Shown: piece by piece, positions 1 through 57,884 of the stretch
Position numbering within the stretch: the stretch's first letter is position 1
How the letters are laid out: each line of letters opens with the position of its first letter
NCBI RefSeq assembly: GCF_018860635.1
Contig: NZ_JAHKPT010000016.1
Span: forward strand, 1-57,884
Length of the DNA stretch: 57,884 nucleotides
Source: Aliiglaciecola lipolytica
GTDB lineage: Bacteria; Pseudomonadota; Gammaproteobacteria; Enterobacterales; Alteromonadaceae
Direction of reading: 5' to 3'
Notes under the pieces: model-generated
The model's database searches: none
Seen by the model: only the letters and a program-made list of their open reading frames with translations
Told to the model about the DNA's origin: nothing
Made by a program: the position numbers and the translations under genes

Positions 1-80
1 ACGGACGCTAAACAGTTGGCTAGCGCTCGTTCCTCGCAATTTTAGCCAACTATTTTTCGCCGCTTAGTAAGGCGTTAGAT
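1..80 (+). repeat. attC-like integron recombination site (left end cut by window)
   Basis: The right end is a consensus R' core site, GTTAGAT (74-80, pattern GTTRRRY), preceded by GCCGCTTAGTAAGGC, which resembles the right arm of Vibrio-type repeats. The centre is an inverted repeat, AGTTGGCTA (14-22) with TAGCCAACT (43-51). Its layout matches the site at 627-727 element by element: a ggac-like start, a short A-rich stretch, the ttggct/agccaa arms, then a T-run and GCC. Two related palindromic sites flanking a single small gene cassette are the signature of an integron array. The R'' end lies outside the window. Confidence 0.75.
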
Positions 81-335
81 TTAATAGTGGTAGCGAAGTT
101 GCGCTATTAGGATTGTATCTTCTTGATATTTATAAACGAGTCTATGTTCATCATTGATTCTGCGTGACCAATAACCTGAAAGGGCATGTTTTAAAGGTTC
201 TGGTTTACCAAGTCCTTCGTATGGTTCACGCTGAATATCTTTAATTAATGTATTAATCCTTTTTAAAATCTTTTTATCCGTAGTTTGCCAATACAGATAT
301 TGTTCCCATGCTTTCGTTGAGAAGGTTAATTTCAT
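81..335 (-). CDS. yoeB: YoeB-family toxin (ribosome-dependent mRNA interferase)
   Basis: This 84-residue protein has exactly the length of Escherichia coli YoeB. YoeB binds the ribosomal A site and cuts mRNA during translation. The expected catalytic residues are at the same positions: Glu46, Arg65, His83 and the C-terminal Tyr84 (the protein ends RYHY). The GYWSRRINDEHRLVY core is also typical. The start codon overlaps the antitoxin stop by 4 bases, so the two are translationally coupled. The stop codon directly abuts the R' core of the left attC site, so the cassette is tightly packed. The toxin looks intact. Confidence 0.95.
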   Translation of the reverse strand: MKLTFSTKAWEQYLYWQTTDKKILKRINTLIKDIQREPYEGLGKPEPLKHALSGYWSRRINDEHRLVYKYQEDTILIAQLRYHY

Positions 336-583
336 TCAAGCAATTCTCTGGGGGTACCATTCCCAGCCTCTAACTCAACTATCGATTCTATTAAGGCTCT
401 CGTGTTTGCTGGTGATCTGAGTAGGTAGGTAGTTTCTTGCATTGATTCATAATCATCTAATGACATCATCACAACAGGGCTTTCGCTCTTTCGTGTAATT
501 ATTACTGGAGCATGGTCGTCGCATACTTTTTCCATCGTTTTCGCTAGATTTGCTCTTGCAGCTGTATAACTCATTGCTTCCAT
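332..583 (-). CDS. yefM: YefM-family antitoxin (Phd/YefM)
   Basis: This 83-residue protein is the partner of the YoeB-like toxin. The N-terminal part (MEAMSYTAARANL) is the Phd/YefM DNA-binding and dimerisation region, which starts at the same place as E. coli YefM (M-R-T-I-S-Y), supporting the first ATG over the internal one at 574. The middle contains VVMMSLDDYESMQET and YLLRSPAN, which are near-diagnostic for YefM. The acidic C-terminal tail (about 55-83) is the toxin-wrapping segment in the family. YefM with YoeB normally represses its own operon; TGTAC repeats just upstream fit that. Confidence 0.95.
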   Translation of the reverse strand: MEAMSYTAARANLAKTMEKVCDDHAPVIITRKSESPVVMMSLDDYESMQETTYLLRSPANTRALIESIVELEAGNGTPRELLE

Positions 584-588
584 TTTTC

Positions 589-644
589 TGTACCTGTACT
601 TTATTCTGTACCAAAAGTATAATTAAACCTAACAAACAAATCAA
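589..644 (-). promoter_or_regulatory. yefM-yoeB promoter with TGTAC operator repeats
   Basis: On the minus strand there is a -35 element TTGATT (644-639), a 17-base spacer and a -10 element TATACT (621-616). Three TGTAC half-sites follow at 607-611, 595-599 and 589-593 (plus-strand coordinates), between the -10 and the antitoxin start. YefM-YoeB complexes are known to bind TGTACA-type palindromes. The -35 and the spacer lie inside the right attC site, so the site supplies part of the promoter. Confidence 0.6.
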
Positions 645-727
645 CAAGGACTAAAAATGTTTGGCTCGGCTCACTTCGTTCGCTAGTATAGCCAAACGTT
701 TTTAGCCCTTTATTTGAAGCGTTGGTA
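627..727 (+). repeat. attC-like integron recombination site
   Basis: The site starts with a consensus R'' core, ACCTAAC (627-633, pattern RYYYAAC), and its left arm (about 630-652) closely resembles the left arm of Vibrio cholerae repeats as I recall them. The central inverted repeat is GTTTGGCT (659-666) with AGCCAAAC (690-697), extended imperfectly outwards (ggactaaaaat with gtttttagccc). The right core is GTTGGTA (721-727), one base off GTTRRRY. The site is about 101 bases long, within the attC range. Degeneracy of the right core and absence of a further site suggest this is the last site of the array. Confidence 0.75.
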
Positions 728-1023
728 TGACTCCCTTTGTCAATAAAAACCGAGTATCTCCCTGACATTTTTTCGGTCCATAATTAGTTATTCTTTCACT
801 CAAATAAATTGAACTAACGCACTGAATGAGGCAGTAATGTTGTCGGTTGGTATGCTGGTATCCGAAGGTTACTTATTCAGTGAATAAACAGAGCTGACCT
901 TACTCGTTTTGTCCCGCGCCGGTCACCGGTAGCACCTTCTCATCAGTCTATGCTCGTGGATCAATCACCTATTGATTCTGCCGCAATTCAATCTGGTAAG
1001 AAAACGAGTTAAAAAAACGCCAT
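728..1023. other. Intergenic region beyond the last attC-like site
   Basis: No open reading frame with family features was found here. Two weak inverted repeats are visible: CACTGAAT (820-827) with ATTCAGTG (875-882), and ACTCGTTTT (902-910) with AAAACGAGT (1001-1009). Neither has integron core sites. This stretch may be the junction between the cassette array and ordinary chromosome, or a degraded cassette. Confidence 0.3.
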
Positions 1024-1608
1024 TTATTTTGCCGAAATAAACACACCTTGGGTTTTGCCGTGTCCGGTGTCTTGGTCGTATTGTTTATTCTGTAGTTGGT
1101 AGAATTTTACGAGTTTGGCGACTTGTTTGCTGGCTTGGGATTTTAATTGGCTGCATTGAAAATGGGGAGGCATGCTTTTTAGTTTTCGTTCAATGCTTTC
1201 ACCAGCTTCAATCCAAATAGCCTGATGGCCTTTTTCGTGATCCAATAAAGCAGTGTAATAATCGTCAAAGGTTTGTTTTAAGCTTTCTGCTGCAGTTTTT
1301 CTGTTAGACATTTCGGGCATGGTATAAAGCCCCTCTAAATACACTTTGATGCCTACAAGTCGACATAGGTTGCCGCTAGTTTGTAATCCAAAAACCGGTG
1401 TTAACTGCCATTGAGTGCGACCGTGAAATAGTTGATTTTCTTTCACTACGGGGGAGTTTGCGCGCAATTCAATTTTAATTTGCGGTCGCGTCGTGGGGGC
1501 AATGGAATAGTGTTCGAACTTTTCAGTTAACACAACCTCAGAAAAAGCATTTAAGCTTGTAAACAGCAAGAAGCCGCAACTCACGCGCTTTATTCCAGCT
1601 AAAAACAT
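1024..1608 (-). CDS. DUF922-family predicted secreted Zn-dependent protease
   Basis: This is a 194-residue protein with an N-terminal signal peptide (KR near residue 8, hydrophobic stretch to about 20, then NAFSE). A HEKGH motif fits the HExxH zinc-binding signature of DUF922, described as predicted secreted Zn proteases. The surrounding DYYTALLDHEKGHQAIW pattern matches that family. The ATG at 1608 is preferred over the TTG three bases upstream, because a GGTGA ribosome-binding site lies 7 bases before it. The gene stands alone. The substrate is unknown and activity is inferred only from the motif. Confidence 0.7.
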   Translation of the reverse strand: MFLAGIKRVSCGFLLFTSLNAFSEVVLTEKFEHYSIAPTTRPQIKIELRANSPVVKENQLFHGRTQWQLTPVFGLQTSGNLCRLVGIKVYLEGLYTMPEMSNRKTAAESLKQTFDDYYTALLDHEKGHQAIWIEAGESIERKLKSMPPHFQCSQLKSQASKQVAKLVKFYQLQNKQYDQDTGHGKTQGVFISAK

Positions 1609-1827
1609 CAATAATTCACCGTAACATCAAACGAATAAACTCTAAATTACGGCTTTATAGCCTAGATTGAAAGAGGTTTACGCTGACTATCCACTAGCTT
1701 GCCATGAATAATTCCTTTTATTTAGCTTAAGATTGTTATCAACCTGACAAATGCTAATTAATTGTATAAAATTTAAACAGGGAAGGTGGTGGTAACACCA
1801 TCAATTTATAATGGAAAGGTTGATACT

Positions 1828-3249
1828 TTGAATACAGCTCGCACTAAAAGTAACCCTATGATTATGGTTAGCTTGATTGTCGCACTGCTACTTTTAATTG
1901 CGGCTATTGTGTATTCGAGTTCTAAACCCGCCACAGGACCAAAGGTCATCCATTTATCTTCAGGTGAATGGGCTCCGTATTCGGGAGAGTCTCTACCGCA
2001 AAAGGGAATTGCGAGTGTCATAGTCACCTCTGTATTTGAACAGATGGGCTATCGAGTCGATTTGCAATTTATGCCCTGGAGTATTGCCCAATCAAAAGCG
2101 GAATTGTCGCAGCAGGATAGTCAAATTCGAGGGACTTACCCTTATATCAAAACCGCAGAGCGAGAAAATCATTTTTACTTTAGTGAACCTATCATTGATG
2201 TTCCTAACGGGATTTTCTTTCACCTGAAACATACCCCACAGGCGGCCAACATTAGCGAACCGTCTGAGTTACAAAATTATGCGGTAATCACCTTGGCAGG
2301 TTACGAATACACACCTAGATTGGGACAGTATATTCCTAACAATACCTGCAATTTCAAAGATACGCTTCAGGGCTTTGAAATACTTGATGCTAACCAAAAC
2401 TGGATACTGATTAGCGAAAAAAAGTTAACTCAAAGACAATTAGTTGAAGTAGCTAGTAGCGCAGAAGCAAAAAGGTTGAAGCTGACCGAAAGGGTACTTC
2501 AGGTTAAACAAGTGAACCCATTTCACTACAACCAAATAGATCCTCAACATTCTCAACCCCTTTATGCTTATCAATCAAGTGAACAGCAATTTCACTCAGG
2601 CAGTGAGTTAATCGAGAATAGTAATCTAATTGTTACCCCTGATGTCGCGTCTAAAACAGCAATAAAATCGAATCAGCCCACAGTTTGTCAAATGCCGATT
2701 AACACCGCGTTAATATGGCTGGCTTATACCTCTAAGCCTAAAGTTTTCATTGAATCTCAGCAAGTCGGTGAAACCTTATTAACCCAGTCGATGCCAACGT
2801 TATCGGCAAAAATAGGCTTTGCAAAATACGTTGATTATGTGCCGCATAGCGTGATGTTTTCTAAAAATAATCCGAATAATCTCTCACTTAGAAATCAGTT
2901 TAACCAGGTTCTAGATAATCTAAAAAGTAATCCGCAGGCCTATGACAGCTTGTTGACGCAAGTTGCAAATGAAATTGATATGGCTGATTCAGTGAAATTG
3001 GTATCAACTGGTGGTAGTGCCCTTGTAGAAGGGCAGCGGTATGATCCTCAATCAAATCGTTGTTCGCCAACCGAAGTATTTACCTTTCCAAAAGGAAGCA
3101 AAGCGTTGGTGCGTCAATGGCCTGAAATTTTCTTAAATAACGCACGCATACTCACACAGCAGAAAGTCATTGCCAGTGTGTTAAATGGTCCATTGGCGTC
3201 AAAAACCACTTTATATTGTTTTGAGCCAACCGCTGTGCAACTACAATAA
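1828..3249 (+). CDS. Membrane-anchored substrate-binding-protein-like (SBP family 3)
   Basis: One transmembrane helix (MVSLIVALLLLIAAIVY, about residues 12-28) is followed by a periplasmic region. Residues 43-115 (EWAPYSGESLPQKGIASVIV to YPYIKTAERENHFYFSEPI) match the start of family 3 solute-binding domains, where a ligand is clamped between two lobes. A long middle and a conserved-looking C-terminal part follow that I do not recognise. A reading frame opens with GTG at 1786, but TTG at 1828 has a GGAAAGG site 8 bases upstream and gives a normal N-terminus, so it is preferred (473 residues). No permease or ATPase is adjacent. The next gene is another anchored binding-protein-like protein 19 bases downstream, probably in the same operon. 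Confidence 0.55.
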   Translation: MNTARTKSNPMIMVSLIVALLLLIAAIVYSSSKPATGPKVIHLSSGEWAPYSGESLPQKGIASVIVTSVFEQMGYRVDLQFMPWSIAQSKAELSQQDSQIRGTYPYIKTAERENHFYFSEPIIDVPNGIFFHLKHTPQAANISEPSELQNYAVITLAGYEYTPRLGQYIPNNTCNFKDTLQGFEILDANQNWILISEKKLTQRQLVEVASSAEAKRLKLTERVLQVKQVNPFHYNQIDPQHSQPLYAYQSSEQQFHSGSELIENSNLIVTPDVASKTAIKSNQPTVCQMPINTALIWLAYTSKPKVFIESQQVGETLLTQSMPTLSAKIGFAKYVDYVPHSVMFSKNNPNNLSLRNQFNQVLDNLKSNPQAYDSLLTQVANEIDMADSVKLVSTGGSALVEGQRYDPQSNRCSPTEVFTFPKGSKALVRQWPEIFLNNARILTQQKVIASVLNGPLASKTTLYCFEPTAVQLQ

Positions 3250-3268
3250 AGTTTGTTACGGAGAACCT

Positions 3269-4510
3269 ATGAAACGTAAAAAAAACAGTAGTTTTTTATC
3301 AAAATCGGCACCTTACTTACTGACAATATATTGTTTGGCGGTGCTATTATTCTTTCTTGCTGAGTTAAAGCTCTTTGGCCTTGACGAATATTTGAGGGCC
3401 ACCAATCAGGTATTGATCTTATTTGCATTGTTGATCATGCCATTTGTGATTATCAATATGCCGAGTTTTATTCAGTCACTCACCTTGAAGGTTTCCGATA
3501 AAGAGTTTCATGTTCAGCTCAATGAATTGGAATCAAATTTTAGTCAAACCATTGGACGGGTGCAGCAACAAGTCAGTACATCGGAGCAGTCATTCTGGCC
3601 AATACTGGCTGGAGAAGATGTATTGGCGTCAAAACGTCTGGAAGGGCCTAATCCGAAAATCATCATTGGCGCTAAAAATGACCTCTCTCAGATGTTTTTT
3701 ACAGAGCTTTTAGCGTTGGCTATAACCCATGAGAATTCACATATTGTCTGCGAAATACGTTATCCAAATGGTGATAGCATGCATAACTTCGCCGAACTTA
3801 AATACCGATGGCTGGATGTTTACATGGACTATACCGGTACCTGCCTGCAATATTTTAATATCCATCATAAAACCGAAACCGGCGGAATTAAATCACCAGA
3901 TGAGCTCACTGAGGAGTTAAATCAATATGGACAAGGGTTAGGCATTCAATGGTTACCTAATTTAGGTTGCAGCGAAGATTATTGTTTAGTTATGACCCCT
4001 GAATACGCTGAATCTGAAGAAATAATCAGTATTAGCGATTTAAAAACCAAAGGCGGTAAACTGACGTTTAGTGCAGATCCTGAATTTATGAACAGAAAGG
4101 ATTGCCTTTTAGGCTTGTTAGACTACGGTGTGAAATTCAAATCTGTTTTACCTTGCAGTGTTACCGATCGTTATTCAGCCAAAGAAAGTGGCGAAGCTGA
4201 AGTGTTTGTAGGTTACGAATCTGACCCACAAGTATCAAGAGGCGAAGTGACTATGCTAAAAGATACTGATCAGTTTTTTCCTCGTTATTTAGCTCAACCG
4301 TTAGTGTCAGCTGCGGTTTTGAAAAAATTTCCGGAGCTTGAAGCACGGCTGTTAATATTGCATGACTGCATGGATACAGAACAATTAAATGAGATTGTTG
4401 CCAAAATAGGAAATTCGAATAATGATCCTGTGCGAGCTAAAGAGGAAGCGAAAAAAATATTTAAACAGGCACTGAAAAAGCACCAACAAAAAAACACAAT
4501 GCAGATTTAA
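3269..4510 (+). CDS. Membrane-anchored OpuAC/ProX-like substrate-binding protein
   Basis: Two hydrophobic segments (about residues 13-33 and 45-65) precede a domain of about 300 residues. That domain follows the pattern of osmoprotectant-binding proteins (OpuAC/ProX/OsmF type): IIIGAKNDLSQMFFTELLA, YMDYTGT, GIQWLPNLG, a CLVM segment, ISDLKTKGGKLTFSADPEF, a GLLDYGVKF segment, then FFPRYLAQPLVSAAVL. The ATG at 3269 with GGAG 5 bases upstream is chosen over an upstream in-frame start at 3185. The family binds glycine betaine, choline or related compounds, but the ligand here cannot be told. The N-terminal double anchor, without a fused or neighbouring permease, is unusual. Confidence 0.6.
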   Translation: MKRKKNSSFLSKSAPYLLTIYCLAVLLFFLAELKLFGLDEYLRATNQVLILFALLIMPFVIINMPSFIQSLTLKVSDKEFHVQLNELESNFSQTIGRVQQQVSTSEQSFWPILAGEDVLASKRLEGPNPKIIIGAKNDLSQMFFTELLALAITHENSHIVCEIRYPNGDSMHNFAELKYRWLDVYMDYTGTCLQYFNIHHKTETGGIKSPDELTEELNQYGQGLGIQWLPNLGCSEDYCLVMTPEYAESEEIISISDLKTKGGKLTFSADPEFMNRKDCLLGLLDYGVKFKSVLPCSVTDRYSAKESGEAEVFVGYESDPQVSRGEVTMLKDTDQFFPRYLAQPLVSAAVLKKFPELEARLLILHDCMDTEQLNEIVAKIGNSNNDPVRAKEEAKKIFKQALKKHQQKNTMQI

Positions 4511-4542
4511 CGACTCTGTCATAAAACAATCAGACTCAATAC

Positions 4543-5445
4543 TCAAGATAACAGGGCGTTTGCGACCTTAGAGGTAGAAGACCGACCAAGCGCTTGCATT
4601 ATATTGTTTCCCGCATTCACTAGTTTTTCGATATCAATGCCGGTGTGTATACCCATACCATTTAGCATGAATACCACATCTTCAGTTGCAACGTTGCCAG
4701 AAGCGCCTTTTGCATAAGGGCAACCGCCTAAACCTGCCACCGCGCTATCGATGGTACTAATTCCTTGTTGCAACGCGATCAAAATATTGGCTAAAGCTTG
4801 ACCATAGGTATCATGAAAATGCACCGCAATTTTTTCCCTCGGAATAACCTGTTGAACGGCTTCTAACATCTTACTGGTTTTAATCGGTGTGCCAACACCA
4901 ATAGTGTCGCCAAGTGACACTTCATAACAACCCATAGCCAATAAATGTTGTGCAACCTCTGCTACTTTTTGCGGCGCGATATCGCCTTCATAGGGGCAAC
5001 CTAACACACAAGAAACATAACCTCGAACTGGCATGTTGTCTTTTTTAGCTTGCTCAACAATGGGAACAAAGCGCTCTAAACTTTCGGCAATAGAACAATT
5101 TATGTTTTTCTGTGAAAAGGTTTCAGAAGCCGCGCCAAATATAGCCACCTCATCCACATTTACCGATTTGGCATTGGTGTAACCTTGTAAGTTGGGAGTG
5201 AGCGCTGAATAGGTTATACCCGGTATTCGCGTTAACTCTCGAAATAATTGAGTACTATCAGCCATTTGTGGCACCCACTTAGGTGATACAAAGCTACCTG
5301 CTTCGATAAATTTTAAACCAGCCAGGGCCAAATCATCAATTAGCTGCAGTTTACTGGCTAAATCAATCAGTTGTTTTTCATTTTGTAGACCATCTCTGGG
5401 ACCTACTTCGACGATTTTAACCTGTGTTGGATAACTGCTTGTCAT
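4543..5445 (-). CDS. liuE: Hydroxymethylglutaryl-CoA lyase
   Basis: The protein cleaves HMG-CoA to acetoacetate and acetyl-CoA, the last step of the leucine route. It has the [14 protein letters not shown] start of the HMGL-like TIM barrel, the metal-binding HFHDTYGQA motif, and the active-site loop [14 protein letters not shown] with its catalytic cysteine. The start at 5445 is preferred over 5490: a GAGGAG site lies 7 bases upstream, and the start falls just after the liuD stop. The length (300) is normal. It is the last gene of the liuRABCDE operon. Confidence 0.95.
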
Positions 5446-5449
5446 AGGT

Positions 5450-7468
5450 TTACTCCTCGGCTTCAAAGTCGAGCAGCACAGCACCGCCATCTACAAGATC
5501 ACCGGCGACAAAATAAAATTCTTTGACCACACCTGCTTTTGGCGCTTTGATGGCGTGTTCCATTTTCATTGCTTCCATCACCATTAACGTTTGTCCTTTT
5601 TCTACTTCCTGATTAACCTCTACTAATTGCGCAACTATGGTGCCATTCATAGGAGCCGCAAACCCGCCATGGTGATCATCTGCGTCACTGAGACCTAAAT
5701 CTGCGGTATTGAGTTTACATTGGATGGCAAACTCTTTAGTAAATAGGGTCGTGAAGCCTTGATGGGGTTGCAGCTTCATCTGCAGATTTTGACCATTGAT
5801 AGTGACGTCAAAGTGATGGCCATCAAGTTTGCCAACACATTCAAAACAACCTTCAGATGTGCTGACATTAATGACTGTGAAACCTAATTGGTTGCATGGT
5901 AAATACTCAACTGTCACTTCGATACTCTGCTGTTGAATATCAACGCTTAGCACTTCTGTGAACCGTTCGTTCATGCGCCAGTGGTTCTGTGCATGCCAAG
6001 GCGAGTTTTTATTATATGAGACTGACGTTAAAGCCTGCCGTTGTAATATTAAGTAGGTTACTGCCGCTGGGGTTATTAGTTCATGTTGCAGGGCGTTTTT
6101 GACAAAAAGTTCAGACTCATGTTGTTCAATAAAGTGAGTAGTTAACTGTGCTTGTTTGAAGGCTGGATGAGTTGCCAAGTTGTACAGAAAATCAATGTTT
6201 GTAGTAACCCCGTCAACTTGATACACACTTAAGGCGTCAGCAAGTTTGCTAAGGGCTTTTTCACGATTTTGATCCCATACAATTAATTTCGCAATCATAG
6301 GATCGTAAAAGGGTGTTACTTCGTCACCTTCTATCACACCTGTATCAATTCGAACGTTATCCGTTTCTGTTGGGGGCGATAACCGACTTAACAAGCCAGT
6401 AGAGGGTAAAAATTGATTATTTGGATCTTCAGCGTAAATTCGCGCTTCAAATGCATGTCCATTTATACTTAGTTGGTCTTGTTGTAAGGGGAGAGGTTCA
6501 CCTTTGGCCACGCAAAGTTGCCATTCCACTAGATCTTGGCCGGTGATCATTTCAGTTACTGGGTGCTCTACCTGTAATCGAGTGTTCATTTCCATGAAGA
6601 AAAATTGGCCATCGGGTTCCAGCAAAAATTCTACAGTGCCTGCGCCAATGTAACCAATTGCTTGAGCGGCAGTTAAGGCTGCTTGACCCATTTGCTGGCG
6701 TAAGTCAGAAGTCATGCCTGGTGCAGGGGCCTCTTCAATGACTTTTTGATGGCGTCGTTGCACTGAGCAGTCTCGCTCAAACAAATAAACACCATTTTCA
6801 TGGCTATCGCAAAACACTTGGATTTCTACGTGACGAGGTTGCGCTAAGTATTTTTCAACTAGCATAATGTCATCACCAAAACCTGACATGGCTTCACGTT
6901 TTGCCGCATCCAATGCGTCGTAAAACTCATTGCTATGAGCGACTTGTCGCATGCCTTTACCACCACCGCCGGCAGCCGCTTTTAGCAGAACCGGATAGCC
7001 CATGTCATCGGCATGTTTTTTTAACAATTCTGGAGATTGATCATCACCGTGATAACCCGGTACTAGCGGAACGCCAGCTTGCTCCATTATATGCTTAGCG
7101 GCCGATTTGGAACCCATAGCTTCTATTGCCGCAACAGGTGGTCCAACAAAGATAATATTATGTTGTTCACATAAACGACAGAACTGTGAATTCTCTGATA
7201 AAAAACCGTAACCGGGATGAATCGCATCCACGTTTAGTTTAATTGCCGCGGCGATAATCAGCTCGCCTTTTAGATAACTATCACGGGTTGGCGCGGGGCC
7301 AAGTCTGACTGCTTCATCAGCCATTTTTACATGCTGCGCATTGATATCAGCATCGGAATAAACTGCAACGGTTTTAATGCCTAACAATTTGGCGGTTTTT
7401 ATAATTCGACAAGCAATTTCTCCGCGATTAGCGATAAGCAATTTGTCTATGTTTTTTAGGTCATTCAT
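5450..7468 (-). CDS. liuD: Methylcrotonyl-CoA carboxylase, biotin-carrying alpha subunit
   Basis: This 671-residue subunit carries out biotin carboxylation and carries the biotin. The order is biotin carboxylase N-domain ([13 protein letters not shown]), ATP-grasp ([25 protein letters not shown]), C-domain, a linker, and a C-terminal biotinyl domain with MEAMKME (biotinylated Lys about 634). With LiuB it converts 3-methylcrotonyl-CoA to 3-methylglutaconyl-CoA. The ATG at 7468 overlaps the liuC stop by 4 bases and is preferred over the in-frame ATG at 7483. Identity as the leucine enzyme rather than a propionyl or geranyl homologue rests on the liu operon. Confidence 0.93.
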
Positions 7469-8286
7469 GATTTTTCCCGCCATGCTGGTTGTCTTTTTTC
7501 CAAAAACGCAGCTAATCCTTCTTGACCCTCTGCTGACACCCGTGTTGTCGCAATACGTAAACTGGTTTTCTCAATAAGTTCTTGGTCCAGTTGTTCGTCT
7601 TTAATATCAAACACTAATTGCTTGGCAGCGGCTACTGCGACAGGCCCGTTATTGATTATTTGAGTGACCAATAAATCAACTGTTGAATTTAATTCTTCCT
7701 CGGTAACCGCTTCACTGACTAAGCCCAAACGACGTGCTCTGCGAGCAGAGAAAACTTCCGCAGTCATAAAATAGCGGCGTGCGACTCTATCGCCAATCGC
7801 ATCGATAACATAGGGGCTAATAGTCGCAGGTATCAAACCCAATTTAACTTCGCTTAAGCAAAATTTGCTTAAGCGGCTGGCAATGGCGATATCACAACAA
7901 GAAACTAATCCAACCGCACCACCAAATGCTGCGCCCTGAATTTTTGCAATAGTAGGTTTGGGCAGGGTGTAAAGAGTATGCAGCATATGCGCTAATGCAT
8001 TTGCATCCGCTAAATTTTCTTCATAACTAAAGTTAGCCATGCGCTTCATCCAGTTGAGATCCGCGCCAGCGCAGAAACTCTTGCCATTGGCTTGTAATAC
8101 CAGTACTCGCGCTTTGTCGTCTCTGGCCACCCGCTTAAAACAATCGGTAAGCAATGCAATAGTGTTATCGTCAAACGCATTGTGAACTTCTGGTCGGTTC
8201 AAGGTAATGGTCGCAACGCCGCGGGAATCAAGGGCGTAGATTACATCTTCTGAATGTGTTTGTAGGGTACTAGGAGTATTATTCAT
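7465..8286 (-). CDS. liuC: Methylglutaconyl-CoA hydratase (crotonase family)
   Basis: This is a 273-residue crotonase-fold enzyme that hydrates 3-methylglutaconyl-CoA to HMG-CoA. It shows VATITLNRPEVHNAFDD, the oxyanion-hole element SFCAGADLNWMKRM, and the second loop GAAFGGAVGLVSCCDIAIAS. The ATG at 8286 has an AAGGTGA site 8 bases upstream and is preferred over the longer frame opening at 8376, which would overlap liuB. It lies 13 bases downstream of liuB and overlaps liuD by 4 bases. Confidence 0.93.
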   Translation of the reverse strand: MNNTPSTLQTHSEDVIYALDSRGVATITLNRPEVHNAFDDNTIALLTDCFKRVARDDKARVLVLQANGKSFCAGADLNWMKRMANFSYEENLADANALAHMLHTLYTLPKPTIAKIQGAAFGGAVGLVSCCDIAIASRLSKFCLSEVKLGLIPATISPYVIDAIGDRVARRYFMTAEVFSARRARRLGLVSEAVTEEELNSTVDLLVTQIINNGPVAVAAAKQLVFDIKDEQLDQELIEKTSLRIATTRVSAEGQEGLAAFLEKRQPAWREKS

Positions 8287-8299
8287 AACGGAAATCACC

Positions 8300-9907
8300 T
8301 TACATTCTAAACACGCCAAAGCGTGTTTCTTCAATGGGTTTATTGAGTGCCGCAGAAATTGAAAGCGCGAGCACAAAACGGGTATCAGCAGGATCTATTA
8401 CACCATCATCCCAAAGTCGCGCGGAGGCATAATAAGGGTGGCCTTGTTGTTCATAGGTATCAATAATAGGTTGTTTAAATGCGTTCTCTTCTTCTACACT
8501 CCAGCTTTCGTCGTGCCGTTGTTTTTGATCTCGTTTGACTTGCGCTAGCACGCCAGCAGCTTGCTCTCCACCCATCACCGAAATTCGCGCATTTGGCCAC
8601 ATAAACATAAACCTAGGATCATAAGCTCGGCCGCACATACCATAATTTCCAGCGCCGAAACTACCGCCAATTAACACGGTAAATTTAGGCACTTTGGCAC
8701 AGGCTACTGCGGTGACCATTTTAGCTCCATGTTTGGCGATTCCGCCCGACTCGTATTGTTTACCCACCATAAAACCGGTGATATTTTGTAAAAAAACTAA
8801 TGGAATTTTTCGTTGTGCACATAGTTCAATGAAGTGTGCGCCTTTTTGTGCAGACTCTGAAAATAAGATGCCGTTGTTGGCAACTATTCCCACGGGATGA
8901 CCGTAAATACGTGCAAAACCGCAAACTAGAGTAGTGCCGAACAGCGCTTTGAACTCATCGAACTCTGAGCCATCGACTACTCTTGCGATTATTTCACGGA
9001 CGTCGAACGGTTGTTTACTGTCTTTGGGAATAACGCCATAAATATCGCTAGTGGGGTAGGCAGGCTCTTTAGGTTCAATTAAGTCCAAATAATTGGGTTT
9101 AGGTCGGTTTAGACGGGCAATTGCATTTCTGGCTAGTTGCAATGCGTGATGGTCATTGTTAGCTAGATGATCGACAACACCCGATGTACGGCAATGCACG
9201 TCACCACCACCTAGTTCCTCAGCCGTGACCACTTCACCCGTGGCGGCTTTCACTAAAGGTGGGCCACCTAAGAAAATCGTACCTTGGTTCTTGACGATTA
9301 TGGATTCGTCAGCCATGGCAGGCACATATGCACCGCCAGCGGTGCATGAACCCATCACAACCGCTATTTGTGGAATATTTTGCGCAGACAAATTTGCTTG
9401 ATTATAAAAAATTCGACCAAAGTGCTCCCGATCTGGAAAGACTTCATCTTGTCTTGGAAGATTCGCACCACCTGAGTCCACCAGATAAATACAAGGTAAA
9501 TTATTTTGCTCGGCTATGGTTTGGGCGCGTAAATGCTTTTTAACGGTTAAAGGATAATAGGTGCCACCTTTAACCGTCGCGTCATTTGCGACTATCATAC
9601 ATTCCACGCCTGATACTCGACCTATCCCAGCTATTACGCCCGCTGCGGGGACATAATCTGCATAGACATTCCATGCAGCAAGTTGGGACAACTCTAGAAA
9701 AGGAGAGCCACTATCTAACAGCGCATTTACTCTGTCTCTGGGGAGTAATTTCCCTCTTGCGGTATGACGTGCATTGGCCTTATCACCGCCACCCAATTTA
9801 ATTTTGGCGATAACTTCTTTTAAGTCGTTAACTTGCCGAGCCATGTTGGCAGCGTTATCGATAAACTCTTGGCTTTTAACGTTTAATTTGCTGACGATAG
9901 GGGGCAT
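8300..9907 (-). CDS. liuB: Methylcrotonyl-CoA carboxylase, carboxyltransferase beta subunit
   Basis: This 535-residue carboxyltransferase transfers CO2 from carboxybiotin on LiuD to 3-methylcrotonyl-CoA. Features are the N-terminal [51 protein letters not shown] (read in two overlapping blocks), and the C-terminal [20 protein letters not shown] and [18 protein letters not shown]. The [10 protein letters not shown] and DREHFGRIF blocks are characteristic of methylcrotonyl rather than propionyl carboxylases. AGGAG lies 7 bases before the ATG. Confidence 0.95.
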
Positions 9908-9979
9908 GCATTCGCTCCTAATCCGGTTAAGTAAAATTTAACCCCATTGTGATGACATCTAAATGTCAAAAGTTGGGAA

Positions 9980-11149
9980 TTAGCGGGTTTCGTTAAATAA
10001 TTCGCGACCAATTAACATGCGACGTATCTCTGAAGTGCCAGCGCCGATTTCATACAGTTTTGCATCACGCAACAAACGACCTGCTGAAAACTCATTGATA
10101 TAACCGTTACCACCGAGTAACTGAATAGCATCTAAGGCCATTTTGGTTGCTAATTCGGCCGAATAAAGTATCGCGCCTGCTGCATCTTTACGGGTGGTCT
10201 CACCTCGATCACAAGAACGCGCTACGGCATAAACGTAAGCTCTGGCGGCATTCATCTGGGTGTACATATCAGCAACTTTGCCTTGTACTAATTGGAACTG
10301 ACCAATAGATTGACCAAATTGTTTGCGGTCATGAATGTAAGGAACAACAAGATCCATGCAGGCTTGCATGATCCCAAGTGGTCCACCTGAAAGCACTAAT
10401 CTTTCATAATCTAGTCCACTCATTAATACGCGGACACCGCCACCTTCTTCGCCAAGGATGTTTTCCGCAGGCACTTCGCAGTCTTGGAAAACAAGCTCAC
10501 AAGTATTCGATGAGCGCATACCTAATTTGTCGAGTTTTTGAGCTTGGCTAAATCCAGCAAAAGATTTTTCCACTATAAAAGCGGTAATGCCTTTGGAACC
10601 AGCTTTTACATCTGTTTTTGCGTAAATGACAAAGGTGTGGGCATCAGGGCCATTGGTTATCCACATTTTGTTGCCATTGAGGATGTATTTATCCCCTTGT
10701 TTATCGGCTCGTAGTTTCATACTCACGACATCTGAACCAGCATTAGGCTCACTCATCGCGAGCGCACCAATGTGCTCACCAGATACTAGCTTTGGAAGGT
10801 ATTTTTGTTTTTGCGCTTCAGTGCCGTTTTTGTGAATCTGATTAACACAAAGATTTGAATGGGCTCCGTAACTTAAACCGATCCCAGCAGATGCTCGGCT
10901 GACTTCTTCCATGGCGATAGTATGAGCTAGATACCCCATATCTGAACCACCATATTGCTCCGCAACCGTCACGCCCAATAAACCCATTTCACCTAGTTTA
11001 GGCCAAAGATGATTAGGAAATGCATTTTCTTCATCGGCTTTTTCTGCCAAGGGCGCTATTTCTGCTTGGGCAAAATTGTATACGTGATCACGAAGCATAT
11101 CGATATCTTCGCCTAATCCAAAATTAAGTGTAGGGTAGGGAGCGTTCAT
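9980..11149 (-). CDS. liuA: Isovaleryl-CoA dehydrogenase
   Basis: This 389-residue FAD enzyme oxidises isovaleryl-CoA to 3-methylcrotonyl-CoA, passing electrons to ETF. The catalytic glutamate is in [19 protein letters not shown], the placement typical of isovaleryl-CoA dehydrogenases. The alternative glutamate used by other acyl-CoA dehydrogenases is replaced by glycine in [16 protein letters not shown] 11149 is preferred over TTG 11152, with AAGGA 7 bases upstream. It follows liuR after 5 bases. Confidence 0.95.
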
Positions 11150-11154
11150 CAAAC

Positions 11155-11586
11155 TTATCCTTTATTTAATTGTTCAAGTTCGTCTTTGCATCGAGACTCA
11201 ACTTCATCTAGCTCGATCATCAGGACGTTTATATCTTCAAGTTGTTGAATCAAAATGGCGCGTTTTTCTGTGGTCATTTCTAACATAGCTTGAAGCTGAA
11301 TTTTTGAATTTTGGTGGCTGTCGTAAAGGTTAAAAAGGGTGCGCGTTTCTGCTAAGGAAAACCCCAATCGTTTACCACGCAAAATGAGCTTTAATCTAAC
11401 TTTGTCTTTTTTACTGTAGATTCGAGTTTGCCCCGCACGTTGCGGAGACAACAACCCCTGTTCTTCATAAAAACGTATGGAGCGGGGTGTTACATCAAAA
11501 TGTTTAGATAACTCCCCTATACTGAATGTGGGCGCGTCTTGTTCGACTCGAGAGCTGTGTTTCTCAGATTTATTATCAGCATTCAT
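11155..11586 (-). CDS. liuR: LiuR, MerR-family regulator of branched-chain degradation
   Basis: This 143-residue MerR-type protein has a winged HTH at about residues 21-90 ([20 protein letters not shown], then [18 protein letters not shown]) followed by a coiled-coil dimerisation helix. It lacks the cysteines of metal-sensing MerR proteins. As first gene of the operon it is the expected LiuR, known from comparative genomics to control leucine/isovalerate genes in Proteobacteria. The probable operator is 80-110 bases upstream, and a similar palindrome precedes the valine-type operon at 15408. Confidence 0.92.
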
Positions 11587-11668
11587 TTCGCATTCCTAAA
11601 CGTGTAAAACGGCGATAGTGTGTATATGTCACAAGCTTGTATTTTTGTTTGTTTTAAAATTAAAGCTT

Positions 11669-11694
11669 ACGTTTACGTTTACGTATACGTCAAC
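11669..11694 (-). promoter_or_regulatory. Probable LiuR operator and liu promoter
   Basis: Four ACGT tetranucleotides occur at exact 6-base spacing (11669, 11675, 11681, 11687). The last two form the perfect palindrome ACGTATACGT (11681-11690). On the minus strand the site reads TTGACGTATACGTAAAC, resembling the LiuR motif as I recall it. It contains a possible -35, TTGACG (11693-11688). A good -10 is not clear (TAAGCT after 18 bases, or TTTAAT after 22), as with the long spacers of MerR-type promoters. Confidence 0.6.
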
Positions 11695-12096
11695 TTGATG
11701 CCGAGAATAAACTACCTCAATTAGAAGATCAACTTTTTAACATTTCCCATTTAATATAGTTGATATTATTTATTCAGTTAAAACGAGTGAATAAATATGA
11801 AAAGCAAACATGACAAGAAGGTAGGTTAATAGATTAGCTTAGGGCAAAAATAACGGGCTTTAATTTGCCGCTGAATAACCAAAGTTAAGCGTCGGGTAAA
11901 CAGCTTCGACTCACATTAAAAGTTTTACTGAGTAGCTAACAGCTTTAACAAGGTAAACTACTGATGTTGCGCAAAATATGCTTATTATTACTAATGCTAG
12001 TATTTCTAGTCTAGACAGTTTGATTTTTACGAACAAAATTGAATGCGATAAACCTTTTAAATAAACAAATCTAACAATTCTAAATTGAGTAAATAA
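11695..12096. other. Intergenic region between divergent liuR and kynU
   Basis: This AT-rich region of about 400 bases lies between two divergent genes. I see no family-bearing ORF; the longest candidate is an 11-codon frame starting near 11797. The kynU promoter must be here, but no convincing -35/-10 pair or operator was found. A short run of CTAG-containing sequence near 11997-12016 (ctagtatttctagtctaga) is the only local pattern. Confidence 0.3.
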
Positions 12097-13362
12097 ATGC
12101 CAAGTCCTAAATCTTCACCTGCACAGCAAATTGATCAGCAAGCTCAACAATTAGATTCAACGGATAAATTGAGTGCGCTTAAAAGCCAGTTTGAATTGCC
12201 CGAAAACGGTGTTTATCTCGATGGAAATTCACTCGGCGCATTGCCTATTATTGCTAAACAACGAGCGCTAGAAACAGTTGAATTGCAGTGGGGGAGAGAC
12301 TTAATTGCCAGTTGGAACAAGCACCATTGGATTGATCTTCCCATTACGGTAGGAGAAAAAATAGCGCGGTTAATAGGCGCAGGTGTTGGGCAAACTATAT
12401 GTTGTGACTCCATCTCTGTGAATTTGTTTAAGTTGATCTGTGCAGCATTAGCTAAGCAACCGGGGCGAACGACGGTTTTATCCCAAGTTGATAACTTTCC
12501 AACAGACTTATATATGGTCCAAGGTATTGAGTCTTTGTTGAGTCAAGAACGCTGTCAGCTTAAATCGGTGAATGCAAATAATATAGAACAATCACTTACC
12601 GAGGAGGTGGCGGTTTTACTCGTAACCCAAGTCAATTATAGGACGGGCTACATTCATGACATGGCAAAGTTAACCAAATTAGCTCATGCTAAAGGAATTT
12701 TAGTTATTTGGGATCTTGCTCACAGCGCAGGCGTGCTGGATCTAAAACTTGACGATTGCCAGGTAGACTTTGCGGTGGGTTGTTCTTATAAATATCTCAA
12801 TGGTGGGCCAGGCGCCCCTGGTTTTATTTATGTTGCTAAACGACATTTATCACATTTTAAACAGCCATTGAGTGGCTGGATGGGGCATAGTCAACCCTTT
12901 CAGTTCTCACCAACATTTGAAAGTGACAAGAGTATTTCACAATGTTTAACTGGTACACCTGCAATTATTTCTATGAGTATATTGGACGCTGCATTGGAGG
13001 TGTTTACGGCAGTGGATATGTCAGATGTAATGAGCAAATCTAAAGCCTTAACCTCGTTTTTTATGCAGGGTTTAAAAACACTTAAATTAGATCAAGAGTT
13101 AACCTGTATTTCACCTCAATCAGCAGAGTTGAGAGGCAGCCAAGTGGCGTTAACACATCCCTACGCATTTGCTATCTGTCAGGCACTTATTGCACATAAA
13201 GTTGTGGCTGATTTTCGTGCACCTGAGGTACTTCGTTTAGGTTTTGCGCCCTTGTATATTAGTTTCGAAAATGTTGCCACAGCATTACACAGGCTCAAAA
13301 AGATCATGCAAAATAAAGAGTATTTAAAAGCCGAATTTCAGCAACAGGGTAAAGTGACTTAA
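12097..13362 (+). CDS. kynU: Kynureninase
   Basis: This PLP-dependent hydrolase converts L-kynurenine to anthranilate plus alanine. It has NGVYLDGNSLGALP near residue 35, the DLAHSAGVLDLKLDDCQVDF segment with the PLP-nitrogen aspartate, and the Schiff-base lysine in CSYKYLNGGPGAPGF. The C-terminal SELRGSQVALTHPYAFAICQ is typical. The length (421) is normal. It stands alone: no tryptophan dioxygenase or formamidase lies nearby, so the rest of the pathway must be elsewhere. The start has only a weak ribosome site. Confidence 0.93.
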   Translation: MPSPKSSPAQQIDQQAQQLDSTDKLSALKSQFELPENGVYLDGNSLGALPIIAKQRALETVELQWGRDLIASWNKHHWIDLPITVGEKIARLIGAGVGQTICCDSISVNLFKLICAALAKQPGRTTVLSQVDNFPTDLYMVQGIESLLSQERCQLKSVNANNIEQSLTEEVAVLLVTQVNYRTGYIHDMAKLTKLAHAKGILVIWDLAHSAGVLDLKLDDCQVDFAVGCSYKYLNGGPGAPGFIYVAKRHLSHFKQPLSGWMGHSQPFQFSPTFESDKSISQCLTGTPAIISMSILDAALEVFTAVDMSDVMSKSKALTSFFMQGLKTLKLDQELTCISPQSAELRGSQVALTHPYAFAICQALIAHKVVADFRAPEVLRLGFAPLYISFENVATALHRLKKIMQNKEYLKAEFQQQGKVT

Positions 13363-13393
13363 ACAGCCTAATTACTTAAATTTTAATGATGGG

Positions 13394-15046
13394 TTAAGAA
13401 TGAGTGGTCAGTTTATCGTTGTCTTTTATGATAAAGCGTTCTTTGTCAGCACTGAGTCTGCCGCCAATCTCATTCAATCGCTTACGATTACTGTTGCTTA
13501 ATTCACGTTTGTCTAACTCATTAAATAGGCGCAATGTTTTCGCTTTTTTATATTCCGCTAAATTGGATTCCAATAACCCTTGCAGTAAATTTAAACCAAA
13601 GGCAGCTTCCTTAGGAAACAGAAGATAGGCTTGGTAGAAGTAATCTACGGATTCTTGATAACGTTGCTGATTGTGTAAATTCAAGCCCTGTTTGTTAAAT
13701 TTGAGGGCTCTAGGGCGTCTTTCCCCTAACTCTTCTTCTTGCTGTGCAATTACCATTGAAGAGATGGTCTGGTCGGTTAGATCTTCTGTTTCTAACATTT
13801 TTTCTTCACAATCAAATAAGATTTGAGCCGCTCGCAATTCATCTCCTACACCTAACCATGCCTTTATGGCATCAGTCATTGTAGGGACATCTGCGGTCGT
13901 GAAGTCTTTTTGGTCTGCCTCTTCCAAAAGGGCTACGGCTTTATCTTGATCATTTTCTAACACGGCGACCAAAATGTTCATATAGTCACGTTTAATCGCA
14001 AGATTTTCTTCTAAATAATTGCGTCCTGCATTACCGATTAAAAATCGGGCTACTTGCAACGCGTTTGCTCTTTCATTTGCTTGTTTAGATTCTGCTATTG
14101 ATAAGTAACAGCGCGCCAGTTCCAAGGATAATTCAGCGTATTTTTCACGTATATCTTTTGCGTTAAGCCGTTTTCGTTCCAACAAATCGATTGCTTTATC
14201 CATTTTGTTTTGCAACTGGTAAACATAGGATTTGAGCTTGGCCGCGGTCATTGAAAGTGCACTTTCTTTAATTAAGTCTATGTACTCTTCGGCTTCTTCA
14301 TATTCTTTTCTACCAATACAAATTCGCGCAAGCCACTCGCAGGCTTTGTCATTGGTTAAGTGCGCACCTAGCATGTCTTTGAGTAATTCTTCACTGATTT
14401 CTATTTTGCCGGCTAAGTATTGAGCATGTATAACCCCCCATTTTGCCCAAATAACATTTTCTGCACTTTGTAACACGCTGTCATACAACGCAGTGGCTTC
14501 ATCAAATCTTGAAAGCTTAAGGAGCAGTCTGGCGCGAATTTTTAACAGGGTAGTGCGGGACTTAGGTATCGAGTTGCTTTTAGCGATTTGTTCCAGCTTT
14601 TGTAGTGCGACATCCCAAAGCTTTTCATCCATCAGGGTTAGCACTGGCATCAGATGCCTACGAATTCTTAGTACGTTGGCGATGGTTTTTTCTAATATAC
14701 GAATGGTGTAGGGCTTGATGACTAAGTCATCTGGATGGATATCAACAATTTGACCAATAATCAGTGGTAACCGGTCTGAGGTGACAAATATTAAACTGGT
14801 GGTGTTTTTTAACAGCTTTTCACGGTTCAACTCTTGAATAACTTCCACACCATTTTTATGATCACCAAGATGAAAGTCCATTAAAATCAAATCAAACTGA
14901 CGAACCTTTAATGCTTTTTTGAGTTCTCTGCCGTGAATATAACAGGAGACATTCGAGTAGCCCATTTCTAGCAAATGGTTCCGTAAAAGAATTCGCGCCA
15001 TGCCATTATCTTCAACTACAGCGATGTTGATTTTTGGTCCAACCAC
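13394..15046 (-). CDS. Response regulator receiver fused to TPR-like repeats
   Basis: The N-terminal receiver domain (about 1-125) has Glu12-Asp13, phospho-acceptor Asp57 in LILMDFHLGD, Thr89 in FVTSDR and Lys111 in VIKPY. The rest (about 130-540) is alpha-helical with TPR-like helix pairs, for example ALQKLEQIAKSNS, DEATALYDSVLQ and NKQGLNLHNQQRYQESVDYF. No output enzyme or DNA-binding domain is visible, so it probably works by protein contact. Translation starts with GTG. No cognate kinase is adjacent. Confidence 0.8.
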   Translation of the reverse strand: MVGPKINIAVVEDNGMARILLRNHLLEMGYSNVSCYIHGRELKKALKVRQFDLILMDFHLGDHKNGVEVIQELNREKLLKNTTSLIFVTSDRLPLIIGQIVDIHPDDLVIKPYTIRILEKTIANVLRIRRHLMPVLTLMDEKLWDVALQKLEQIAKSNSIPKSRTTLLKIRARLLLKLSRFDEATALYDSVLQSAENVIWAKWGVIHAQYLAGKIEISEELLKDMLGAHLTNDKACEWLARICIGRKEYEEAEEYIDLIKESALSMTAAKLKSYVYQLQNKMDKAIDLLERKRLNAKDIREKYAELSLELARCYLSIAESKQANERANALQVARFLIGNAGRNYLEENLAIKRDYMNILVAVLENDQDKAVALLEEADQKDFTTADVPTMTDAIKAWLGVGDELRAAQILFDCEEKMLETEDLTDQTISSMVIAQQEEELGERRPRALKFNKQGLNLHNQQRYQESVDYFYQAYLLFPKEAAFGLNLLQGLLESNLAEYKKAKTLRLFNELDKRELSNSNRKRLNEIGGRLSADKERFIIKDNDKLTTHS

Positions 15047-15407
15047 GATAATTTCTTCTTTCTGATCAATTTATTACGACAATATAGCAAGCATAGTATC
15101 AAAATAACAATGTACATTGCTATGGATAGATATTTATCCCTCGGCTTTTTACCAATTAGTTCGAAAAATCGGTAACTGGCAGCATTATATTGGCTGGTCT
15201 AGGATTACTGAAATGGTAAAAAAGTGGATTATTCATGATCAATATAACCCCATTTAACAAGTTTATGTTGTTGACTGTATACAGAAGTTGGCAGTATTTG
15301 ATTATTTGATTTTAATTTACGTTAACGTTAAGGTGAGATTTTTGATAACCTTATTTACAAAGCATTAACACTGTCCATTTAATCGGTTTTCTAAAGGAAA
15401 CTAGCAT
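15047..15407. other. Intergenic region between the receiver-TPR gene and the valine-type operon
   Basis: This is a divergent intergenic region of 361 bases. Apart from the ACGTTAACGT palindrome listed separately, I see no gene and no clear promoter for the receiver-TPR gene. Confidence 0.3.
15316..15332 (+). promoter_or_regulatory. Second LiuR-like operator
   Basis: The sequence TTTACGTTAACGTTAAG contains the perfect palindrome ACGTTAACGT (15319-15328). It shares the ACGT-N2-ACGT core with the liuR upstream site (ACGTATACGT). It lies about 75 bases before the ATG of the acyl-CoA dehydrogenase gene. This suggests that LiuR, or a related MerR regulator, also controls the operon starting at 15408. 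Confidence 0.55.
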
Positions 15408-16565
15408 ATGAATTTTGATTTAACCGAAGATCAAATCGCCTTCGTTGATACAGCGAAACAATTTGCAGATCAAGAACTTGCCCCCCACGCTGCGCATTGG
15501 GATAAACATCATATTTTTCCTAAGGAAGTAATTCAGAAAGCCGGTGAATTAGGCTTCTGTGCTCTTTACACCCCTGAAGATGCGGGCGGTTTACAACTTA
15601 GTCGTTTAGATTCAGCGCTTATTTTTGAACAATTGGCAAGTGGATGCACTGCCACCACAGCAATGATGACAATTCATAATATGGCCACTTGGATGATCGC
15701 GACTTGGGGTACTGAGACAGTCAAGTCGGCCTGGTGCCCAACGTTAGTGACGGGCGAACATTTAGCATCCTATTGTTTAACTGAGCCGGGATCTGGCTCA
15801 GATGCAGCATCATTGCGCACCTCTGCGGTAAAAGAAGGTGACCATTACCGTATTAATGGCTCTAAGATGTTTATCTCTGGTGCGGGAGAAACCGATGTTC
15901 TGGTGGTTATGGTCAGAACAGGTGACAAAGGCCCTGGCGGTATCTCAGCCGTGGTGATCCCTGCTGATGCTGAAGGGGTCATTTATGGTAAAGCAGAAGA
16001 AAAAATGGGCTGGAATGCTCAACCTACTCGGTTGATTACGTTTCAAGATGTTTTAATACCCGTTGATAATCTTCTCGGAGAAGAAGGGGAAGGGTTTAAA
16101 TTCGCCATGATGGGACTCGATGGTGGCAGGGTAAATATTGCAACTTGCTCCATTGGTACTGCGCAACGGGCGTTGGAAACTGCTACTGAATATATGCAAA
16201 CTCGCACTCAGTTTGGTAAACCCCTTGCGGCATTTCAAGCACTACAGTTTAAATTGGCTGATATGGCGACCGAATTAGTCGCGGCCCGTCAAATGGTAAG
16301 ATTGGCTGCGTTTAAGATTGATAGCCAAAGCCCAGATAAAACGACTTACTGTGCCATGGCTAAACGATTTGCAACAGACGTGGGTTTTCAAGTTTGTAAT
16401 GAAGCGCTACAAATTCACGGTGGTTATGGTTACATTCAAGAGTACCCACTTGAGCGTCATGTGCGGGATGTGCGTGTACATCAAATTTTAGAAGGTACAA
16501 ATGAAATTATGCGCGTCATCATCGGTCGACGTTTATTATCAAACAGTGATAGCCAAATCCTTTAG
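15408..16565 (+). CDS. Acyl-CoA dehydrogenase, probably isobutyryl-CoA dehydrogenase
   Basis: This 385-residue FAD enzyme has the acyl-CoA dehydrogenase signatures LTEPGSGSDAASL and the C-terminal QIHGGYGYIQEYPLERHVRD. The catalytic glutamate is in the short-chain position, HQILEGTNEIMRVIIGRR. Next to 3-hydroxyisobutyryl-CoA hydrolase it most likely oxidises isobutyryl-CoA to methacrylyl-CoA in valine degradation; 2-methylbutyryl-CoA is an alternative. AAAGGA lies upstream of the ATG. It is the first gene of a three-gene operon. Confidence 0.85.
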   Translation: MNFDLTEDQIAFVDTAKQFADQELAPHAAHWDKHHIFPKEVIQKAGELGFCALYTPEDAGGLQLSRLDSALIFEQLASGCTATTAMMTIHNMATWMIATWGTETVKSAWCPTLVTGEHLASYCLTEPGSGSDAASLRTSAVKEGDHYRINGSKMFISGAGETDVLVVMVRTGDKGPGGISAVVIPADAEGVIYGKAEEKMGWNAQPTRLITFQDVLIPVDNLLGEEGEGFKFAMMGLDGGRVNIATCSIGTAQRALETATEYMQTRTQFGKPLAAFQALQFKLADMATELVAARQMVRLAAFKIDSQSPDKTTYCAMAKRFATDVGFQVCNEALQIHGGYGYIQEYPLERHVRDVRVHQILEGTNEIMRVIIGRRLLSNSDSQIL

Positions 16566-16576
16566 GAGTTTAGATT

Positions 16577-17716
16577 ATGGAATTACCTGTAGTTTTTGAT
16601 ATTCAGACTTGTAAAAATGGCAAATCTATTGGAATCGCAACGCTCAACAGACCTAAATCGTTAAATGCATTAGATTTGGAAATGGTTAATTTATTGCTAT
16701 TACAATTACAGTCTTGGCAGCACAATAACGACATTGCCATTGTGGTTCTAGACAGTCGCGGAGATAGCACTTTTTGCGCCGGTGGCGATGTGGTTTCAAT
16801 GTACAATGCAATGAAAGACTCTAAAACAGAACAAAATAATCCGGCTATGGTTCCTGAATTACTCGAAACATTCTTTAGCCAAGAATACCGTTTGGATTAT
16901 CTAATCCATACTTATCCGAAACCTATTTTAGCGTGGGGCAACGGCATCATAATGGGGGGCGGACTAGGATTGTTGGCTGGGGCGAGTCATAGAGTCGTAA
17001 CCGAAGATGCCTTGATTGCCATGCCTGAAGCAGCCATCGGTTTGTACCCTGATGTCGGTGGTAGTTGGTTCTTAAATAAAATGCCAAAAGGTGTGGGGCA
17101 GTTTTTAGGTGTCACAGGGGCGAAAATCAATTGTCACGATGCTAAATTTGCAAACTTAGCTGACTTTGTTATTCAACATCAAAATAAACTGCAGGTTTTA
17201 CGTCAAATCAAAACTACTGATTGGACTGAAAATTTCGCGCAAAATGGTCAACTCTTAACTGCGCTGTGTGCTGAGTTTGCACAAACCTCAGGAGTTTGTA
17301 ATTTGCACAAACACGCTGATCTATTAGCAGGTTTGGCAGACACTACTACTTTACAAGACTACATAGATGCTTTAACAGCAGTTTCAATTTCTGATGATAA
17401 GTGGTTCAAAAAAGCACAAGATGCAATTGCATACAATTCACCAATATCGATGCACTTAGTGTTTCAACAACTTCACAGAGGAGTCGACTTATCTCTAGCT
17501 GAATGTTTTCAGATGGAACTAATTATGTCTTGCCGATGCGGTACCTATGGCGAATTTCAAGAAGGGGTTAGAGCGTTATTAATTGATAAAGACCGTAAGC
17601 CAAAATGGGCATTTGCAAATATTGCTGAAGTTGATGAAAAAACACTTAATCAGTTTTTCACCTCTATGTGGCCAAATAATGGGAATCCATTAAATGATTT
17701 GCAGTTAGCAAGTTAA
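16577..17716 (+). CDS. 3-hydroxyisobutyryl-CoA hydrolase (enoyl-CoA hydratase/isomerase family)
   Basis: This is a 379-residue crotonase-fold protein of the long ECH_2 type. It shows STFCAGGDVVSMYNA, NGIIMGGGLGLLAGASHRVV and the catalytic block AMPEAAIGLYPDVGGSWFL, where the glutamate and aspartate match known hydrolases. It releases free 3-hydroxyisobutyrate from its CoA thioester, avoiding build-up of toxic methacrylyl-CoA. The long form, about 100 residues more than simple hydratases, supports the hydrolase call. It starts 11 bases after the dehydrogenase stop with AGGAG. Confidence 0.88.
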   Translation: MELPVVFDIQTCKNGKSIGIATLNRPKSLNALDLEMVNLLLLQLQSWQHNNDIAIVVLDSRGDSTFCAGGDVVSMYNAMKDSKTEQNNPAMVPELLETFFSQEYRLDYLIHTYPKPILAWGNGIIMGGGLGLLAGASHRVVTEDALIAMPEAAIGLYPDVGGSWFLNKMPKGVGQFLGVTGAKINCHDAKFANLADFVIQHQNKLQVLRQIKTTDWTENFAQNGQLLTALCAEFAQTSGVCNLHKHADLLAGLADTTTLQDYIDALTAVSISDDKWFKKAQDAIAYNSPISMHLVFQQLHRGVDLSLAECFQMELIMSCRCGTYGEFQEGVRALLIDKDRKPKWAFANIAEVDEKTLNQFFTSMWPNNGNPLNDLQLAS

Positions 17717-17828
17717 ATATATTGATTGTTGTTAATCTGTGCTTAGTGCTCAAAAATGTTTAACAGTGATGGGTTAATAAATTCTTCGACTGTCATTAAT
17801 TGTAACGATAAAGATTGAAAGGTGAACT

Positions 17829-18590
17829 ATGGAACTGAAAAATAAAGTAATTGCAATTACAGGTGCAGCCCAAGGACTCGGGTTGGCAATGGCTAAAACC
17901 TTCGCCGATGCTGGTGCCCATGTTGCGATGCTAGATATGCAAGATATTGTGGTTAAATCTGCAGCTGAACAAATTTCTGAGTTAGGCGTAACCGCTAGAG
18001 GCTACGCTGTTAATGTTACCGATGAATCGGATGTGGAATACGTGTTTTCACAGATTAAGAATGACTTTGGTCAATTGAATGGCTTAATCAATAGCGCAGG
18101 TATAATGCGTGACGGTATGTTGTTGAAGATAAAGGATGGAAAAGTCGTTGATAAAATGTCAAAGCAACAGTTTCAATCTGTTATTGATGTGAATGTTACA
18201 GGTACTTTTTTGTGTGCTCGAGAGGCAGCCTCTACAATGATTGAAACCAACAGCTCTGGTGTCATCATTAATCTATCTTCAGTGTCTCGCGGTGGCAACA
18301 TGGGACAAACCAACTATTCTGCCTCTAAATCAGCGGTAGCCACTATGACAGTGACTTGGGCCAAAGAGCTAGCTCGTTATAACATTCGTACCGGTTGTAT
18401 CGCCCCTGGATTAGTGAACACCGCCATGGCAGCGCAAATGCGGCCGGAAATGATCGAGCGATTCTTATCTACCGTTCCTGCTGGACGCTTAGCGGAAGTG
18501 GAAGAATTGGGCCATGCGGCAAAATTTATATTCGAGAATGACTATTTTACCGGGCGTACACTTGAATTGGATGGTGGAACAAGGGTTTAA
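17829..18590 (+). CDS. Short-chain dehydrogenase, acyl-CoA catabolic type
   Basis: This 253-residue SDR has an N-terminal TGAAQGLG NAD(P) motif, NSAG, catalytic serine in INLSSVSRG, and YSASK (Tyr-x-x-x-Lys). An insertion (about residues 95-112, LLKIKDGKVVDKMSKQQF) after NSAGIMRDGM resembles the SDR found in isoleucine/valine (ivd) clusters of related bacteria. It probably oxidises a 3-hydroxyacyl-CoA such as 2-methyl-3-hydroxybutyryl-CoA. A FabG-like reductase is the alternative. AAAGGTG lies before the ATG; the gap of 112 bases after the previous gene has no obvious terminator. Confidence 0.75.
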   Translation: MELKNKVIAITGAAQGLGLAMAKTFADAGAHVAMLDMQDIVVKSAAEQISELGVTARGYAVNVTDESDVEYVFSQIKNDFGQLNGLINSAGIMRDGMLLKIKDGKVVDKMSKQQFQSVIDVNVTGTFLCAREAASTMIETNSSGVIINLSSVSRGGNMGQTNYSASKSAVATMTVTWAKELARYNIRTGCIAPGLVNTAMAAQMRPEMIERFLSTVPAGRLAEVEELGHAAKFIFENDYFTGRTLELDGGTRV

Positions 18591-18657
18591 TACCCCCATT
18601 CTCTAAACCGCTGGGCTTTAATCTAGTTTGGCTGAAAATTTAAGGTAGTCTTTTTAC

Positions 18658-19482
18658 ATGTGGATTTGTCCAGCTTGTCGTCTTCCATTGTCATTGGAAA
18701 GTGGTACTTGGCGTTGTGAAGCTAAACATAGTTATGATAGAGCTAAAGAAGGTTACGTAAACCTGCAGTTGGCACAGGAACGCAGCAGCAAAGCGCCCGG
18801 CGATAACAAAGATATGATTTTGGCTCGTCGTGAGTTTCTGCAACAAGGATTTTACGATCCACTTATCGCTCGTATAGCTGATTTAATTCAAGCCCAATGC
18901 CTCAGTCCTGAGATACATTTATTCGATGCAGGTTGCGGTGAAGGGTATTATTTAGAACAAATACGCAGACAATTAGAAAGTGCCAAGCATCAATGTATTG
19001 CAGCAGGGTGTGATATATCCAAAGTGGCGATACAGCGCGCTGCAAAGACTCATAAAGCATGTCAATTTGCAGTTGCTAGTACATTTAAAATTCCTGTTGG
19101 GAGTGAAAGCTTGGATGTCGTCATTCAAGTTTTTGCACCTTCTAGCGAACAAGAAGTGGCTAGGATTTTAAAGCCAAATGGATTATGGATTCTAGTTAAC
19201 CCTGGACCTAAACACTTGCAGCAACTAAAAGAATCCATTTATGACGTATCAAAGCCGCACACACTAAACCAAGTAGACACAAACAATTTCACGGTTCAAA
19301 GTAGAGAGTCACTTGGTTTTGATTTGAGTTTTAGTCAACCTGAACAGCGTTTGGCTTTACTTAAAATGACGCCTTATTTTTGGCATACCAGTGAACAAAA
19401 TAAAGCCCAGTTTTTGCAATCCCAGATTGATTGTCAAACGGAATTTGATATTCAAGTATTGAGGAAAAATAGTGACATCTAA
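18658..19482 (+). CDS. rlmA: 23S rRNA (guanine-N1)-methyltransferase RlmA
   Basis: This 274-residue SAM-dependent methyltransferase modifies G745 of 23S rRNA (E. coli numbering). The N-terminal zinc site is CPACRLPL...WRCEAKHSYD. The family block KEGYVNLQLAQERSSKAPGDN follows, with the RREFLQQGFYDPL element. The SAM-binding motif is FDAGCGEGYYL. The length matches E. coli RlmA. The gene overlaps gmhB by 11 bases. Confidence 0.93.
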   Translation: MWICPACRLPLSLESGTWRCEAKHSYDRAKEGYVNLQLAQERSSKAPGDNKDMILARREFLQQGFYDPLIARIADLIQAQCLSPEIHLFDAGCGEGYYLEQIRRQLESAKHQCIAAGCDISKVAIQRAAKTHKACQFAVASTFKIPVGSESLDVVIQVFAPSSEQEVARILKPNGLWILVNPGPKHLQQLKESIYDVSKPHTLNQVDTNNFTVQSRESLGFDLSFSQPEQRLALLKMTPYFWHTSEQNKAQFLQSQIDCQTEFDIQVLRKNSDI

Positions 19483-20008
19483 AGCGTTATTTTTAGATAG
19501 AGACGGTGTCATTAATGTTGACCATGGTTATGCATCCCGCCCAGATGAAATCGACTTTATTGATGATGTATTTGCGTTGTGCACACGCTTCCAACAGCAG
19601 GGGTATTTAATTCTGGTTGTGACCAATCAATCTGGGATAGGACGCGGATATTACAGCGAAGAGGATTTTTTACTATTATCGAAATGGATGCAGTCAGAGT
19701 TTGCAACGCGGGGGATCACGATAGATGATTTTTTCTATTGTCCCCATCATCCATTAAAGGCAAAAGGAGATTATTTACAACAATGCCATTGTCGTAAACC
19801 AAACCCTGGCATGTTTGAACAAGCTAAGCAAAAATACAATATCGATATGGCAAAGTCGTTCATGATTGGTGATAACAAGACGGACATGTTGGCGGCGGCT
19901 AGAGCTGGGGTCACCAAGCGTTTTATTTATACAACTTCAGAAATCGCTGATGATACCAATATTGGATTTGAATGCATTGATAGCTTAAATCGAGTTTCCC
20001 CTGCGTAA
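19472..20008 (+). CDS. gmhB: D-glycero-beta-D-manno-heptose-1,7-bisphosphate 7-phosphatase
   Basis: This 178-residue HAD phosphatase acts in LPS inner-core heptose synthesis. It has the nucleophile motif LFLDRDGVIN, VVTNQSGIGRG, the zinc-binding CPHHP and CHCRKPNPGM segments typical of GmhB, and MIGDNKTDM. The start codon is GTG inside the end of rlmA, with GAGG about 8 bases upstream. It converges on yejM with a single base between the stop codons. Confidence 0.92.
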   Translation: MTSKALFLDRDGVINVDHGYASRPDEIDFIDDVFALCTRFQQQGYLILVVTNQSGIGRGYYSEEDFLLLSKWMQSEFATRGITIDDFFYCPHHPLKAKGDYLQQCHCRKPNPGMFEQAKQKYNIDMAKSFMIGDNKTDMLAAARAGVTKRFIYTTSEIADDTNIGFECIDSLNRVSPA

Positions 20009-20009
20009 C

Positions 20010-21542
20010 TCAATAAAAATGCATTAAATGTTTAATTGCCTGACTTAACAGTCCGGTGTTAAGCGTCTCAATACTTTCTTCACCCGTCTCACGGTCAAAA
20101 ATCTTATAGCTACCGTTAGACAATACTTCTATGCGATTGCTGTTTTGCATCACAATGACTTTACTGCCTTTAGTGCCAACCAACCAATTGCGACGAGGAG
20201 CCTGCATTGATTGTCCGATGGAGTAATCATCAGAAAGGGCTTTACAGCCTAAGTTTTCTAACACTGTAGCAGGGAAGTCCAAATGGCTAGATAAGGTTTT
20301 GTCGAGTTTGAAATTAGCATATAGCGGCACTTGCTGAATATCGTCTCGATTTGAAGCAAGCTTCGAGATTATCACTTGGTTGCCATTCAACACACCTGAT
20401 TTTATCAATTGTTGAATATTTGCATTGGATACAAATCCTATGGCTAATTTCGGTTTATCGGAAATACTTGCGGCAACAAAGCTTTCAAAATTTGTGCTTA
20501 GCTCAGTCAATTTTGAATTTTCTAAAGATAAATCAGAATATAAAAATACCGGCAATCCTAACTTTTGTGGAAGTTCTACCATTAGTGGGGTTTTATTGGT
20601 TAACTCCGACGTATAAATTTCCGGTAAGCCAAACAAACTCGAAAATTGAGAAGAGTGGTGGTTCGAGCTTAAATCATAGTGATCGTTGTAGGCGGTTAAT
20701 GCCCTGTTTTGCAGATTCAGATCAGCATCGTCAGTTTGGATAAGTAAAACAAATTGTTTGTTGGTATTAATACTGCAATACACTGGATTAGCAGGATAAT
20801 TAATGCCATGGACACTTCGATCAAACTGCAAGGCTTTACGTTGCTTATAATTTTCTATGTCCAATAACCCATATTTTGACATCAGCGCTTTAGCTGTTGC
20901 TGGGTATGATAAAGGAAACAAATTATCTTGTTTTACAATAGGTTGATAGAGATTTGCATCGGCCCAAATATGTAAAGCATGACTGCATACAAAACAGGTT
21001 ACAAATACACTGCTAATGGGCATACCTAAGCGGAATTTTTGTAATCGTTCAATTCTTTTCCACAGAGCATTGGCTAAAATAAGTTGAAATGACAGCCAAA
21101 CTACAAATAAAAGGAGTAAAAACCCCCATTGTTGCCAGCCAAACGCATTAATAACCGGTTGAGTCTCACTTTTAATCAGATCCGCAGAGCCGAAATTTAG
21201 GTGCAATCCATATTTAGTGTAGAGCAATGCATCAAATGCTAAGAGCGCTAAGCCTATGGCGGCTATCGTTGAAGCCGCGCCACGTATAAGCCGAGACTTA
21301 GGGAAAGCATATATCAGAGGTAAAACTAAAATGACAAAAGCGAAAAAAGTTAAAAAGCCAATATGACTGACCCAATTGACTAATAAAAATGTTATTCCCA
21401 ACAAAGAATCTGGCAAAGGCGATGCAAAAACGTAAATTCCTGCAATCACCAAAGCAACGACAATATTTGAAAGGGTAAACCAATGTCCCCAAGCTACTAG
21501 CTTGGTTAACATGATGCGCCGAGGCGTTTCTGAGAGTATCAT
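20010..21542 (-). CDS. yejM: YejM-like inner membrane protein (DUF3413), short periplasmic domain
   Basis: The N-terminal half (about 1-180) has five predicted transmembrane helices and the DUF3413 pattern (KLVAWGHWFTLSN, LLAFDALLYTKYGLHLN), as in E. coli YejM/PbgA/LapC. That protein governs LpxC turnover and so lipopolysaccharide supply. The periplasmic sulfatase-like domain is reduced: 510 residues in total against 586 in E. coli, with no clear sulfatase metal or nucleophile motif. It follows yejL with no gap, and yejK is divergent, as in E. coli. Confidence 0.87.
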   Translation of the reverse strand: MILSETPRRIMLTKLVAWGHWFTLSNIVVALVIAGIYVFASPLPDSLLGITFLLVNWVSHIGFLTFFAFVILVLPLIYAFPKSRLIRGAASTIAAIGLALLAFDALLYTKYGLHLNFGSADLIKSETQPVINAFGWQQWGFLLLLFVVWLSFQLILANALWKRIERLQKFRLGMPISSVFVTCFVCSHALHIWADANLYQPIVKQDNLFPLSYPATAKALMSKYGLLDIENYKQRKALQFDRSVHGINYPANPVYCSINTNKQFVLLIQTDDADLNLQNRALTAYNDHYDLSSNHHSSQFSSLFGLPEIYTSELTNKTPLMVELPQKLGLPVFLYSDLSLENSKLTELSTNFESFVAASISDKPKLAIGFVSNANIQQLIKSGVLNGNQVIISKLASNRDDIQQVPLYANFKLDKTLSSHLDFPATVLENLGCKALSDDYSIGQSMQAPRRNWLVGTKGSKVIVMQNSNRIEVLSNGSYKIFDRETGEESIETLNTGLLSQAIKHLMHFY

Positions 21543-21767
21543 TTATTTTTGATTTCCATTGATACTTTTCATCAAGATTTGTGTAAACTGAGCGGCCATT
21601 TTTTCGCGCTGGTTATCGTTTACTTGATGCAAAAAGATGTTGGTGATCACATTACCCAACGCCATTAAAGATAAGTCTCGATTTGCTTGGTTTTTTTCAA
21701 GGGCAAATACGATGTCATTCATTAGCGCTTCAAATTGAGCGTCTGAATATTTGGATTGTTGAGGCAT
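21543..21767 (-). CDS. yejL: YejL, UPF0352 family small protein
   Basis: This 74-residue protein matches YejL throughout (QSKYSDAQFEALMNDI, LEKNQANRDLSLMALGN). The biochemical function is unknown. AAAGG lies 7 bases before the ATG. It is joined end to end with yejM, so the two are co-transcribed. Confidence 0.93.
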   Translation of the reverse strand: MPQQSKYSDAQFEALMNDIVFALEKNQANRDLSLMALGNVITNIFLHQVNDNQREKMAAQFTQILMKSINGNQK

Positions 21768-21889
21768 GTTTGAACCTTTAAACCGATTTTTGTGAATAGT
21801 AACAAGTATTCGAACAGATAGTAACTAGGTGCCGTTTTTTCAATAGTCGGTTTTCTTATTTTCCATAACTTTTAGAAGGTTAGATTTTC

Positions 21890-22939
21890 ATGAGCGCTGT
21901 TATTCAACACTTTGTAGTACATCAATTAGGGATTAATGAACAACAAGAGTTAACCGTTGTTCCCAAAAGCACCTGTTTTGACGTCACTCCAGATATTGAA
22001 ACACTTGCACAGCAAATTAATCAAGTATTCAATCAAAAACCTGGCAAAGGGGTCGGTAGTTTTATTGATCAAGCTTCTCAGTCAACCGATTCGGCAGAAC
22101 AAGATACGGTTAAAGCTAACGATGAATTTCGTTCAGAATTGCTGGCGATGATTGCAGAACCTGAAACCTTTATTGATTTTAGTGTTGCCAGTTGTGAAAA
22201 ACTCAAAAAGAGTATGGTCGAAATGGCAACAGTGGAAACCGGTTTTGTTATCTTCAGCCATTATGAATTTTTAGCCACCGAATACCTAATGATTGCGTTG
22301 TTGAATACTAAACAGCACGTTGAAATCACTGAAAGATTAGAATTGACCTACAGTGATCATCTAGATCTAGCCAAAATGCAATTAGCGGTAAGAATCGATT
22401 TAACCCAATTAAAAACTCAACCCGAGCAAAACCGTTATATTAGTTTTATTAAGGGGCGAATGGGCAGAAAAGTCTCTGATTTTTTCATGCACTTTATCGG
22501 TTGCGAAGAACTTGTTGATATCAAACAGCAAAATAAGCAACTGCTGAAAACGGTAGACGAGTTTATCGCCTCTGAGCAATTAGACAAAGAAGAGCAGCAG
22601 CAAACACGGCAAATCGTTTCTGACTACTATAAAGCTAAATTGGAGCAAGGAGATGATATTCAAATTGAAGAATTGTCGCAAAGCCTACCCCAAGAAGATG
22701 GTCGCAATTTTGTTGATTTTAACCAACAAGCAGAAACGCCTTTGGAAGCTTCCTTTCAGGCCGATCGCAGTGCGTTAAAAACCCTTGCCAAGTTTAGTGG
22801 TCAAGGTGGCGGCATTAGTCTGAGTTTCGATAGAGTTTTGTATGGCGATCGAGTGCAATACGATGCGAATTCTGACACCCTATTGATTAAAGGGGTACCA
22901 CCTAATTTGAAAGATCAGTTAACACGACATAATAGTTAG
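21890..22939 (+). CDS. yejK: Nucleoid-associated protein NdpA/YejK
   Basis: This 349-residue member of the 37-kD nucleoid-associated family has a typical N-terminus (IQHFVVHQLGINEQQELTVV) and the YISFIKGRMGRKVSDFFMHFIGCEE core. It is expected to bind the nucleoid. It is divergent from yejL-yejM, the conserved gammaproteobacterial arrangement. An AAGG site precedes the ATG. Confidence 0.93.
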   Translation: MSAVIQHFVVHQLGINEQQELTVVPKSTCFDVTPDIETLAQQINQVFNQKPGKGVGSFIDQASQSTDSAEQDTVKANDEFRSELLAMIAEPETFIDFSVASCEKLKKSMVEMATVETGFVIFSHYEFLATEYLMIALLNTKQHVEITERLELTYSDHLDLAKMQLAVRIDLTQLKTQPEQNRYISFIKGRMGRKVSDFFMHFIGCEELVDIKQQNKQLLKTVDEFIASEQLDKEEQQQTRQIVSDYYKAKLEQGDDIQIEELSQSLPQEDGRNFVDFNQQAETPLEASFQADRSALKTLAKFSGQGGGISLSFDRVLYGDRVQYDANSDTLLIKGVPPNLKDQLTRHNS

Positions 22940-23040
22940 CTTTGTTGTGTTCAAACATGCCGATTTAGTTTGAATACGATATACTGACGCAATCATAAAA
23001 CGATATTTACAACATCAAAATAACAGGACTTTTTTACACT

Positions 23041-23916
23041 ATGCAGCTTTTTGTCAACGACTTAACCGTAATGGATTTTTCCTATCTTTGTGCACAAAGA
23101 GGGATGGTTGGTGAAAGTTGGATTGTCGATGTGATTTTAGATGGTGAACTTAATGAAGAAAGCATGGTGCTAGACTTCGGAAAAGTTAAGAAAGAATTGA
23201 AGTTTCTTATCGATGAATATGTCGATCACAAATTACTCGTACCAGCCGAACATGCTTTTAGCCAGATCAAACGCGATCCCAATACCGATGAAGTAAAAGT
23301 AGATTTTTTACGACCCAATGGTAAGTCGATCCATCTGTTGTGTCCTGCAGAAGCTTATGCTTTTGTTTACGCTTCTGAGGTAGATATAGATTCTGTTGGC
23401 CAATATTTAAAAGAAGTGATTGCCACACATCTGCCAAGCAATGTTGATGGTATTGAGTTAATTTTGCGTCCTGAAGTAATAGACACACCGTTTTATCACT
23501 ACACTCATGGCCTAAAAAAACACGATGGTAACTGTCAGCGTATTGCCCATGGGCACCGCTCAAAGGTTGTGATTTATGAAAATGATAAATTGAATCTAGC
23601 GTGGCAGGCATATTGGGCTGAACGTTGGCAAGACATCTACATAGGGAGTGAAGAAGATATTGTTGACGGCCAACAAAGTGTTTTAGCTGGACAAGTAGAG
23701 AACACGGAAACACATTTTTTCTTCACCTATGAATCCTCGCAAGGTGAGTTTTCATTAGCTATTCCAAAATCTGAATGCGAAATTGTTAACACCGACTCTA
23801 CGGTAGAATGTTTAGCCCAATACATGGCATTGGATCTGAAACAACAGAGTCCGCAAAGTCATTTTAAAGTATTCGCATTTGAAGGGGTTGGAAAAGGAGC
23901 CATCGCTTATGCTTAA
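23041..23916 (+). CDS. Tandem 6-pyruvoyltetrahydropterin synthase-like (QueD superfamily) protein
   Basis: Two T-fold units are suggested. Unit 1 (about 1-150) keeps the acid/histidine part (VLDFGKVKKEL, residues 43-53; VDH at 61-63) but has no zinc histidines: GESW stands where HGHS would be. Unit 2 (about 150-291) keeps a zinc-site pattern (His156, Cys165, His170, His172 in HGH) and a C-terminal glutamate (AFEGVGKGA, Glu281), but the DH element is not clear. The active-site elements are therefore split between the repeats. A complete site might form between units, or the protein may have another role. It overlaps the M23 gene by 8 bases. Confidence 0.65.
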   Translation: MQLFVNDLTVMDFSYLCAQRGMVGESWIVDVILDGELNEESMVLDFGKVKKELKFLIDEYVDHKLLVPAEHAFSQIKRDPNTDEVKVDFLRPNGKSIHLLCPAEAYAFVYASEVDIDSVGQYLKEVIATHLPSNVDGIELILRPEVIDTPFYHYTHGLKKHDGNCQRIAHGHRSKVVIYENDKLNLAWQAYWAERWQDIYIGSEEDIVDGQQSVLAGQVENTETHFFFTYESSQGEFSLAIPKSECEIVNTDSTVECLAQYMALDLKQQSPQSHFKVFAFEGVGKGAIAYA

Positions 23917-24721
23917 AACGTTGTTTTGTTGTTTCTTGGGTTTGATATTGAGTGTTCATGCCTTTGCTATTGAATTGCAAGGGGAGCTTTCGCAAGGTGC
24001 ACTGATACGAGGGAAAGCACCCGTAGGCAGTCAAGTTTGGTTGGATGGTAAAAGCTTAGAGGTTTCGGAACAAGGATATTTCGTTTTTGGTTTCGGGCGT
24101 GATGCCGCCCTTGAGCATGAACTAAGTTGGCAGGCGCCAGAACAACCTAAACAACAACAAGATATCATTTTAAAAAAGCGTGAATATGATGTTCAACGCA
24201 TTGAAGGCTTACCTCCTAAAATGGTGACACCTCCGGAAGATGTGTTAGCCAGAATTCGCCTAGATAACCAACAGGTCGCAAAAGCCCGTGCGCTTCGAGA
24301 CTCGCGCATCGATTTTATGCAATCGTTTATTTGGCCTGCTGAAGGACCAATTAGTGGCGTTTATGGCAGTCAACGGGTGTTAAACGGACAACCCAAAAGA
24401 CCGCACTTTGGACTCGATGTAGCAGCACCTACGGGCACTCCTGTTTATGCTCCGGCTGCAGGCGTGGTGACACTCTGGGTACCTGATATGTATTATTCGG
24501 GTGGTACTATGATTATTGACCATGGTCATGGTGTTTCTTCTACTTTTTTACATTTGCATGCAGGTCATGTGAAAGTGGGGGAGCAGGTTGAACAAGGGCA
24601 GTTGGTTGCTGAAATTGGTGCCACTGGCCGAGTTACTGGAGCACATTTGGATTGGCGAATGAATTGGCAAAATCAACGAGTAGACCCAGCGTTACTCGTC
24701 CCTGCAAGACCTTCTGAATAA
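23909..24721 (+). CDS. Exported M23-family (LytM-type) peptidase
   Basis: This 270-residue protein has a signal peptide (MLKTLFCCFLGLILSVHAFA) and a C-terminal M23 domain. The zinc ligands are visible in HFGLDVAAPTGTPVYA and in HLDWRM; FLHLHAGHVKVGEQV completes the family pattern. It should cut peptidoglycan peptides, or activate amidases if degenerate; the metal site looks complete. ATG 23909 with AAAGGAG is chosen over the in-frame ATG at 23879. The 8-base overlap suggests coupling to the pterin-synthase-like gene. Confidence 0.88.
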   Translation: MLKTLFCCFLGLILSVHAFAIELQGELSQGALIRGKAPVGSQVWLDGKSLEVSEQGYFVFGFGRDAALEHELSWQAPEQPKQQQDIILKKREYDVQRIEGLPPKMVTPPEDVLARIRLDNQQVAKARALRDSRIDFMQSFIWPAEGPISGVYGSQRVLNGQPKRPHFGLDVAAPTGTPVYAPAAGVVTLWVPDMYYSGGTMIIDHGHGVSSTFLHLHAGHVKVGEQVEQGQLVAEIGATGRVTGAHLDWRMNWQNQRVDPALLVPARPSE

Positions 24722-24806
24722 ACTAAAATCTTTGCTAAAAACTGTACCATGGCTAACTTGTTTTGGTGATATATTTTGTATTGAGTCATAAACAAAGGTT
24801 TCTGCA

Positions 24807-25208
24807 ATGAAATACGATTTAGACATGAGTACGATTATCGGGATCAAACCCATGAAGGCGTCTGAAGTGGTGAAAATACATCAAGTATTGGACGGATTTG
24901 AACCAAACGGCGTTGCCTTTGAAGATGTATTAAAGCAAACGAAGATGGATCCCGTGCGGTTAAGAGAGTTATTAGATAAATATCATTTTTACTTCACTGA
25001 AGTAGGTGATTCATCTCGCTATATCGTTAATCGATATCACTACGATGAATCAGATCTAGATGAAGTTATCGACAGCATAGAAAGACGGAATGTACGATTC
25101 GCAATCGCTAAATTTACGCCATTTTTCTTAATTGGTCTGGTTTTGTGCAGTGCCACTATTGGTTTTATGCTTTCGGCAATTGTGAATAAAAATGGCGGTT
25201 ATTGGTAA
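24807..25208 (+). CDS. Hypothetical protein with C-terminal transmembrane helix
   Basis: I do not recognise this 133-residue protein. The N-terminal 85 residues resemble a small helical or winged-helix fold (EDVLKQTKMDPVRLRELLDKY). A membrane helix follows (TPFFLIGLVLCSATIGFMLSAIV, about 104-126) with a short tail. There is no signal peptide, so the N-terminal part is probably cytoplasmic. It is a single gene before a terminator-like hairpin. Confidence 0.6.
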   Translation: MKYDLDMSTIIGIKPMKASEVVKIHQVLDGFEPNGVAFEDVLKQTKMDPVRLRELLDKYHFYFTEVGDSSRYIVNRYHYDESDLDEVIDSIERRNVRFAIAKFTPFFLIGLVLCSATIGFMLSAIVNKNGGYW

Positions 25209-25288
25209 TTCAATCTCAATTACGCGCATCTGCTGGGAACATTCGACCTAGCTAGGTTTAAATAAATGCCAATAGTTTAGAGTTGGCA

Positions 25289-25319
25289 GTTTTAAAGCCA
25301 CTGGCAAGTGGCATAAAAC
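25289..25319. terminator. Bidirectional terminator-like hairpin
   Basis: GTTTTAAAGCCACT (25289-25302) pairs with AGTGGCATAAAAC (25307-25319) around a GGCA loop, with one imperfection. It lies between two convergent genes. The flanking A/T arms give a U-tract on either strand. Nearby TTGGC/GCCAA copies (the palindrome GCCAATTGGC at 25346-25355) add symmetry. Confidence 0.55.
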
Positions 25320-25392
25320 GGTTTGTTAAGGTAATTCGAAGTTATGCCAATTGGCGTGTTTCTTTTTAAAACATGAGCAAACAACAACTGGC

Positions 25393-27183
25393 TTACTGAG
25401 CGTTTAACCATAAAGCCTGTTTTTGTAGATTTGAAGTCGTTAAGTAAATTGTATCTTTGGCTGCATTTTTAATCGGCATGTCAAACGTTTTAAGTTTGCC
25501 GTCACGGAACACAAATAATTTCACTGTTGGTTGCTCGCTATAATTTTCTAACGTGGTAAATACAGAATCTTTATTCACTTGCCATTGTTCAATGGCAATT
25601 AGGTTATCTTTGATCTGTAAACCGGCTAAATACGCAGGTGAACCTTCTAAAACTTGTAAAATAGAGATGCCCGTTGCTGCAGCTTCGAAGCTTGCGCCAA
25701 AATCAATAGAGAGGGTTTCATCTGCAGGCTTTCCGCCTTTATCATTTGCATCTTTTCTTGCTCTGTAGTGCATATCAACACCGAAGTCTGCCAACAATTG
25801 CTCAGTAGGGAGAGGTGTTGTGGTATATAAAGCCGTTTCCAAAAATGCATCTAAATTGATGTTTAAATTTTGCTTTAAAATCGTTTGAATAGAGTCGTTT
25901 TGGGTACCAATATTGACGTAACCAAATTGCTGCCAAAGTCGTTTTAACAGGTCGAAAATGGTAAAACGATTGGCTGACTCTTTGCGTATTAACAAATCTA
26001 GGCATAGTGCTATTTCTGCACCTTTAGCGTAATAACTCACAATATTATTTGCGGCACTAGCATCTTGTTGATAAAAGCGAGTCCAAGCGTCATAACTCGA
26101 CTCTGTAACCGTTTGTTTTAGATAACCAGGATTACGTTTGAGTCGGGTTAATGTTTGTCCAATAACTTCAAAGTAGCTAGGCACATCGATTAATTCACAG
26201 CGCAACAAGCTGAGATCATCAATGTAGCTGGTAAAACCTTCGTAAATCCATAGTTGTTCAGAATAGGTTTCTTTACTTAAATCTAAATCGATAAATTCCG
26301 CAGGCTTGGTTCGTTTAACGTGCCAAGTATGGAATAACTCGTGACTACATAAGCTTAAAAATGTGCGATAACCGTCGGGCATTTTATGTTGTTGTGCTTT
26401 GCTTGGAAGCTGATTGCGAGCGAATTGTAAAACAGTCGAATGACTATGCTCTAAACCACCAAACCCAGATTGACAGAGTAAAGTTATGAATACATAACGA
26501 TTAATTGGCGTGTTTTCGTTAAACAGCGCCAAATGATGCTCACATATTTTTGGCAAGTCGCGACAAATTCTATCGGTATCAACTTGATGAGAGCCGGTCA
26601 AAACAAATTCAAATTCAACCTCCTGCACCTTGAAATAGGTAATATCCAGTTCACCTATTATCACTGGATGATCAATCAGAGTTTGATAATTATCGGCACT
26701 AAATTTCTTGGTTAATTTGTTTGATTGGGTTTCCAACATTGCTGTTGCAACAGACCAGGTATCCAACTTTGTTGCAGGAAGGTTGATCTCAACGCTGCAA
26801 GGGCCAGAGTAGCCCTCCACTTCAAAGAAAACGCTGGTGCCGTTAAAAAAAGCATATTCATCGCATATATAGGCGCTTCTTACTGACAAATCAAAGGCAT
26901 AGACAATACTCTCGATATGAATCTTGCCACTGCCAGCTTTTACTTTCCAAGTTTGTTTATCTAATTTTTCAATATCTAAACTGTTTTGATTATCGTCGTA
27001 CGCTTTGAGAGATACTATATTTTTAGCAAAATCTCGGATCATGTAACTTCCAGGGATCCATGCCGGTAACTTTATCTTGATATCAACTTGATCAGCAAAG
27101 TTGATGGTTTGAATAATTTTGAATGTGTGCCCAGCAATGGAGTCAACAGTTACGGAATAATGTACTTGTTCAAATGTTTGCAA
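25393..27183 (-). CDS. M61-family peptidase with PDZ domain
   Basis: This 596-residue protein belongs to the M61 glycyl-aminopeptidase group. The N-terminal beta domain (IKLPAWIPGSYMIRDFAKNI) precedes the zinc site HELFHTWHVKR and the third-ligand element YEGFTSYIDDLSL. A C-terminal PDZ domain follows (GISILQVLEGSPAYLAGLQIKDNLIAIEQW). No signal peptide is evident. The apparent start codon is TTG with no strong ribosome site; a TATAAT lies only 12 bases before it (27200-27195), so the mRNA may be almost leaderless. Confidence 0.88.
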   Translation of the reverse strand: MQTFEQVHYSVTVDSIAGHTFKIIQTINFADQVDIKIKLPAWIPGSYMIRDFAKNIVSLKAYDDNQNSLDIEKLDKQTWKVKAGSGKIHIESIVYAFDLSVRSAYICDEYAFFNGTSVFFEVEGYSGPCSVEINLPATKLDTWSVATAMLETQSNKLTKKFSADNYQTLIDHPVIIGELDITYFKVQEVEFEFVLTGSHQVDTDRICRDLPKICEHHLALFNENTPINRYVFITLLCQSGFGGLEHSHSTVLQFARNQLPSKAQQHKMPDGYRTFLSLCSHELFHTWHVKRTKPAEFIDLDLSKETYSEQLWIYEGFTSYIDDLSLLRCELIDVPSYFEVIGQTLTRLKRNPGYLKQTVTESSYDAWTRFYQQDASAANNIVSYYAKGAEIALCLDLLIRKESANRFTIFDLLKRLWQQFGYVNIGTQNDSIQTILKQNLNINLDAFLETALYTTTPLPTEQLLADFGVDMHYRARKDANDKGGKPADETLSIDFGASFEAAATGISILQVLEGSPAYLAGLQIKDNLIAIEQWQVNKDSVFTTLENYSEQPTVKLFVFRDGKLKTFDMPIKNAAKDTIYLTTSNLQKQALWLNAQ

Positions 27184-27441
27184 AGTTGTGCTCTATTATA
27201 GTTTTATTGATTTAATCAACCGCCAGATAAATCACTTATTAAGTGACGGGACGAGATATCTTTAGCATAACCGATAGCCTTTGTTGAGTTAAGTTAAAAG
27301 CAGTTAAAGCATTGATATTATTCTCAGTTATGACAGTTAAAAGTTGTAGAGTCAGAGTTTAAATGATAAAAAACATACAACTTGTAAGGATTAATGGTTT
27401 TGATGACAATCAAAAGGTAACTTTTAGGAGAATTCGAAAAG

Positions 27442-28122
27442 GTGGCAATATCAAAGGACAAAGTAGGCTTAACGCGGGAGGATTTGCGTAAATTGCGTGC
27501 TATGCGACCCGGACTTTCTTTGGATCTTCAAGTTATGGCTGCTTCTGGGGTTAAAAGAATCAAGACTGAATTTGTTGGATTAGACGGCAGCCGCTGTTTA
27601 ATTATTAAATTTCCTGATGAAGCTCGTTGGGGCAATTTACGGGATGTCATATATCCTGATAGTGTTTTAGTCGTGCGTTACATTCACGAAGAAGATGCCG
27701 GCGAAGTAGTCGCATTTAAAGTCAAGATTAATGTCATACTGAATAAACCAGGTAACTATATATTTACTTCGTTTCCGCTTTCACTTCAGTGTCATGCACT
27801 GAGAAGTGAGCAACGAGCCCAAGCCCACGTATTTGTGACTGTGGTAGAAACTGAATCTGATGTGATGTTATTTGATGGTTTAATAGTGGATTTGTCTTCA
27901 AGTGGCTGTCGCGTCTCAGTAGACCGTCAACTGGTGAAACAAAAATTGGCGCTAAAAACACACATCACCTTAGCGATTAAAAATCCAGACGGAAAAATAT
28001 CCGAATTAACTGGTATAGTTATGAATCAAAAAGTCGATGAAACCCGTTTTTACTTAGGTGTTAAATTCGAGGCTTCAGAAAAAATTGTCGAAGGTTTGTT
28101 GCATCAACTGATGATAGCTTGA
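27442..28122 (+). CDS. PilZ-domain protein (probable c-di-GMP receptor)
   Basis: This 226-residue protein has an N-terminal beta-rich region (about 15-110, as in YcgR-like proteins) and a C-terminal PilZ domain. The c-di-GMP signatures are visible as RSEQR (RxxxR) and DLSSSGCRV (DxSxxG). It may be a flagellar brake or another c-di-GMP effector; no flagellar genes are adjacent. Translation starts with GTG; AGGAG lies 11 bases upstream. Confidence 0.82.
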   Translation: MAISKDKVGLTREDLRKLRAMRPGLSLDLQVMAASGVKRIKTEFVGLDGSRCLIIKFPDEARWGNLRDVIYPDSVLVVRYIHEEDAGEVVAFKVKINVILNKPGNYIFTSFPLSLQCHALRSEQRAQAHVFVTVVETESDVMLFDGLIVDLSSSGCRVSVDRQLVKQKLALKTHITLAIKNPDGKISELTGIVMNQKVDETRFYLGVKFEASEKIVEGLLHQLMIA

Positions 28123-28241
28123 CCTTTTACTGGGTGACATTATGGGCGTTGTCGTGGGGATAACTCCTAATTGAGTGGCATCACTATTAATAATAATAAA
28201 ATTAAGATGTGCAGAGCTTTTGCTCCATTTACGAGGTATCT

Positions 28242-28703
28242 ATGCGAAGAGTCGAAACGTTATTAAATGAATATGGCGAAAGTCATCAAAATAAAACAAA
28301 TGTTTTAATCCACGGAATTGCCGTTCCGGCAATTTATTTTGTGACATTTGCATTAATTTGGTCTATTCCCACCCCTGAATTTTTAGATCATTTCGATATC
28401 ACATGGGCCCATGTGATTTCTATTCCTGTGCTTTGGTATTACTTTAAATTGTCTGGCCCAATTGGGGCTGCAATGACGTTATTCACTATTTTATGTTTTG
28501 GCGGAATCCGGCTGTTAGCTTATTTGGATATTTCCGTATGGCAATTTAGCTTAGCGCTTTTTGTGGTGATGTGGATTTTGCAATTTGTAGGTCATAAAAT
28601 TGAAGGAAAAAAACCATCCTTTCTTAAAGATATTCAGTTTTTATTAGTCGGTCCTGCTTGGTGGTGGGTACACTGGTTAAAACGTTTTAATATTCAATAT
28701 TAA
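28242..28703 (+). CDS. DUF962/Mpo1-like membrane protein
   Basis: This 153-residue protein with about four membrane helices has the DUF962 pattern (EYGESHQNKTNVLIHGIAVP, then LQFVGHKIEGKKPS and GPAWWW). The yeast homologue Mpo1 is an iron-dependent dioxygenase in alpha-oxidation of 2-hydroxy fatty acids; the histidines His-x-x-x-Asn and IHG are kept. A bacterial function is not established. The ATG at 28242 with GAGGT is preferred over a start at 28209. Confidence 0.8.
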   Translation: MRRVETLLNEYGESHQNKTNVLIHGIAVPAIYFVTFALIWSIPTPEFLDHFDITWAHVISIPVLWYYFKLSGPIGAAMTLFTILCFGGIRLLAYLDISVWQFSLALFVVMWILQFVGHKIEGKKPSFLKDIQFLLVGPAWWWVHWLKRFNIQY

Positions 28704-28707
28704 AACG
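28683..28707. repeat. Perfect 25-base palindrome over a stop codon
   Basis: CGTTTTAATATT (28683-28694) and AATATTAAAACG (28696-28707) are perfect reverse complements around a single C. The palindrome spans the last codons and stop (28701-28703) of the DUF962 gene. It may act as a transcript-end hairpin, although it is AT-rich and has no T-run after it. Confidence 0.6.
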
Positions 28708-28903
28708 CCGATTTGAGACATTTAAAAAGCCAGTTGATTGAGGCGTTCAATCACAGGTATTTAGTCTTTAACTGAATATCGCAAGTTGAAAAACTGCGGA
28801 AGTTCGACGGATTACTTACTTTGCGACAAACACAACTATGGTTGGGATTAACAACGAGTTTTTGATTATCTGCAAGGGTATAATAAACGCTTAATCTGTT
28901 CAC

Positions 28904-30001
28904 TTGAGATTTACTTTGATCAATTGGCAAAAACTGTTCGAAAATCGTGAGAGGCTATTCTGGACCCTGCATACCGGAGGGTGGGCTGGTTTCGCGATTG
29001 TTTATTATATTGGTTCATTCTTACATGATGTACGCGGAATATGGATTTTTGTCATTGCACTAAATGCAATGGCAGGGTGGTTGTTAACCATACCTTTGCG
29101 CTACATATACCGTTGGGCTCATCAACAAACTGCATGGAAAATGCTACTTACTGTAGCCGTCAGTGCTTATTTTATTGCCTTATTCTGGGCCGTTCTGAAA
29201 AATATTAATTATTGGGAAATTTATAAACACGGTTATCGACCTGAAGCTTGGTTTATGTATTTCACTAACACCATTAATTCATTGATCATGGTGGTATGTT
29301 GGAGTGGATTGTATTTCGGGATTAAGAACTTCCAAATGCTGCAAAAAGAAAAGCAAAATGCACTCAAAGCGTCAACAATGGCCCACCAAGCACATTTGAA
29401 AATGCTCAGGTATCAATTGAATCCGCATTTTTTGTTTAACACTTTAAATGCGATCAGCACGTTAATTTTAATTAAAGACAATAAAACTGCTGAGGCAATG
29501 GTCAGCCGGTTAAGTGACTTTTTGCGTTATTCGCTAGATAAAGATCCGATTAAAAAGATTTCACTTAAGCATGAAATACAAGCCTTAGAGCTATATTTAG
29601 AGATAGAAAAAGTACGTTTTGATGATCGCTTAGACGTTGAATGGGATATCGCTGAAGATTGTAACCAAGCCTTGGTTCCCAGTTTAATTTTGCAACCAAT
29701 CATCGAGAATGCGATTAAATATGCTATTTCTAAAATGGAAAAGGGCGGTAAAATAAAAGTTGTCGCTAAATCGTTTGGCCGCGATTTGATGCTCGAAGTA
29801 AGTGACAATGGCCCAGGTGCTAATATTGAAAATGGTCAATTAAATCGTAGCAATGGTGTTGGATTACCGAATATCCAAGAACGACTCAACTCATTGTATT
29901 CAAATAACTTTTCTTATGTCGTATCTCACAATCAGCCTACGGGTATAAAAGTGAGCATTCGAATTCCTTTTGAGGTGAATGAACATGACAACCAAAATTA
30001 A
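28904..30001 (+). CDS. LytS-type sensor histidine kinase (His_kinase family)
   Basis: This 365-residue protein has four to five N-terminal membrane helices (up to about 140), a short coiled linker, and the LytS-type phospho-acceptor block LRYQLNPHFLFNTLNAIS (His175). The ATPase motifs are LQPIIENAIKYA, VSDNGPGANI and GVGLPNIQERL. It should phosphorylate the response regulator whose gene overlaps its 3' end. The signal is unknown. The apparent start is TTG, without a clear ribosome site and 20 bases after a TATAAT (28879-28884), so it is uncertain. Confidence 0.9.
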   Translation: MRFTLINWQKLFENRERLFWTLHTGGWAGFAIVYYIGSFLHDVRGIWIFVIALNAMAGWLLTIPLRYIYRWAHQQTAWKMLLTVAVSAYFIALFWAVLKNINYWEIYKHGYRPEAWFMYFTNTINSLIMVVCWSGLYFGIKNFQMLQKEKQNALKASTMAHQAHLKMLRYQLNPHFLFNTLNAISTLILIKDNKTAEAMVSRLSDFLRYSLDKDPIKKISLKHEIQALELYLEIEKVRFDDRLDVEWDIAEDCNQALVPSLILQPIIENAIKYAISKMEKGGKIKVVAKSFGRDLMLEVSDNGPGANIENGQLNRSNGVGLPNIQERLNSLYSNNFSYVVSHNQPTGIKVSIRIPFEVNEHDNQN

Positions 30002-30809
30002 AGCGTTGATTGTAGATGACGAGCCATTAGCAAGAAAAGGCTTGGCAGTTAGGTTGCAAGAATTTGATAATATTGAAGTATTAGGGGAGTGCCAAAACGG
30101 CCTCGAAGCTGTTTCAGTGATACCTCAACTTCGTCCCGATTTGGTATTTTTGGATATCCAAATGCCAGGCTTAAACGGTTTTCAAGTGATCAATAAACTC
30201 AGAGAATTGCAGCAACCGGTTCCTATTATTGTGTTTGTTACCGCCTATGATAGTTACGCCATAAAAGCCTTTGATATTCATGCTTTAGATTATGTTTTAA
30301 AGCCTATCGATGAAAAACGCTTGCGGGTAGCAATCGAAAAAGTATCTGCGGTATTTGGACAAAATAGTGAAGGTGAACAAAAAGTTAAATTAGCTAAACT
30401 CGTCGCTGAATTTACCGGAGACGATTGTGAAGATATTTTACAACGTCTGGCATCAGGCGAAACTATTGATAACAAGCGTTATCCTTCTATTTTAGCCATA
30501 AAAGACGGTTCCGAAGTGACGCGAGTTGCCGTTGACGATATTCAATGGATTGATGCAGCAGGGGACTATATGTGTGTCCATGCTTCTGATGGTACTCACA
30601 TAATGCGCCGCACTATGAAGGAACTAGAGGAAGAATTGGATCCCAGAAAGTTTGTCAGGGCCCATCGTTCAGCAATCGTCAATATTCAATATGTCACTAA
30701 AATGGTCAGTCATGTTAGTGGTGAGTATCATCTCGTACTGAGTAATGACACTGAATTAAAAGTGAGTCGCAGTCATAGAGATAAAGTGAAGGAAATGATC
30801 AGGGTTTAA
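29985..30809 (+). CDS. LytTR-family response regulator
   Basis: The receiver domain has Asp11-Asp12, phospho-acceptor Asp57 (DLVFLDIQMPG) and VLKP. The C-terminal LytTR DNA-binding domain (about 165-270) contains DIQWIDAAGDYMCVHA and FVRAHRSAIVNIQYV. The ATG at 29985 follows GAGGTG by 6 bases; an ATG two codons earlier is also possible. The overlap with the kinase gene shows they form one transcription unit. The target genes cannot be told. Confidence 0.92.
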   Translation: MTTKIKALIVDDEPLARKGLAVRLQEFDNIEVLGECQNGLEAVSVIPQLRPDLVFLDIQMPGLNGFQVINKLRELQQPVPIIVFVTAYDSYAIKAFDIHALDYVLKPIDEKRLRVAIEKVSAVFGQNSEGEQKVKLAKLVAEFTGDDCEDILQRLASGETIDNKRYPSILAIKDGSEVTRVAVDDIQWIDAAGDYMCVHASDGTHIMRRTMKELEEELDPRKFVRAHRSAIVNIQYVTKMVSHVSGEYHLVLSNDTELKVSRSHRDKVKEMIRV

Positions 30810-30845
30810 TAACGACACTTTTTGCTTAATCTGCAGTTCTTTTGG

Positions 30846-32003
30846 CTATAAACACAATTCTCGCAATGGCAGGCTCGCTGCACCGACGGCGACAGGACAC
30901 TCTTGTACTCCAGCAGTAACTATTTTGGGAAGCGGTCTTTTTGCACCTCGTCGAAATTGAGCATAGACATCTATCCTTGGGATTAACTTTTCGGCCAAAG
31001 AAACGGGAATGTGACCTCCTAATACTATTGCTTGAGTATCTAATAACGCCGAACAGGCAGTTGCAACCAAGTCTAACGAATCTTGAACTTTATAGATCCA
31101 TTCTTCTACACCAGGCCAATTGACATCAAAGTTATTATGCAAATTATAAATAGAGTGGACTTCTACGTTGTTTTTTATCAGTATCCGTTTTAACAACGCA
31201 AGATTGGGATGAGAATATATTTTAGAAGGAAGCATGTCACCTAGCTCACCAGCGTTACCATATGTCCCGCGTAAGACTTCGTTATTCGACACCAGTCCAC
31301 CACCAAAGCCATAAGAAATGAAAAAATATACGAAGTTTTTATAATTTCGTCCAACTCCGGCGATTCCTTCACCAGCTGCAGCCCCTGTGGCATCATTAAC
31401 TACCCAGGTAGGTAACTTAAATCGCAAGGAAACGATTTGTGCTATATCGACTTGAGCCCATTCTTCAATCAAATGGTGCGTGTTCATTTTACCGTCCATA
31501 GCACTGAAAAAACCAGATATTCCTACCCCCATTCCCAGTACCTTCGACTCGTCGATATGATTAACTTTAATCAGATCATTCACAATTAGCTCAGACTGGG
31601 ATAATACGTTTTCAATACTCATGTCTTTTAGCTCTTGAAGACGTGTATCAACCACATTTCCTGCAAAGTCCATTAACGCGATGCCCACAGCGTCTAATAA
31701 AATTGATAAGCCAAAGCAATAAGCAAAAGTTGGGTTAGGTTCCAACTCAAAACTAGGGTTACCCCTTGATGATGAAGATATTCGGTCGGTTTGTAAAAGT
31801 ACGCCTTTTTCCAATAAGTTTTTAACTAATCGTGAAACAGACTGTTGCGGTATCTTGGTGGCATCGACTATCGTTCTTTGGTTTACATTTTTAGACCAAA
31901 ATACCAATTTAAGCACATCTCTTTCATTGTCCTGAAATAACTTCCCACCTTTACCTAGTTTAAAACTATTTCTTAGATAAACCCCGTTTTTAGAAGAAAG
32001 CAT
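30846..32003 (-). CDS. ROK-family transcriptional regulator (NagC/Mlc-like), zinc site lost
   Basis: This 385-residue protein has an N-terminal winged HTH (about 28-85: NQRTIVDATKIPQQSVSRLV) and a C-terminal ROK sugar-binding domain (VNDATGAAAGEGI, FFISYGFGGGLVSNNEVLRG). The usual GEIGH is GELGD here, and the CxCGxxGC zinc loop is absent, so it differs from Mlc/NagC. The kinase-type N-terminal phosphate loop is also missing, which fits a regulator. It is divergent from the TonB receptor gene of the sugar locus and probably represses it in the absence of the sugar. AAGG precedes the ATG. Confidence 0.85.
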   Translation of the reverse strand: MLSSKNGVYLRNSFKLGKGGKLFQDNERDVLKLVFWSKNVNQRTIVDATKIPQQSVSRLVKNLLEKGVLLQTDRISSSSRGNPSFELEPNPTFAYCFGLSILLDAVGIALMDFAGNVVDTRLQELKDMSIENVLSQSELIVNDLIKVNHIDESKVLGMGVGISGFFSAMDGKMNTHHLIEEWAQVDIAQIVSLRFKLPTWVVNDATGAAAGEGIAGVGRNYKNFVYFFISYGFGGGLVSNNEVLRGTYGNAGELGDMLPSKIYSHPNLALLKRILIKNNVEVHSIYNLHNNFDVNWPGVEEWIYKVQDSLDLVATACSALLDTQAIVLGGHIPVSLAEKLIPRIDVYAQFRRGAKRPLPKIVTAGVQECPVAVGAASLPLRELCL

Positions 32004-32420
32004 GTGCGACCTTATTTTTGATTTTAGTACTTATCATAATACAAGAAATTCGGAAAAGTTAGGCTCCGAAAGAAGTCTCGACTCTACTAAAGTTTGTAAT
32101 TTATTGGCAAGGGCTAAGATTAAATATCTTGCAGATATTAACTAACTTATTTTTTTATACCGCTAGTTTACGCTAATTACTGAATTATTATCCTTAAAAT
32201 TCAATGGTTTTAGTTTCTCCACTAACAACCCATATTAATTTTTACATATTGTTATGAGTTAAAAAAACACATAAAAATAAATAAATTATATTTTTACAAC
32301 CCAAAAAGGGTTGTTGTTGTGTTTTTTTTATGTTCAAATATTAACAAGTACGCTACATAACATTAATAATTTGATTGAACTACGCACTTTGTAGTCTGCA
32401 ACTACACTGGAGAAATACTA
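32004..32420. other. Divergent regulatory region of the sugar locus
   Basis: This 417-base, very AT-rich region separates the ROK gene and the TonB receptor gene. It holds the inverted repeat at 32296-32314, described separately, and no plausible gene. A tentative receptor promoter is TTGTGT (32317-32322) and TATTAA (32339-32344), 16 bases apart. That would put the inverted repeat immediately upstream of the -35. Confidence 0.35.
32296..32314. promoter_or_regulatory. Operator-like inverted repeat, probable ROK binding site (copy 1)
   Basis: The perfect repeat is ACAACCCAAAAAGGGTTGT: 7-base arms with a 5-base A spacer. It lies 107 bases upstream of the TonB receptor ATG. A second copy with the same core and spacing is at 37915-37929 in front of the hydrolase operon. 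Two copies bracketing one pathway next to a repressor gene make a shared operator the best explanation. Confidence 0.65.
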
Positions 32421-34862
32421 ATGAAAATGACACCCATAGCTTGCGTTTTATCCATGGCTTTTACTGCGACAATATCAGCTCAGGAAAATGCTAACGATAC
32501 TAATGCTGATGTTGAAAAAATAATCGTAACTGGCTCTAGCGTTGCTCGAACAGAAGCCGATACACCAGCGAAAACCACGTTGATAAACAAAGAAAATATA
32601 GCCAATACAGGGTTTTCTAGCCAAGCTGATATTTTAATGAGTGTACCCGGTATTAAAGTTGAAGGTGGTGGCGGAGAAGTGGCTACAAATGCATTTGTAA
32701 GAGGGTTGCCATCTGGTGGTCAATTTCAGTTCACACCGCTAAATTATGATGGAATGCCAGCTTTTCAATCCGGTATGACTTCTTCTGCACAGGATGTCTA
32801 TTATCGCCCTGATATCGGCATCGAACGTGTAGAGTACGTAGGCGGTGGAGTTTCCAATTTATTCGGACCAGGTTCAGTGGCAGGTATTATAAATTACATT
32901 TCTCGCAAAGGTAGCGATGACCCAGAGAGCACCATTCAACTGGAAATAGCTGAAGATGGCAGAATCAGAACAGATTTTTTTAATAGCGGAGCACTGTCTA
33001 GCGACGATAATATATATTACGCATTGTCTGGTTTCTATCGTTACGATGAAGGTCCTTTAGATACCGGATTACCTACAAAAGGCTATCAAATCAGAGGGAA
33101 TATTCGAAAAGAATTTGATGATGGTTTTATTACATTTCACGGTCAAATGATAAATGACAAAGTTCAGTTTTTCTTACCGCTACCTCTTGATGGAGCGAGC
33201 CGCGATAGGCTTATTGGCAATGATGGTTCTACCGTCTTTGTAGGGCAAACTGTAGCCGCCGCTGAACTAAGCTACCCAACCGCCAATGGTCAATATGAAT
33301 CACCGATTCGCGATGGTGTATCTACAGAAGGTGGCTCGTTTGGTGTTGATTTTGAAAAAGAACTTACTGATAGCTGGCGTATCGCAGGTAAAGCGAAAGC
33401 CGCTAGCTATGATCATCAGTTTAACCTGTTCCTAGACGGAGATGGTATTGCTAATTCGCCAGAGCCTCTTGATGGATATATAAATAATTCTGCCAGAACA
33501 ATTAATGGTGATGTATTAAGTGCGCTAGGAACAGCTAATTTTACTTGGTCAGAAACTGGATCAGCAGTGCCAGAGGATTATTTGTTATTTGGTAACCGTT
33601 TACTTGATCGACAGCGTGATGGTGATTTTTTTAGTACTGAATTCAACTTAACAGGTGAGCTAGAGGGTGGTGGTTTTGACCATACCGTCAACATAGGTAC
33701 CTTTTTCATTCATGCTCAACAGATGGATTACAACATCATATCAAGTTACCTAGCTGATTTCAGTAATGGCAAAAATGCGCGATTAGTAGACCTTTCCTTT
33801 ACTAACGCAAGTGGTGAAACGGTAATGTATTCCAGAAACGGTGTCATTGGACCGGGCACTAGTTACACTAACAAAGATTTGACCAGTAAACGCACGGCCT
33901 TTTATATCACCGATCAAATGGAAAACGAAAGTTGGGCGTTTGATGTAGGTATGAGAATAGAACGCGCAGTGGGGACATCCAAATCAGAAGGTAGTGAAGT
34001 AGTAGTGGTTTCAGATGATCCAAGCTTAGCACCTAATTTGCAAGTGAATACTACCGGTAACGGCAAGTTCACCTATGGTGAGGTCTCTACCACTGAAGCT
34101 GCATTTTCTGCCGCATTACTTTATAAAATGGAAGACAGTGATTTAAACCTATATGCAAACGCCTCTAAAGGTTATTTCTTCCCACAAATCAGAAGTATTA
34201 CCTTTGATCCTAACGGAGAGCCACAAAGCTACGAAGGTGAAGATATTACACTGGGTGCAATCGGCTTTAAATATTTCCCTAAAGATTTATACATTGACGC
34301 TTCATTGTTCATTGCAAATTTGGACAACAGACGATCAGTTGATTTTGAAAATGACGGCTCGGGAGGACTTATAGAACTCGTAAAAACACAATCAACTGAA
34401 ACCATAGGGGCTGAAGTCATTGGTCGTTATAACTTATCTGATGAAATCGTTGTTGAAGGTAATGTTACTTATCAAGATGCTGAATTTACTGAAGGTAATG
34501 ACACAGGAAAAGTGCCTAGAAGACAACCTGAGTTCACCGGTAATTTAGCCGTTTCTTATAACAACGGATTTGTCGATTCAAGATTAGCACTTAGTTACTT
34601 TGGTGACGCATACGCTAATGACGATAATTCAGTCGAGTTGGATAGCCATACAATTGCTACATTTAACGCTGGATATACTTGGGAACTTAACAATGACCAA
34701 CGGATCCGTGTGGGCGTGAATGTGTGGAACTTGTTTGATAACGAAGGAATTACAGAAGGCTCACCAAGACAAGGTAACAGTCAGGTTTCTGGTGGCGAAT
34801 TTTTCGTTGGTAGACCTGTGTTGCCAAGACGCATCAGCTTAACAGCCAGATATGATTTCTAA
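32421..34862 (+). CDS. TonB-dependent outer membrane receptor
   Basis: This 813-residue outer membrane receptor has a signal peptide (cleavage near ISAQE), a TonB-box-like segment EKIIVTGSS, a plug domain (TPAKTTLINKENI, ADILMSVPGIKVEGGGGE, NAFVRGLPSGGQF) and a C-terminal beta-barrel ending in phenylalanine (RRISLTARYDF). It imports a solute too scarce or too large for porins, using TonB energy. Its place at the head of a mannosylglycerate-type locus suggests that substrate or a derivative, but barrel sequence does not give specificity. GGAGA lies 7 bases before the ATG. Confidence 0.92.
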   Translation: MKMTPIACVLSMAFTATISAQENANDTNADVEKIIVTGSSVARTEADTPAKTTLINKENIANTGFSSQADILMSVPGIKVEGGGGEVATNAFVRGLPSGGQFQFTPLNYDGMPAFQSGMTSSAQDVYYRPDIGIERVEYVGGGVSNLFGPGSVAGIINYISRKGSDDPESTIQLEIAEDGRIRTDFFNSGALSSDDNIYYALSGFYRYDEGPLDTGLPTKGYQIRGNIRKEFDDGFITFHGQMINDKVQFFLPLPLDGASRDRLIGNDGSTVFVGQTVAAAELSYPTANGQYESPIRDGVSTEGGSFGVDFEKELTDSWRIAGKAKAASYDHQFNLFLDGDGIANSPEPLDGYINNSARTINGDVLSALGTANFTWSETGSAVPEDYLLFGNRLLDRQRDGDFFSTEFNLTGELEGGGFDHTVNIGTFFIHAQQMDYNIISSYLADFSNGKNARLVDLSFTNASGETVMYSRNGVIGPGTSYTNKDLTSKRTAFYITDQMENESWAFDVGMRIERAVGTSKSEGSEVVVVSDDPSLAPNLQVNTTGNGKFTYGEVSTTEAAFSAALLYKMEDSDLNLYANASKGYFFPQIRSITFDPNGEPQSYEGEDITLGAIGFKYFPKDLYIDASLFIANLDNRRSVDFENDGSGGLIELVKTQSTETIGAEVIGRYNLSDEIVVEGNVTYQDAEFTEGNDTGKVPRRQPEFTGNLAVSYNNGFVDSRLALSYFGDAYANDDNSVELDSHTIATFNAGYTWELNNDQRIRVGVNVWNLFDNEGITEGSPRQGNSQVSGGEFFVGRPVLPRRISLTARYDF

Positions 34863-34881
34863 CTAAATTACGAATGCGTTC

Positions 34882-34907
34882 AGAGCGCTCGATAATTCGA
34901 GTGCTCT
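34882..34907 (+). terminator. Hairpin after the TonB receptor gene
   Basis: AGAGCGCTCGA (34882-34892) pairs with TCGAGTGCTCT (34897-34907) around TAAT, with one G-T pair. It lies 20 bases after the stop codon. No long T-run follows, so it may be a weak terminator or an mRNA-stabilising hairpin that lowers expression of the following symporter. Confidence 0.5.
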
Positions 34908-34973
34908 ATTTAGCAGGTTTAAGATCATTCTGAGTCGAACCTACCTTTAAATTACAAGTTAAGTTGTGCAAAT

Positions 34974-36554
34974 ATGAATACTTTTGATTACGCCATTGTT
35001 GTTATATACCTTGTATTGCTTGTTGCTATGGGATTTAGCTTTCGCCAACAGAATACTAAAGACGATTATTTTTTAGGTGGTCGAACCTTGGGGTGGAAAG
35101 CACTGACCTTGTCGGTGATGGCTACTCAACTTTCTGCTATCAGTTTTGTATCAGCCCCTGCATTTGTTGGTCTACGAGAGGGTGGAGGGTTGCAGTGGTT
35201 ATCATATGAGTTGGGTGTTCCGCTAGCAATGCTGCTCATTTTAAGTACTATTTTACCGGCTCTATACCGTTCAGGGTTTGTCAGTATTTACGATTATCTA
35301 GAGCAACGTTTTGGTCGCTCAACCCGAATTTTAATTAGTTTCGTGTTTCAGTTTAGTCGCGCGTTTGCTACCGGAATAATGATTTTTGCTGCATCACTTA
35401 TTCTGCAAGGTACCATGGGAATCGAAGCTTGGCAGGCGATTGCATTAACCGGTGTGATAACGGTTTTGTACTCGTTGCAAGGTGGAATGAAAGCTGTGGT
35501 TTACGGTGACGCCATACAAATGATTATTATTGTTTTGGGCACTATTGCTTGTATAGTATTTGGCCTGCATTACCTTGGAGGGGTGGATGAATTCGTTAAT
35601 AAAGTTGATCCTGCACGGTTAAACGCGATAAAGCCTGATTCCTTTGGATTTGATGGTGAAGGTTTTGGATTGTTACCAATGATATTTGGTGGATTCGTAC
35701 TCTACGCATCTTACTACGGCTGTGATCAGACCCAAGCTCAACGGGCATTGGCCGCTTCAAGTACACGAGACTTAAGATATATGATGCTGGCGAATGCGAC
35801 TGTGCGTTTTCCGATTACACTACTTTATTGTTTTTCCGGTCTAATTGTCGGTACTTTGGCGATGACTGATACCGGTTTCATGGCACAAATTTCCGCTGAA
35901 AATCCAGATTGGATGATGCCTCTTTTCATTCTAAATTACCTGCCTCATGGCATGATTGGTATATTGGTTGTGGCTATATTAGCTGCAGCTATGTCGTCAT
36001 TAAGCTCTGCAATAAATTCTTTAGCAGCGGTGAGTATTGAAGATTATTGCCGTATTACAGGTAAAAAACTTGAGCCCAAAGAATATTTAAAGAAAGCAAA
36101 ATATGTTGGTCTGATTTGGGGAGCCGTCACCTTGGCTTTATCTTTCTACGCAGGCGACATAGCGCCAACCGTAATTGAAGCAATAAATAAGGTCGGTTCA
36201 GTGTTTTACGGTCCTATTTTAGCTGTATTCCTGTTAGCTGTTGTGGACAAAAGTTTAGGTGCACGTGAAATTAACATTGGTCTTATTGCAGGTGTATTAA
36301 TCAATATTATTGTTTGGTTAACAATGGACAATGTATTTTGGTTCTGGTGGAACTTTATCGGCTTCATTGTCGCGTCTTTAATGGCATATATTGTAAAAAT
36401 GTTGATTGGTGGCAGTTATAAATCCCCCGTGCCAAGTATAGAAAAAAGCTTAGAGAAAGTATCTATTTTGACTAAGTCCGACATCATTATATTGTTAAGT
36501 TCGTTCATTATCATGTTGGCTATTTGTGCCTACATTCCAACATTATTCGCATAG
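34974..36554 (+). CDS. Sodium:solute symporter (SSF family)
   Basis: This 526-residue inner membrane protein has about 13 helices and the SSF pattern (YFLGGRTLGWKALTLSVMATQLSAISFVSAPAFVGL read in blocks; VVAILAAAMSSLSSAINSLA). It is sodium-driven. It lies between the receptor and the glycerate kinase gene, so it most likely takes up the locus substrate from the periplasm. The start has no clear ribosome site. The 15-base gap to the glycerate kinase gene suggests co-transcription. Confidence 0.9.
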   Translation: MNTFDYAIVVIYLVLLVAMGFSFRQQNTKDDYFLGGRTLGWKALTLSVMATQLSAISFVSAPAFVGLREGGGLQWLSYELGVPLAMLLILSTILPALYRSGFVSIYDYLEQRFGRSTRILISFVFQFSRAFATGIMIFAASLILQGTMGIEAWQAIALTGVITVLYSLQGGMKAVVYGDAIQMIIIVLGTIACIVFGLHYLGGVDEFVNKVDPARLNAIKPDSFGFDGEGFGLLPMIFGGFVLYASYYGCDQTQAQRALAASSTRDLRYMMLANATVRFPITLLYCFSGLIVGTLAMTDTGFMAQISAENPDWMMPLFILNYLPHGMIGILVVAILAAAMSSLSSAINSLAAVSIEDYCRITGKKLEPKEYLKKAKYVGLIWGAVTLALSFYAGDIAPTVIEAINKVGSVFYGPILAVFLLAVVDKSLGAREINIGLIAGVLINIIVWLTMDNVFWFWWNFIGFIVASLMAYIVKMLIGGSYKSPVPSIEKSLEKVSILTKSDIIILLSSFIIMLAICAYIPTLFA

Positions 36555-36569
36555 GAGAATAAAATCAAA

Positions 36570-37820
36570 ATGAATAACTCGCGCGCTTTTTTATTCTCAT
36601 TATTTGAAACAGCCGTTCATGCTTGCCTTCCAAGTGTTTGCTTAGATAAGCATCTTGATCACATAGATACCAGTCGTGGAGTATGCGTAATCGGCGCTGG
36701 CAAAGCTTCAGCTGACATGGCCGCAGCTGTTTTTAAAAAATATGGCGATGCTTGCTATGGAAAAGTAGTTACTCGCTATGGTTATGGTACTGAATTGGCA
36801 ACAGGTAATATTGAGATTTTATATGCTTCACATCCTGTTCCAGATAAAAATAGTTTGTTAGCAGGTAAAGCATTACTTGAATTGGTTGCACAGACTCCGC
36901 CGGATATTCCTATTATATTTTTGATTTCTGGAGGCGGTTCGGCATTAATGTCTATTCCTGTGGAAGGGGTAAGTTTTGCAGACAAAATGGAATTACATCG
37001 GTTCTTATTAAGAAGTGGCGCTTCAATCGATGAGATGAATGTCGTTCGCAAACAACTGTCAGCTGTTAAAGGGGGCAAACTTGCAGAAGCTGCAAAAAGC
37101 ATTAGCCATACTTATGTAATTTCCGATGTGGTTGGAGATGATCCTAGCCTAATTGCTTCTGGGCCAACAGTGAAAGACAACAGCACAGCAGAGCTAGCAT
37201 TAACAATACTGGAAAAATACAATTGGCAGCCGATTGATTCAATTTATCAATTTTTAACTAAGGCTATCAAGTCAAAATGCATTACACCTCCTTCGAATAC
37301 AAGCCATTATACTGTTGTAGCAAATGCGCACCAAGCCATCGATGCTGCAGTTGCTAAAGCAAAAAATGCTGGCTGGGAGACACACGTACTCAATTATGAA
37401 CAGCAAGGTGAAGCATCCAGGATTGCTAAAGAACATGCTGCTATAGCGTTGAAATTTAGAGATGATGGAAAAAAAGTTTTGCTTTTTTCAGGTGGAGAAT
37501 TAACCGTTACCATTGACAGTGCTACCGGTGATGGCGGACCAAATCAGGAATATTTACTCGCGATGGCTATTGCTTTGGACGGTGCATCAGGAATATCGGT
37601 ATTGTCCTGTGATTCTGACGGTGTCGATGGTAGCAAAGACATTGCGGGTGGTTTCATTGATGAATCCACATTGACTACCGCTAAATCAAAAGGGCTATCC
37701 CCTCAATCCTATCTAGCAAACCATGACAGTTTTCATTTTTTACAAGCGGTTGGTGGGTTGATAATCACTGGGCCGACTCGGACTAACGTCAATGATTTTA
37801 GAGTCATCATGATCAATTAA
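36570..37820 (+). CDS. Type II glycerate 2-kinase (DUF4147/MOFRL family)
   Basis: This 416-residue kinase makes 2-phospho-D-glycerate from D-glycerate and ATP. Family blocks are VCVIGAGKASADMAAAVF, ASHPVPDKNS, FLISGGGSALMSIP, VRKQLSAVKGGKLAEAA, VISDVVGDDPSLIASGPTV and the C-terminal MOFRL part (LLFSGGELTVTI, GGPNQEYLLAMAI, DSDGVDGSKDIAGG). AGGAG lies 12 bases upstream. Next to a sugar-glycerate hydrolase its role is clear: it brings the glycerate half into lower glycolysis. Confidence 0.93.
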   Translation: MNNSRAFLFSLFETAVHACLPSVCLDKHLDHIDTSRGVCVIGAGKASADMAAAVFKKYGDACYGKVVTRYGYGTELATGNIEILYASHPVPDKNSLLAGKALLELVAQTPPDIPIIFLISGGGSALMSIPVEGVSFADKMELHRFLLRSGASIDEMNVVRKQLSAVKGGKLAEAAKSISHTYVISDVVGDDPSLIASGPTVKDNSTAELALTILEKYNWQPIDSIYQFLTKAIKSKCITPPSNTSHYTVVANAHQAIDAAVAKAKNAGWETHVLNYEQQGEASRIAKEHAAIALKFRDDGKKVLLFSGGELTVTIDSATGDGGPNQEYLLAMAIALDGASGISVLSCDSDGVDGSKDIAGGFIDESTLTTAKSKGLSPQSYLANHDSFHFLQAVGGLIITGPTRTNVNDFRVIMIN

Positions 37821-37914
37821 GGGCCGATATAAATCGTCCTGTATTCGAATTTAATAGATTCAAAATCAAATAGGTAGACACAGATTTTTAAAGTTAAAAA
37901 ATTTTGCAATATTA

Positions 37915-37930
37915 AACCCAAAATGGGTTG
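37915..37930. promoter_or_regulatory. Operator-like inverted repeat, probable ROK binding site (copy 2)
   Basis: AACCC (37915-37919) and GGGTT (37925-37929) flank AAAAT. The core AACCCAAAAWGGGTTGTT is shared with copy 1 at 32296-32314. It lies about 70 bases upstream of the hydrolase GTG start, so the hydrolase-kinase-isomerase genes probably have their own promoter under the same regulator. Confidence 0.6.
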
Positions 37931-37999
37931 TTAAGATTGGTCTAATAGCGGATAATTAAATTATATTAACTCAATATGGTTTGGGTGGGAGAGTATAAA

Positions 38000-39274
38000 G
38001 TGACAGAAGATAAACAATTATTTAATGCCGGTGCAGATATCTTAAAAAAGAACGACTTCGGTGGATACACAGTTCCTACCCAAGGACTTTATCCTTTCCA
38101 ATGGAACTGGGATTCAGCGATTACGGCCTTAGGTTGGTTAAAATTTGATGAACCAAGAGCTTGGCAAGAACTGGAAGTGTTAATCAGTGGGCAATGGGAT
38201 GATGGAATGATCCCGCACATATTATTTCATCGAGATTCAGATACTTATTTTCCTGGTCCTGATGTTTGGGGATCGGATAAAAAAGTTAAAAGCACTTCAA
38301 TTTCACAACCGCCTGTACTGGCTACGATTGTGAAGATTCTGTGTGATGAAGTGAAAGATAATGATCTTAAAAATGAAAAATTAAAGGAAATGTTGCCAAG
38401 TTTAATACGATATCACTTGTGGTGGTATCGAGACAGAGATCCTGAATCTACCGGATTGGTAGCAAGTTATCATCCGTGGGAATCAGGTATGGACAATAGT
38501 CCAGCGTGGGATAAAACGCTTGATGCGGTTCCACAAGTAACTTGGGAGTATCAACGTCGAGATCTTAATCATATTGACGCAGCTGAAAGACCGCACAAAG
38601 AACAATATGACAGATACCTTTATCTAGTTGAGTTTTTCAAAAATAATCAATTCGATAGCGCTAAAATTTATCGTGATTGCCCGTACAAAGTAAATGATGT
38701 CAGTCTAATCTCGATACTTCATCGAGCTACATTGGATTTACTTGAAATCTGTCAACAATTGCATGTGGTTGATGATGAAGTTCAAGAGTTAAAAGCTAGA
38801 GCAGCGTTGACGGAAAGTGCAATAAGCCAACTATGGTGTGAAGAAACAAAGTTCTTTTATAGTCGAGATCTTATGACTGATTCGCTTTGTAAAATTAAAA
38901 CCAACGCTGGTTTTCTGCCTTTATTTGGACAACTGGCAAGTATTGAACAGGCCAAATATTTAGCTGAAGAAGCACAGGCGTGGATGGCCGCTAGTCCTTA
39001 CGCTATAGCCTCAACAGATCCAAGAGAATCAAAATATGAACCTCAACGTTACTGGCGCGGCCCCGTTTGGCTGCACATTAATTGGATGATAGCGTTAGGA
39101 CTCGAATTTTACCAGTTTGAGCAAACATCGAGTCAAGTGAAACAAAAAACCAATGAACTGTTTAGAAAGTTTAAGTTTTATGAATATTTTAATGCTGATA
39201 CTGGGGTAGGTTGCGGTGGAAATGACTTTTCCTGGACTGCTGCGATAGCAATGTATTGGTTGTTAGACTTATGA
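38000..39274 (+). CDS. GH63 glycosidase, probable mannosylglycerate/glucosylglycerate hydrolase
   Basis: This is an (alpha/alpha)6-barrel glycosidase of 424 residues. Family blocks are GLYPFQWNWDSAITALGW, WDDGMIPHILFH, the likely catalytic acid in YHPWESGMDNSPAWD (Asp about 165), PQRYWRGPVWLHINWM, and the C-terminal GGNDFSWTAAI. This layout and compact length fit bacterial mannosylglycerate hydrolases of GH63, which release sugar plus D-glycerate, rather than large eukaryotic processing glucosidases. There is no signal peptide, so it is cytoplasmic. GTG 38000 with GGGAGA 7 bases upstream is preferred over ATG 37976. Trehalase-like or other alpha-glucoside substrates cannot be excluded. Confidence 0.75.
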   Translation: MTEDKQLFNAGADILKKNDFGGYTVPTQGLYPFQWNWDSAITALGWLKFDEPRAWQELEVLISGQWDDGMIPHILFHRDSDTYFPGPDVWGSDKKVKSTSISQPPVLATIVKILCDEVKDNDLKNEKLKEMLPSLIRYHLWWYRDRDPESTGLVASYHPWESGMDNSPAWDKTLDAVPQVTWEYQRRDLNHIDAAERPHKEQYDRYLYLVEFFKNNQFDSAKIYRDCPYKVNDVSLISILHRATLDLLEICQQLHVVDDEVQELKARAALTESAISQLWCEETKFFYSRDLMTDSLCKIKTNAGFLPLFGQLASIEQAKYLAEEAQAWMAASPYAIASTDPRESKYEPQRYWRGPVWLHINWMIALGLEFYQFEQTSSQVKQKTNELFRKFKFYEYFNADTGVGCGGNDFSWTAAIAMYWLLDL

Positions 39275-40284
39275 AGCCTGTCAGCCAAGCAGGGAAAGTC
39301 ATTTGTTTCGGCGAAGCGCTTATAGATATGCTCTCCAATAAAGTGGCAAATTCGATTGAAACAGAAAATGAAACCTTTACTAAATTTGCAGGTGGTGCAC
39401 CAGCGAATGTTTCAGTTGCTTTGGCTAAATTAGGCGGCAATAGTTATTTCTGTGGAATGCTTGGCAAGGACCCTTTTGGAACCTTCTTGTTTGATTCTCT
39501 AAAAACTCAACATGTAAAAACTGATTATGTTTTGTTTACTGAAAAAGCAAAAACTGCAATAGCATTTGTATCCTTGGATGAGCAGGGAGAAAGGACTTTT
39601 TCATTTTATCGACCACCTTCAGCTGACTTGTGTTTTGCCTGTCGCGATTTTGATAAACAATGGTTTACGGAAACAAGGATTTTTCATTTTTGTTCTAATA
39701 GCTTAACTGAATCAGACATTTTAGACACAACAAAGTATGGCGTTTCTTTAGCTCGGCAACACGGTGCTCTGATTAGTTTCGATGTTAATTTACGTGAGAA
39801 CTTATGGCCCGTAAATGCCGATCCTTTTGGGGTTATTTGGTCCATGATAAGGGATATTGATGTTCTTAAAATTTCCCTCGAAGAATTAACTTTTTTGTGT
39901 GGGAAAAACCAGCAAAAACAGACTATTGAAAAACTTCTACAACGACGCTGCAAGCTTATTGTCATTACCGATGGTGGCAATAATTTACAATGGATATCTC
40001 AAACATCTCACGGCGAGATCGCGCCGCCAGTCGTAGAGACCATTGATGCAACGGCTGCAGGAGACGCCTTTATCGGAGGGCTATTATTTAAGCTGCAATA
40101 TCACATCGATAATGTAGCAAGTTTTGAGGATTTACTGAACAACCCCATTGAATTAAATAGCGTGCTTCGATTTGCTTCAGCATGCGGAGCTCATGCTGCT
40201 TCGAAATATGGAGCTTTTCCTTCTTTACCCTCTATATCTACTCTTGAATTGCTAACAAAAGAGATAAATTATGAACTTTCCTGA
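39271..40284 (+). CDS. PfkB-family sugar kinase, probable fructokinase
   Basis: This 337-residue protein has the fructokinase-type start KVICFGEALIDMLSN, the KFAGGAPANVSVALAKLGG block, and the C-terminal ATP-site motif DATAAGDAFIGGLLF with the catalytic aspartate. It should phosphorylate fructose (or a related sugar) at C6. Its ATG overlaps the hydrolase stop as ATGA, so an upstream in-frame start at 39256 is not used. Its 3' end overlaps the isomerase gene by 14 bases. Confidence 0.85.
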   Translation: MKPVSQAGKVICFGEALIDMLSNKVANSIETENETFTKFAGGAPANVSVALAKLGGNSYFCGMLGKDPFGTFLFDSLKTQHVKTDYVLFTEKAKTAIAFVSLDEQGERTFSFYRPPSADLCFACRDFDKQWFTETRIFHFCSNSLTESDILDTTKYGVSLARQHGALISFDVNLRENLWPVNADPFGVIWSMIRDIDVLKISLEELTFLCGKNQQKQTIEKLLQRRCKLIVITDGGNNLQWISQTSHGEIAPPVVETIDATAAGDAFIGGLLFKLQYHIDNVASFEDLLNNPIELNSVLRFASACGAHAASKYGAFPSLPSISTLELLTKEINYELS

Positions 40285-41473
40285 TTTCAGCCAAGCCAGT
40301 TTTTTACGTCAACATATTCGCAGTATCTTGGATTTCTATGAACCAAATGTGGAGGATCCTCATGGTGGCTTCTATCAGAACTTTCTAGATGACGGAAAGG
40401 TATATGATCACCAGACTCGTCACCTGGTAAGTTCAGCACGATTTGTTTTCAATTACGCTAGGGCTTTTTTAGAGTTTAATGACCCTAAATACCTGAAAAG
40501 GGTTAATTCAGGTATCGAATTTATTCGCAATGCGCACTTTAATCCTCAATTTAAAAGTTATGGTTGGTTGCTAAACGTAGAACAAGGGAAAGTCGAAACA
40601 AAGGATGACAATAACCACTGTTATGGTTTTGCATTTGTAATGCTAGCCTACAGTTGGGCAATTAAAGTGGGTCATTCAAAAGCCGAGGAGTATCTTGAAG
40701 AAACATGGTCGACTATGGAGCGGGTATTTTGGGATGCCGATAATTTATTATATAAAGATGAATTTGATGGCACATTGAGTAAAGATTCCGGTTATCGAGG
40801 ACAAAATGCCAATATGCATACCTGTGAAGCACTAATCGCTGCTTATCACGCAACCAGTAAACAAAAGTTTTTAGATAGAGCGATGATACTGGCTGACAGT
40901 ATTGTTAATAGACAGGCTGCACTAACCAATGGATTTATTTGGGAGCATTTTCATCGGGATTGGACTGTGGATTTGGAATATAACCAAGATGATCCCAAAA
41001 ATCTTTTTCGTCCATGGGGGTTTCAACCCGGCCATCAAACAGAATGGGCCAAATTATTGTTGATGCTTTATCAACTCACTAACAAACCTTGGTTGTTAGA
41101 ACGCGCCCAACAATTATTTACAAGAACCTTAGCAATTTCATGGGATGAAAAAAATAAGGGTATCGCTTATGGGTTTGATTTGCAGAATAAGATCTGTGAT
41201 GGCGAAAAGTACTTTTGGGTGCAAGCTGAATCATTCGCTGCCGCTGCTTATTTATATGCACACACTAAAAAGCAAGAATATCTGCACTGGTACCAAAAGA
41301 TTTGGCAGTATTCATGGGAACACATGGTTGATCATAAATATGGAGCTTGGTTTAGGATCTTGAGCAATGACAACCAAAAGCTTGAAAATACCAAAAGTCC
41401 GATAGGTAAGACTGATTATCACACTATGGGAGCTTGTTATGATGTTCTTTCACTTAGACTTTCAGATAGCTGA
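40271..41473 (+). CDS. AGE-family sugar isomerase, probable mannose isomerase
   Basis: This 400-residue (alpha/alpha)6-barrel protein of the N-acylglucosamine 2-epimerase family has the blocks DPHGGFYQNFLDDG, NANMHTCEALIAAYHA, RPWGFQPGHQTEWAKLL, FWVQAESFAAAAYLY and the C-terminal KTDYHTMGACYDVL. The histidines in PGHQTEW and MHTCEA are at usual catalytic places. The family includes mannose isomerase, cellobiose 2-epimerase and renin-binding proteins. Translational coupling to a fructokinase favours conversion of mannose to fructose. It is the last gene of the operon. Confidence 0.8.
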   Translation: MNFPDFSQASFLRQHIRSILDFYEPNVEDPHGGFYQNFLDDGKVYDHQTRHLVSSARFVFNYARAFLEFNDPKYLKRVNSGIEFIRNAHFNPQFKSYGWLLNVEQGKVETKDDNNHCYGFAFVMLAYSWAIKVGHSKAEEYLEETWSTMERVFWDADNLLYKDEFDGTLSKDSGYRGQNANMHTCEALIAAYHATSKQKFLDRAMILADSIVNRQAALTNGFIWEHFHRDWTVDLEYNQDDPKNLFRPWGFQPGHQTEWAKLLLMLYQLTNKPWLLERAQQLFTRTLAISWDEKNKGIAYGFDLQNKICDGEKYFWVQAESFAAAAYLYAHTKKQEYLHWYQKIWQYSWEHMVDHKYGAWFRILSNDNQKLENTKSPIGKTDYHTMGACYDVLSLRLSDS

Positions 41474-41770
41474 ATAGAAGTGTGACGACCAACAGTGTTT
41501 GTTTAAGATGGATGTTGAATTAACGGGAAAGTTAATGCCGTAACCAACTATTGGCTAATAATTTTTAATAGTTTGGATTTCTTTAATGCAATAGATAGTT
41601 ATCCCGGGCATGTTTTTTTACCTATTTACTGCTATTCATCGCACTGACAAGTAGCTCATTTTTAGCCTTGTTGTTGGTCGTATTTTTTCTGTTACTAACA
41701 GATTTAAACTTTTTACACTATCAAAGCGACTTATAGTTAACGGTACGTTAATTATGTAAAAGTTTTGTGT
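41474..41770. other. Intergenic region between the sugar operon and the RND pump
   Basis: No gene is seen. A weak hairpin (CCAACTATT at 41544-41552 with AATAGTTTGG at 41567-41576) might end the sugar operon. A pump promoter was not identified. Confidence 0.3.
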
Positions 41771-44700
41771 ATGGACATAACCAGATCTGCGTTAAAAAAC
41801 GCCTCAGGTGTCGCTATTTTAGTGGGTATTATCGCGTTCCTGGGACTTTATAGTCTATTTAAGTTACCGATTCAGTTATTCCCCGATATAGAACGGCCGA
41901 CTATTTCCATCCAAACATTTTGGCGAGCAGCCTCTCCTCAAGAAATTGAGTCTGAGATACTAGAACCCCAAGAAGAGGTGTTGCAAGGTATTCCAGGATT
42001 ACAAAATATGCGTGCATGGGCTAACCAGGGTAATGCTTGGATCAACTTGGAATTTGGTTTAGAAACTGACATGCAGCGTACTTTGATAGAAGTGATTAGC
42101 CGTATGAATCGCATTCCACCTTTACCTAGGGATGCACTGTCTCCAAATATAATGATGGGTGGCGGCGGTGGTGGGACTCCCGCACTTACTTATTTCTTCT
42201 TACAAAAACTTCCTGGAAATGAGCGTGAAATTTCACAATATGTAACTTATTTTGAAGATGTTATTCGACCTTCTCTTGAGTCCATCAATGGCGTGGCTAG
42301 AGTTCGCATGGAAAGTGGGGTAGGTGGCAATGAAGAGTTCCAGATTGTATTTGATCCCTATTTAGCCGCCGAGTTAGGTGTGGATATTACCAATATTTCC
42401 AGAATTTTAGGATCGTCCAATGATGTTTCTGGTGGTTTTGTTGATGTTGGCAGACGTAAATATACCATTCGATTTAGAGGTAAATATTCACCATTAGAAA
42501 TGGGCGATATGATTTTAGAGTGGCGGGATGGCAGTCCTATTAAGCTAAGCGATATTGCCGAAATAAAAATTCAACGAGCGCAAGCTTCAAATTTCAGTGT
42601 GCAAAATGGTAACCCTGCTATTTCAATTCGCATAGACAGGGAAAATAAAGCGAATGTCTTAGCCACTTTAGAAGCTGTGAAATTAAAAGTAGACGAACTG
42701 AATCAAACGGTTTTGATTGATGAAAAACTAACAATGGCACAATCATTTGATGCTTCTGTTTTTATCTACCGCGCAGTGAACTTAGTCACCAGTAACTTAG
42801 TTATTGGGATTTTGCTATCGATAGCTATTTTATGGTGGTTTATGGGACAAGTTCGCGGAACACTGATAGTTGCGTTAGCCATTCCTATATCACTACTCAG
42901 TACTTTTGTCGTTTTGCACTTAACTGGACGTTCGCTAAATGTTATTTCATTGGCAGGATTAGCATTTGCCGTTGGAATGGTGTTGGATGCAGCCATAGTG
43001 GTGTTAGAAAATATTGTTAGACACAAACAGAAAAATGAACACGCTATAAAAACCGCTCAAAGAGCAACCAAAGAGGTCTTTGGCGCGCTGTTAGCATCTA
43101 CCGCTACTACGGTCGCAATTTTTATTCCCGTTATTTTTTTGCAAGATGTAGAAGGCCAGTTGTTTGCCGACTTGGCGCTTACCATTGCCATTGCCGTGAT
43201 AATTTCTTTTGTGGTTGCAGTTACTGTACTGCCTGTTGCTGCGAGCCGCTGGCTGCAGGTTGATTTACCACCAGATAGATTAACGAATGTGTGGGCTAAA
43301 ATAACTGACAAAATCATGATGCTAAATGCAACGGCTAAGAAGCGCTATATAACCATTTGCTTACTAATGGTTGTACCAATCACGTTTACTTTAGTGTTGA
43401 TGCCAAAATTAGATTATTTACCCCCAGTTAAGCGTGATGCCATTGATTCATTTTTTAACTTTCCGGCAGGGGCAAGTGACAATTTTATTCAACAAGAAGT
43501 GATGTCAATTGTGGTTGAGCGACTCAAACCTTATATGGCTGGTGAGAAAGAGCCCGCACTTAAAAATTACTACATTATTACCTGGCCGAATGGCGGAACA
43601 TTGGGAATTCGAGCAAAAGACCAAAACAATGTCAGAGCGTTAGAGAGTTTAGTTAGAGACGAAATTTTGAAAGATCTGCCGGATACTGAGCCTTTTACAA
43701 TGCAAGGCAACTTGTTCGGTGGTTTTGGTAATGGTAGAAGTATTGATATGCGCTTACAAGCAACTAACCATGAAGGGCTTACTGTTGCCGCTCAACATGG
43801 ATTAGATCTACTTCGAGAAGCATTTCCTGATGCGAATGTACGAGCTAACCCAAGTCTTGAGCAAGCAGAGCCTGAGCTCCAGCTTTACCCTAACGATCAC
43901 AGAATGATGGAAGTGGGAATGGATCGAACACGCGTTGCCAGCCTTGTGAGATCTATGGGGGATGGTATGTATGTAGGGGAGTATTTTGATGGTATCAAAC
44001 GGATGAATATCATATTTAAATCCCAAGATTGGGGCAACCCTGAACAATTAGCCGTTACCCCAATCATCACGCCTAGCGGAGAGATGGTGCAGTTGGGAGA
44101 ATTGGTCAATGTAGTGAGATCGGTTGGCCCAAGCCAAATTCAACGTGTTGATCGGCGCCGTACCTTAACGTTATCGGTTAATCCTCCTGAAGGTATGTCG
44201 CTCGAAGAAGCTATGGCAAAAATTAAACAGGATGTAGAACCTCAATTGATGGCAATGATGCCCTCTGACGGCGCGATTAATTATGGCGGAAGTGCGGATA
44301 GTTTAAATAAAGCAATCGCAACGATGAGTCAGAATTTTCTATTTGCAATGGCGCTACTCTTTGTATTGATGGCTGGACTATTTAAGTCGCTCATCGATAG
44401 CTTAATGGTGATTTTGAGTATTCCCTTGGCAACTGTGGGTGGCGTGATAGCGGTTCGATTGCTCAACATGATTAGCTTCCAACCTATGGATTTGCTCACT
44501 ATGATTGGTTTTATTATTTTGCTTGGTCTGGTGGTGAATAATGCCATTTTGTTAGTTCATCAAACCCGTAATGGTGAGCGACAAGGCCTAGCTAGACAAC
44601 AAGCTGTGCATCAGGCTTTGTTAATGCGTTTACGACCCATTTTTATGAGCACATTAACCAGTATATTTGGCATGCTGCCCTTATTGCTATTGCCTGGTGC

Positions 44701-44869
44701 TGGCAGTGTCATATACAGAGGCCTTGCTGCCGTTATCGTAGGGGGCATGTGTGTTAGTACAATATTTACATTATTACTATTACCAACATTGCTGTGTTTA
44801 AGGCAGGGCAGCCAAAGGCATTTAATCAATCCTAAAATGGCTAATGAACAGCCAATTGTCAGTCATTAA
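41771..44869 (+). CDS. RND-family efflux pump, inner membrane transporter
   Basis: This proton-driven efflux transporter of 1032 residues has the usual architecture: one N-terminal helix (VAILVGIIAFLGLYSLFKLP), a periplasmic half with ALSPNIMMGG, six helices (with VGMVLDAAIVVLENI in the proton path), then the repeat of this plan (LVVNNAILLVHQTRNGE). It belongs to the AcrB/MexB-like superfamily. Drug, lipid or other substrate is unknown. The ATG at 41771 is chosen, with poor ribosome-site support. The adaptor gene follows; no outer membrane channel is adjacent. Confidence 0.92.
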   Translation: MDITRSALKNASGVAILVGIIAFLGLYSLFKLPIQLFPDIERPTISIQTFWRAASPQEIESEILEPQEEVLQGIPGLQNMRAWANQGNAWINLEFGLETDMQRTLIEVISRMNRIPPLPRDALSPNIMMGGGGGGTPALTYFFLQKLPGNEREISQYVTYFEDVIRPSLESINGVARVRMESGVGGNEEFQIVFDPYLAAELGVDITNISRILGSSNDVSGGFVDVGRRKYTIRFRGKYSPLEMGDMILEWRDGSPIKLSDIAEIKIQRAQASNFSVQNGNPAISIRIDRENKANVLATLEAVKLKVDELNQTVLIDEKLTMAQSFDASVFIYRAVNLVTSNLVIGILLSIAILWWFMGQVRGTLIVALAIPISLLSTFVVLHLTGRSLNVISLAGLAFAVGMVLDAAIVVLENIVRHKQKNEHAIKTAQRATKEVFGALLASTATTVAIFIPVIFLQDVEGQLFADLALTIAIAVIISFVVAVTVLPVAASRWLQVDLPPDRLTNVWAKITDKIMMLNATAKKRYITICLLMVVPITFTLVLMPKLDYLPPVKRDAIDSFFNFPAGASDNFIQQEVMSIVVERLKPYMAGEKEPALKNYYIITWPNGGTLGIRAKDQNNVRALESLVRDEILKDLPDTEPFTMQGNLFGGFGNGRSIDMRLQATNHEGLTVAAQHGLDLLREAFPDANVRANPSLEQAEPELQLYPNDHRMMEVGMDRTRVASLVRSMGDGMYVGEYFDGIKRMNIIFKSQDWGNPEQLAVTPIITPSGEMVQLGELVNVVRSVGPSQIQRVDRRRTLTLSVNPPEGMSLEEAMAKIKQDVEPQLMAMMPSDGAINYGGSADSLNKAIATMSQNFLFAMALLFVLMAGLFKSLIDSLMVILSIPLATVGGVIAVRLLNMISFQPMDLLTMIGFIILLGLVVNNAILLVHQTRNGERQGLARQQAVHQALLMRLRPIFMSTLTSIFGMLPLLLLPGAGSVIYRGLAAVIVGGMCVSTIFTLLLLPTLLCLRQGSQRHLINPKMANEQPIVSH

Positions 44870-44896
44870 CCAAACTCAATTTTATTGGAAAACAAA

Positions 44897-45964
44897 ATGA
44901 TAATAAAAAACAATAAAACGCTTTTGCTCTCGCTACTACTCACTTTTAGCGGCCACACATTGGCACAGCAAGATTCAGATACCTTAGTGGAAGTTGATGC
45001 TGTTTATAGCGAAATGATCTCACAACAAATTTGGGTACCGGGGACTGTGGTCAGTCGCAGTGACTCAAATATTGCTACGGAAGTACCTGGACGAATTACC
45101 TGGATGGCCGAGGTGGGTGATTTAGTTGAGGTCGGAGAGGTGTTAGCGAAAGTAGATGATCATATGCTGAAACTCAATTTAGAGCAAAATCAAGCAAACG
45201 TTGCTAAGTGGGAGTCGCGAGTCGATCTTTTGAGTCGTAAACAACAACGGTTCAGTAGTATGGCGCAACAGGCGAATACATCTAAAGATCAACTTGATGA
45301 AATCGTGTCTGAACTAGAAGTTGCAAGACAGGAGTTAAATCAAGCTAAGGTCGATCAAAAATTAACCCAATATCGGATTACACAAAGTCAAATCAAAGCC
45401 CCCTTCAAAGCAATGGTGGTGGAACGAATCCAAAGCCCAGGTGAATATATCTCAACTGGGCAAACAGTACTTAGAGTGGTCGACACAGGCAATATTGAAG
45501 CTTCTATTAAAGCACCGCTTTCAGCTGTTCCTTTTATCCAACAAGGTTTAGCGGTGAAGGTTGTTGTCGGAGAGTCTGAAAAATCACATCAAATTCGGGC
45601 CATTGTACCTGTTGGAAATGCCCGTTCGCGGATGATGGAAATTCGAGTTCAACTTACCCCTGATGAATATGCAATTGGTGGTGCGGTGCGTGTTGCATTG
45701 CCTCATAGTGAGTTTCATCAAGCATTGACTGTTCCAAGAGATGCGTTAGTTTTAAGAAAGTCAGGGGCGTTTGTGTATCAAATCGCCGGAGACAATGAAG
45801 TTAAACAAGTGGCAGTAACTGTAGGTATTGGTGTCGGAGAAAGGGTTGAAGTGTTTGGTGATCTTAACCATATTTCGCCAGTTGTTGTGCGTGGCGCAGA
45901 AAGACTAAAAGATGGTCAGAAAGTACGTTTTTCTGAGCAGTTGGAAGAGCTAGCCACATTGTGA
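44897..45964 (+). CDS. RND efflux membrane fusion protein (HlyD/AcrA type)
   Basis: This 355-residue periplasmic adaptor has a signal peptide (LLLSLLLTFSGHTLAQ), a split lipoyl domain (GRITWMAEVGDLVEVGEVLA and IKAPFKAMVVERIQSPGEYI), a coiled-coil hairpin between (about 85-150), and a C-terminal beta domain (ALTVPRDALVLRKSGAFVYQ). It couples the transporter to an outer membrane channel. It follows the pump gene by 27 bases; GGAA precedes the ATG. Pump-before-adaptor order is less common than the reverse. Confidence 0.92.
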   Translation: MIIKNNKTLLLSLLLTFSGHTLAQQDSDTLVEVDAVYSEMISQQIWVPGTVVSRSDSNIATEVPGRITWMAEVGDLVEVGEVLAKVDDHMLKLNLEQNQANVAKWESRVDLLSRKQQRFSSMAQQANTSKDQLDEIVSELEVARQELNQAKVDQKLTQYRITQSQIKAPFKAMVVERIQSPGEYISTGQTVLRVVDTGNIEASIKAPLSAVPFIQQGLAVKVVVGESEKSHQIRAIVPVGNARSRMMEIRVQLTPDEYAIGGAVRVALPHSEFHQALTVPRDALVLRKSGAFVYQIAGDNEVKQVAVTVGIGVGERVEVFGDLNHISPVVVRGAERLKDGQKVRFSEQLEELATL

Positions 45965-45974
45965 AATGTGGCTA
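45951..45974. terminator. Perfect hairpin at the end of the adaptor gene
   Basis: TAGCCACATT (45951-45960) and AATGTGGCTA (45965-45974) form a perfect 10-base stem with the loop GTGA, which contains the adaptor stop codon. It lies between convergent genes and may stop transcription from either side. No U-tract is clear. Confidence 0.5.
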
Positions 45975-45996
45975 AGTCGAACACGGCGATTATCAG

Positions 45997-46995
45997 TTAA
46001 GGTCGCTTTAATATGTCGAATAGATCCTGTTGAATTTTAACTAAATAAGAATCTAATGGTTTTTTCTGTTGCCAACTCGTCTCTAATTCACTGCATACCA
46101 ACTGTTGATTAATTTCGCCCACCATTACGCCTGTCTTGCCTTCCAGTGCCATTTCAACAGCAAAAGCCCCGAGTTTGGTAGCTAGAACTCGATCCTGTGA
46201 CACTGGAGAGCCCCCTCGTTGTACGTAACCGAGAATCACTGGGCGACATTCTATTTGGGTTTTTTGGCTCAGTATCTCAGCTAACTTTGTTACCCCCTCT
46301 GGCCACAAGTTTTCTGCTATTACGACAATATAACTGCTATTCCCTCTGCGCTTTTTCACCGCTTCGATATGGGCAATAAGGTTTTCTAGTTCATCCTCAC
46401 AACTGCGGGATATTTCTGGCAGCATAATATGATCAGCGGCAGAGGCGATGGCGGCATTTAAACCGATAAAACCGGCGTGACGTCCCATCACTTCGATGAG
46501 AAAAATCCGTTCAAAGGCATCGGCTGTGTCTCTAACTTTATCGATGGAGTCTAAGGCCGTTTCGATTGCGGTGTAATAGCCTATAGTGGCGTCTGTCCCA
46601 TCTACATCATTATCTATTGTGCCAGGTAATCCTATTACTTGACCTGACCAATGTTTAGCAAGATGCTTTGCTCCGCGAAAAGAGCCATCACCACCAATTA
46701 CCAATAAGGCTTCAATTCCAAGCGCATCCAAATTTTTCGCTGCCGTTTTAGCAGAATCATTGGATTTAAAGCTTAAGCACCTTGCGCTGTTTAAAATCGT
46801 GCCGCCTCGTTGAATGATATTTAATACATTTTTGGCTCTTAGGTTTAAATATTCTTGCTCTAATAACCCATTGTATCCATGACGATAGCCGTAAACCTCT
46901 AGTCCATAACGTAGACTGGTGAGAACAATTGCACGGATACAAGCATTCATGCCGGGTGCATCACCGCCTGAAGTGAGAAGCGCGATTTTACGCAT
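45997..46995 (-). CDS. pfkA: 6-phosphofructokinase (ATP-type)
   Basis: This 332-residue enzyme converts fructose 6-phosphate to fructose 1,6-bisphosphate. It has LLTSGGDAPGMNACIRAIV, the ATP-type signature IGGDGSFRGA (GGDGS, not the GGDDS of pyrophosphate enzymes), the catalytic LPGTIDNDVDGTDATIG, EVMGRHAGFIGL and GYVQRGGSPVSQDR. AAGGGG lies 9 bases before the ATG. A committed glycolysis gene near the fructokinase fits upper-glycolysis flow from the sugar locus, although it reads the other way. Confidence 0.94.
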   Translation of the reverse strand: MRKIALLTSGGDAPGMNACIRAIVLTSLRYGLEVYGYRHGYNGLLEQEYLNLRAKNVLNIIQRGGTILNSARCLSFKSNDSAKTAAKNLDALGIEALLVIGGDGSFRGAKHLAKHWSGQVIGLPGTIDNDVDGTDATIGYYTAIETALDSIDKVRDTADAFERIFLIEVMGRHAGFIGLNAAIASAADHIMLPEISRSCEDELENLIAHIEAVKKRRGNSSYIVVIAENLWPEGVTKLAEILSQKTQIECRPVILGYVQRGGSPVSQDRVLATKLGAFAVEMALEGKTGVMVGEINQQLVCSELETSWQQKKPLDSYLVKIQQDLFDILKRP

Positions 46996-47196
46996 GTATA
47001 ATACCCCTTAGCTGACTAAATAATTTAAACCTTTGCTAAACATAGCCTTTTTATTGAAAACTATAAAGATTTAGCAGAGCAGGTGTCATAAGTGACATAG
47101 TTATTAAAACTGTAAGAATTGATGTTTCACTATTGCCTCACTGTCACTAGTAAGCAATGATGCAAATAAGAATAAAGATACTTAGAACTACTAGAG

Positions 47197-48057
47197 ATGT
47201 TACTTACTATGTTTAAACGTTTATTTTGCACTTTTTGCTTAGCGGCTGTGTTATTACTCACTGGTTGTACTTCAAAATTCGCATATAACAATATTGATTG
47301 GTTGTTGTATTGGTACGTGGATGATTATGTTGATCTAGATAAGTCTCAGAAGCAAATGTTAGACGCAAAAGTAGAAAAGTGGTTGCTTTGGCATCGACAA
47401 GATGAGCTTTTGCGCTATCGGCAACATTTAGAAGATTTAAAAACAGACATACAAAATGGCGTTTTAAGTTCTCAGCAGTGGTTAACTCATTTCGACCGAG
47501 GAAGTGCCCACTGGAAGCGCTTTAGAGGTGAAATTAGCCCTGAGTTGTCAGAATTGTCGTTGCACTTAAATGACCAACAAATCGATGACATGTTCGCTGC
47601 ATTGGAAAAGGATAATCTGAAACAAGAGAAAAAGCGCAACAAAATGTCTAAGCAGCAGCGCATAGAAGACTCTATAGAAAATACTCAAGAGCAAATTAAA
47701 GAGTGGCTAGGCAAGTTGTCGAATCCTCAGAAAGTGCTAATAAGTGAATATGTCAGTGATTTTAAGCCTACTTTTGAATACTGGATGTCATATCGACGGG
47801 AAATTCAGAACGTTACAAAAACCTTAATGTTATCTCGACATCAAGTTGATGACTATGCGAGTAAATTGAATCAGTTGATGCAAAATCCAGATCAATTTAA
47901 AAGCTCCGAATATCTGCAAGCAAACGAATATAATCGAATCAAATATGCCAATTTGTTAAATGCCTTAAATATGACCTTAACTGAAAAACAAAAGAAACAT
48001 ATGAAAAATAAATTAAATGATTTAATCGAAGATATTGATGATCTAATTCAAGATTAG
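47197..48057 (+). CDS. DUF6279-family lipoprotein
   Basis: This 286-residue lipoprotein has the lipobox LLLTGC (Cys about 24), followed by TSKFAYNNIDWLLYWYVDDYVDL, characteristic of DUF6279 proteins of Alteromonadales, Vibrio and relatives. The rest is highly charged and helical. The function is unknown. A second ATG at 47209 gives a more usual signal peptide; neither start has a good ribosome site. Confidence 0.8.
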   Translation: MLLTMFKRLFCTFCLAAVLLLTGCTSKFAYNNIDWLLYWYVDDYVDLDKSQKQMLDAKVEKWLLWHRQDELLRYRQHLEDLKTDIQNGVLSSQQWLTHFDRGSAHWKRFRGEISPELSELSLHLNDQQIDDMFAALEKDNLKQEKKRNKMSKQQRIEDSIENTQEQIKEWLGKLSNPQKVLISEYVSDFKPTFEYWMSYRREIQNVTKTLMLSRHQVDDYASKLNQLMQNPDQFKSSEYLQANEYNRIKYANLLNALNMTLTEKQKKHMKNKLNDLIEDIDDLIQD

Positions 48058-48251
48058 AGTGTTAATTTTTTGAAAGTAAAATGTGTTTATTTTAATCCTT
48101 AGGTCGTGTTTTTACTGCTTTGAGTAGTCTTTTTGCTTATTTTTCAAATGTATACAGTTGTTAAATAAGCGGTGAAATTTCATACCCTTGACTGATTTTC
48201 TTCTTAACTTACTGGTTAGCCAGTTTCTTATAAAGTTCTTGATGTTGCAGT

Positions 48252-48279
48252 TGTAATGTTATATTAGTATGACATTACA
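48252..48279. promoter_or_regulatory. Operator-like 28-base inverted repeat upstream of a TonB receptor
   Basis: TGTAATGT (48252-48259) and ACATTACA (48272-48279) are perfect reverse complements. Inside them ATA (48261-48263) and TAT (48268-48270) also pair, giving 11 symmetric bases per half. It lies 54 bases before the receptor ATG. A shorter repeat, ACTGG-TTAG-CCAGT, is at 48211-48224. The bound regulator is unknown; the site lacks the central CG usual in LacI operators. Confidence 0.5.
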
Positions 48280-48332
48280 TCTATATATCTATCCAAAACC
48301 ATCCACTAAAACATAACAACGGGAACTCAAAA

Positions 48333-50405
48333 ATGAGAGAGTACAATAATAAAAAATCTAGTTTTACGGGTCGTAAATTGCTATTGGCTTCGTCAATTAT
48401 CTTTGCATGCCAAACGCTTCATGCTCAGGAATTAGAACGGATCACAGTAAGTGCCCAATACAAAGAAGAAGATTTACAGACAGTTCCCATTGCGATTACG
48501 GCATTGAATGAAGAAGAAATCGAATTGCGTAATATGACTGACGCGCTTTCGATTGGTGAAGCTGTACCTAATATTTACATTGCTAAAAATGTTGGTTCAG
48601 CAAGTGGTATGAAAGTATTCCTTCGAGGTATCGGAGAAGACGAATCTCGTGTGGGGGTTGATCCTGCGGTAGGTATTTATGTGGATGGTGTTTATATTGG
48701 TCGTCAGACAGGGGCATTGTTAGATTTAGCGGATATTGAATCTATAGAAGTATTGCGTGGCCCTCAAGGAACACTATATGGTCGAAACTCCAATGGTGGT
48801 GCAATCAGAGTCACCACTAAACAACCGAGTATTTCAGATCGAACTATTTTAAAAATGTCATTGGGTTCAGATCAATTAACCGATGGTTATTTAATGGTCA
48901 ACAAAGGTCTAACAGACAAGCTAGCCGGTCAAGTGTCAGTATTCAGTAAAAGTCGTCGTGGATTCATAAAAAACACAGATAACGGCGAATACCTAGGTGA
49001 TGTAGACAAACTAGGGGCGCGTGTAGCGCTTGCTTACTATGGCGATGTTTGGGATTTATCTTGGTCAGCAGATTTCATGAGAGATAACTCAGAACCTGGT
49101 TACTCCTCGTTAGTGCTAGACGATGATGGTGATATATTCACCATTAATCAAGCTGAGTTTCCAACAAGTGGGTTAGTTAATGGTGAAACAGAGTTGGGTG
49201 AATATTATAATCACTTATATCAAAGCGGCACCAGTTTTAAAGCACACCGTACCTTTGGCAATGAAATTTCGTTTGATTCAATCACCTCTTACAGACGTTT
49301 AGATCAAAGAATGTTAACCATTGTAACTTTGCCTTTCTTTCAAGACGTTCATCAAAACCAGATGAGTCAAGAATTTAGATTTGCTAAAGACGCTGAAGAT
49401 TACAGTTGGGTTACAGGTGTTTATTTATTCCGCGAAGAAGCCGATCAGTATACTGAATTTGTTTTCGGTGGTGCAGATATCGACTTGTTAACTGAATCGG
49501 CTGGTTTGTTTGGTCAATATACATATAACGTATCTGACAAGTTACATGTGACTGGTGGTGTTCGTTATACGTGGGAACAAAAAGATTTTGATGCCGCACC
49601 AACTGCAGATTATTGGAGTTCACTTGGTCAAGCAAATGCTGGGCTACAAAGTGATCAATGGGGTAAATTCTCATGGAAAGGGGTAGTTTCATACGATGTA
49701 AATGACGATATGATGACTTACGCATCGATAACCACTGGTTTCAAATCAGGTGGTTGGTCACCAGATAGTTTTGACCCAGTACAAGAAGAGTCGGTAATTA
49801 CTTATGAAATGGGTATGAAAAGCGATTTATCTAAATCTTTCCGTTTAAACGTAACTGCTTTTTTCAACGATTATACCGATTTACAAACCAGTGGTTCAAC
49901 CGCTAATGGCTTTACCCGAATTAATGCGGGTGACGTAGAAACTTACGGTATTGAAACCAATATTACATGGCAAGCTACGGAAGATTTAACCATAGATGCA
50001 TTTGTTGGATTGTTAGAAGCTAAGTATGTTTCACTTACTGAAGAAGCAACATTCTTTGTTGAAGAAGACTTTGATTTAAAACAGGCGCCACCAGTTAGTT
50101 ATGGTGTTAACTTCAACTATGTTAAAGAAGTAGGTGATGGTCAACTAATTTACAATGTGCAATATGCGTATACAGATGATCAGTATAACGATTTAGCTAC
50201 AACTGAACTTATTAAGCGCGAAGCAACGGACATTTTAAATGCGCGAGTAGCTTACAAGTGGGGTACAGACATAGAGTACAATGTTGCATTATGGGCTAAA
50301 AACGCACTGGACGAAGAGTTCGCTGCATCAGGCACTACCGGTAATTTAGCCATATATCCTGGTGACCCTAGAACCTTCGGAATAGACTTTTCAATAAACT
50401 ATTAA
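48333..50405 (+). CDS. TonB-dependent outer membrane receptor
   Basis: This 690-residue receptor has a signal peptide (KLLLASSIIFACQTLHAQ), TonB-box-like ELERITVSAQ, a plug with EDLQTVPIAITALNEEEIE, the IEVLRGPQGTLYGRNSNGGAI motif, and a barrel ending RTFGIDFSINY. The plug resembles receptors typical of marine Alteromonadales and sphingomonads. The substrate is unknown; it could belong with the uronate locus downstream. GGGAA lies 7 bases before the ATG. Confidence 0.92.
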   Translation: MREYNNKKSSFTGRKLLLASSIIFACQTLHAQELERITVSAQYKEEDLQTVPIAITALNEEEIELRNMTDALSIGEAVPNIYIAKNVGSASGMKVFLRGIGEDESRVGVDPAVGIYVDGVYIGRQTGALLDLADIESIEVLRGPQGTLYGRNSNGGAIRVTTKQPSISDRTILKMSLGSDQLTDGYLMVNKGLTDKLAGQVSVFSKSRRGFIKNTDNGEYLGDVDKLGARVALAYYGDVWDLSWSADFMRDNSEPGYSSLVLDDDGDIFTINQAEFPTSGLVNGETELGEYYNHLYQSGTSFKAHRTFGNEISFDSITSYRRLDQRMLTIVTLPFFQDVHQNQMSQEFRFAKDAEDYSWVTGVYLFREEADQYTEFVFGGADIDLLTESAGLFGQYTYNVSDKLHVTGGVRYTWEQKDFDAAPTADYWSSLGQANAGLQSDQWGKFSWKGVVSYDVNDDMMTYASITTGFKSGGWSPDSFDPVQEESVITYEMGMKSDLSKSFRLNVTAFFNDYTDLQTSGSTANGFTRINAGDVETYGIETNITWQATEDLTIDAFVGLLEAKYVSLTEEATFFVEEDFDLKQAPPVSYGVNFNYVKEVGDGQLIYNVQYAYTDDQYNDLATTELIKREATDILNARVAYKWGTDIEYNVALWAKNALDEEFAASGTTGNLAIYPGDPRTFGIDFSINY

Positions 50406-50491
50406 TAATTAGAATTAAACTGTAAATTTCCATAATAATACGGTTAAATAGTGAAATTGAAACTCGAAGAATAGCCAACGGTAATAAAATT

Positions 50492-51415
50492 ATGAGAATT
50501 AGGTTAAACGGATTTTTCCTAGCTCTAATTACGGCTGTTCTTTGGGGTGTTCTACCGGTTTTCTTGCAAATATGTCTACAAGCTTTGGATAGTATGACGA
50601 TCACATGGATTCGTTTTTTATTCGCCGGGCTTGTGGTTTTTGTCTTTCTACTTAGTACAAATGCGTTACCGAGCATATGGAAACAAGTGCCTAGAGCACA
50701 ATTTATTTTAATAGTCGCTGCATTAGCGCTGGTTGTTAACTATGTTTCTAATGTAAAAAGTCTAGATTATGTAAATCCCGAAACGGTTCAAGTGGTGATG
50801 CAAATAGCTCCTATTTTATTGATGTTAGGGGGCATCGTTTTTTTCAAAGAACGACTTAATCGACTTGAAATCACCGGAGCGATAATTTTATTTTTGGGTT
50901 TGGGTTTATTTTTTAGTCCCAAGTTAGATTTACTCTTTTCATCTATCAATTCTTATAATTCAGGCATCATGTTGGTTGTTCTAGCCGCGGTAACTTGGGT
51001 CGCCTATGCTCTGATGCAAAAAGTCTTGTTACGCTCATTTACTGCCAAGCAATTAACCTTACTGATTTATTTAATTGGTATTCTTGCGCTTACTCCTTTT
51101 ATCCACTTATCGGCCATCACGGATTTAAATCAGCTGCAATACTACGCTTTGCTATTCTGTTGTTTGAATACTGTAATTGCCTACGGCTGTTTCACCGAAG
51201 CATTGAATATTTGGAGTGCAGCAAAAGTGAGCGCAGTGATTGCAACAGGGCCATTGTTTACATTTTTGAGTGTGGTGATCGCTCAACAACTTCTGCCTGA
51301 GCAATTTAGCTTAATTGAGCTAGATAGTTATGTCATTTTTGGGGCTATTTGTGTTGTATGCGGTTCCATGACAACGGCTTTAGCAAAACGTAAAGTTGTA
51401 AAACCAGTTGTTTAA
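50492..51415 (+). CDS. EamA-family (DMT) transporter
   Basis: This 307-residue inner membrane protein has ten predicted helices in two EamA repeats: ALITAVLWGVLPVFLQICLQ at the start and VLAAVTWVAYALMQKVLLRS at the repeat. RLNRLEITGAIILFLGLGLF closes the first half. DMT proteins export or import small metabolites; specificity cannot be read. It lies 87 bases after the receptor gene and converges on the lacI-type gene, with an inverted repeat GACTAA/TTAGTC (51427-51444) between them. Confidence 0.85.
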   Translation: MRIRLNGFFLALITAVLWGVLPVFLQICLQALDSMTITWIRFLFAGLVVFVFLLSTNALPSIWKQVPRAQFILIVAALALVVNYVSNVKSLDYVNPETVQVVMQIAPILLMLGGIVFFKERLNRLEITGAIILFLGLGLFFSPKLDLLFSSINSYNSGIMLVVLAAVTWVAYALMQKVLLRSFTAKQLTLLIYLIGILALTPFIHLSAITDLNQLQYYALLFCCLNTVIAYGCFTEALNIWSAAKVSAVIATGPLFTFLSVVIAQQLLPEQFSLIELDSYVIFGAICVVCGSMTTALAKRKVVKPVV

Positions 51416-51459
51416 CTAAGGGTTTTGACTAAACAGTATTAGTCGAATTAGTTCGAACT

Positions 51460-52467
51460 CTAAATCTGTTTACAGGACAACCTTTTAATCAACGAGCAGG
51501 GGATCATTATCTTCTCTGACGATGGCTCTTTATTGTTGATGTTGTTCAACAATAACTTAGTCGCTTGTCGACCTATTTCATAAGGATTTTGAGTAATTAC
51601 TGTGATGGGGACTTTAAAGAAGTCGGCCATAGGAATGTCATCAAAACCTAAAATCGACACGTCATCGGGAATAGATATATTTTCGGCATTCAACGCAGTT
51701 AATATATCTGTGGTAATCGCCAGATGTTGAGTGAAAAACACAGTTGGTGGATTATCTGCATCTAGTAAGCTGGTGGGGGAGTGTTCAAATCCAGTTTCAC
51801 GGCGCCAATACTGAATGAGTTGTTCATCGAGTGGAATACCATGTTTTTGCAGCGCATCAGAATATCCTAAATAACGATCTTTTCGTGATTTAACATGTTT
51901 AAAATCTTGAGTGACAAAACAAATTCGCTTATGGCCTAATTGTATTAGGTACTCAGTTGCCTCAAAAGCCGCTTTTCGATAATCAGATATAATGATATTT
52001 TTTTCATTACCATCATGTTCAAGTTGAAAATGCACGATCGGTAAGCCACCGTCACTGTATCTATTGATTAAATCAGTATTCTTTCCCGACGAAGCGATAA
52101 TAATGCCATCAACCCGCAGTTGGTATAATGTCTCTAATGATTTCGCTTCAACTTTTGGATCTACGTCAGTGTTATAAATTAATAAATTGTACTCACTGGT
52201 TTTACAAAAATCGTCAATTCCTCGAATGGTACGGCTCGTATAGAAACCTGTTATGTCCCTAACTATCACCCCAATGGTTTTTGTCTTATTCATTTTCAGG
52301 CTACGAGCAATAGGGTTAGGCACATAATCCAATTCGCTAACGGCTATTTTTATCCGTTCCTTTGTCTTTTCAGACATGTAGTCGAAACGGCCATTTAAGT
52401 ACTGAGAGACAGTACTATTTGACACCCCAGCTCGTTCAGCCACATCAATGAGTTTAGTTTTTGCCAT
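51460..52467 (-). CDS. LacI-family transcriptional regulator
   Basis: This 335-residue repressor has an N-terminal LacI HTH (LIDVAERAGVSNSTVSQYLNGR), the hinge helix ELDYVPNPIARSLK, and a periplasmic-binding-protein-like sensor domain (TIGVIVRDITGFYT, ILGFDDIPMADFFKVPITVI). It is divergent from the symporter-lyase-kduD operon, with two AAACG-centred operator-like sites between them, so it probably controls that operon and itself in response to a uronate intermediate. Confidence 0.92.
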   Translation of the reverse strand: MAKTKLIDVAERAGVSNSTVSQYLNGRFDYMSEKTKERIKIAVSELDYVPNPIARSLKMNKTKTIGVIVRDITGFYTSRTIRGIDDFCKTSEYNLLIYNTDVDPKVEAKSLETLYQLRVDGIIIASSGKNTDLINRYSDGGLPIVHFQLEHDGNEKNIIISDYRKAAFEATEYLIQLGHKRICFVTQDFKHVKSRKDRYLGYSDALQKHGIPLDEQLIQYWRRETGFEHSPTSLLDADNPPTVFFTQHLAITTDILTALNAENISIPDDVSILGFDDIPMADFFKVPITVITQNPYEIGRQATKLLLNNINNKEPSSEKIMIPCSLIKRLSCKQI

Positions 52468-52537
52468 TTAAATATTTCTTGAAAGGTTCTGATTAGTCGA
52501 ATATTGACATTCTGCAACAATATGTTAACTTAATCAA

Positions 52538-52562
52538 CTAAACCGTTTTAGTAAAACGTTTT
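52538..52562. promoter_or_regulatory. Two adjacent LacI-type operator-like sites
   Basis: CTAAACCGTTTTAG (52538-52551) is a near-palindrome and AAAACGTTTT (52553-52562) a perfect one. Both have the central CG and AAA/TTT flanks typical of LacI-family operators. Their centres are 13 bases apart. They lie about 50 bases before the symporter start and 70 bases before the regulator start. Confidence 0.65.
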
Positions 52563-52612
52563 TGTTTTTGTATCCTATTGATAATATTAGGCAATCTAAC
52601 AAGAGGCAAAAT

Positions 52613-54394
52613 GTGGAAATTTCTAATATTGAATACTTAGTCATCATTGGCTATTTAGCGTTGATTGTTATCGTTGGTTTTGTTTTTAAAAAATTCTCAG
52701 CTAATACCGATGACTATTTTAAAGGCGGTTGTAAGGGCACCTGGTGGCTTGTTGGTAGCAGTGCCTTCATGAGTGCTTTTAGTGCGTGGACCTTTACCGG
52801 TGCTGCTGGCATTGCTTACGAATCAGGATTTTCTGCGATGTTTATCTTCTTCGGTAACGTGCTGGGGTTCTTCGTAAACTTTTTGTTTATGGGCCCTTGG
52901 TTACGGCAAATGAGAGTGACAACATTTCCTGAGGCCATTGCCAGTCGCTTTGGTGAAACAACCCGTGATTTTTACGCCTATTATGAAGTGCCTATTCGTA
53001 TTTTGTATTCTGCTATGGCGCTGTATGGACTTGGCATTTTTTGTTCCGCAGTGTTTGGTTATGACATCAACTATGTGATTGTAGTCTGCGGTGTCGTTGT
53101 ACTGCTTTATTCTGCTACCGGCGGACGTTGGGCTGTGATGGCCACTGACTTTCTGCAAGGATTAATCCTCGTTCCTTTAACTTTAATCGTTGCTTGGTTG
53201 TGTTTGGACGCCCTAGGTGGAATCAACAATTTGTTTGCTGAGATTGAGGCGCAAGGTTTAACCGAAGAATACAGTATGGTCAATTCTGCGACCTTATTTG
53301 GAGGGGCTTATACTTGGGGCTGGGCGAGCGCAATGATGGCCAAACAATTCATCGTTTTCAATTCCATGAATGCAGCACCAAGATACTTTTCGGTAAAAGA
53401 TGGGCGAGAAGCGCGCAAAGCCGCTTTGTTCTGCTCAATATTAATGTTGTTAGGTAGCTTAATTTGGTTTTTACCCCCAATCACCGCACGACTTTTATAC
53501 CCTGAACTTGTTATGGCATTTGATATAGCTAAGCCCGCTGAAGCGAGTTATGCGGTTGCCAGTATCAGCTTATTACCTGTGGGGCTAGTAGGGTTGATCG
53601 TGGTCGCTATTTTAGCGGCAACTATGAGCTCAATGGATACTGGCTTAAATACCAACGTGGCGATTTTGATAAAAGATATTTATCCCAAGGTCTCACGCAA
53701 ATTACGCTGGCAATCTAAAGGCGAATCAGAGCTTTTAAATTATGGCCGCACCTTAACTTGGGTTATGGGTTTCTTAATTGTACTTTTGGCGCTTTATTTT
53801 GCCCAACAAGATGGTTCTGGGATATTCGAAATCATGTTGCAAGTGGGCACGTTGTTGTCGATGCCAATTACGATTCCACTATTATTGGGCATGTTTATAC
53901 GGCAAACACCTTGGTGGGCAGCGCTTTTATCTATCGCCTGTGCGTTGCTATTTTCTTGTTTAGCTTTCTTCGAAGTTCCTTTGAGCTACTTAGGGTTTTC
54001 GCAGTCTTATAGCGATGCCTTTGAATGGAATTTTCAACAACAATTTTTTGGTGTGTTAGGTACAGGCACATTTGGCTTTTTGGTATCTATGCTATTTGCA
54101 CCAGCTTCGAATTCCGCCCATCGGAAAATGGTAGATAGGTTCTTTAAAAATATGAAAACCCCCATCGATTTTGAAAAGGAAATAGGTGAGGGGAATGATC
54201 TTAGCCAATTAACCGCTATTGGCCAGTTTGGCGCGGCAGTAACAGGATTCATCGCCTTAATGTTGATAATTCCTAATCCGATAGAAGGCAGAATAGCGAT
54301 ACTGGTACTTGCGCTAATAATAGGAGCAATCAGTGTCTTAATGCTAAAAGCCGGTAAGCCGCCCGCAGCCGAGATTAAATCAGTAGCACCGTAA
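52613..54394 (+). CDS. Sodium:solute symporter (SSF family)
   Basis: This 593-residue symporter has about 14 helices. It shows DDYFKGGCKGTWWLVGSSAF, FTGAAGIAYESGFSAM and VVAILAATMSSMDTGLNTNV, typical of SSF proteins in uronate or oligosaccharide loci. The GTG at 52613 with AAGAGG 6 bases upstream is preferred over an in-frame TTG at 52562, which falls in the operator. It probably imports unsaturated or intact uronate oligosaccharides for the cytoplasmic lyase encoded next. Confidence 0.9.
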   Translation: MEISNIEYLVIIGYLALIVIVGFVFKKFSANTDDYFKGGCKGTWWLVGSSAFMSAFSAWTFTGAAGIAYESGFSAMFIFFGNVLGFFVNFLFMGPWLRQMRVTTFPEAIASRFGETTRDFYAYYEVPIRILYSAMALYGLGIFCSAVFGYDINYVIVVCGVVVLLYSATGGRWAVMATDFLQGLILVPLTLIVAWLCLDALGGINNLFAEIEAQGLTEEYSMVNSATLFGGAYTWGWASAMMAKQFIVFNSMNAAPRYFSVKDGREARKAALFCSILMLLGSLIWFLPPITARLLYPELVMAFDIAKPAEASYAVASISLLPVGLVGLIVVAILAATMSSMDTGLNTNVAILIKDIYPKVSRKLRWQSKGESELLNYGRTLTWVMGFLIVLLALYFAQQDGSGIFEIMLQVGTLLSMPITIPLLLGMFIRQTPWWAALLSIACALLFSCLAFFEVPLSYLGFSQSYSDAFEWNFQQQFFGVLGTGTFGFLVSMLFAPASNSAHRKMVDRFFKNMKTPIDFEKEIGEGNDLSQLTAIGQFGAAVTGFIALMLIIPNPIEGRIAILVLALIIGAISVLMLKAGKPPAAEIKSVAP

Positions 54395-54470
54395 TTCAAA
54401 TTATGGCGCTCATTTACTCTAAGAATTGCAATTTATTAACGATTATGACTTTTGAATACAGGGATTAACC

Positions 54471-56534
54471 ATGAACTACTTACTTATTAACGACCAACTT
54501 GAAGTGCTTAAGGCGGAGCTTAAAACCACCCGCAAAGAGCATTTAACTCGGCTTATTGAGCAGTGTCGTTTATATGAAGACGAAGTGCTCTCAAAAGAGC
54601 ATCCACATACTAGTATTACTTATATGGGGATGGCCGCGGCAAATTTAAGTTTGGCATATCTACTCACTGAACAAGAACATTATTTGATTGAGGCTAAACG
54701 CTGGATCTTTACCGCAGTTGATTATGACGTTTGGGGGTATGGGTTTCTGGTGGACGTTGATCTCAGTGCTTCATGGATGCTATTTGGTTTAGGCTTATCT
54801 TACGACTGGCTCAAAGATCATCTCACGGACGATGAACGCACTAAGTTTCTAAATAAATTGATCCTGCAAGGCAATAAAATTTTTGACTATGGACAACAAA
54901 ACCTCGGACATTGCTGGTCTACTAATTATTGGCAGAACCATAATTGGATAAATTATTCAGGCCTGCTAACCACCGCTTATGCGATTCGCCCTGAACATGA
55001 GGGCGCACAGGTATGGATTGACGAAATTAAAGATAACTTTAACAAAGTATTTGATTATTTGCCTGAGGATGGTTCTAACTACGAAGGCACCGGGTATTGG
55101 CGCTTTGCGATGAATTTTTTTTTAGTTGCTGCAGACTTGATTCGTAAAGATGGTGGTACTGATCATTTTAAAACTGGCTTTATGCAGAATACGTTTGATT
55201 ATCGACTTTATCAGTCTGCACCGAATTGGGAAGAGAACATTAACTTTGCGGATGTACACGATAAACGCAGCTCTCATTCAATTTGTGCATACTACAAGAT
55301 AGCATCTGAGTATAACAACGGTCAGGCACAGTGGCTAGGGGAGATGGTTCGCACCAAATTCCTGTTTAGAGAAGCCTATCAAAGTAAAATTTTTCCAGGT
55401 ATCTTGCCAGAAGCCTTTCTTGAGTTAATTTGGTATAACCCTGAAATACAACAGCAATCCCCGGAGAATTTACCCCTCACCAAATATTTCCCTGATCTTG
55501 GCTTAGTGGTAATGCGTTCAAGTTGGGATACAGATGCGACTCATTTATCATTTAAATGCAGTCCTGCTGGTGGCCACAAACAATGGAAGATGAGCTGGGA
55601 GCTGGATAAAAAGAACGATTGGAAAACCCGCAGTCTTACTCATTATCACGTAGACTTTAATCAATTTATCCTTGTTCATAAAGGCGCATCACTGGTCATC
55701 GACGAAGGCTATAACCGAACTTCTAAAGCGGAAATTCATAATTTGGTTACCGTTGATGGTACCGGTTGTGTTGGTGAGAAAATATGGGACGAGGGAGACT
55801 TAAGTGATCCCGTACTATTTGACCTAAACTGCAAAGGTATTCATAACGTATGGCGCGATGTTCCTGAAAGTGCGGTCGCCCAAGTTGAGGCATTCTCTAA
55901 TCAAGATGGTTATTGCTATGTGGTTGGCGAATCAAGTCGTATGTACTATCCAGAAATGCAGTTAACCCGTAATGCTAGGCATATTATTAATAGTGAATGT
56001 GGCTATTTTATCTTGTTAGATGAATTGGAAAGTCATTTAGAGCATACTTATACTTGGCGCATCCATTCTGAAAAATATGCTAAAAAAATAAGTCAAAATC
56101 AGTTTGAAATTGTTAATGGTAACGGCGCACTTAATGTATTTACCGCGTTTCCTGAAGCGAGGCAAACGAAAATAGATGAAACCTTAGTTGAAGAGATAAT
56201 GACCCCGCAACGGCCAGATGATATTCGTCGGATTAGTTTAAAAACACTGTTAATTGAAAATCCTGAAAAAACGAAAAATACTTACTTCCTCAATGTTTTT
56301 CAGCCTAAAGACGCAATTCAATCACAAAAGAGCAAGGATATTTCGGTTCAATCCCTTAAAGGTGAGAATTGCATAGGTGTTGAAATTAGCTCACCGCAGT
56401 TCACTGAAACCTTCTTATATTCCAGTGAAAATAAAATCGAGTATGGTGATATTAATGCTCAATCGAAATGGATATCCATCTTGCGCGATAAGGCCGGAAA
56501 AATCGTTAAAACAACAAGTTACGATGGTGTTTGA
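54471..56534 (+). CDS. Heparinase II/III-type polysaccharide lyase, cytoplasmic
   Basis: This 687-residue protein has an N-terminal alpha/alpha toroid (about 1-330; LGHCWSTNYWQNHNWINYSG, LPEDGSNYEGTGYWRFA) and a C-terminal beta-sandwich of the heparinase II/III type (about 340 onwards; LGLVVMRSSWD, LTHYHVDFNQFILVHKGASL, VIDEGY). These enzymes cut uronate-containing chains by beta-elimination; PL12, PL15, PL17 and PL21 share the plan. No signal peptide is seen, so it should act on imported oligosaccharides as an exolyase. The substrate (alginate, glucuronan, heparin-like or other) cannot be decided. AGGGATT precedes the ATG. Confidence 0.82.
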   Translation: MNYLLINDQLEVLKAELKTTRKEHLTRLIEQCRLYEDEVLSKEHPHTSITYMGMAAANLSLAYLLTEQEHYLIEAKRWIFTAVDYDVWGYGFLVDVDLSASWMLFGLGLSYDWLKDHLTDDERTKFLNKLILQGNKIFDYGQQNLGHCWSTNYWQNHNWINYSGLLTTAYAIRPEHEGAQVWIDEIKDNFNKVFDYLPEDGSNYEGTGYWRFAMNFFLVAADLIRKDGGTDHFKTGFMQNTFDYRLYQSAPNWEENINFADVHDKRSSHSICAYYKIASEYNNGQAQWLGEMVRTKFLFREAYQSKIFPGILPEAFLELIWYNPEIQQQSPENLPLTKYFPDLGLVVMRSSWDTDATHLSFKCSPAGGHKQWKMSWELDKKNDWKTRSLTHYHVDFNQFILVHKGASLVIDEGYNRTSKAEIHNLVTVDGTGCVGEKIWDEGDLSDPVLFDLNCKGIHNVWRDVPESAVAQVEAFSNQDGYCYVVGESSRMYYPEMQLTRNARHIINSECGYFILLDELESHLEHTYTWRIHSEKYAKKISQNQFEIVNGNGALNVFTAFPEARQTKIDETLVEEIMTPQRPDDIRRISLKTLLIENPEKTKNTYFLNVFQPKDAIQSQKSKDISVQSLKGENCIGVEISSPQFTETFLYSSENKIEYGDINAQSKWISILRDKAGKIVKTTSYDGV

Positions 56535-56588
56535 GCAAAACCTCTGGAAAGTATTACCTGTGATTACACTTATTATTAGGAATAGAAA

Positions 56589-57353
56589 ATGTTAGATAAA
56601 TTTAGTTTAGAAGGAAAAGTCGCTTTAGTTACCGGCTGCAAACGTGGGATAGGTAAAGCAATCGCATTGGGTTTTGCGGCTGCTGGGGCAGACATTATTG
56701 GCGTTTCAGCGAGCTTAGAATTACAAGGCTCGGAAGTAGAAAAGGAAGTAAATGGCCTTGGTAAAAAGTTTAAAGGTTACCAATGTGATTTTTCTGACCG
56801 CAAAGCTTTGTATGCATTCATTCAGGAGGTCAAAGCAGATTTTCCTAAAATAGATATATTAGTTAATAATGCTGGCACCATATTGCGCGCACCGGCCGCT
56901 GAGCATAGTGATGAACTTTGGGATAAAGTCATAGATGTTAATTTAAATTCGCAATTCATTCTAAGCCGAGAAATTGGAAAAGAGATGGTTGCCCGTGGTA
57001 AAGGCAAAATTATCTTTACTGCATCACTATTGACCTATCAAGGTGGAATTACGGTTCCCGGTTATGCTGCCAGTAAAGGTGCAATTGGACAATTAGTAAA
57101 AGCCTTGTCGAATGAGTGGGCAGGCAAAGGTGTTAACGTCAATGCCATTGCGCCAGGTTATATCGATACCGATAATACCGAGGCTCTGCGCAACGATGCA
57201 GTGCGAGCAGCAAGCATATTAGAACGCATTCCACAGGGCCGTTGGGGAACGCCTGAGGACTTCGAAGGACCTGCGGTATTCTTGGCGTCAGATGCCTCTA
57301 GTTATGTGAATGGCTCAATATTATTAGTCGATGGGGGATGGATGGGAAGGTAA
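56589..57353 (+). CDS. kduD: KduD-like 2-dehydro-3-deoxy-D-gluconate 5-dehydrogenase
   Basis: This 254-residue SDR resembles KduD closely from start (FSLEGKVALVTGC) to end (NAIAPGYIDTDNTEALRND, ILERIPQGRWGTPEDFEGP, DASSYVNGSILLVDGGW). Catalytic Tyr and Lys are in YAASK, with serine in FTASLLTYQGG. KduD reduces 2,5-diketo-3-deoxygluconate to KDG, downstream of unsaturated uronates made by lyases. Its partner isomerase KduI and the KDG kinase/aldolase are not in the window. AGGA lies 9 bases before the ATG. Confidence 0.88.
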   Translation: MLDKFSLEGKVALVTGCKRGIGKAIALGFAAAGADIIGVSASLELQGSEVEKEVNGLGKKFKGYQCDFSDRKALYAFIQEVKADFPKIDILVNNAGTILRAPAAEHSDELWDKVIDVNLNSQFILSREIGKEMVARGKGKIIFTASLLTYQGGITVPGYAASKGAIGQLVKALSNEWAGKGVNVNAIAPGYIDTDNTEALRNDAVRAASILERIPQGRWGTPEDFEGPAVFLASDASSYVNGSILLVDGGWMGR

Positions 57354-57393
57354 CTACTATTCCTAGCTAGCGCTACTCACAAATGAGCTAAAT

Positions 57394-57438
57394 TGCCGGT
57401 CTATCTAATTACCATCGCGTTGTTAGATAGATTTGGCA
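57394..57438. terminator. Convergent-gene hairpin
   Basis: TCTATCTAA (57400-57408) and TTAGATAGA (57423-57431) are perfect reverse complements, with an outer TGCC/GGCA pairing (57394-57397, 57435-57438). It lies between kduD and the convergent lipoprotein gene, where a shared terminator would be expected. It is AT-rich and has no clear T-run. Confidence 0.4.
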
Positions 57439-57457
57439 GATAGTCAACTAATCCTAA

Positions 57458-57763
57458 TTAGTTCTGTTTGGGTTTCTGACCAATCGGTGTTTCGTTTTTC
57501 TTGCAAATAGTATCGAATTCATCTCGGTAATACCGCAAATTTACGCATGCTTCTTCGTACTGGATTTTAGCGGTAAGTGCTTGTTGGGGATAATCTGTTT
57601 TAAGCATAGTCTTACGTAATCTTTCGCATTCTTGATGCTGTTGTTTGACTTCTAATACTTCTTCACAAGGATTATCGTTACTCACACAGGCTGATAGTGA
57701 AACGAAACAAACACATGTTCCTACTGTTTTAATCATTTTTTGAATGGCATGGGAATTAAGCAT
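57458..57763 (-). CDS. Small cysteine-containing lipoprotein, unknown function
   Basis: This 101-residue protein has a signal peptide and lipobox (FVSLSAC, Cys about 26). The mature part is charged and helical with four more cysteines (in NPCEE, HQECER, EEACVN and DTICKK), suggesting two disulfides. The ATG at 57763 has GAGAG 8 bases upstream; an internal ATG at 57736 has none. I do not recognise a family. Confidence 0.6.
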   Translation of the reverse strand: MLNSHAIQKMIKTVGTCVCFVSLSACVSNDNPCEEVLEVKQQHQECERLRKTMLKTDYPQQALTAKIQYEEACVNLRYYRDEFDTICKKNETPIGQKPKQN

Positions 57764-57884
57764 GGGGTTCTCTCAGCTGATTGAATTCAATCAGAAACTT
57801 CACGATAACTAACCATAACCGAGTGGCGTACAAAAAGCTATCGAATAAAAAACTTACCTTTATTAGACAACATAGTCGAACTGC

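Follow-up and report, generated by a model that had tools for sequence, protein, structure and literature searches.

A predicted mannosylglycerate (digeneaside) catabolic regulon in Aliiglaciecola lipolytica

We propose that seven neighbouring genes of Aliiglaciecola lipolytica form a dedicated regulon for the catabolism of mannosylglycerate (digeneaside), a small glycoside that many red seaweeds produce; this is a reading that we judge from sequence comparisons to be about 80 % probable. The genes lie in a window of 57,884 nucleotides, the whole stretch of DNA analysed here. A TonB receptor and an SSF symporter would take up the anionic glycoside whole and deliver it to the cytoplasm, where a GH63-type hydrolase would split mannosylglycerate into D-mannose and D-glycerate. 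Free mannose would be converted to fructose by an AGE enzyme and fructose to fructose-6-phosphate by a PfkB kinase, and a MOFRL-type kinase would turn glycerate into 2-phosphoglycerate. A divergent ROK protein would repress both the receptor-symporter-kinase and the hydrolase-kinase-isomerase parts through two copies of the palindrome AACCCNNNNNGGGTT. A closed route of this kind, with both halves of the molecule entering glycolysis, had been put forward in a sequence-only reading of the window; the closest solved homologues, the active-site match, the gene neighbourhood in 395 genomes, the repeated pairing of the isomerase with the hydrolase and the common palindrome argue for it.

All seven open reading frames are intact and in the order given by that reading, and a Pfam profile scan places the main family of each product above its curated cut-off. 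The ROK-family transcriptional regulator (30846-32003, minus strand) is divergent from the operon. On the plus strand follow the TonB-dependent receptor (32421-34862; PF07715 plug, 54 bits), the SSF sodium/solute symporter (34974-36554; PF00474, 145 bits; TIGR00813, 215 bits for a cut-off of 184), the glycerate 2-kinase (36570-37820), the predicted GH63-type, MGH1-like mannosylglycerate hydrolase (37976-39274), the PfkB-family kinase, a proposed fructokinase with an ATG start (39271-40284), and the predicted AGE-family D-mannose isomerase (40271-41473). The hydrolase and PfkB genes overlap by 4 bases (ATGA at 39271-39274) and the PfkB and AGE genes by 14 (40271-40284), both as earlier described; the hydrolase start, formerly placed at 38000, is corrected to 37976, where the longest open reading frame begins.

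The hydrolase matches the full PF22422 profile (positions 1-356) with 322 bits for a cut-off of 27. It shares 45 % identity with the MgH of Thermus thermophilus (TTHA0978; 2z07, 4wva-c) versus 31 % with the GgH of Mycolicibacterium hassiacum, and among solved structures it scores 408 bits against 2z07/4wva versus 195-203 bits against GgH chains. All three belong to the same family, for which the published descriptions name a catalytic pair, Asp182/Glu419, and contact residues. These are present in the hydrolase as in an MGH1-like GH63 enzyme, with D173 and E403 assigned by alignment as acid and base. The alignment with Thermus MgH shows identity at 19 of 19 compared sites and that with wild-type M. 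hassiacum GgH at 18 of 19, the exception being Phe in place of Gln434. No signal peptide was recognized by eye at the N-terminus. We considered these residues as a discriminator of the sugar and rejected them: the 19 sites are nearly invariant across 80 loci, Phe at 434 is common to loci with and without the isomerase, and since the sites scarcely differ between isomerase-bearing and isomerase-free loci they do not reveal the sugar. The mycobacterial GgH is itself described as cleaving both mannosyl- and glucosylglycerate. As judged from such comparisons, the hydrolase by itself does not separate the two substrates.

The isomerase bears on this point. It carries the PF07221 domain of the AGE superfamily (336 bits), is 51 % identical to the D-mannose isomerase of Marinomonas mediterranea (5x32) and scores 222 bits against the D-mannose isomerase equivalog NF051846, below the cut-off of 600. 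It is thus probably an AGE member working like D-mannose isomerase, not assignable to that equivalog. Within the bacterial family of the host, 24 of 395 sampled genomes carry the hydrolase, and in 21 of these 24 an isomerase homologue lies no more than 1.05 kb away. The isomerase is present in 23 of the 24 hydrolase-bearing genomes versus 58 of the 371 others (Fisher p = 1.8e-16, uncorrected for kinship), and the 20 best isomerase matches in the 395 genomes, our own included, all adjoin a hydrolase gene. Among 18 hand-picked isomerase genes located away from a hydrolase, 13 adjoin a PfkB gene.

The pairing has also changed during descent. The isomerase tree shows four changes of hydrolase pairing, three of them forced by well-supported branches; a single gain together with two losses could account for these three. 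The window isomerase falls within a clade of 16 paired isomerases (support 100/99); the Pseudocolwellia and Woeseiaceae loci have isomerases from another, mostly unpaired clade. These numbers come from a final tree of 40 rows without L141, L064, the duplicate L135 (= L014) and the far outgroup. A first tree of 44 rows had scored L141 as paired despite a distance of 10 kb between its genes, and the rebuild lowered the pairing changes from five to four with the forced changes still at three.

The same evidence bears on the possibility that glucosylglycerate is the main substrate, or that both glycosides are used equally, with glucose passing to a glucokinase and the isomerase/kinase pair serving another sugar or the mannosyl form only. 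The hydrolase family has members described as active on both glycosides, the best NCBIfam model for our hydrolase is the glucosylglycerate hydrolase equivalog NF047898 (334 bits, cut-off 550 not reached), and relatives without the isomerase exist, the regulator, receptor, symporter and hydrolase occurring without it in 10 of the 80 loci within the DNA covered. In two Woeseiaceae loci (L018, L019) an alpha-amylase-family gene is added, and the L018 product is closest to sucrose/glucosylglycerol phosphorylases of the GH13_18 group, which is described as including glucosylglycerate phosphorylases. Set against this are the adjacency of isomerase and hydrolase in 21 of 24 genomes, at least three pairing changes on the tree and the likeness of the isomerase to a D-mannose isomerase. 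In addition, a Pfam scan of the seven products of our locus found no alpha-amylase-family gene. We consider a glucosylglycerate locus unlikely and retain mannosylglycerate as the predicted substrate, with glucosylglycerate as a possible second one.

The PfkB kinase (PF00294, 185 bits, above cut-off) has as its closest solved homologue 3ljs, named 'Fructokinase' (286 bits), and scores 222 bits against the fructokinase equivalog NF006957 (cut-off 450). The glycerate kinase contains both domains of the MOFRL-type glycerate 2-kinases (DUF4147 + MOFRL; PF13660, 233 bits; PF05161, 119 bits), is closest among solved structures to 2b8n (257 bits) and scores 220 bits against the equivalog NF041176 (cut-off 550). 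None of the four enzymes attains its NCBIfam equivalog cut-off. For import we propose the TonB receptor, which is 81-86 % identical to those of three Paraglaciecola loci (L003, L006, L008), for mannosylglycerate uptake across the outer membrane and the SSF symporter for uptake across the inner membrane.

We fetched 80 loci, of which 31 run to a contig end and are hence shorter than 20 kb. A six-gene core was found again in 16 of the 80, which argues that the gene grouping is not due to chance; the PfkB kinase is also present in 7 of the 16. A ROK homologue occurs in 29 of the clustered loci, a count that includes the 16 core loci by definition. A porphyranase reading of a gene in one locus (L120) proved weak, the best solved match being an unnamed GH16 protein (149 bits) and porphyranase A scoring 45 bits. 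It is conceivable, at somewhat less than even odds, that the system is modular, a travelling core (ROK regulator, TonB receptor, transporter, GH63-type hydrolase, often glycerate kinase) being combined with exchangeable sugar-end modules. Such modules would be isomerase plus PfkB kinase, isomerase alone, a ROK-type kinase or a GH13_18-type phosphorylase, and it would be the downstream module, not the hydrolase, that determines which glycoside nourishes the cell: mannosylglycerate, glucosylglycerate or the two together.

The ROK protein (PF00480, 84 bits; MarR_2 HTH, 23.8 bits, below the cut-off of 27) is proposed to be a local repressor. The palindrome AACCCNNNNNGGGTT lies 5' of both the receptor and the hydrolase genes, as the candidate operators AACCCAAAAAGGGTT (32298-32312, unstranded) in the ROK/receptor intergenic region and AACCCAAAATGGGTT (37915-37929, unstranded) before the hydrolase gene. 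It also precedes gammaproteobacterial orthologues in exact or degraded form: among 17 receptor or hydrolase intergenic regions the ten-base core is intact in 6, has one mismatch in 5 and two mismatches in 6, the two-mismatch palindromes being individually non-significant (shuffle p 0.02-0.08). All ten core bases are found between the ROK and receptor genes of Kordiimonas, an alphaproteobacterium. Another 13 regions lend the palindrome no support: 9 of the Woeseiaceae/Pseudomonadales type, 2 from Caulobacterales and 2 from sphingomonads. We discarded the sigma-70 promoter candidate TTGTTA/GATAAT (37928-37956) at the second operator, as 29 promoter-like sites were found where 33.6 are expected. 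Alternatively the AACCC...GGGTT repeats may be RNA hairpins (attenuator or terminator), compatible with the same pathway; the upstream copy scored terminator-like. This appears improbable given that the second copy is missing from the terminator-like list, that the position between the divergent genes is kept in other genera and in Kordiimonas, and that a palindromic DNA site matches a dimeric regulator. Operators of the ROK protein are our preferred reading of the repeats.

The locus sits in a strain-variable segment of 10,753 bp (30860-41612, unstranded) that is missing from a same-species genome, which has 351 bp instead; the final 14 bases of the ROK reading frame (30846-30859) belong to the flank common to both genomes. 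As for a mobile-element signature, no repeat pair links both segment borders among the matches listed, which cover 20 of 42 families of direct repeats and 25 of the 35 inverted pairs. Profile searches of the own genome found no class I mannose-6-phosphate isomerase domain with PF01238, which models the C-terminal part only, or with PF20511, added for that reason (0 of 1 own genome, 7 of 14 control genomes matched). Mannose-6-phosphate may be interconverted in the cell via class II isomerases (PF01050). The genome also carries a kappa-carrageenase-like GH16 gene.

Thermus MgH has a role in recycling the cell's own solute. The mycobacterial GgH is likewise described as acting on an own solute, and it is very improbable that our locus does the same, given that it encodes an outer-membrane receptor and a symporter and is missing from a same-species genome. 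Uptake rather than recycling is further indicated because a profile search of the own genome found no PF09488 synthase and no GpgS match above cut-off, the GpgS model matching 14 of 14 controls and exceeding the cut-off in one.

The dedicated mannosylglycerate catabolism of E. coli (mngA-mngB) uses PTS import and a GH38 hydrolase. In contrast, our locus has TonB/SSF import and a GH63-type hydrolase, and neither a PTS transporter nor a GH38 hydrolase is among its seven Pfam-scanned products, which sets it apart from the mngAB type. A GH38-type 'mannosylglycerate hydrolase' is annotated in Microbulbifer (PMC5501506). Shewanella manI-manK are listed as newly assigned mannoside enzymes (PMC2996990); here, likened by that table listing, the mannose branch is linked to a glycosylglycerate hydrolase, a glycerate kinase and an importer of its own. 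Digeneaside-degradation genes were reported in Maribacter by homology to Zobellia (PMC8072126), and digeneaside is named among further possible substrates of polysaccharide utilization loci of North Sea Flavobacteriia (PMC6298971); these flavobacteria share the proposed substrate and ecological role, a likeness at the level of the published descriptions. The claim that no such locus was described in a marine alteromonad holds within the titles and abstract openings listed by the literature searches, with few subscription papers and no supplements, and is narrowed by these earlier flavobacterial reports. The enzyme types are known; this assembled version was not found described.

Most Ceramiales are stated to form digeneaside in place of floridoside (PMC8523428), and we infer that digeneaside from red algae is the natural source. 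A literature search found little in print on bacteria that consume it. The hydrolase, the clade-specific isomerase and the palindrome would together provide a marker set for seeking digeneaside consumption in marine genomes. A natural presence/absence genome pair is available within one species, and this marine alteromonad may serve as a source of candidate mannosylglycerate-active enzymes.

The sequence-only reading placed a mannosylglycerate utilisation locus at 30846-41473, and ORF analysis of the window finds all seven of its genes uninterrupted and where they had been put: a ROK regulator (30846-32003, minus strand), a TonB receptor (32421-34862), an SSF symporter (34974-36554), a glycerate kinase (36570-37820), a hydrolase (37976-39274), a PfkB kinase (39271-40284) and an AGE isomerase (40271-41473). 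All seven products score above the curated cut-off for their principal Pfam family (respectively ROK, TonB plug, SSF, DUF4147 plus MOFRL, MGH1-like GH, PfkB and GlcNAc_2-epim). The overlaps noted earlier are real, with 4 bases (ATGA, 39271-39274) shared by hydrolase and PfkB and 14 bases (40271-40284) by PfkB and isomerase; the hydrolase start had been set at 38000 and the reading frame can begin at 37976.

Among solved structures the best match to the hydrolase is TTHA0978 (2z07, with 4wva-c; 408 bits), named as the Thermus thermophilus mannosylglycerate hydrolase (MgH) in PMC6608630, with 45 % identity, while the Mycolicibacterium hassiacum glucosylglycerate hydrolase (GgH) chains reach 195-203 bits and 31 %. 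We compared 19 residues named in that paper. In the alignment the window hydrolase equals Thermus MgH at 19 of 19, including the catalytic D173 and E403, and differs from wild-type GgH at one, Phe418 for Gln434; the GgH sequence aligned, 6g3n, itself has Phe at position 434. Over the best 80 of at least 584 confirmed related stretches these sites are nearly constant whether the isomerase gene is present or absent (departures at sites 78 and 89, plus 115 in one locus, L069), so the match bears out the predicted glycosylglycerate hydrolase without telling mannosyl- from glucosylglycerate. Four related loci (L087, L088, L091 and L095, from genomes G433, G533, G496 and G650) have one stop within the aligned hydrolase stretch, possibly a match-end artefact, and the own genome holds a second, distant PF22422 match (L002, G000:C4:463256-464293; 76 bits).

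The AGE protein shares 51 % identity with 5x32, named as the M. mediterranea D-mannose isomerase (PMC7762179), and 31 % with YihS. The nearest solved relatives of the PfkB protein and the glycerate kinase are 3ljs, a 'Fructokinase', and 2b8n; none of the four enzymes reaches an NCBIfam equivalog cut-off. Of 395 sampled genomes of the family, 24 have the hydrolase (E <= 1e-60) and 81 the isomerase: in 23 of the 24 with hydrolase compared to 58 of the 371 without (Fisher p = 1.8e-16, uncorrected for kinship). The two genes lie within 1.05 kb in 21 of the 24, all but G387, G358 and G460, the last with a distance of 10.5 kb. A sample of 295 genomes of the order has the isomerase in 21 and the hydrolase in 4, all with isomerase, three of these four also belonging to the family sample.

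The top 20 isomerase matches in the 395 genomes, the window's own included, all adjoin a hydrolase. In a 40-row tree one clade (100/99) unites 16 paired isomerases including the window's; Pseudocolwellia and Woeseiaceae enzymes sit in another, mostly unpaired clade, and three others fall apart from both. The best tree needs four pairing changes, three forced by well-supported branches, which could instead be one gain and two losses. Of 18 hand-picked isomerase genes from genomes of the same family that are distant from a hydrolase, 13 adjoin PfkB (regions L122-L129, L131, L133, L134, L137 and L138), hence the isomerase-kinase pair is a recurring module. It can be compared to manI and manK, listed for mannosides in Shewanella (PMC2996990).

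Glycerate kinase and MgH-type hydrolase point to a glycosylglycerate as the likely substrate, and the isomerase-kinase pair points to what would be its mannosyl form. Class I mannose-6-phosphate isomerase profiles (PF20511, PF01238) find no match in the own genome, so isomerising free mannose would be useful. Recycling of an endogenous glycosylglycerate is unlikely, since the genome has no PF09488 synthase and no GpgS over cut-off.

Red algae are a source of mannosylglycerate (digeneaside; PMC8523428). One own-genome GH16 gene resembles kappa-carrageenase (1dyp, 223 bits; NCBIfam model 210 bits, below the cut-off of 350), another is distantly porphyranase-like (45 bits, the top match being an unnamed GH16), and two genes are laminarinase-like, one by NCBIfam only. 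This predicted gene set fits red-algal contact but does not show it. The kappa-carrageenase-like gene (L121) and a second GH16 gene (L120) are about 18 kb apart (G000:C35:29932-48332), and of the laminarinase-like GH16 genes L118/L119 (G000:C22, from about 125100) one lies beside a GH149 beta-1,3-glucan phosphorylase gene that runs past the end of the stretch analysed. Elsewhere in the window, 51460-56534, with adjoining LacI regulator, SSF symporter and DUF4962/heparinase II/III-type genes preceded by a TonB receptor (48333-50405), resembles a locus for alginate oligomers or uronates.

Among the best 80 loci, 31 are cut short of 20 kb by a contig end. The full set of ROK, receptor, SSF, glycerate kinase, hydrolase and isomerase is present in 16 of the 80 (Paraglaciecola, Pseudoalteromonas, Alteromonas, Rheinheimera, Pseudocolwellia and one Kangiellaceae MAG), seven of them also with PfkB. 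Receptor and hydrolase are divergent in these 16, whereas receptor to isomerase run in one direction in the window. Ten loci have ROK, receptor, SSF and hydrolase without isomerase within the available DNA. Two scanned loci, sphingomonad and Caulobacterales, have an MFS gene in place of the absent SSF, and about 22-31 further loci share a recurring four-gene set, which in L042, the one scanned, is an ABC importer. Two Woeseiaceae MAG loci have an additional alpha-amylase-family gene between SSF and receptor (L018:8558-10279 and L019:12857-14581); the L018 product is GH13_18-like (relatives: sucrose/glucosylglycerol phosphorylase), possibly a glucosylglycerate phosphorylase.

A repeat search found that the stretches before the receptor (32298-32312) and before the hydrolase (37915-37929) share AACCCAAAA(A/T)GGGTTGTT. 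The exact AACCCNNNNNGGGTTGTT occurs only at these two sites in the 5.03-Mb genome; with one mismatch there are 10 matches compared to 9 for the reversed control. As the pattern was derived from these two sites, an independent test must come from elsewhere. In 17 gammaproteobacterial receptor/hydrolase intergenic regions the ten core bases are exact in six, with one mismatch in five and two in six; single-base shuffles give p of at most 0.017 for the eleven regions with up to one mismatch, which are not independent because seven are from Alteromonas or near kin, and 0.02-0.08 for the six with two. In Kordiimonas the region between ROK and receptor carries the core bases without a mismatch. The pattern finds no support in 13 further regions: nine of Woeseiaceae/Pseudomonadales type have 3 mismatches, two from Caulobacterales have 4, and two from sphingomonads have 2 (p about 0.09).

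Up to base 30859 and from base 41613 onwards the window is 99.5 % identical to the same-species genome G436, which has 351 bp between these flanks where the window has 10,753. The hydrolase (E <= 1e-60) is in none of the eight other listed genomes of the genus, one of them 59 % complete. The G+C of the segment genes is 0.388-0.412 and that of the flanks 0.388 and 0.404.

The suggestion that no such locus had been described holds for alteromonads within our partial literature coverage, where we found no published mannosylglycerate or digeneaside locus; it does not extend to Maribacter, for which PMC8072126 mentions digeneaside-degradation genes by homology to Zobellia, and digeneaside appears among possible PUL substrates in PMC6298971. 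The locus joins known enzyme families into a putative importer with what would be a free-mannose route, and it has its own palindrome and strain-level variability.
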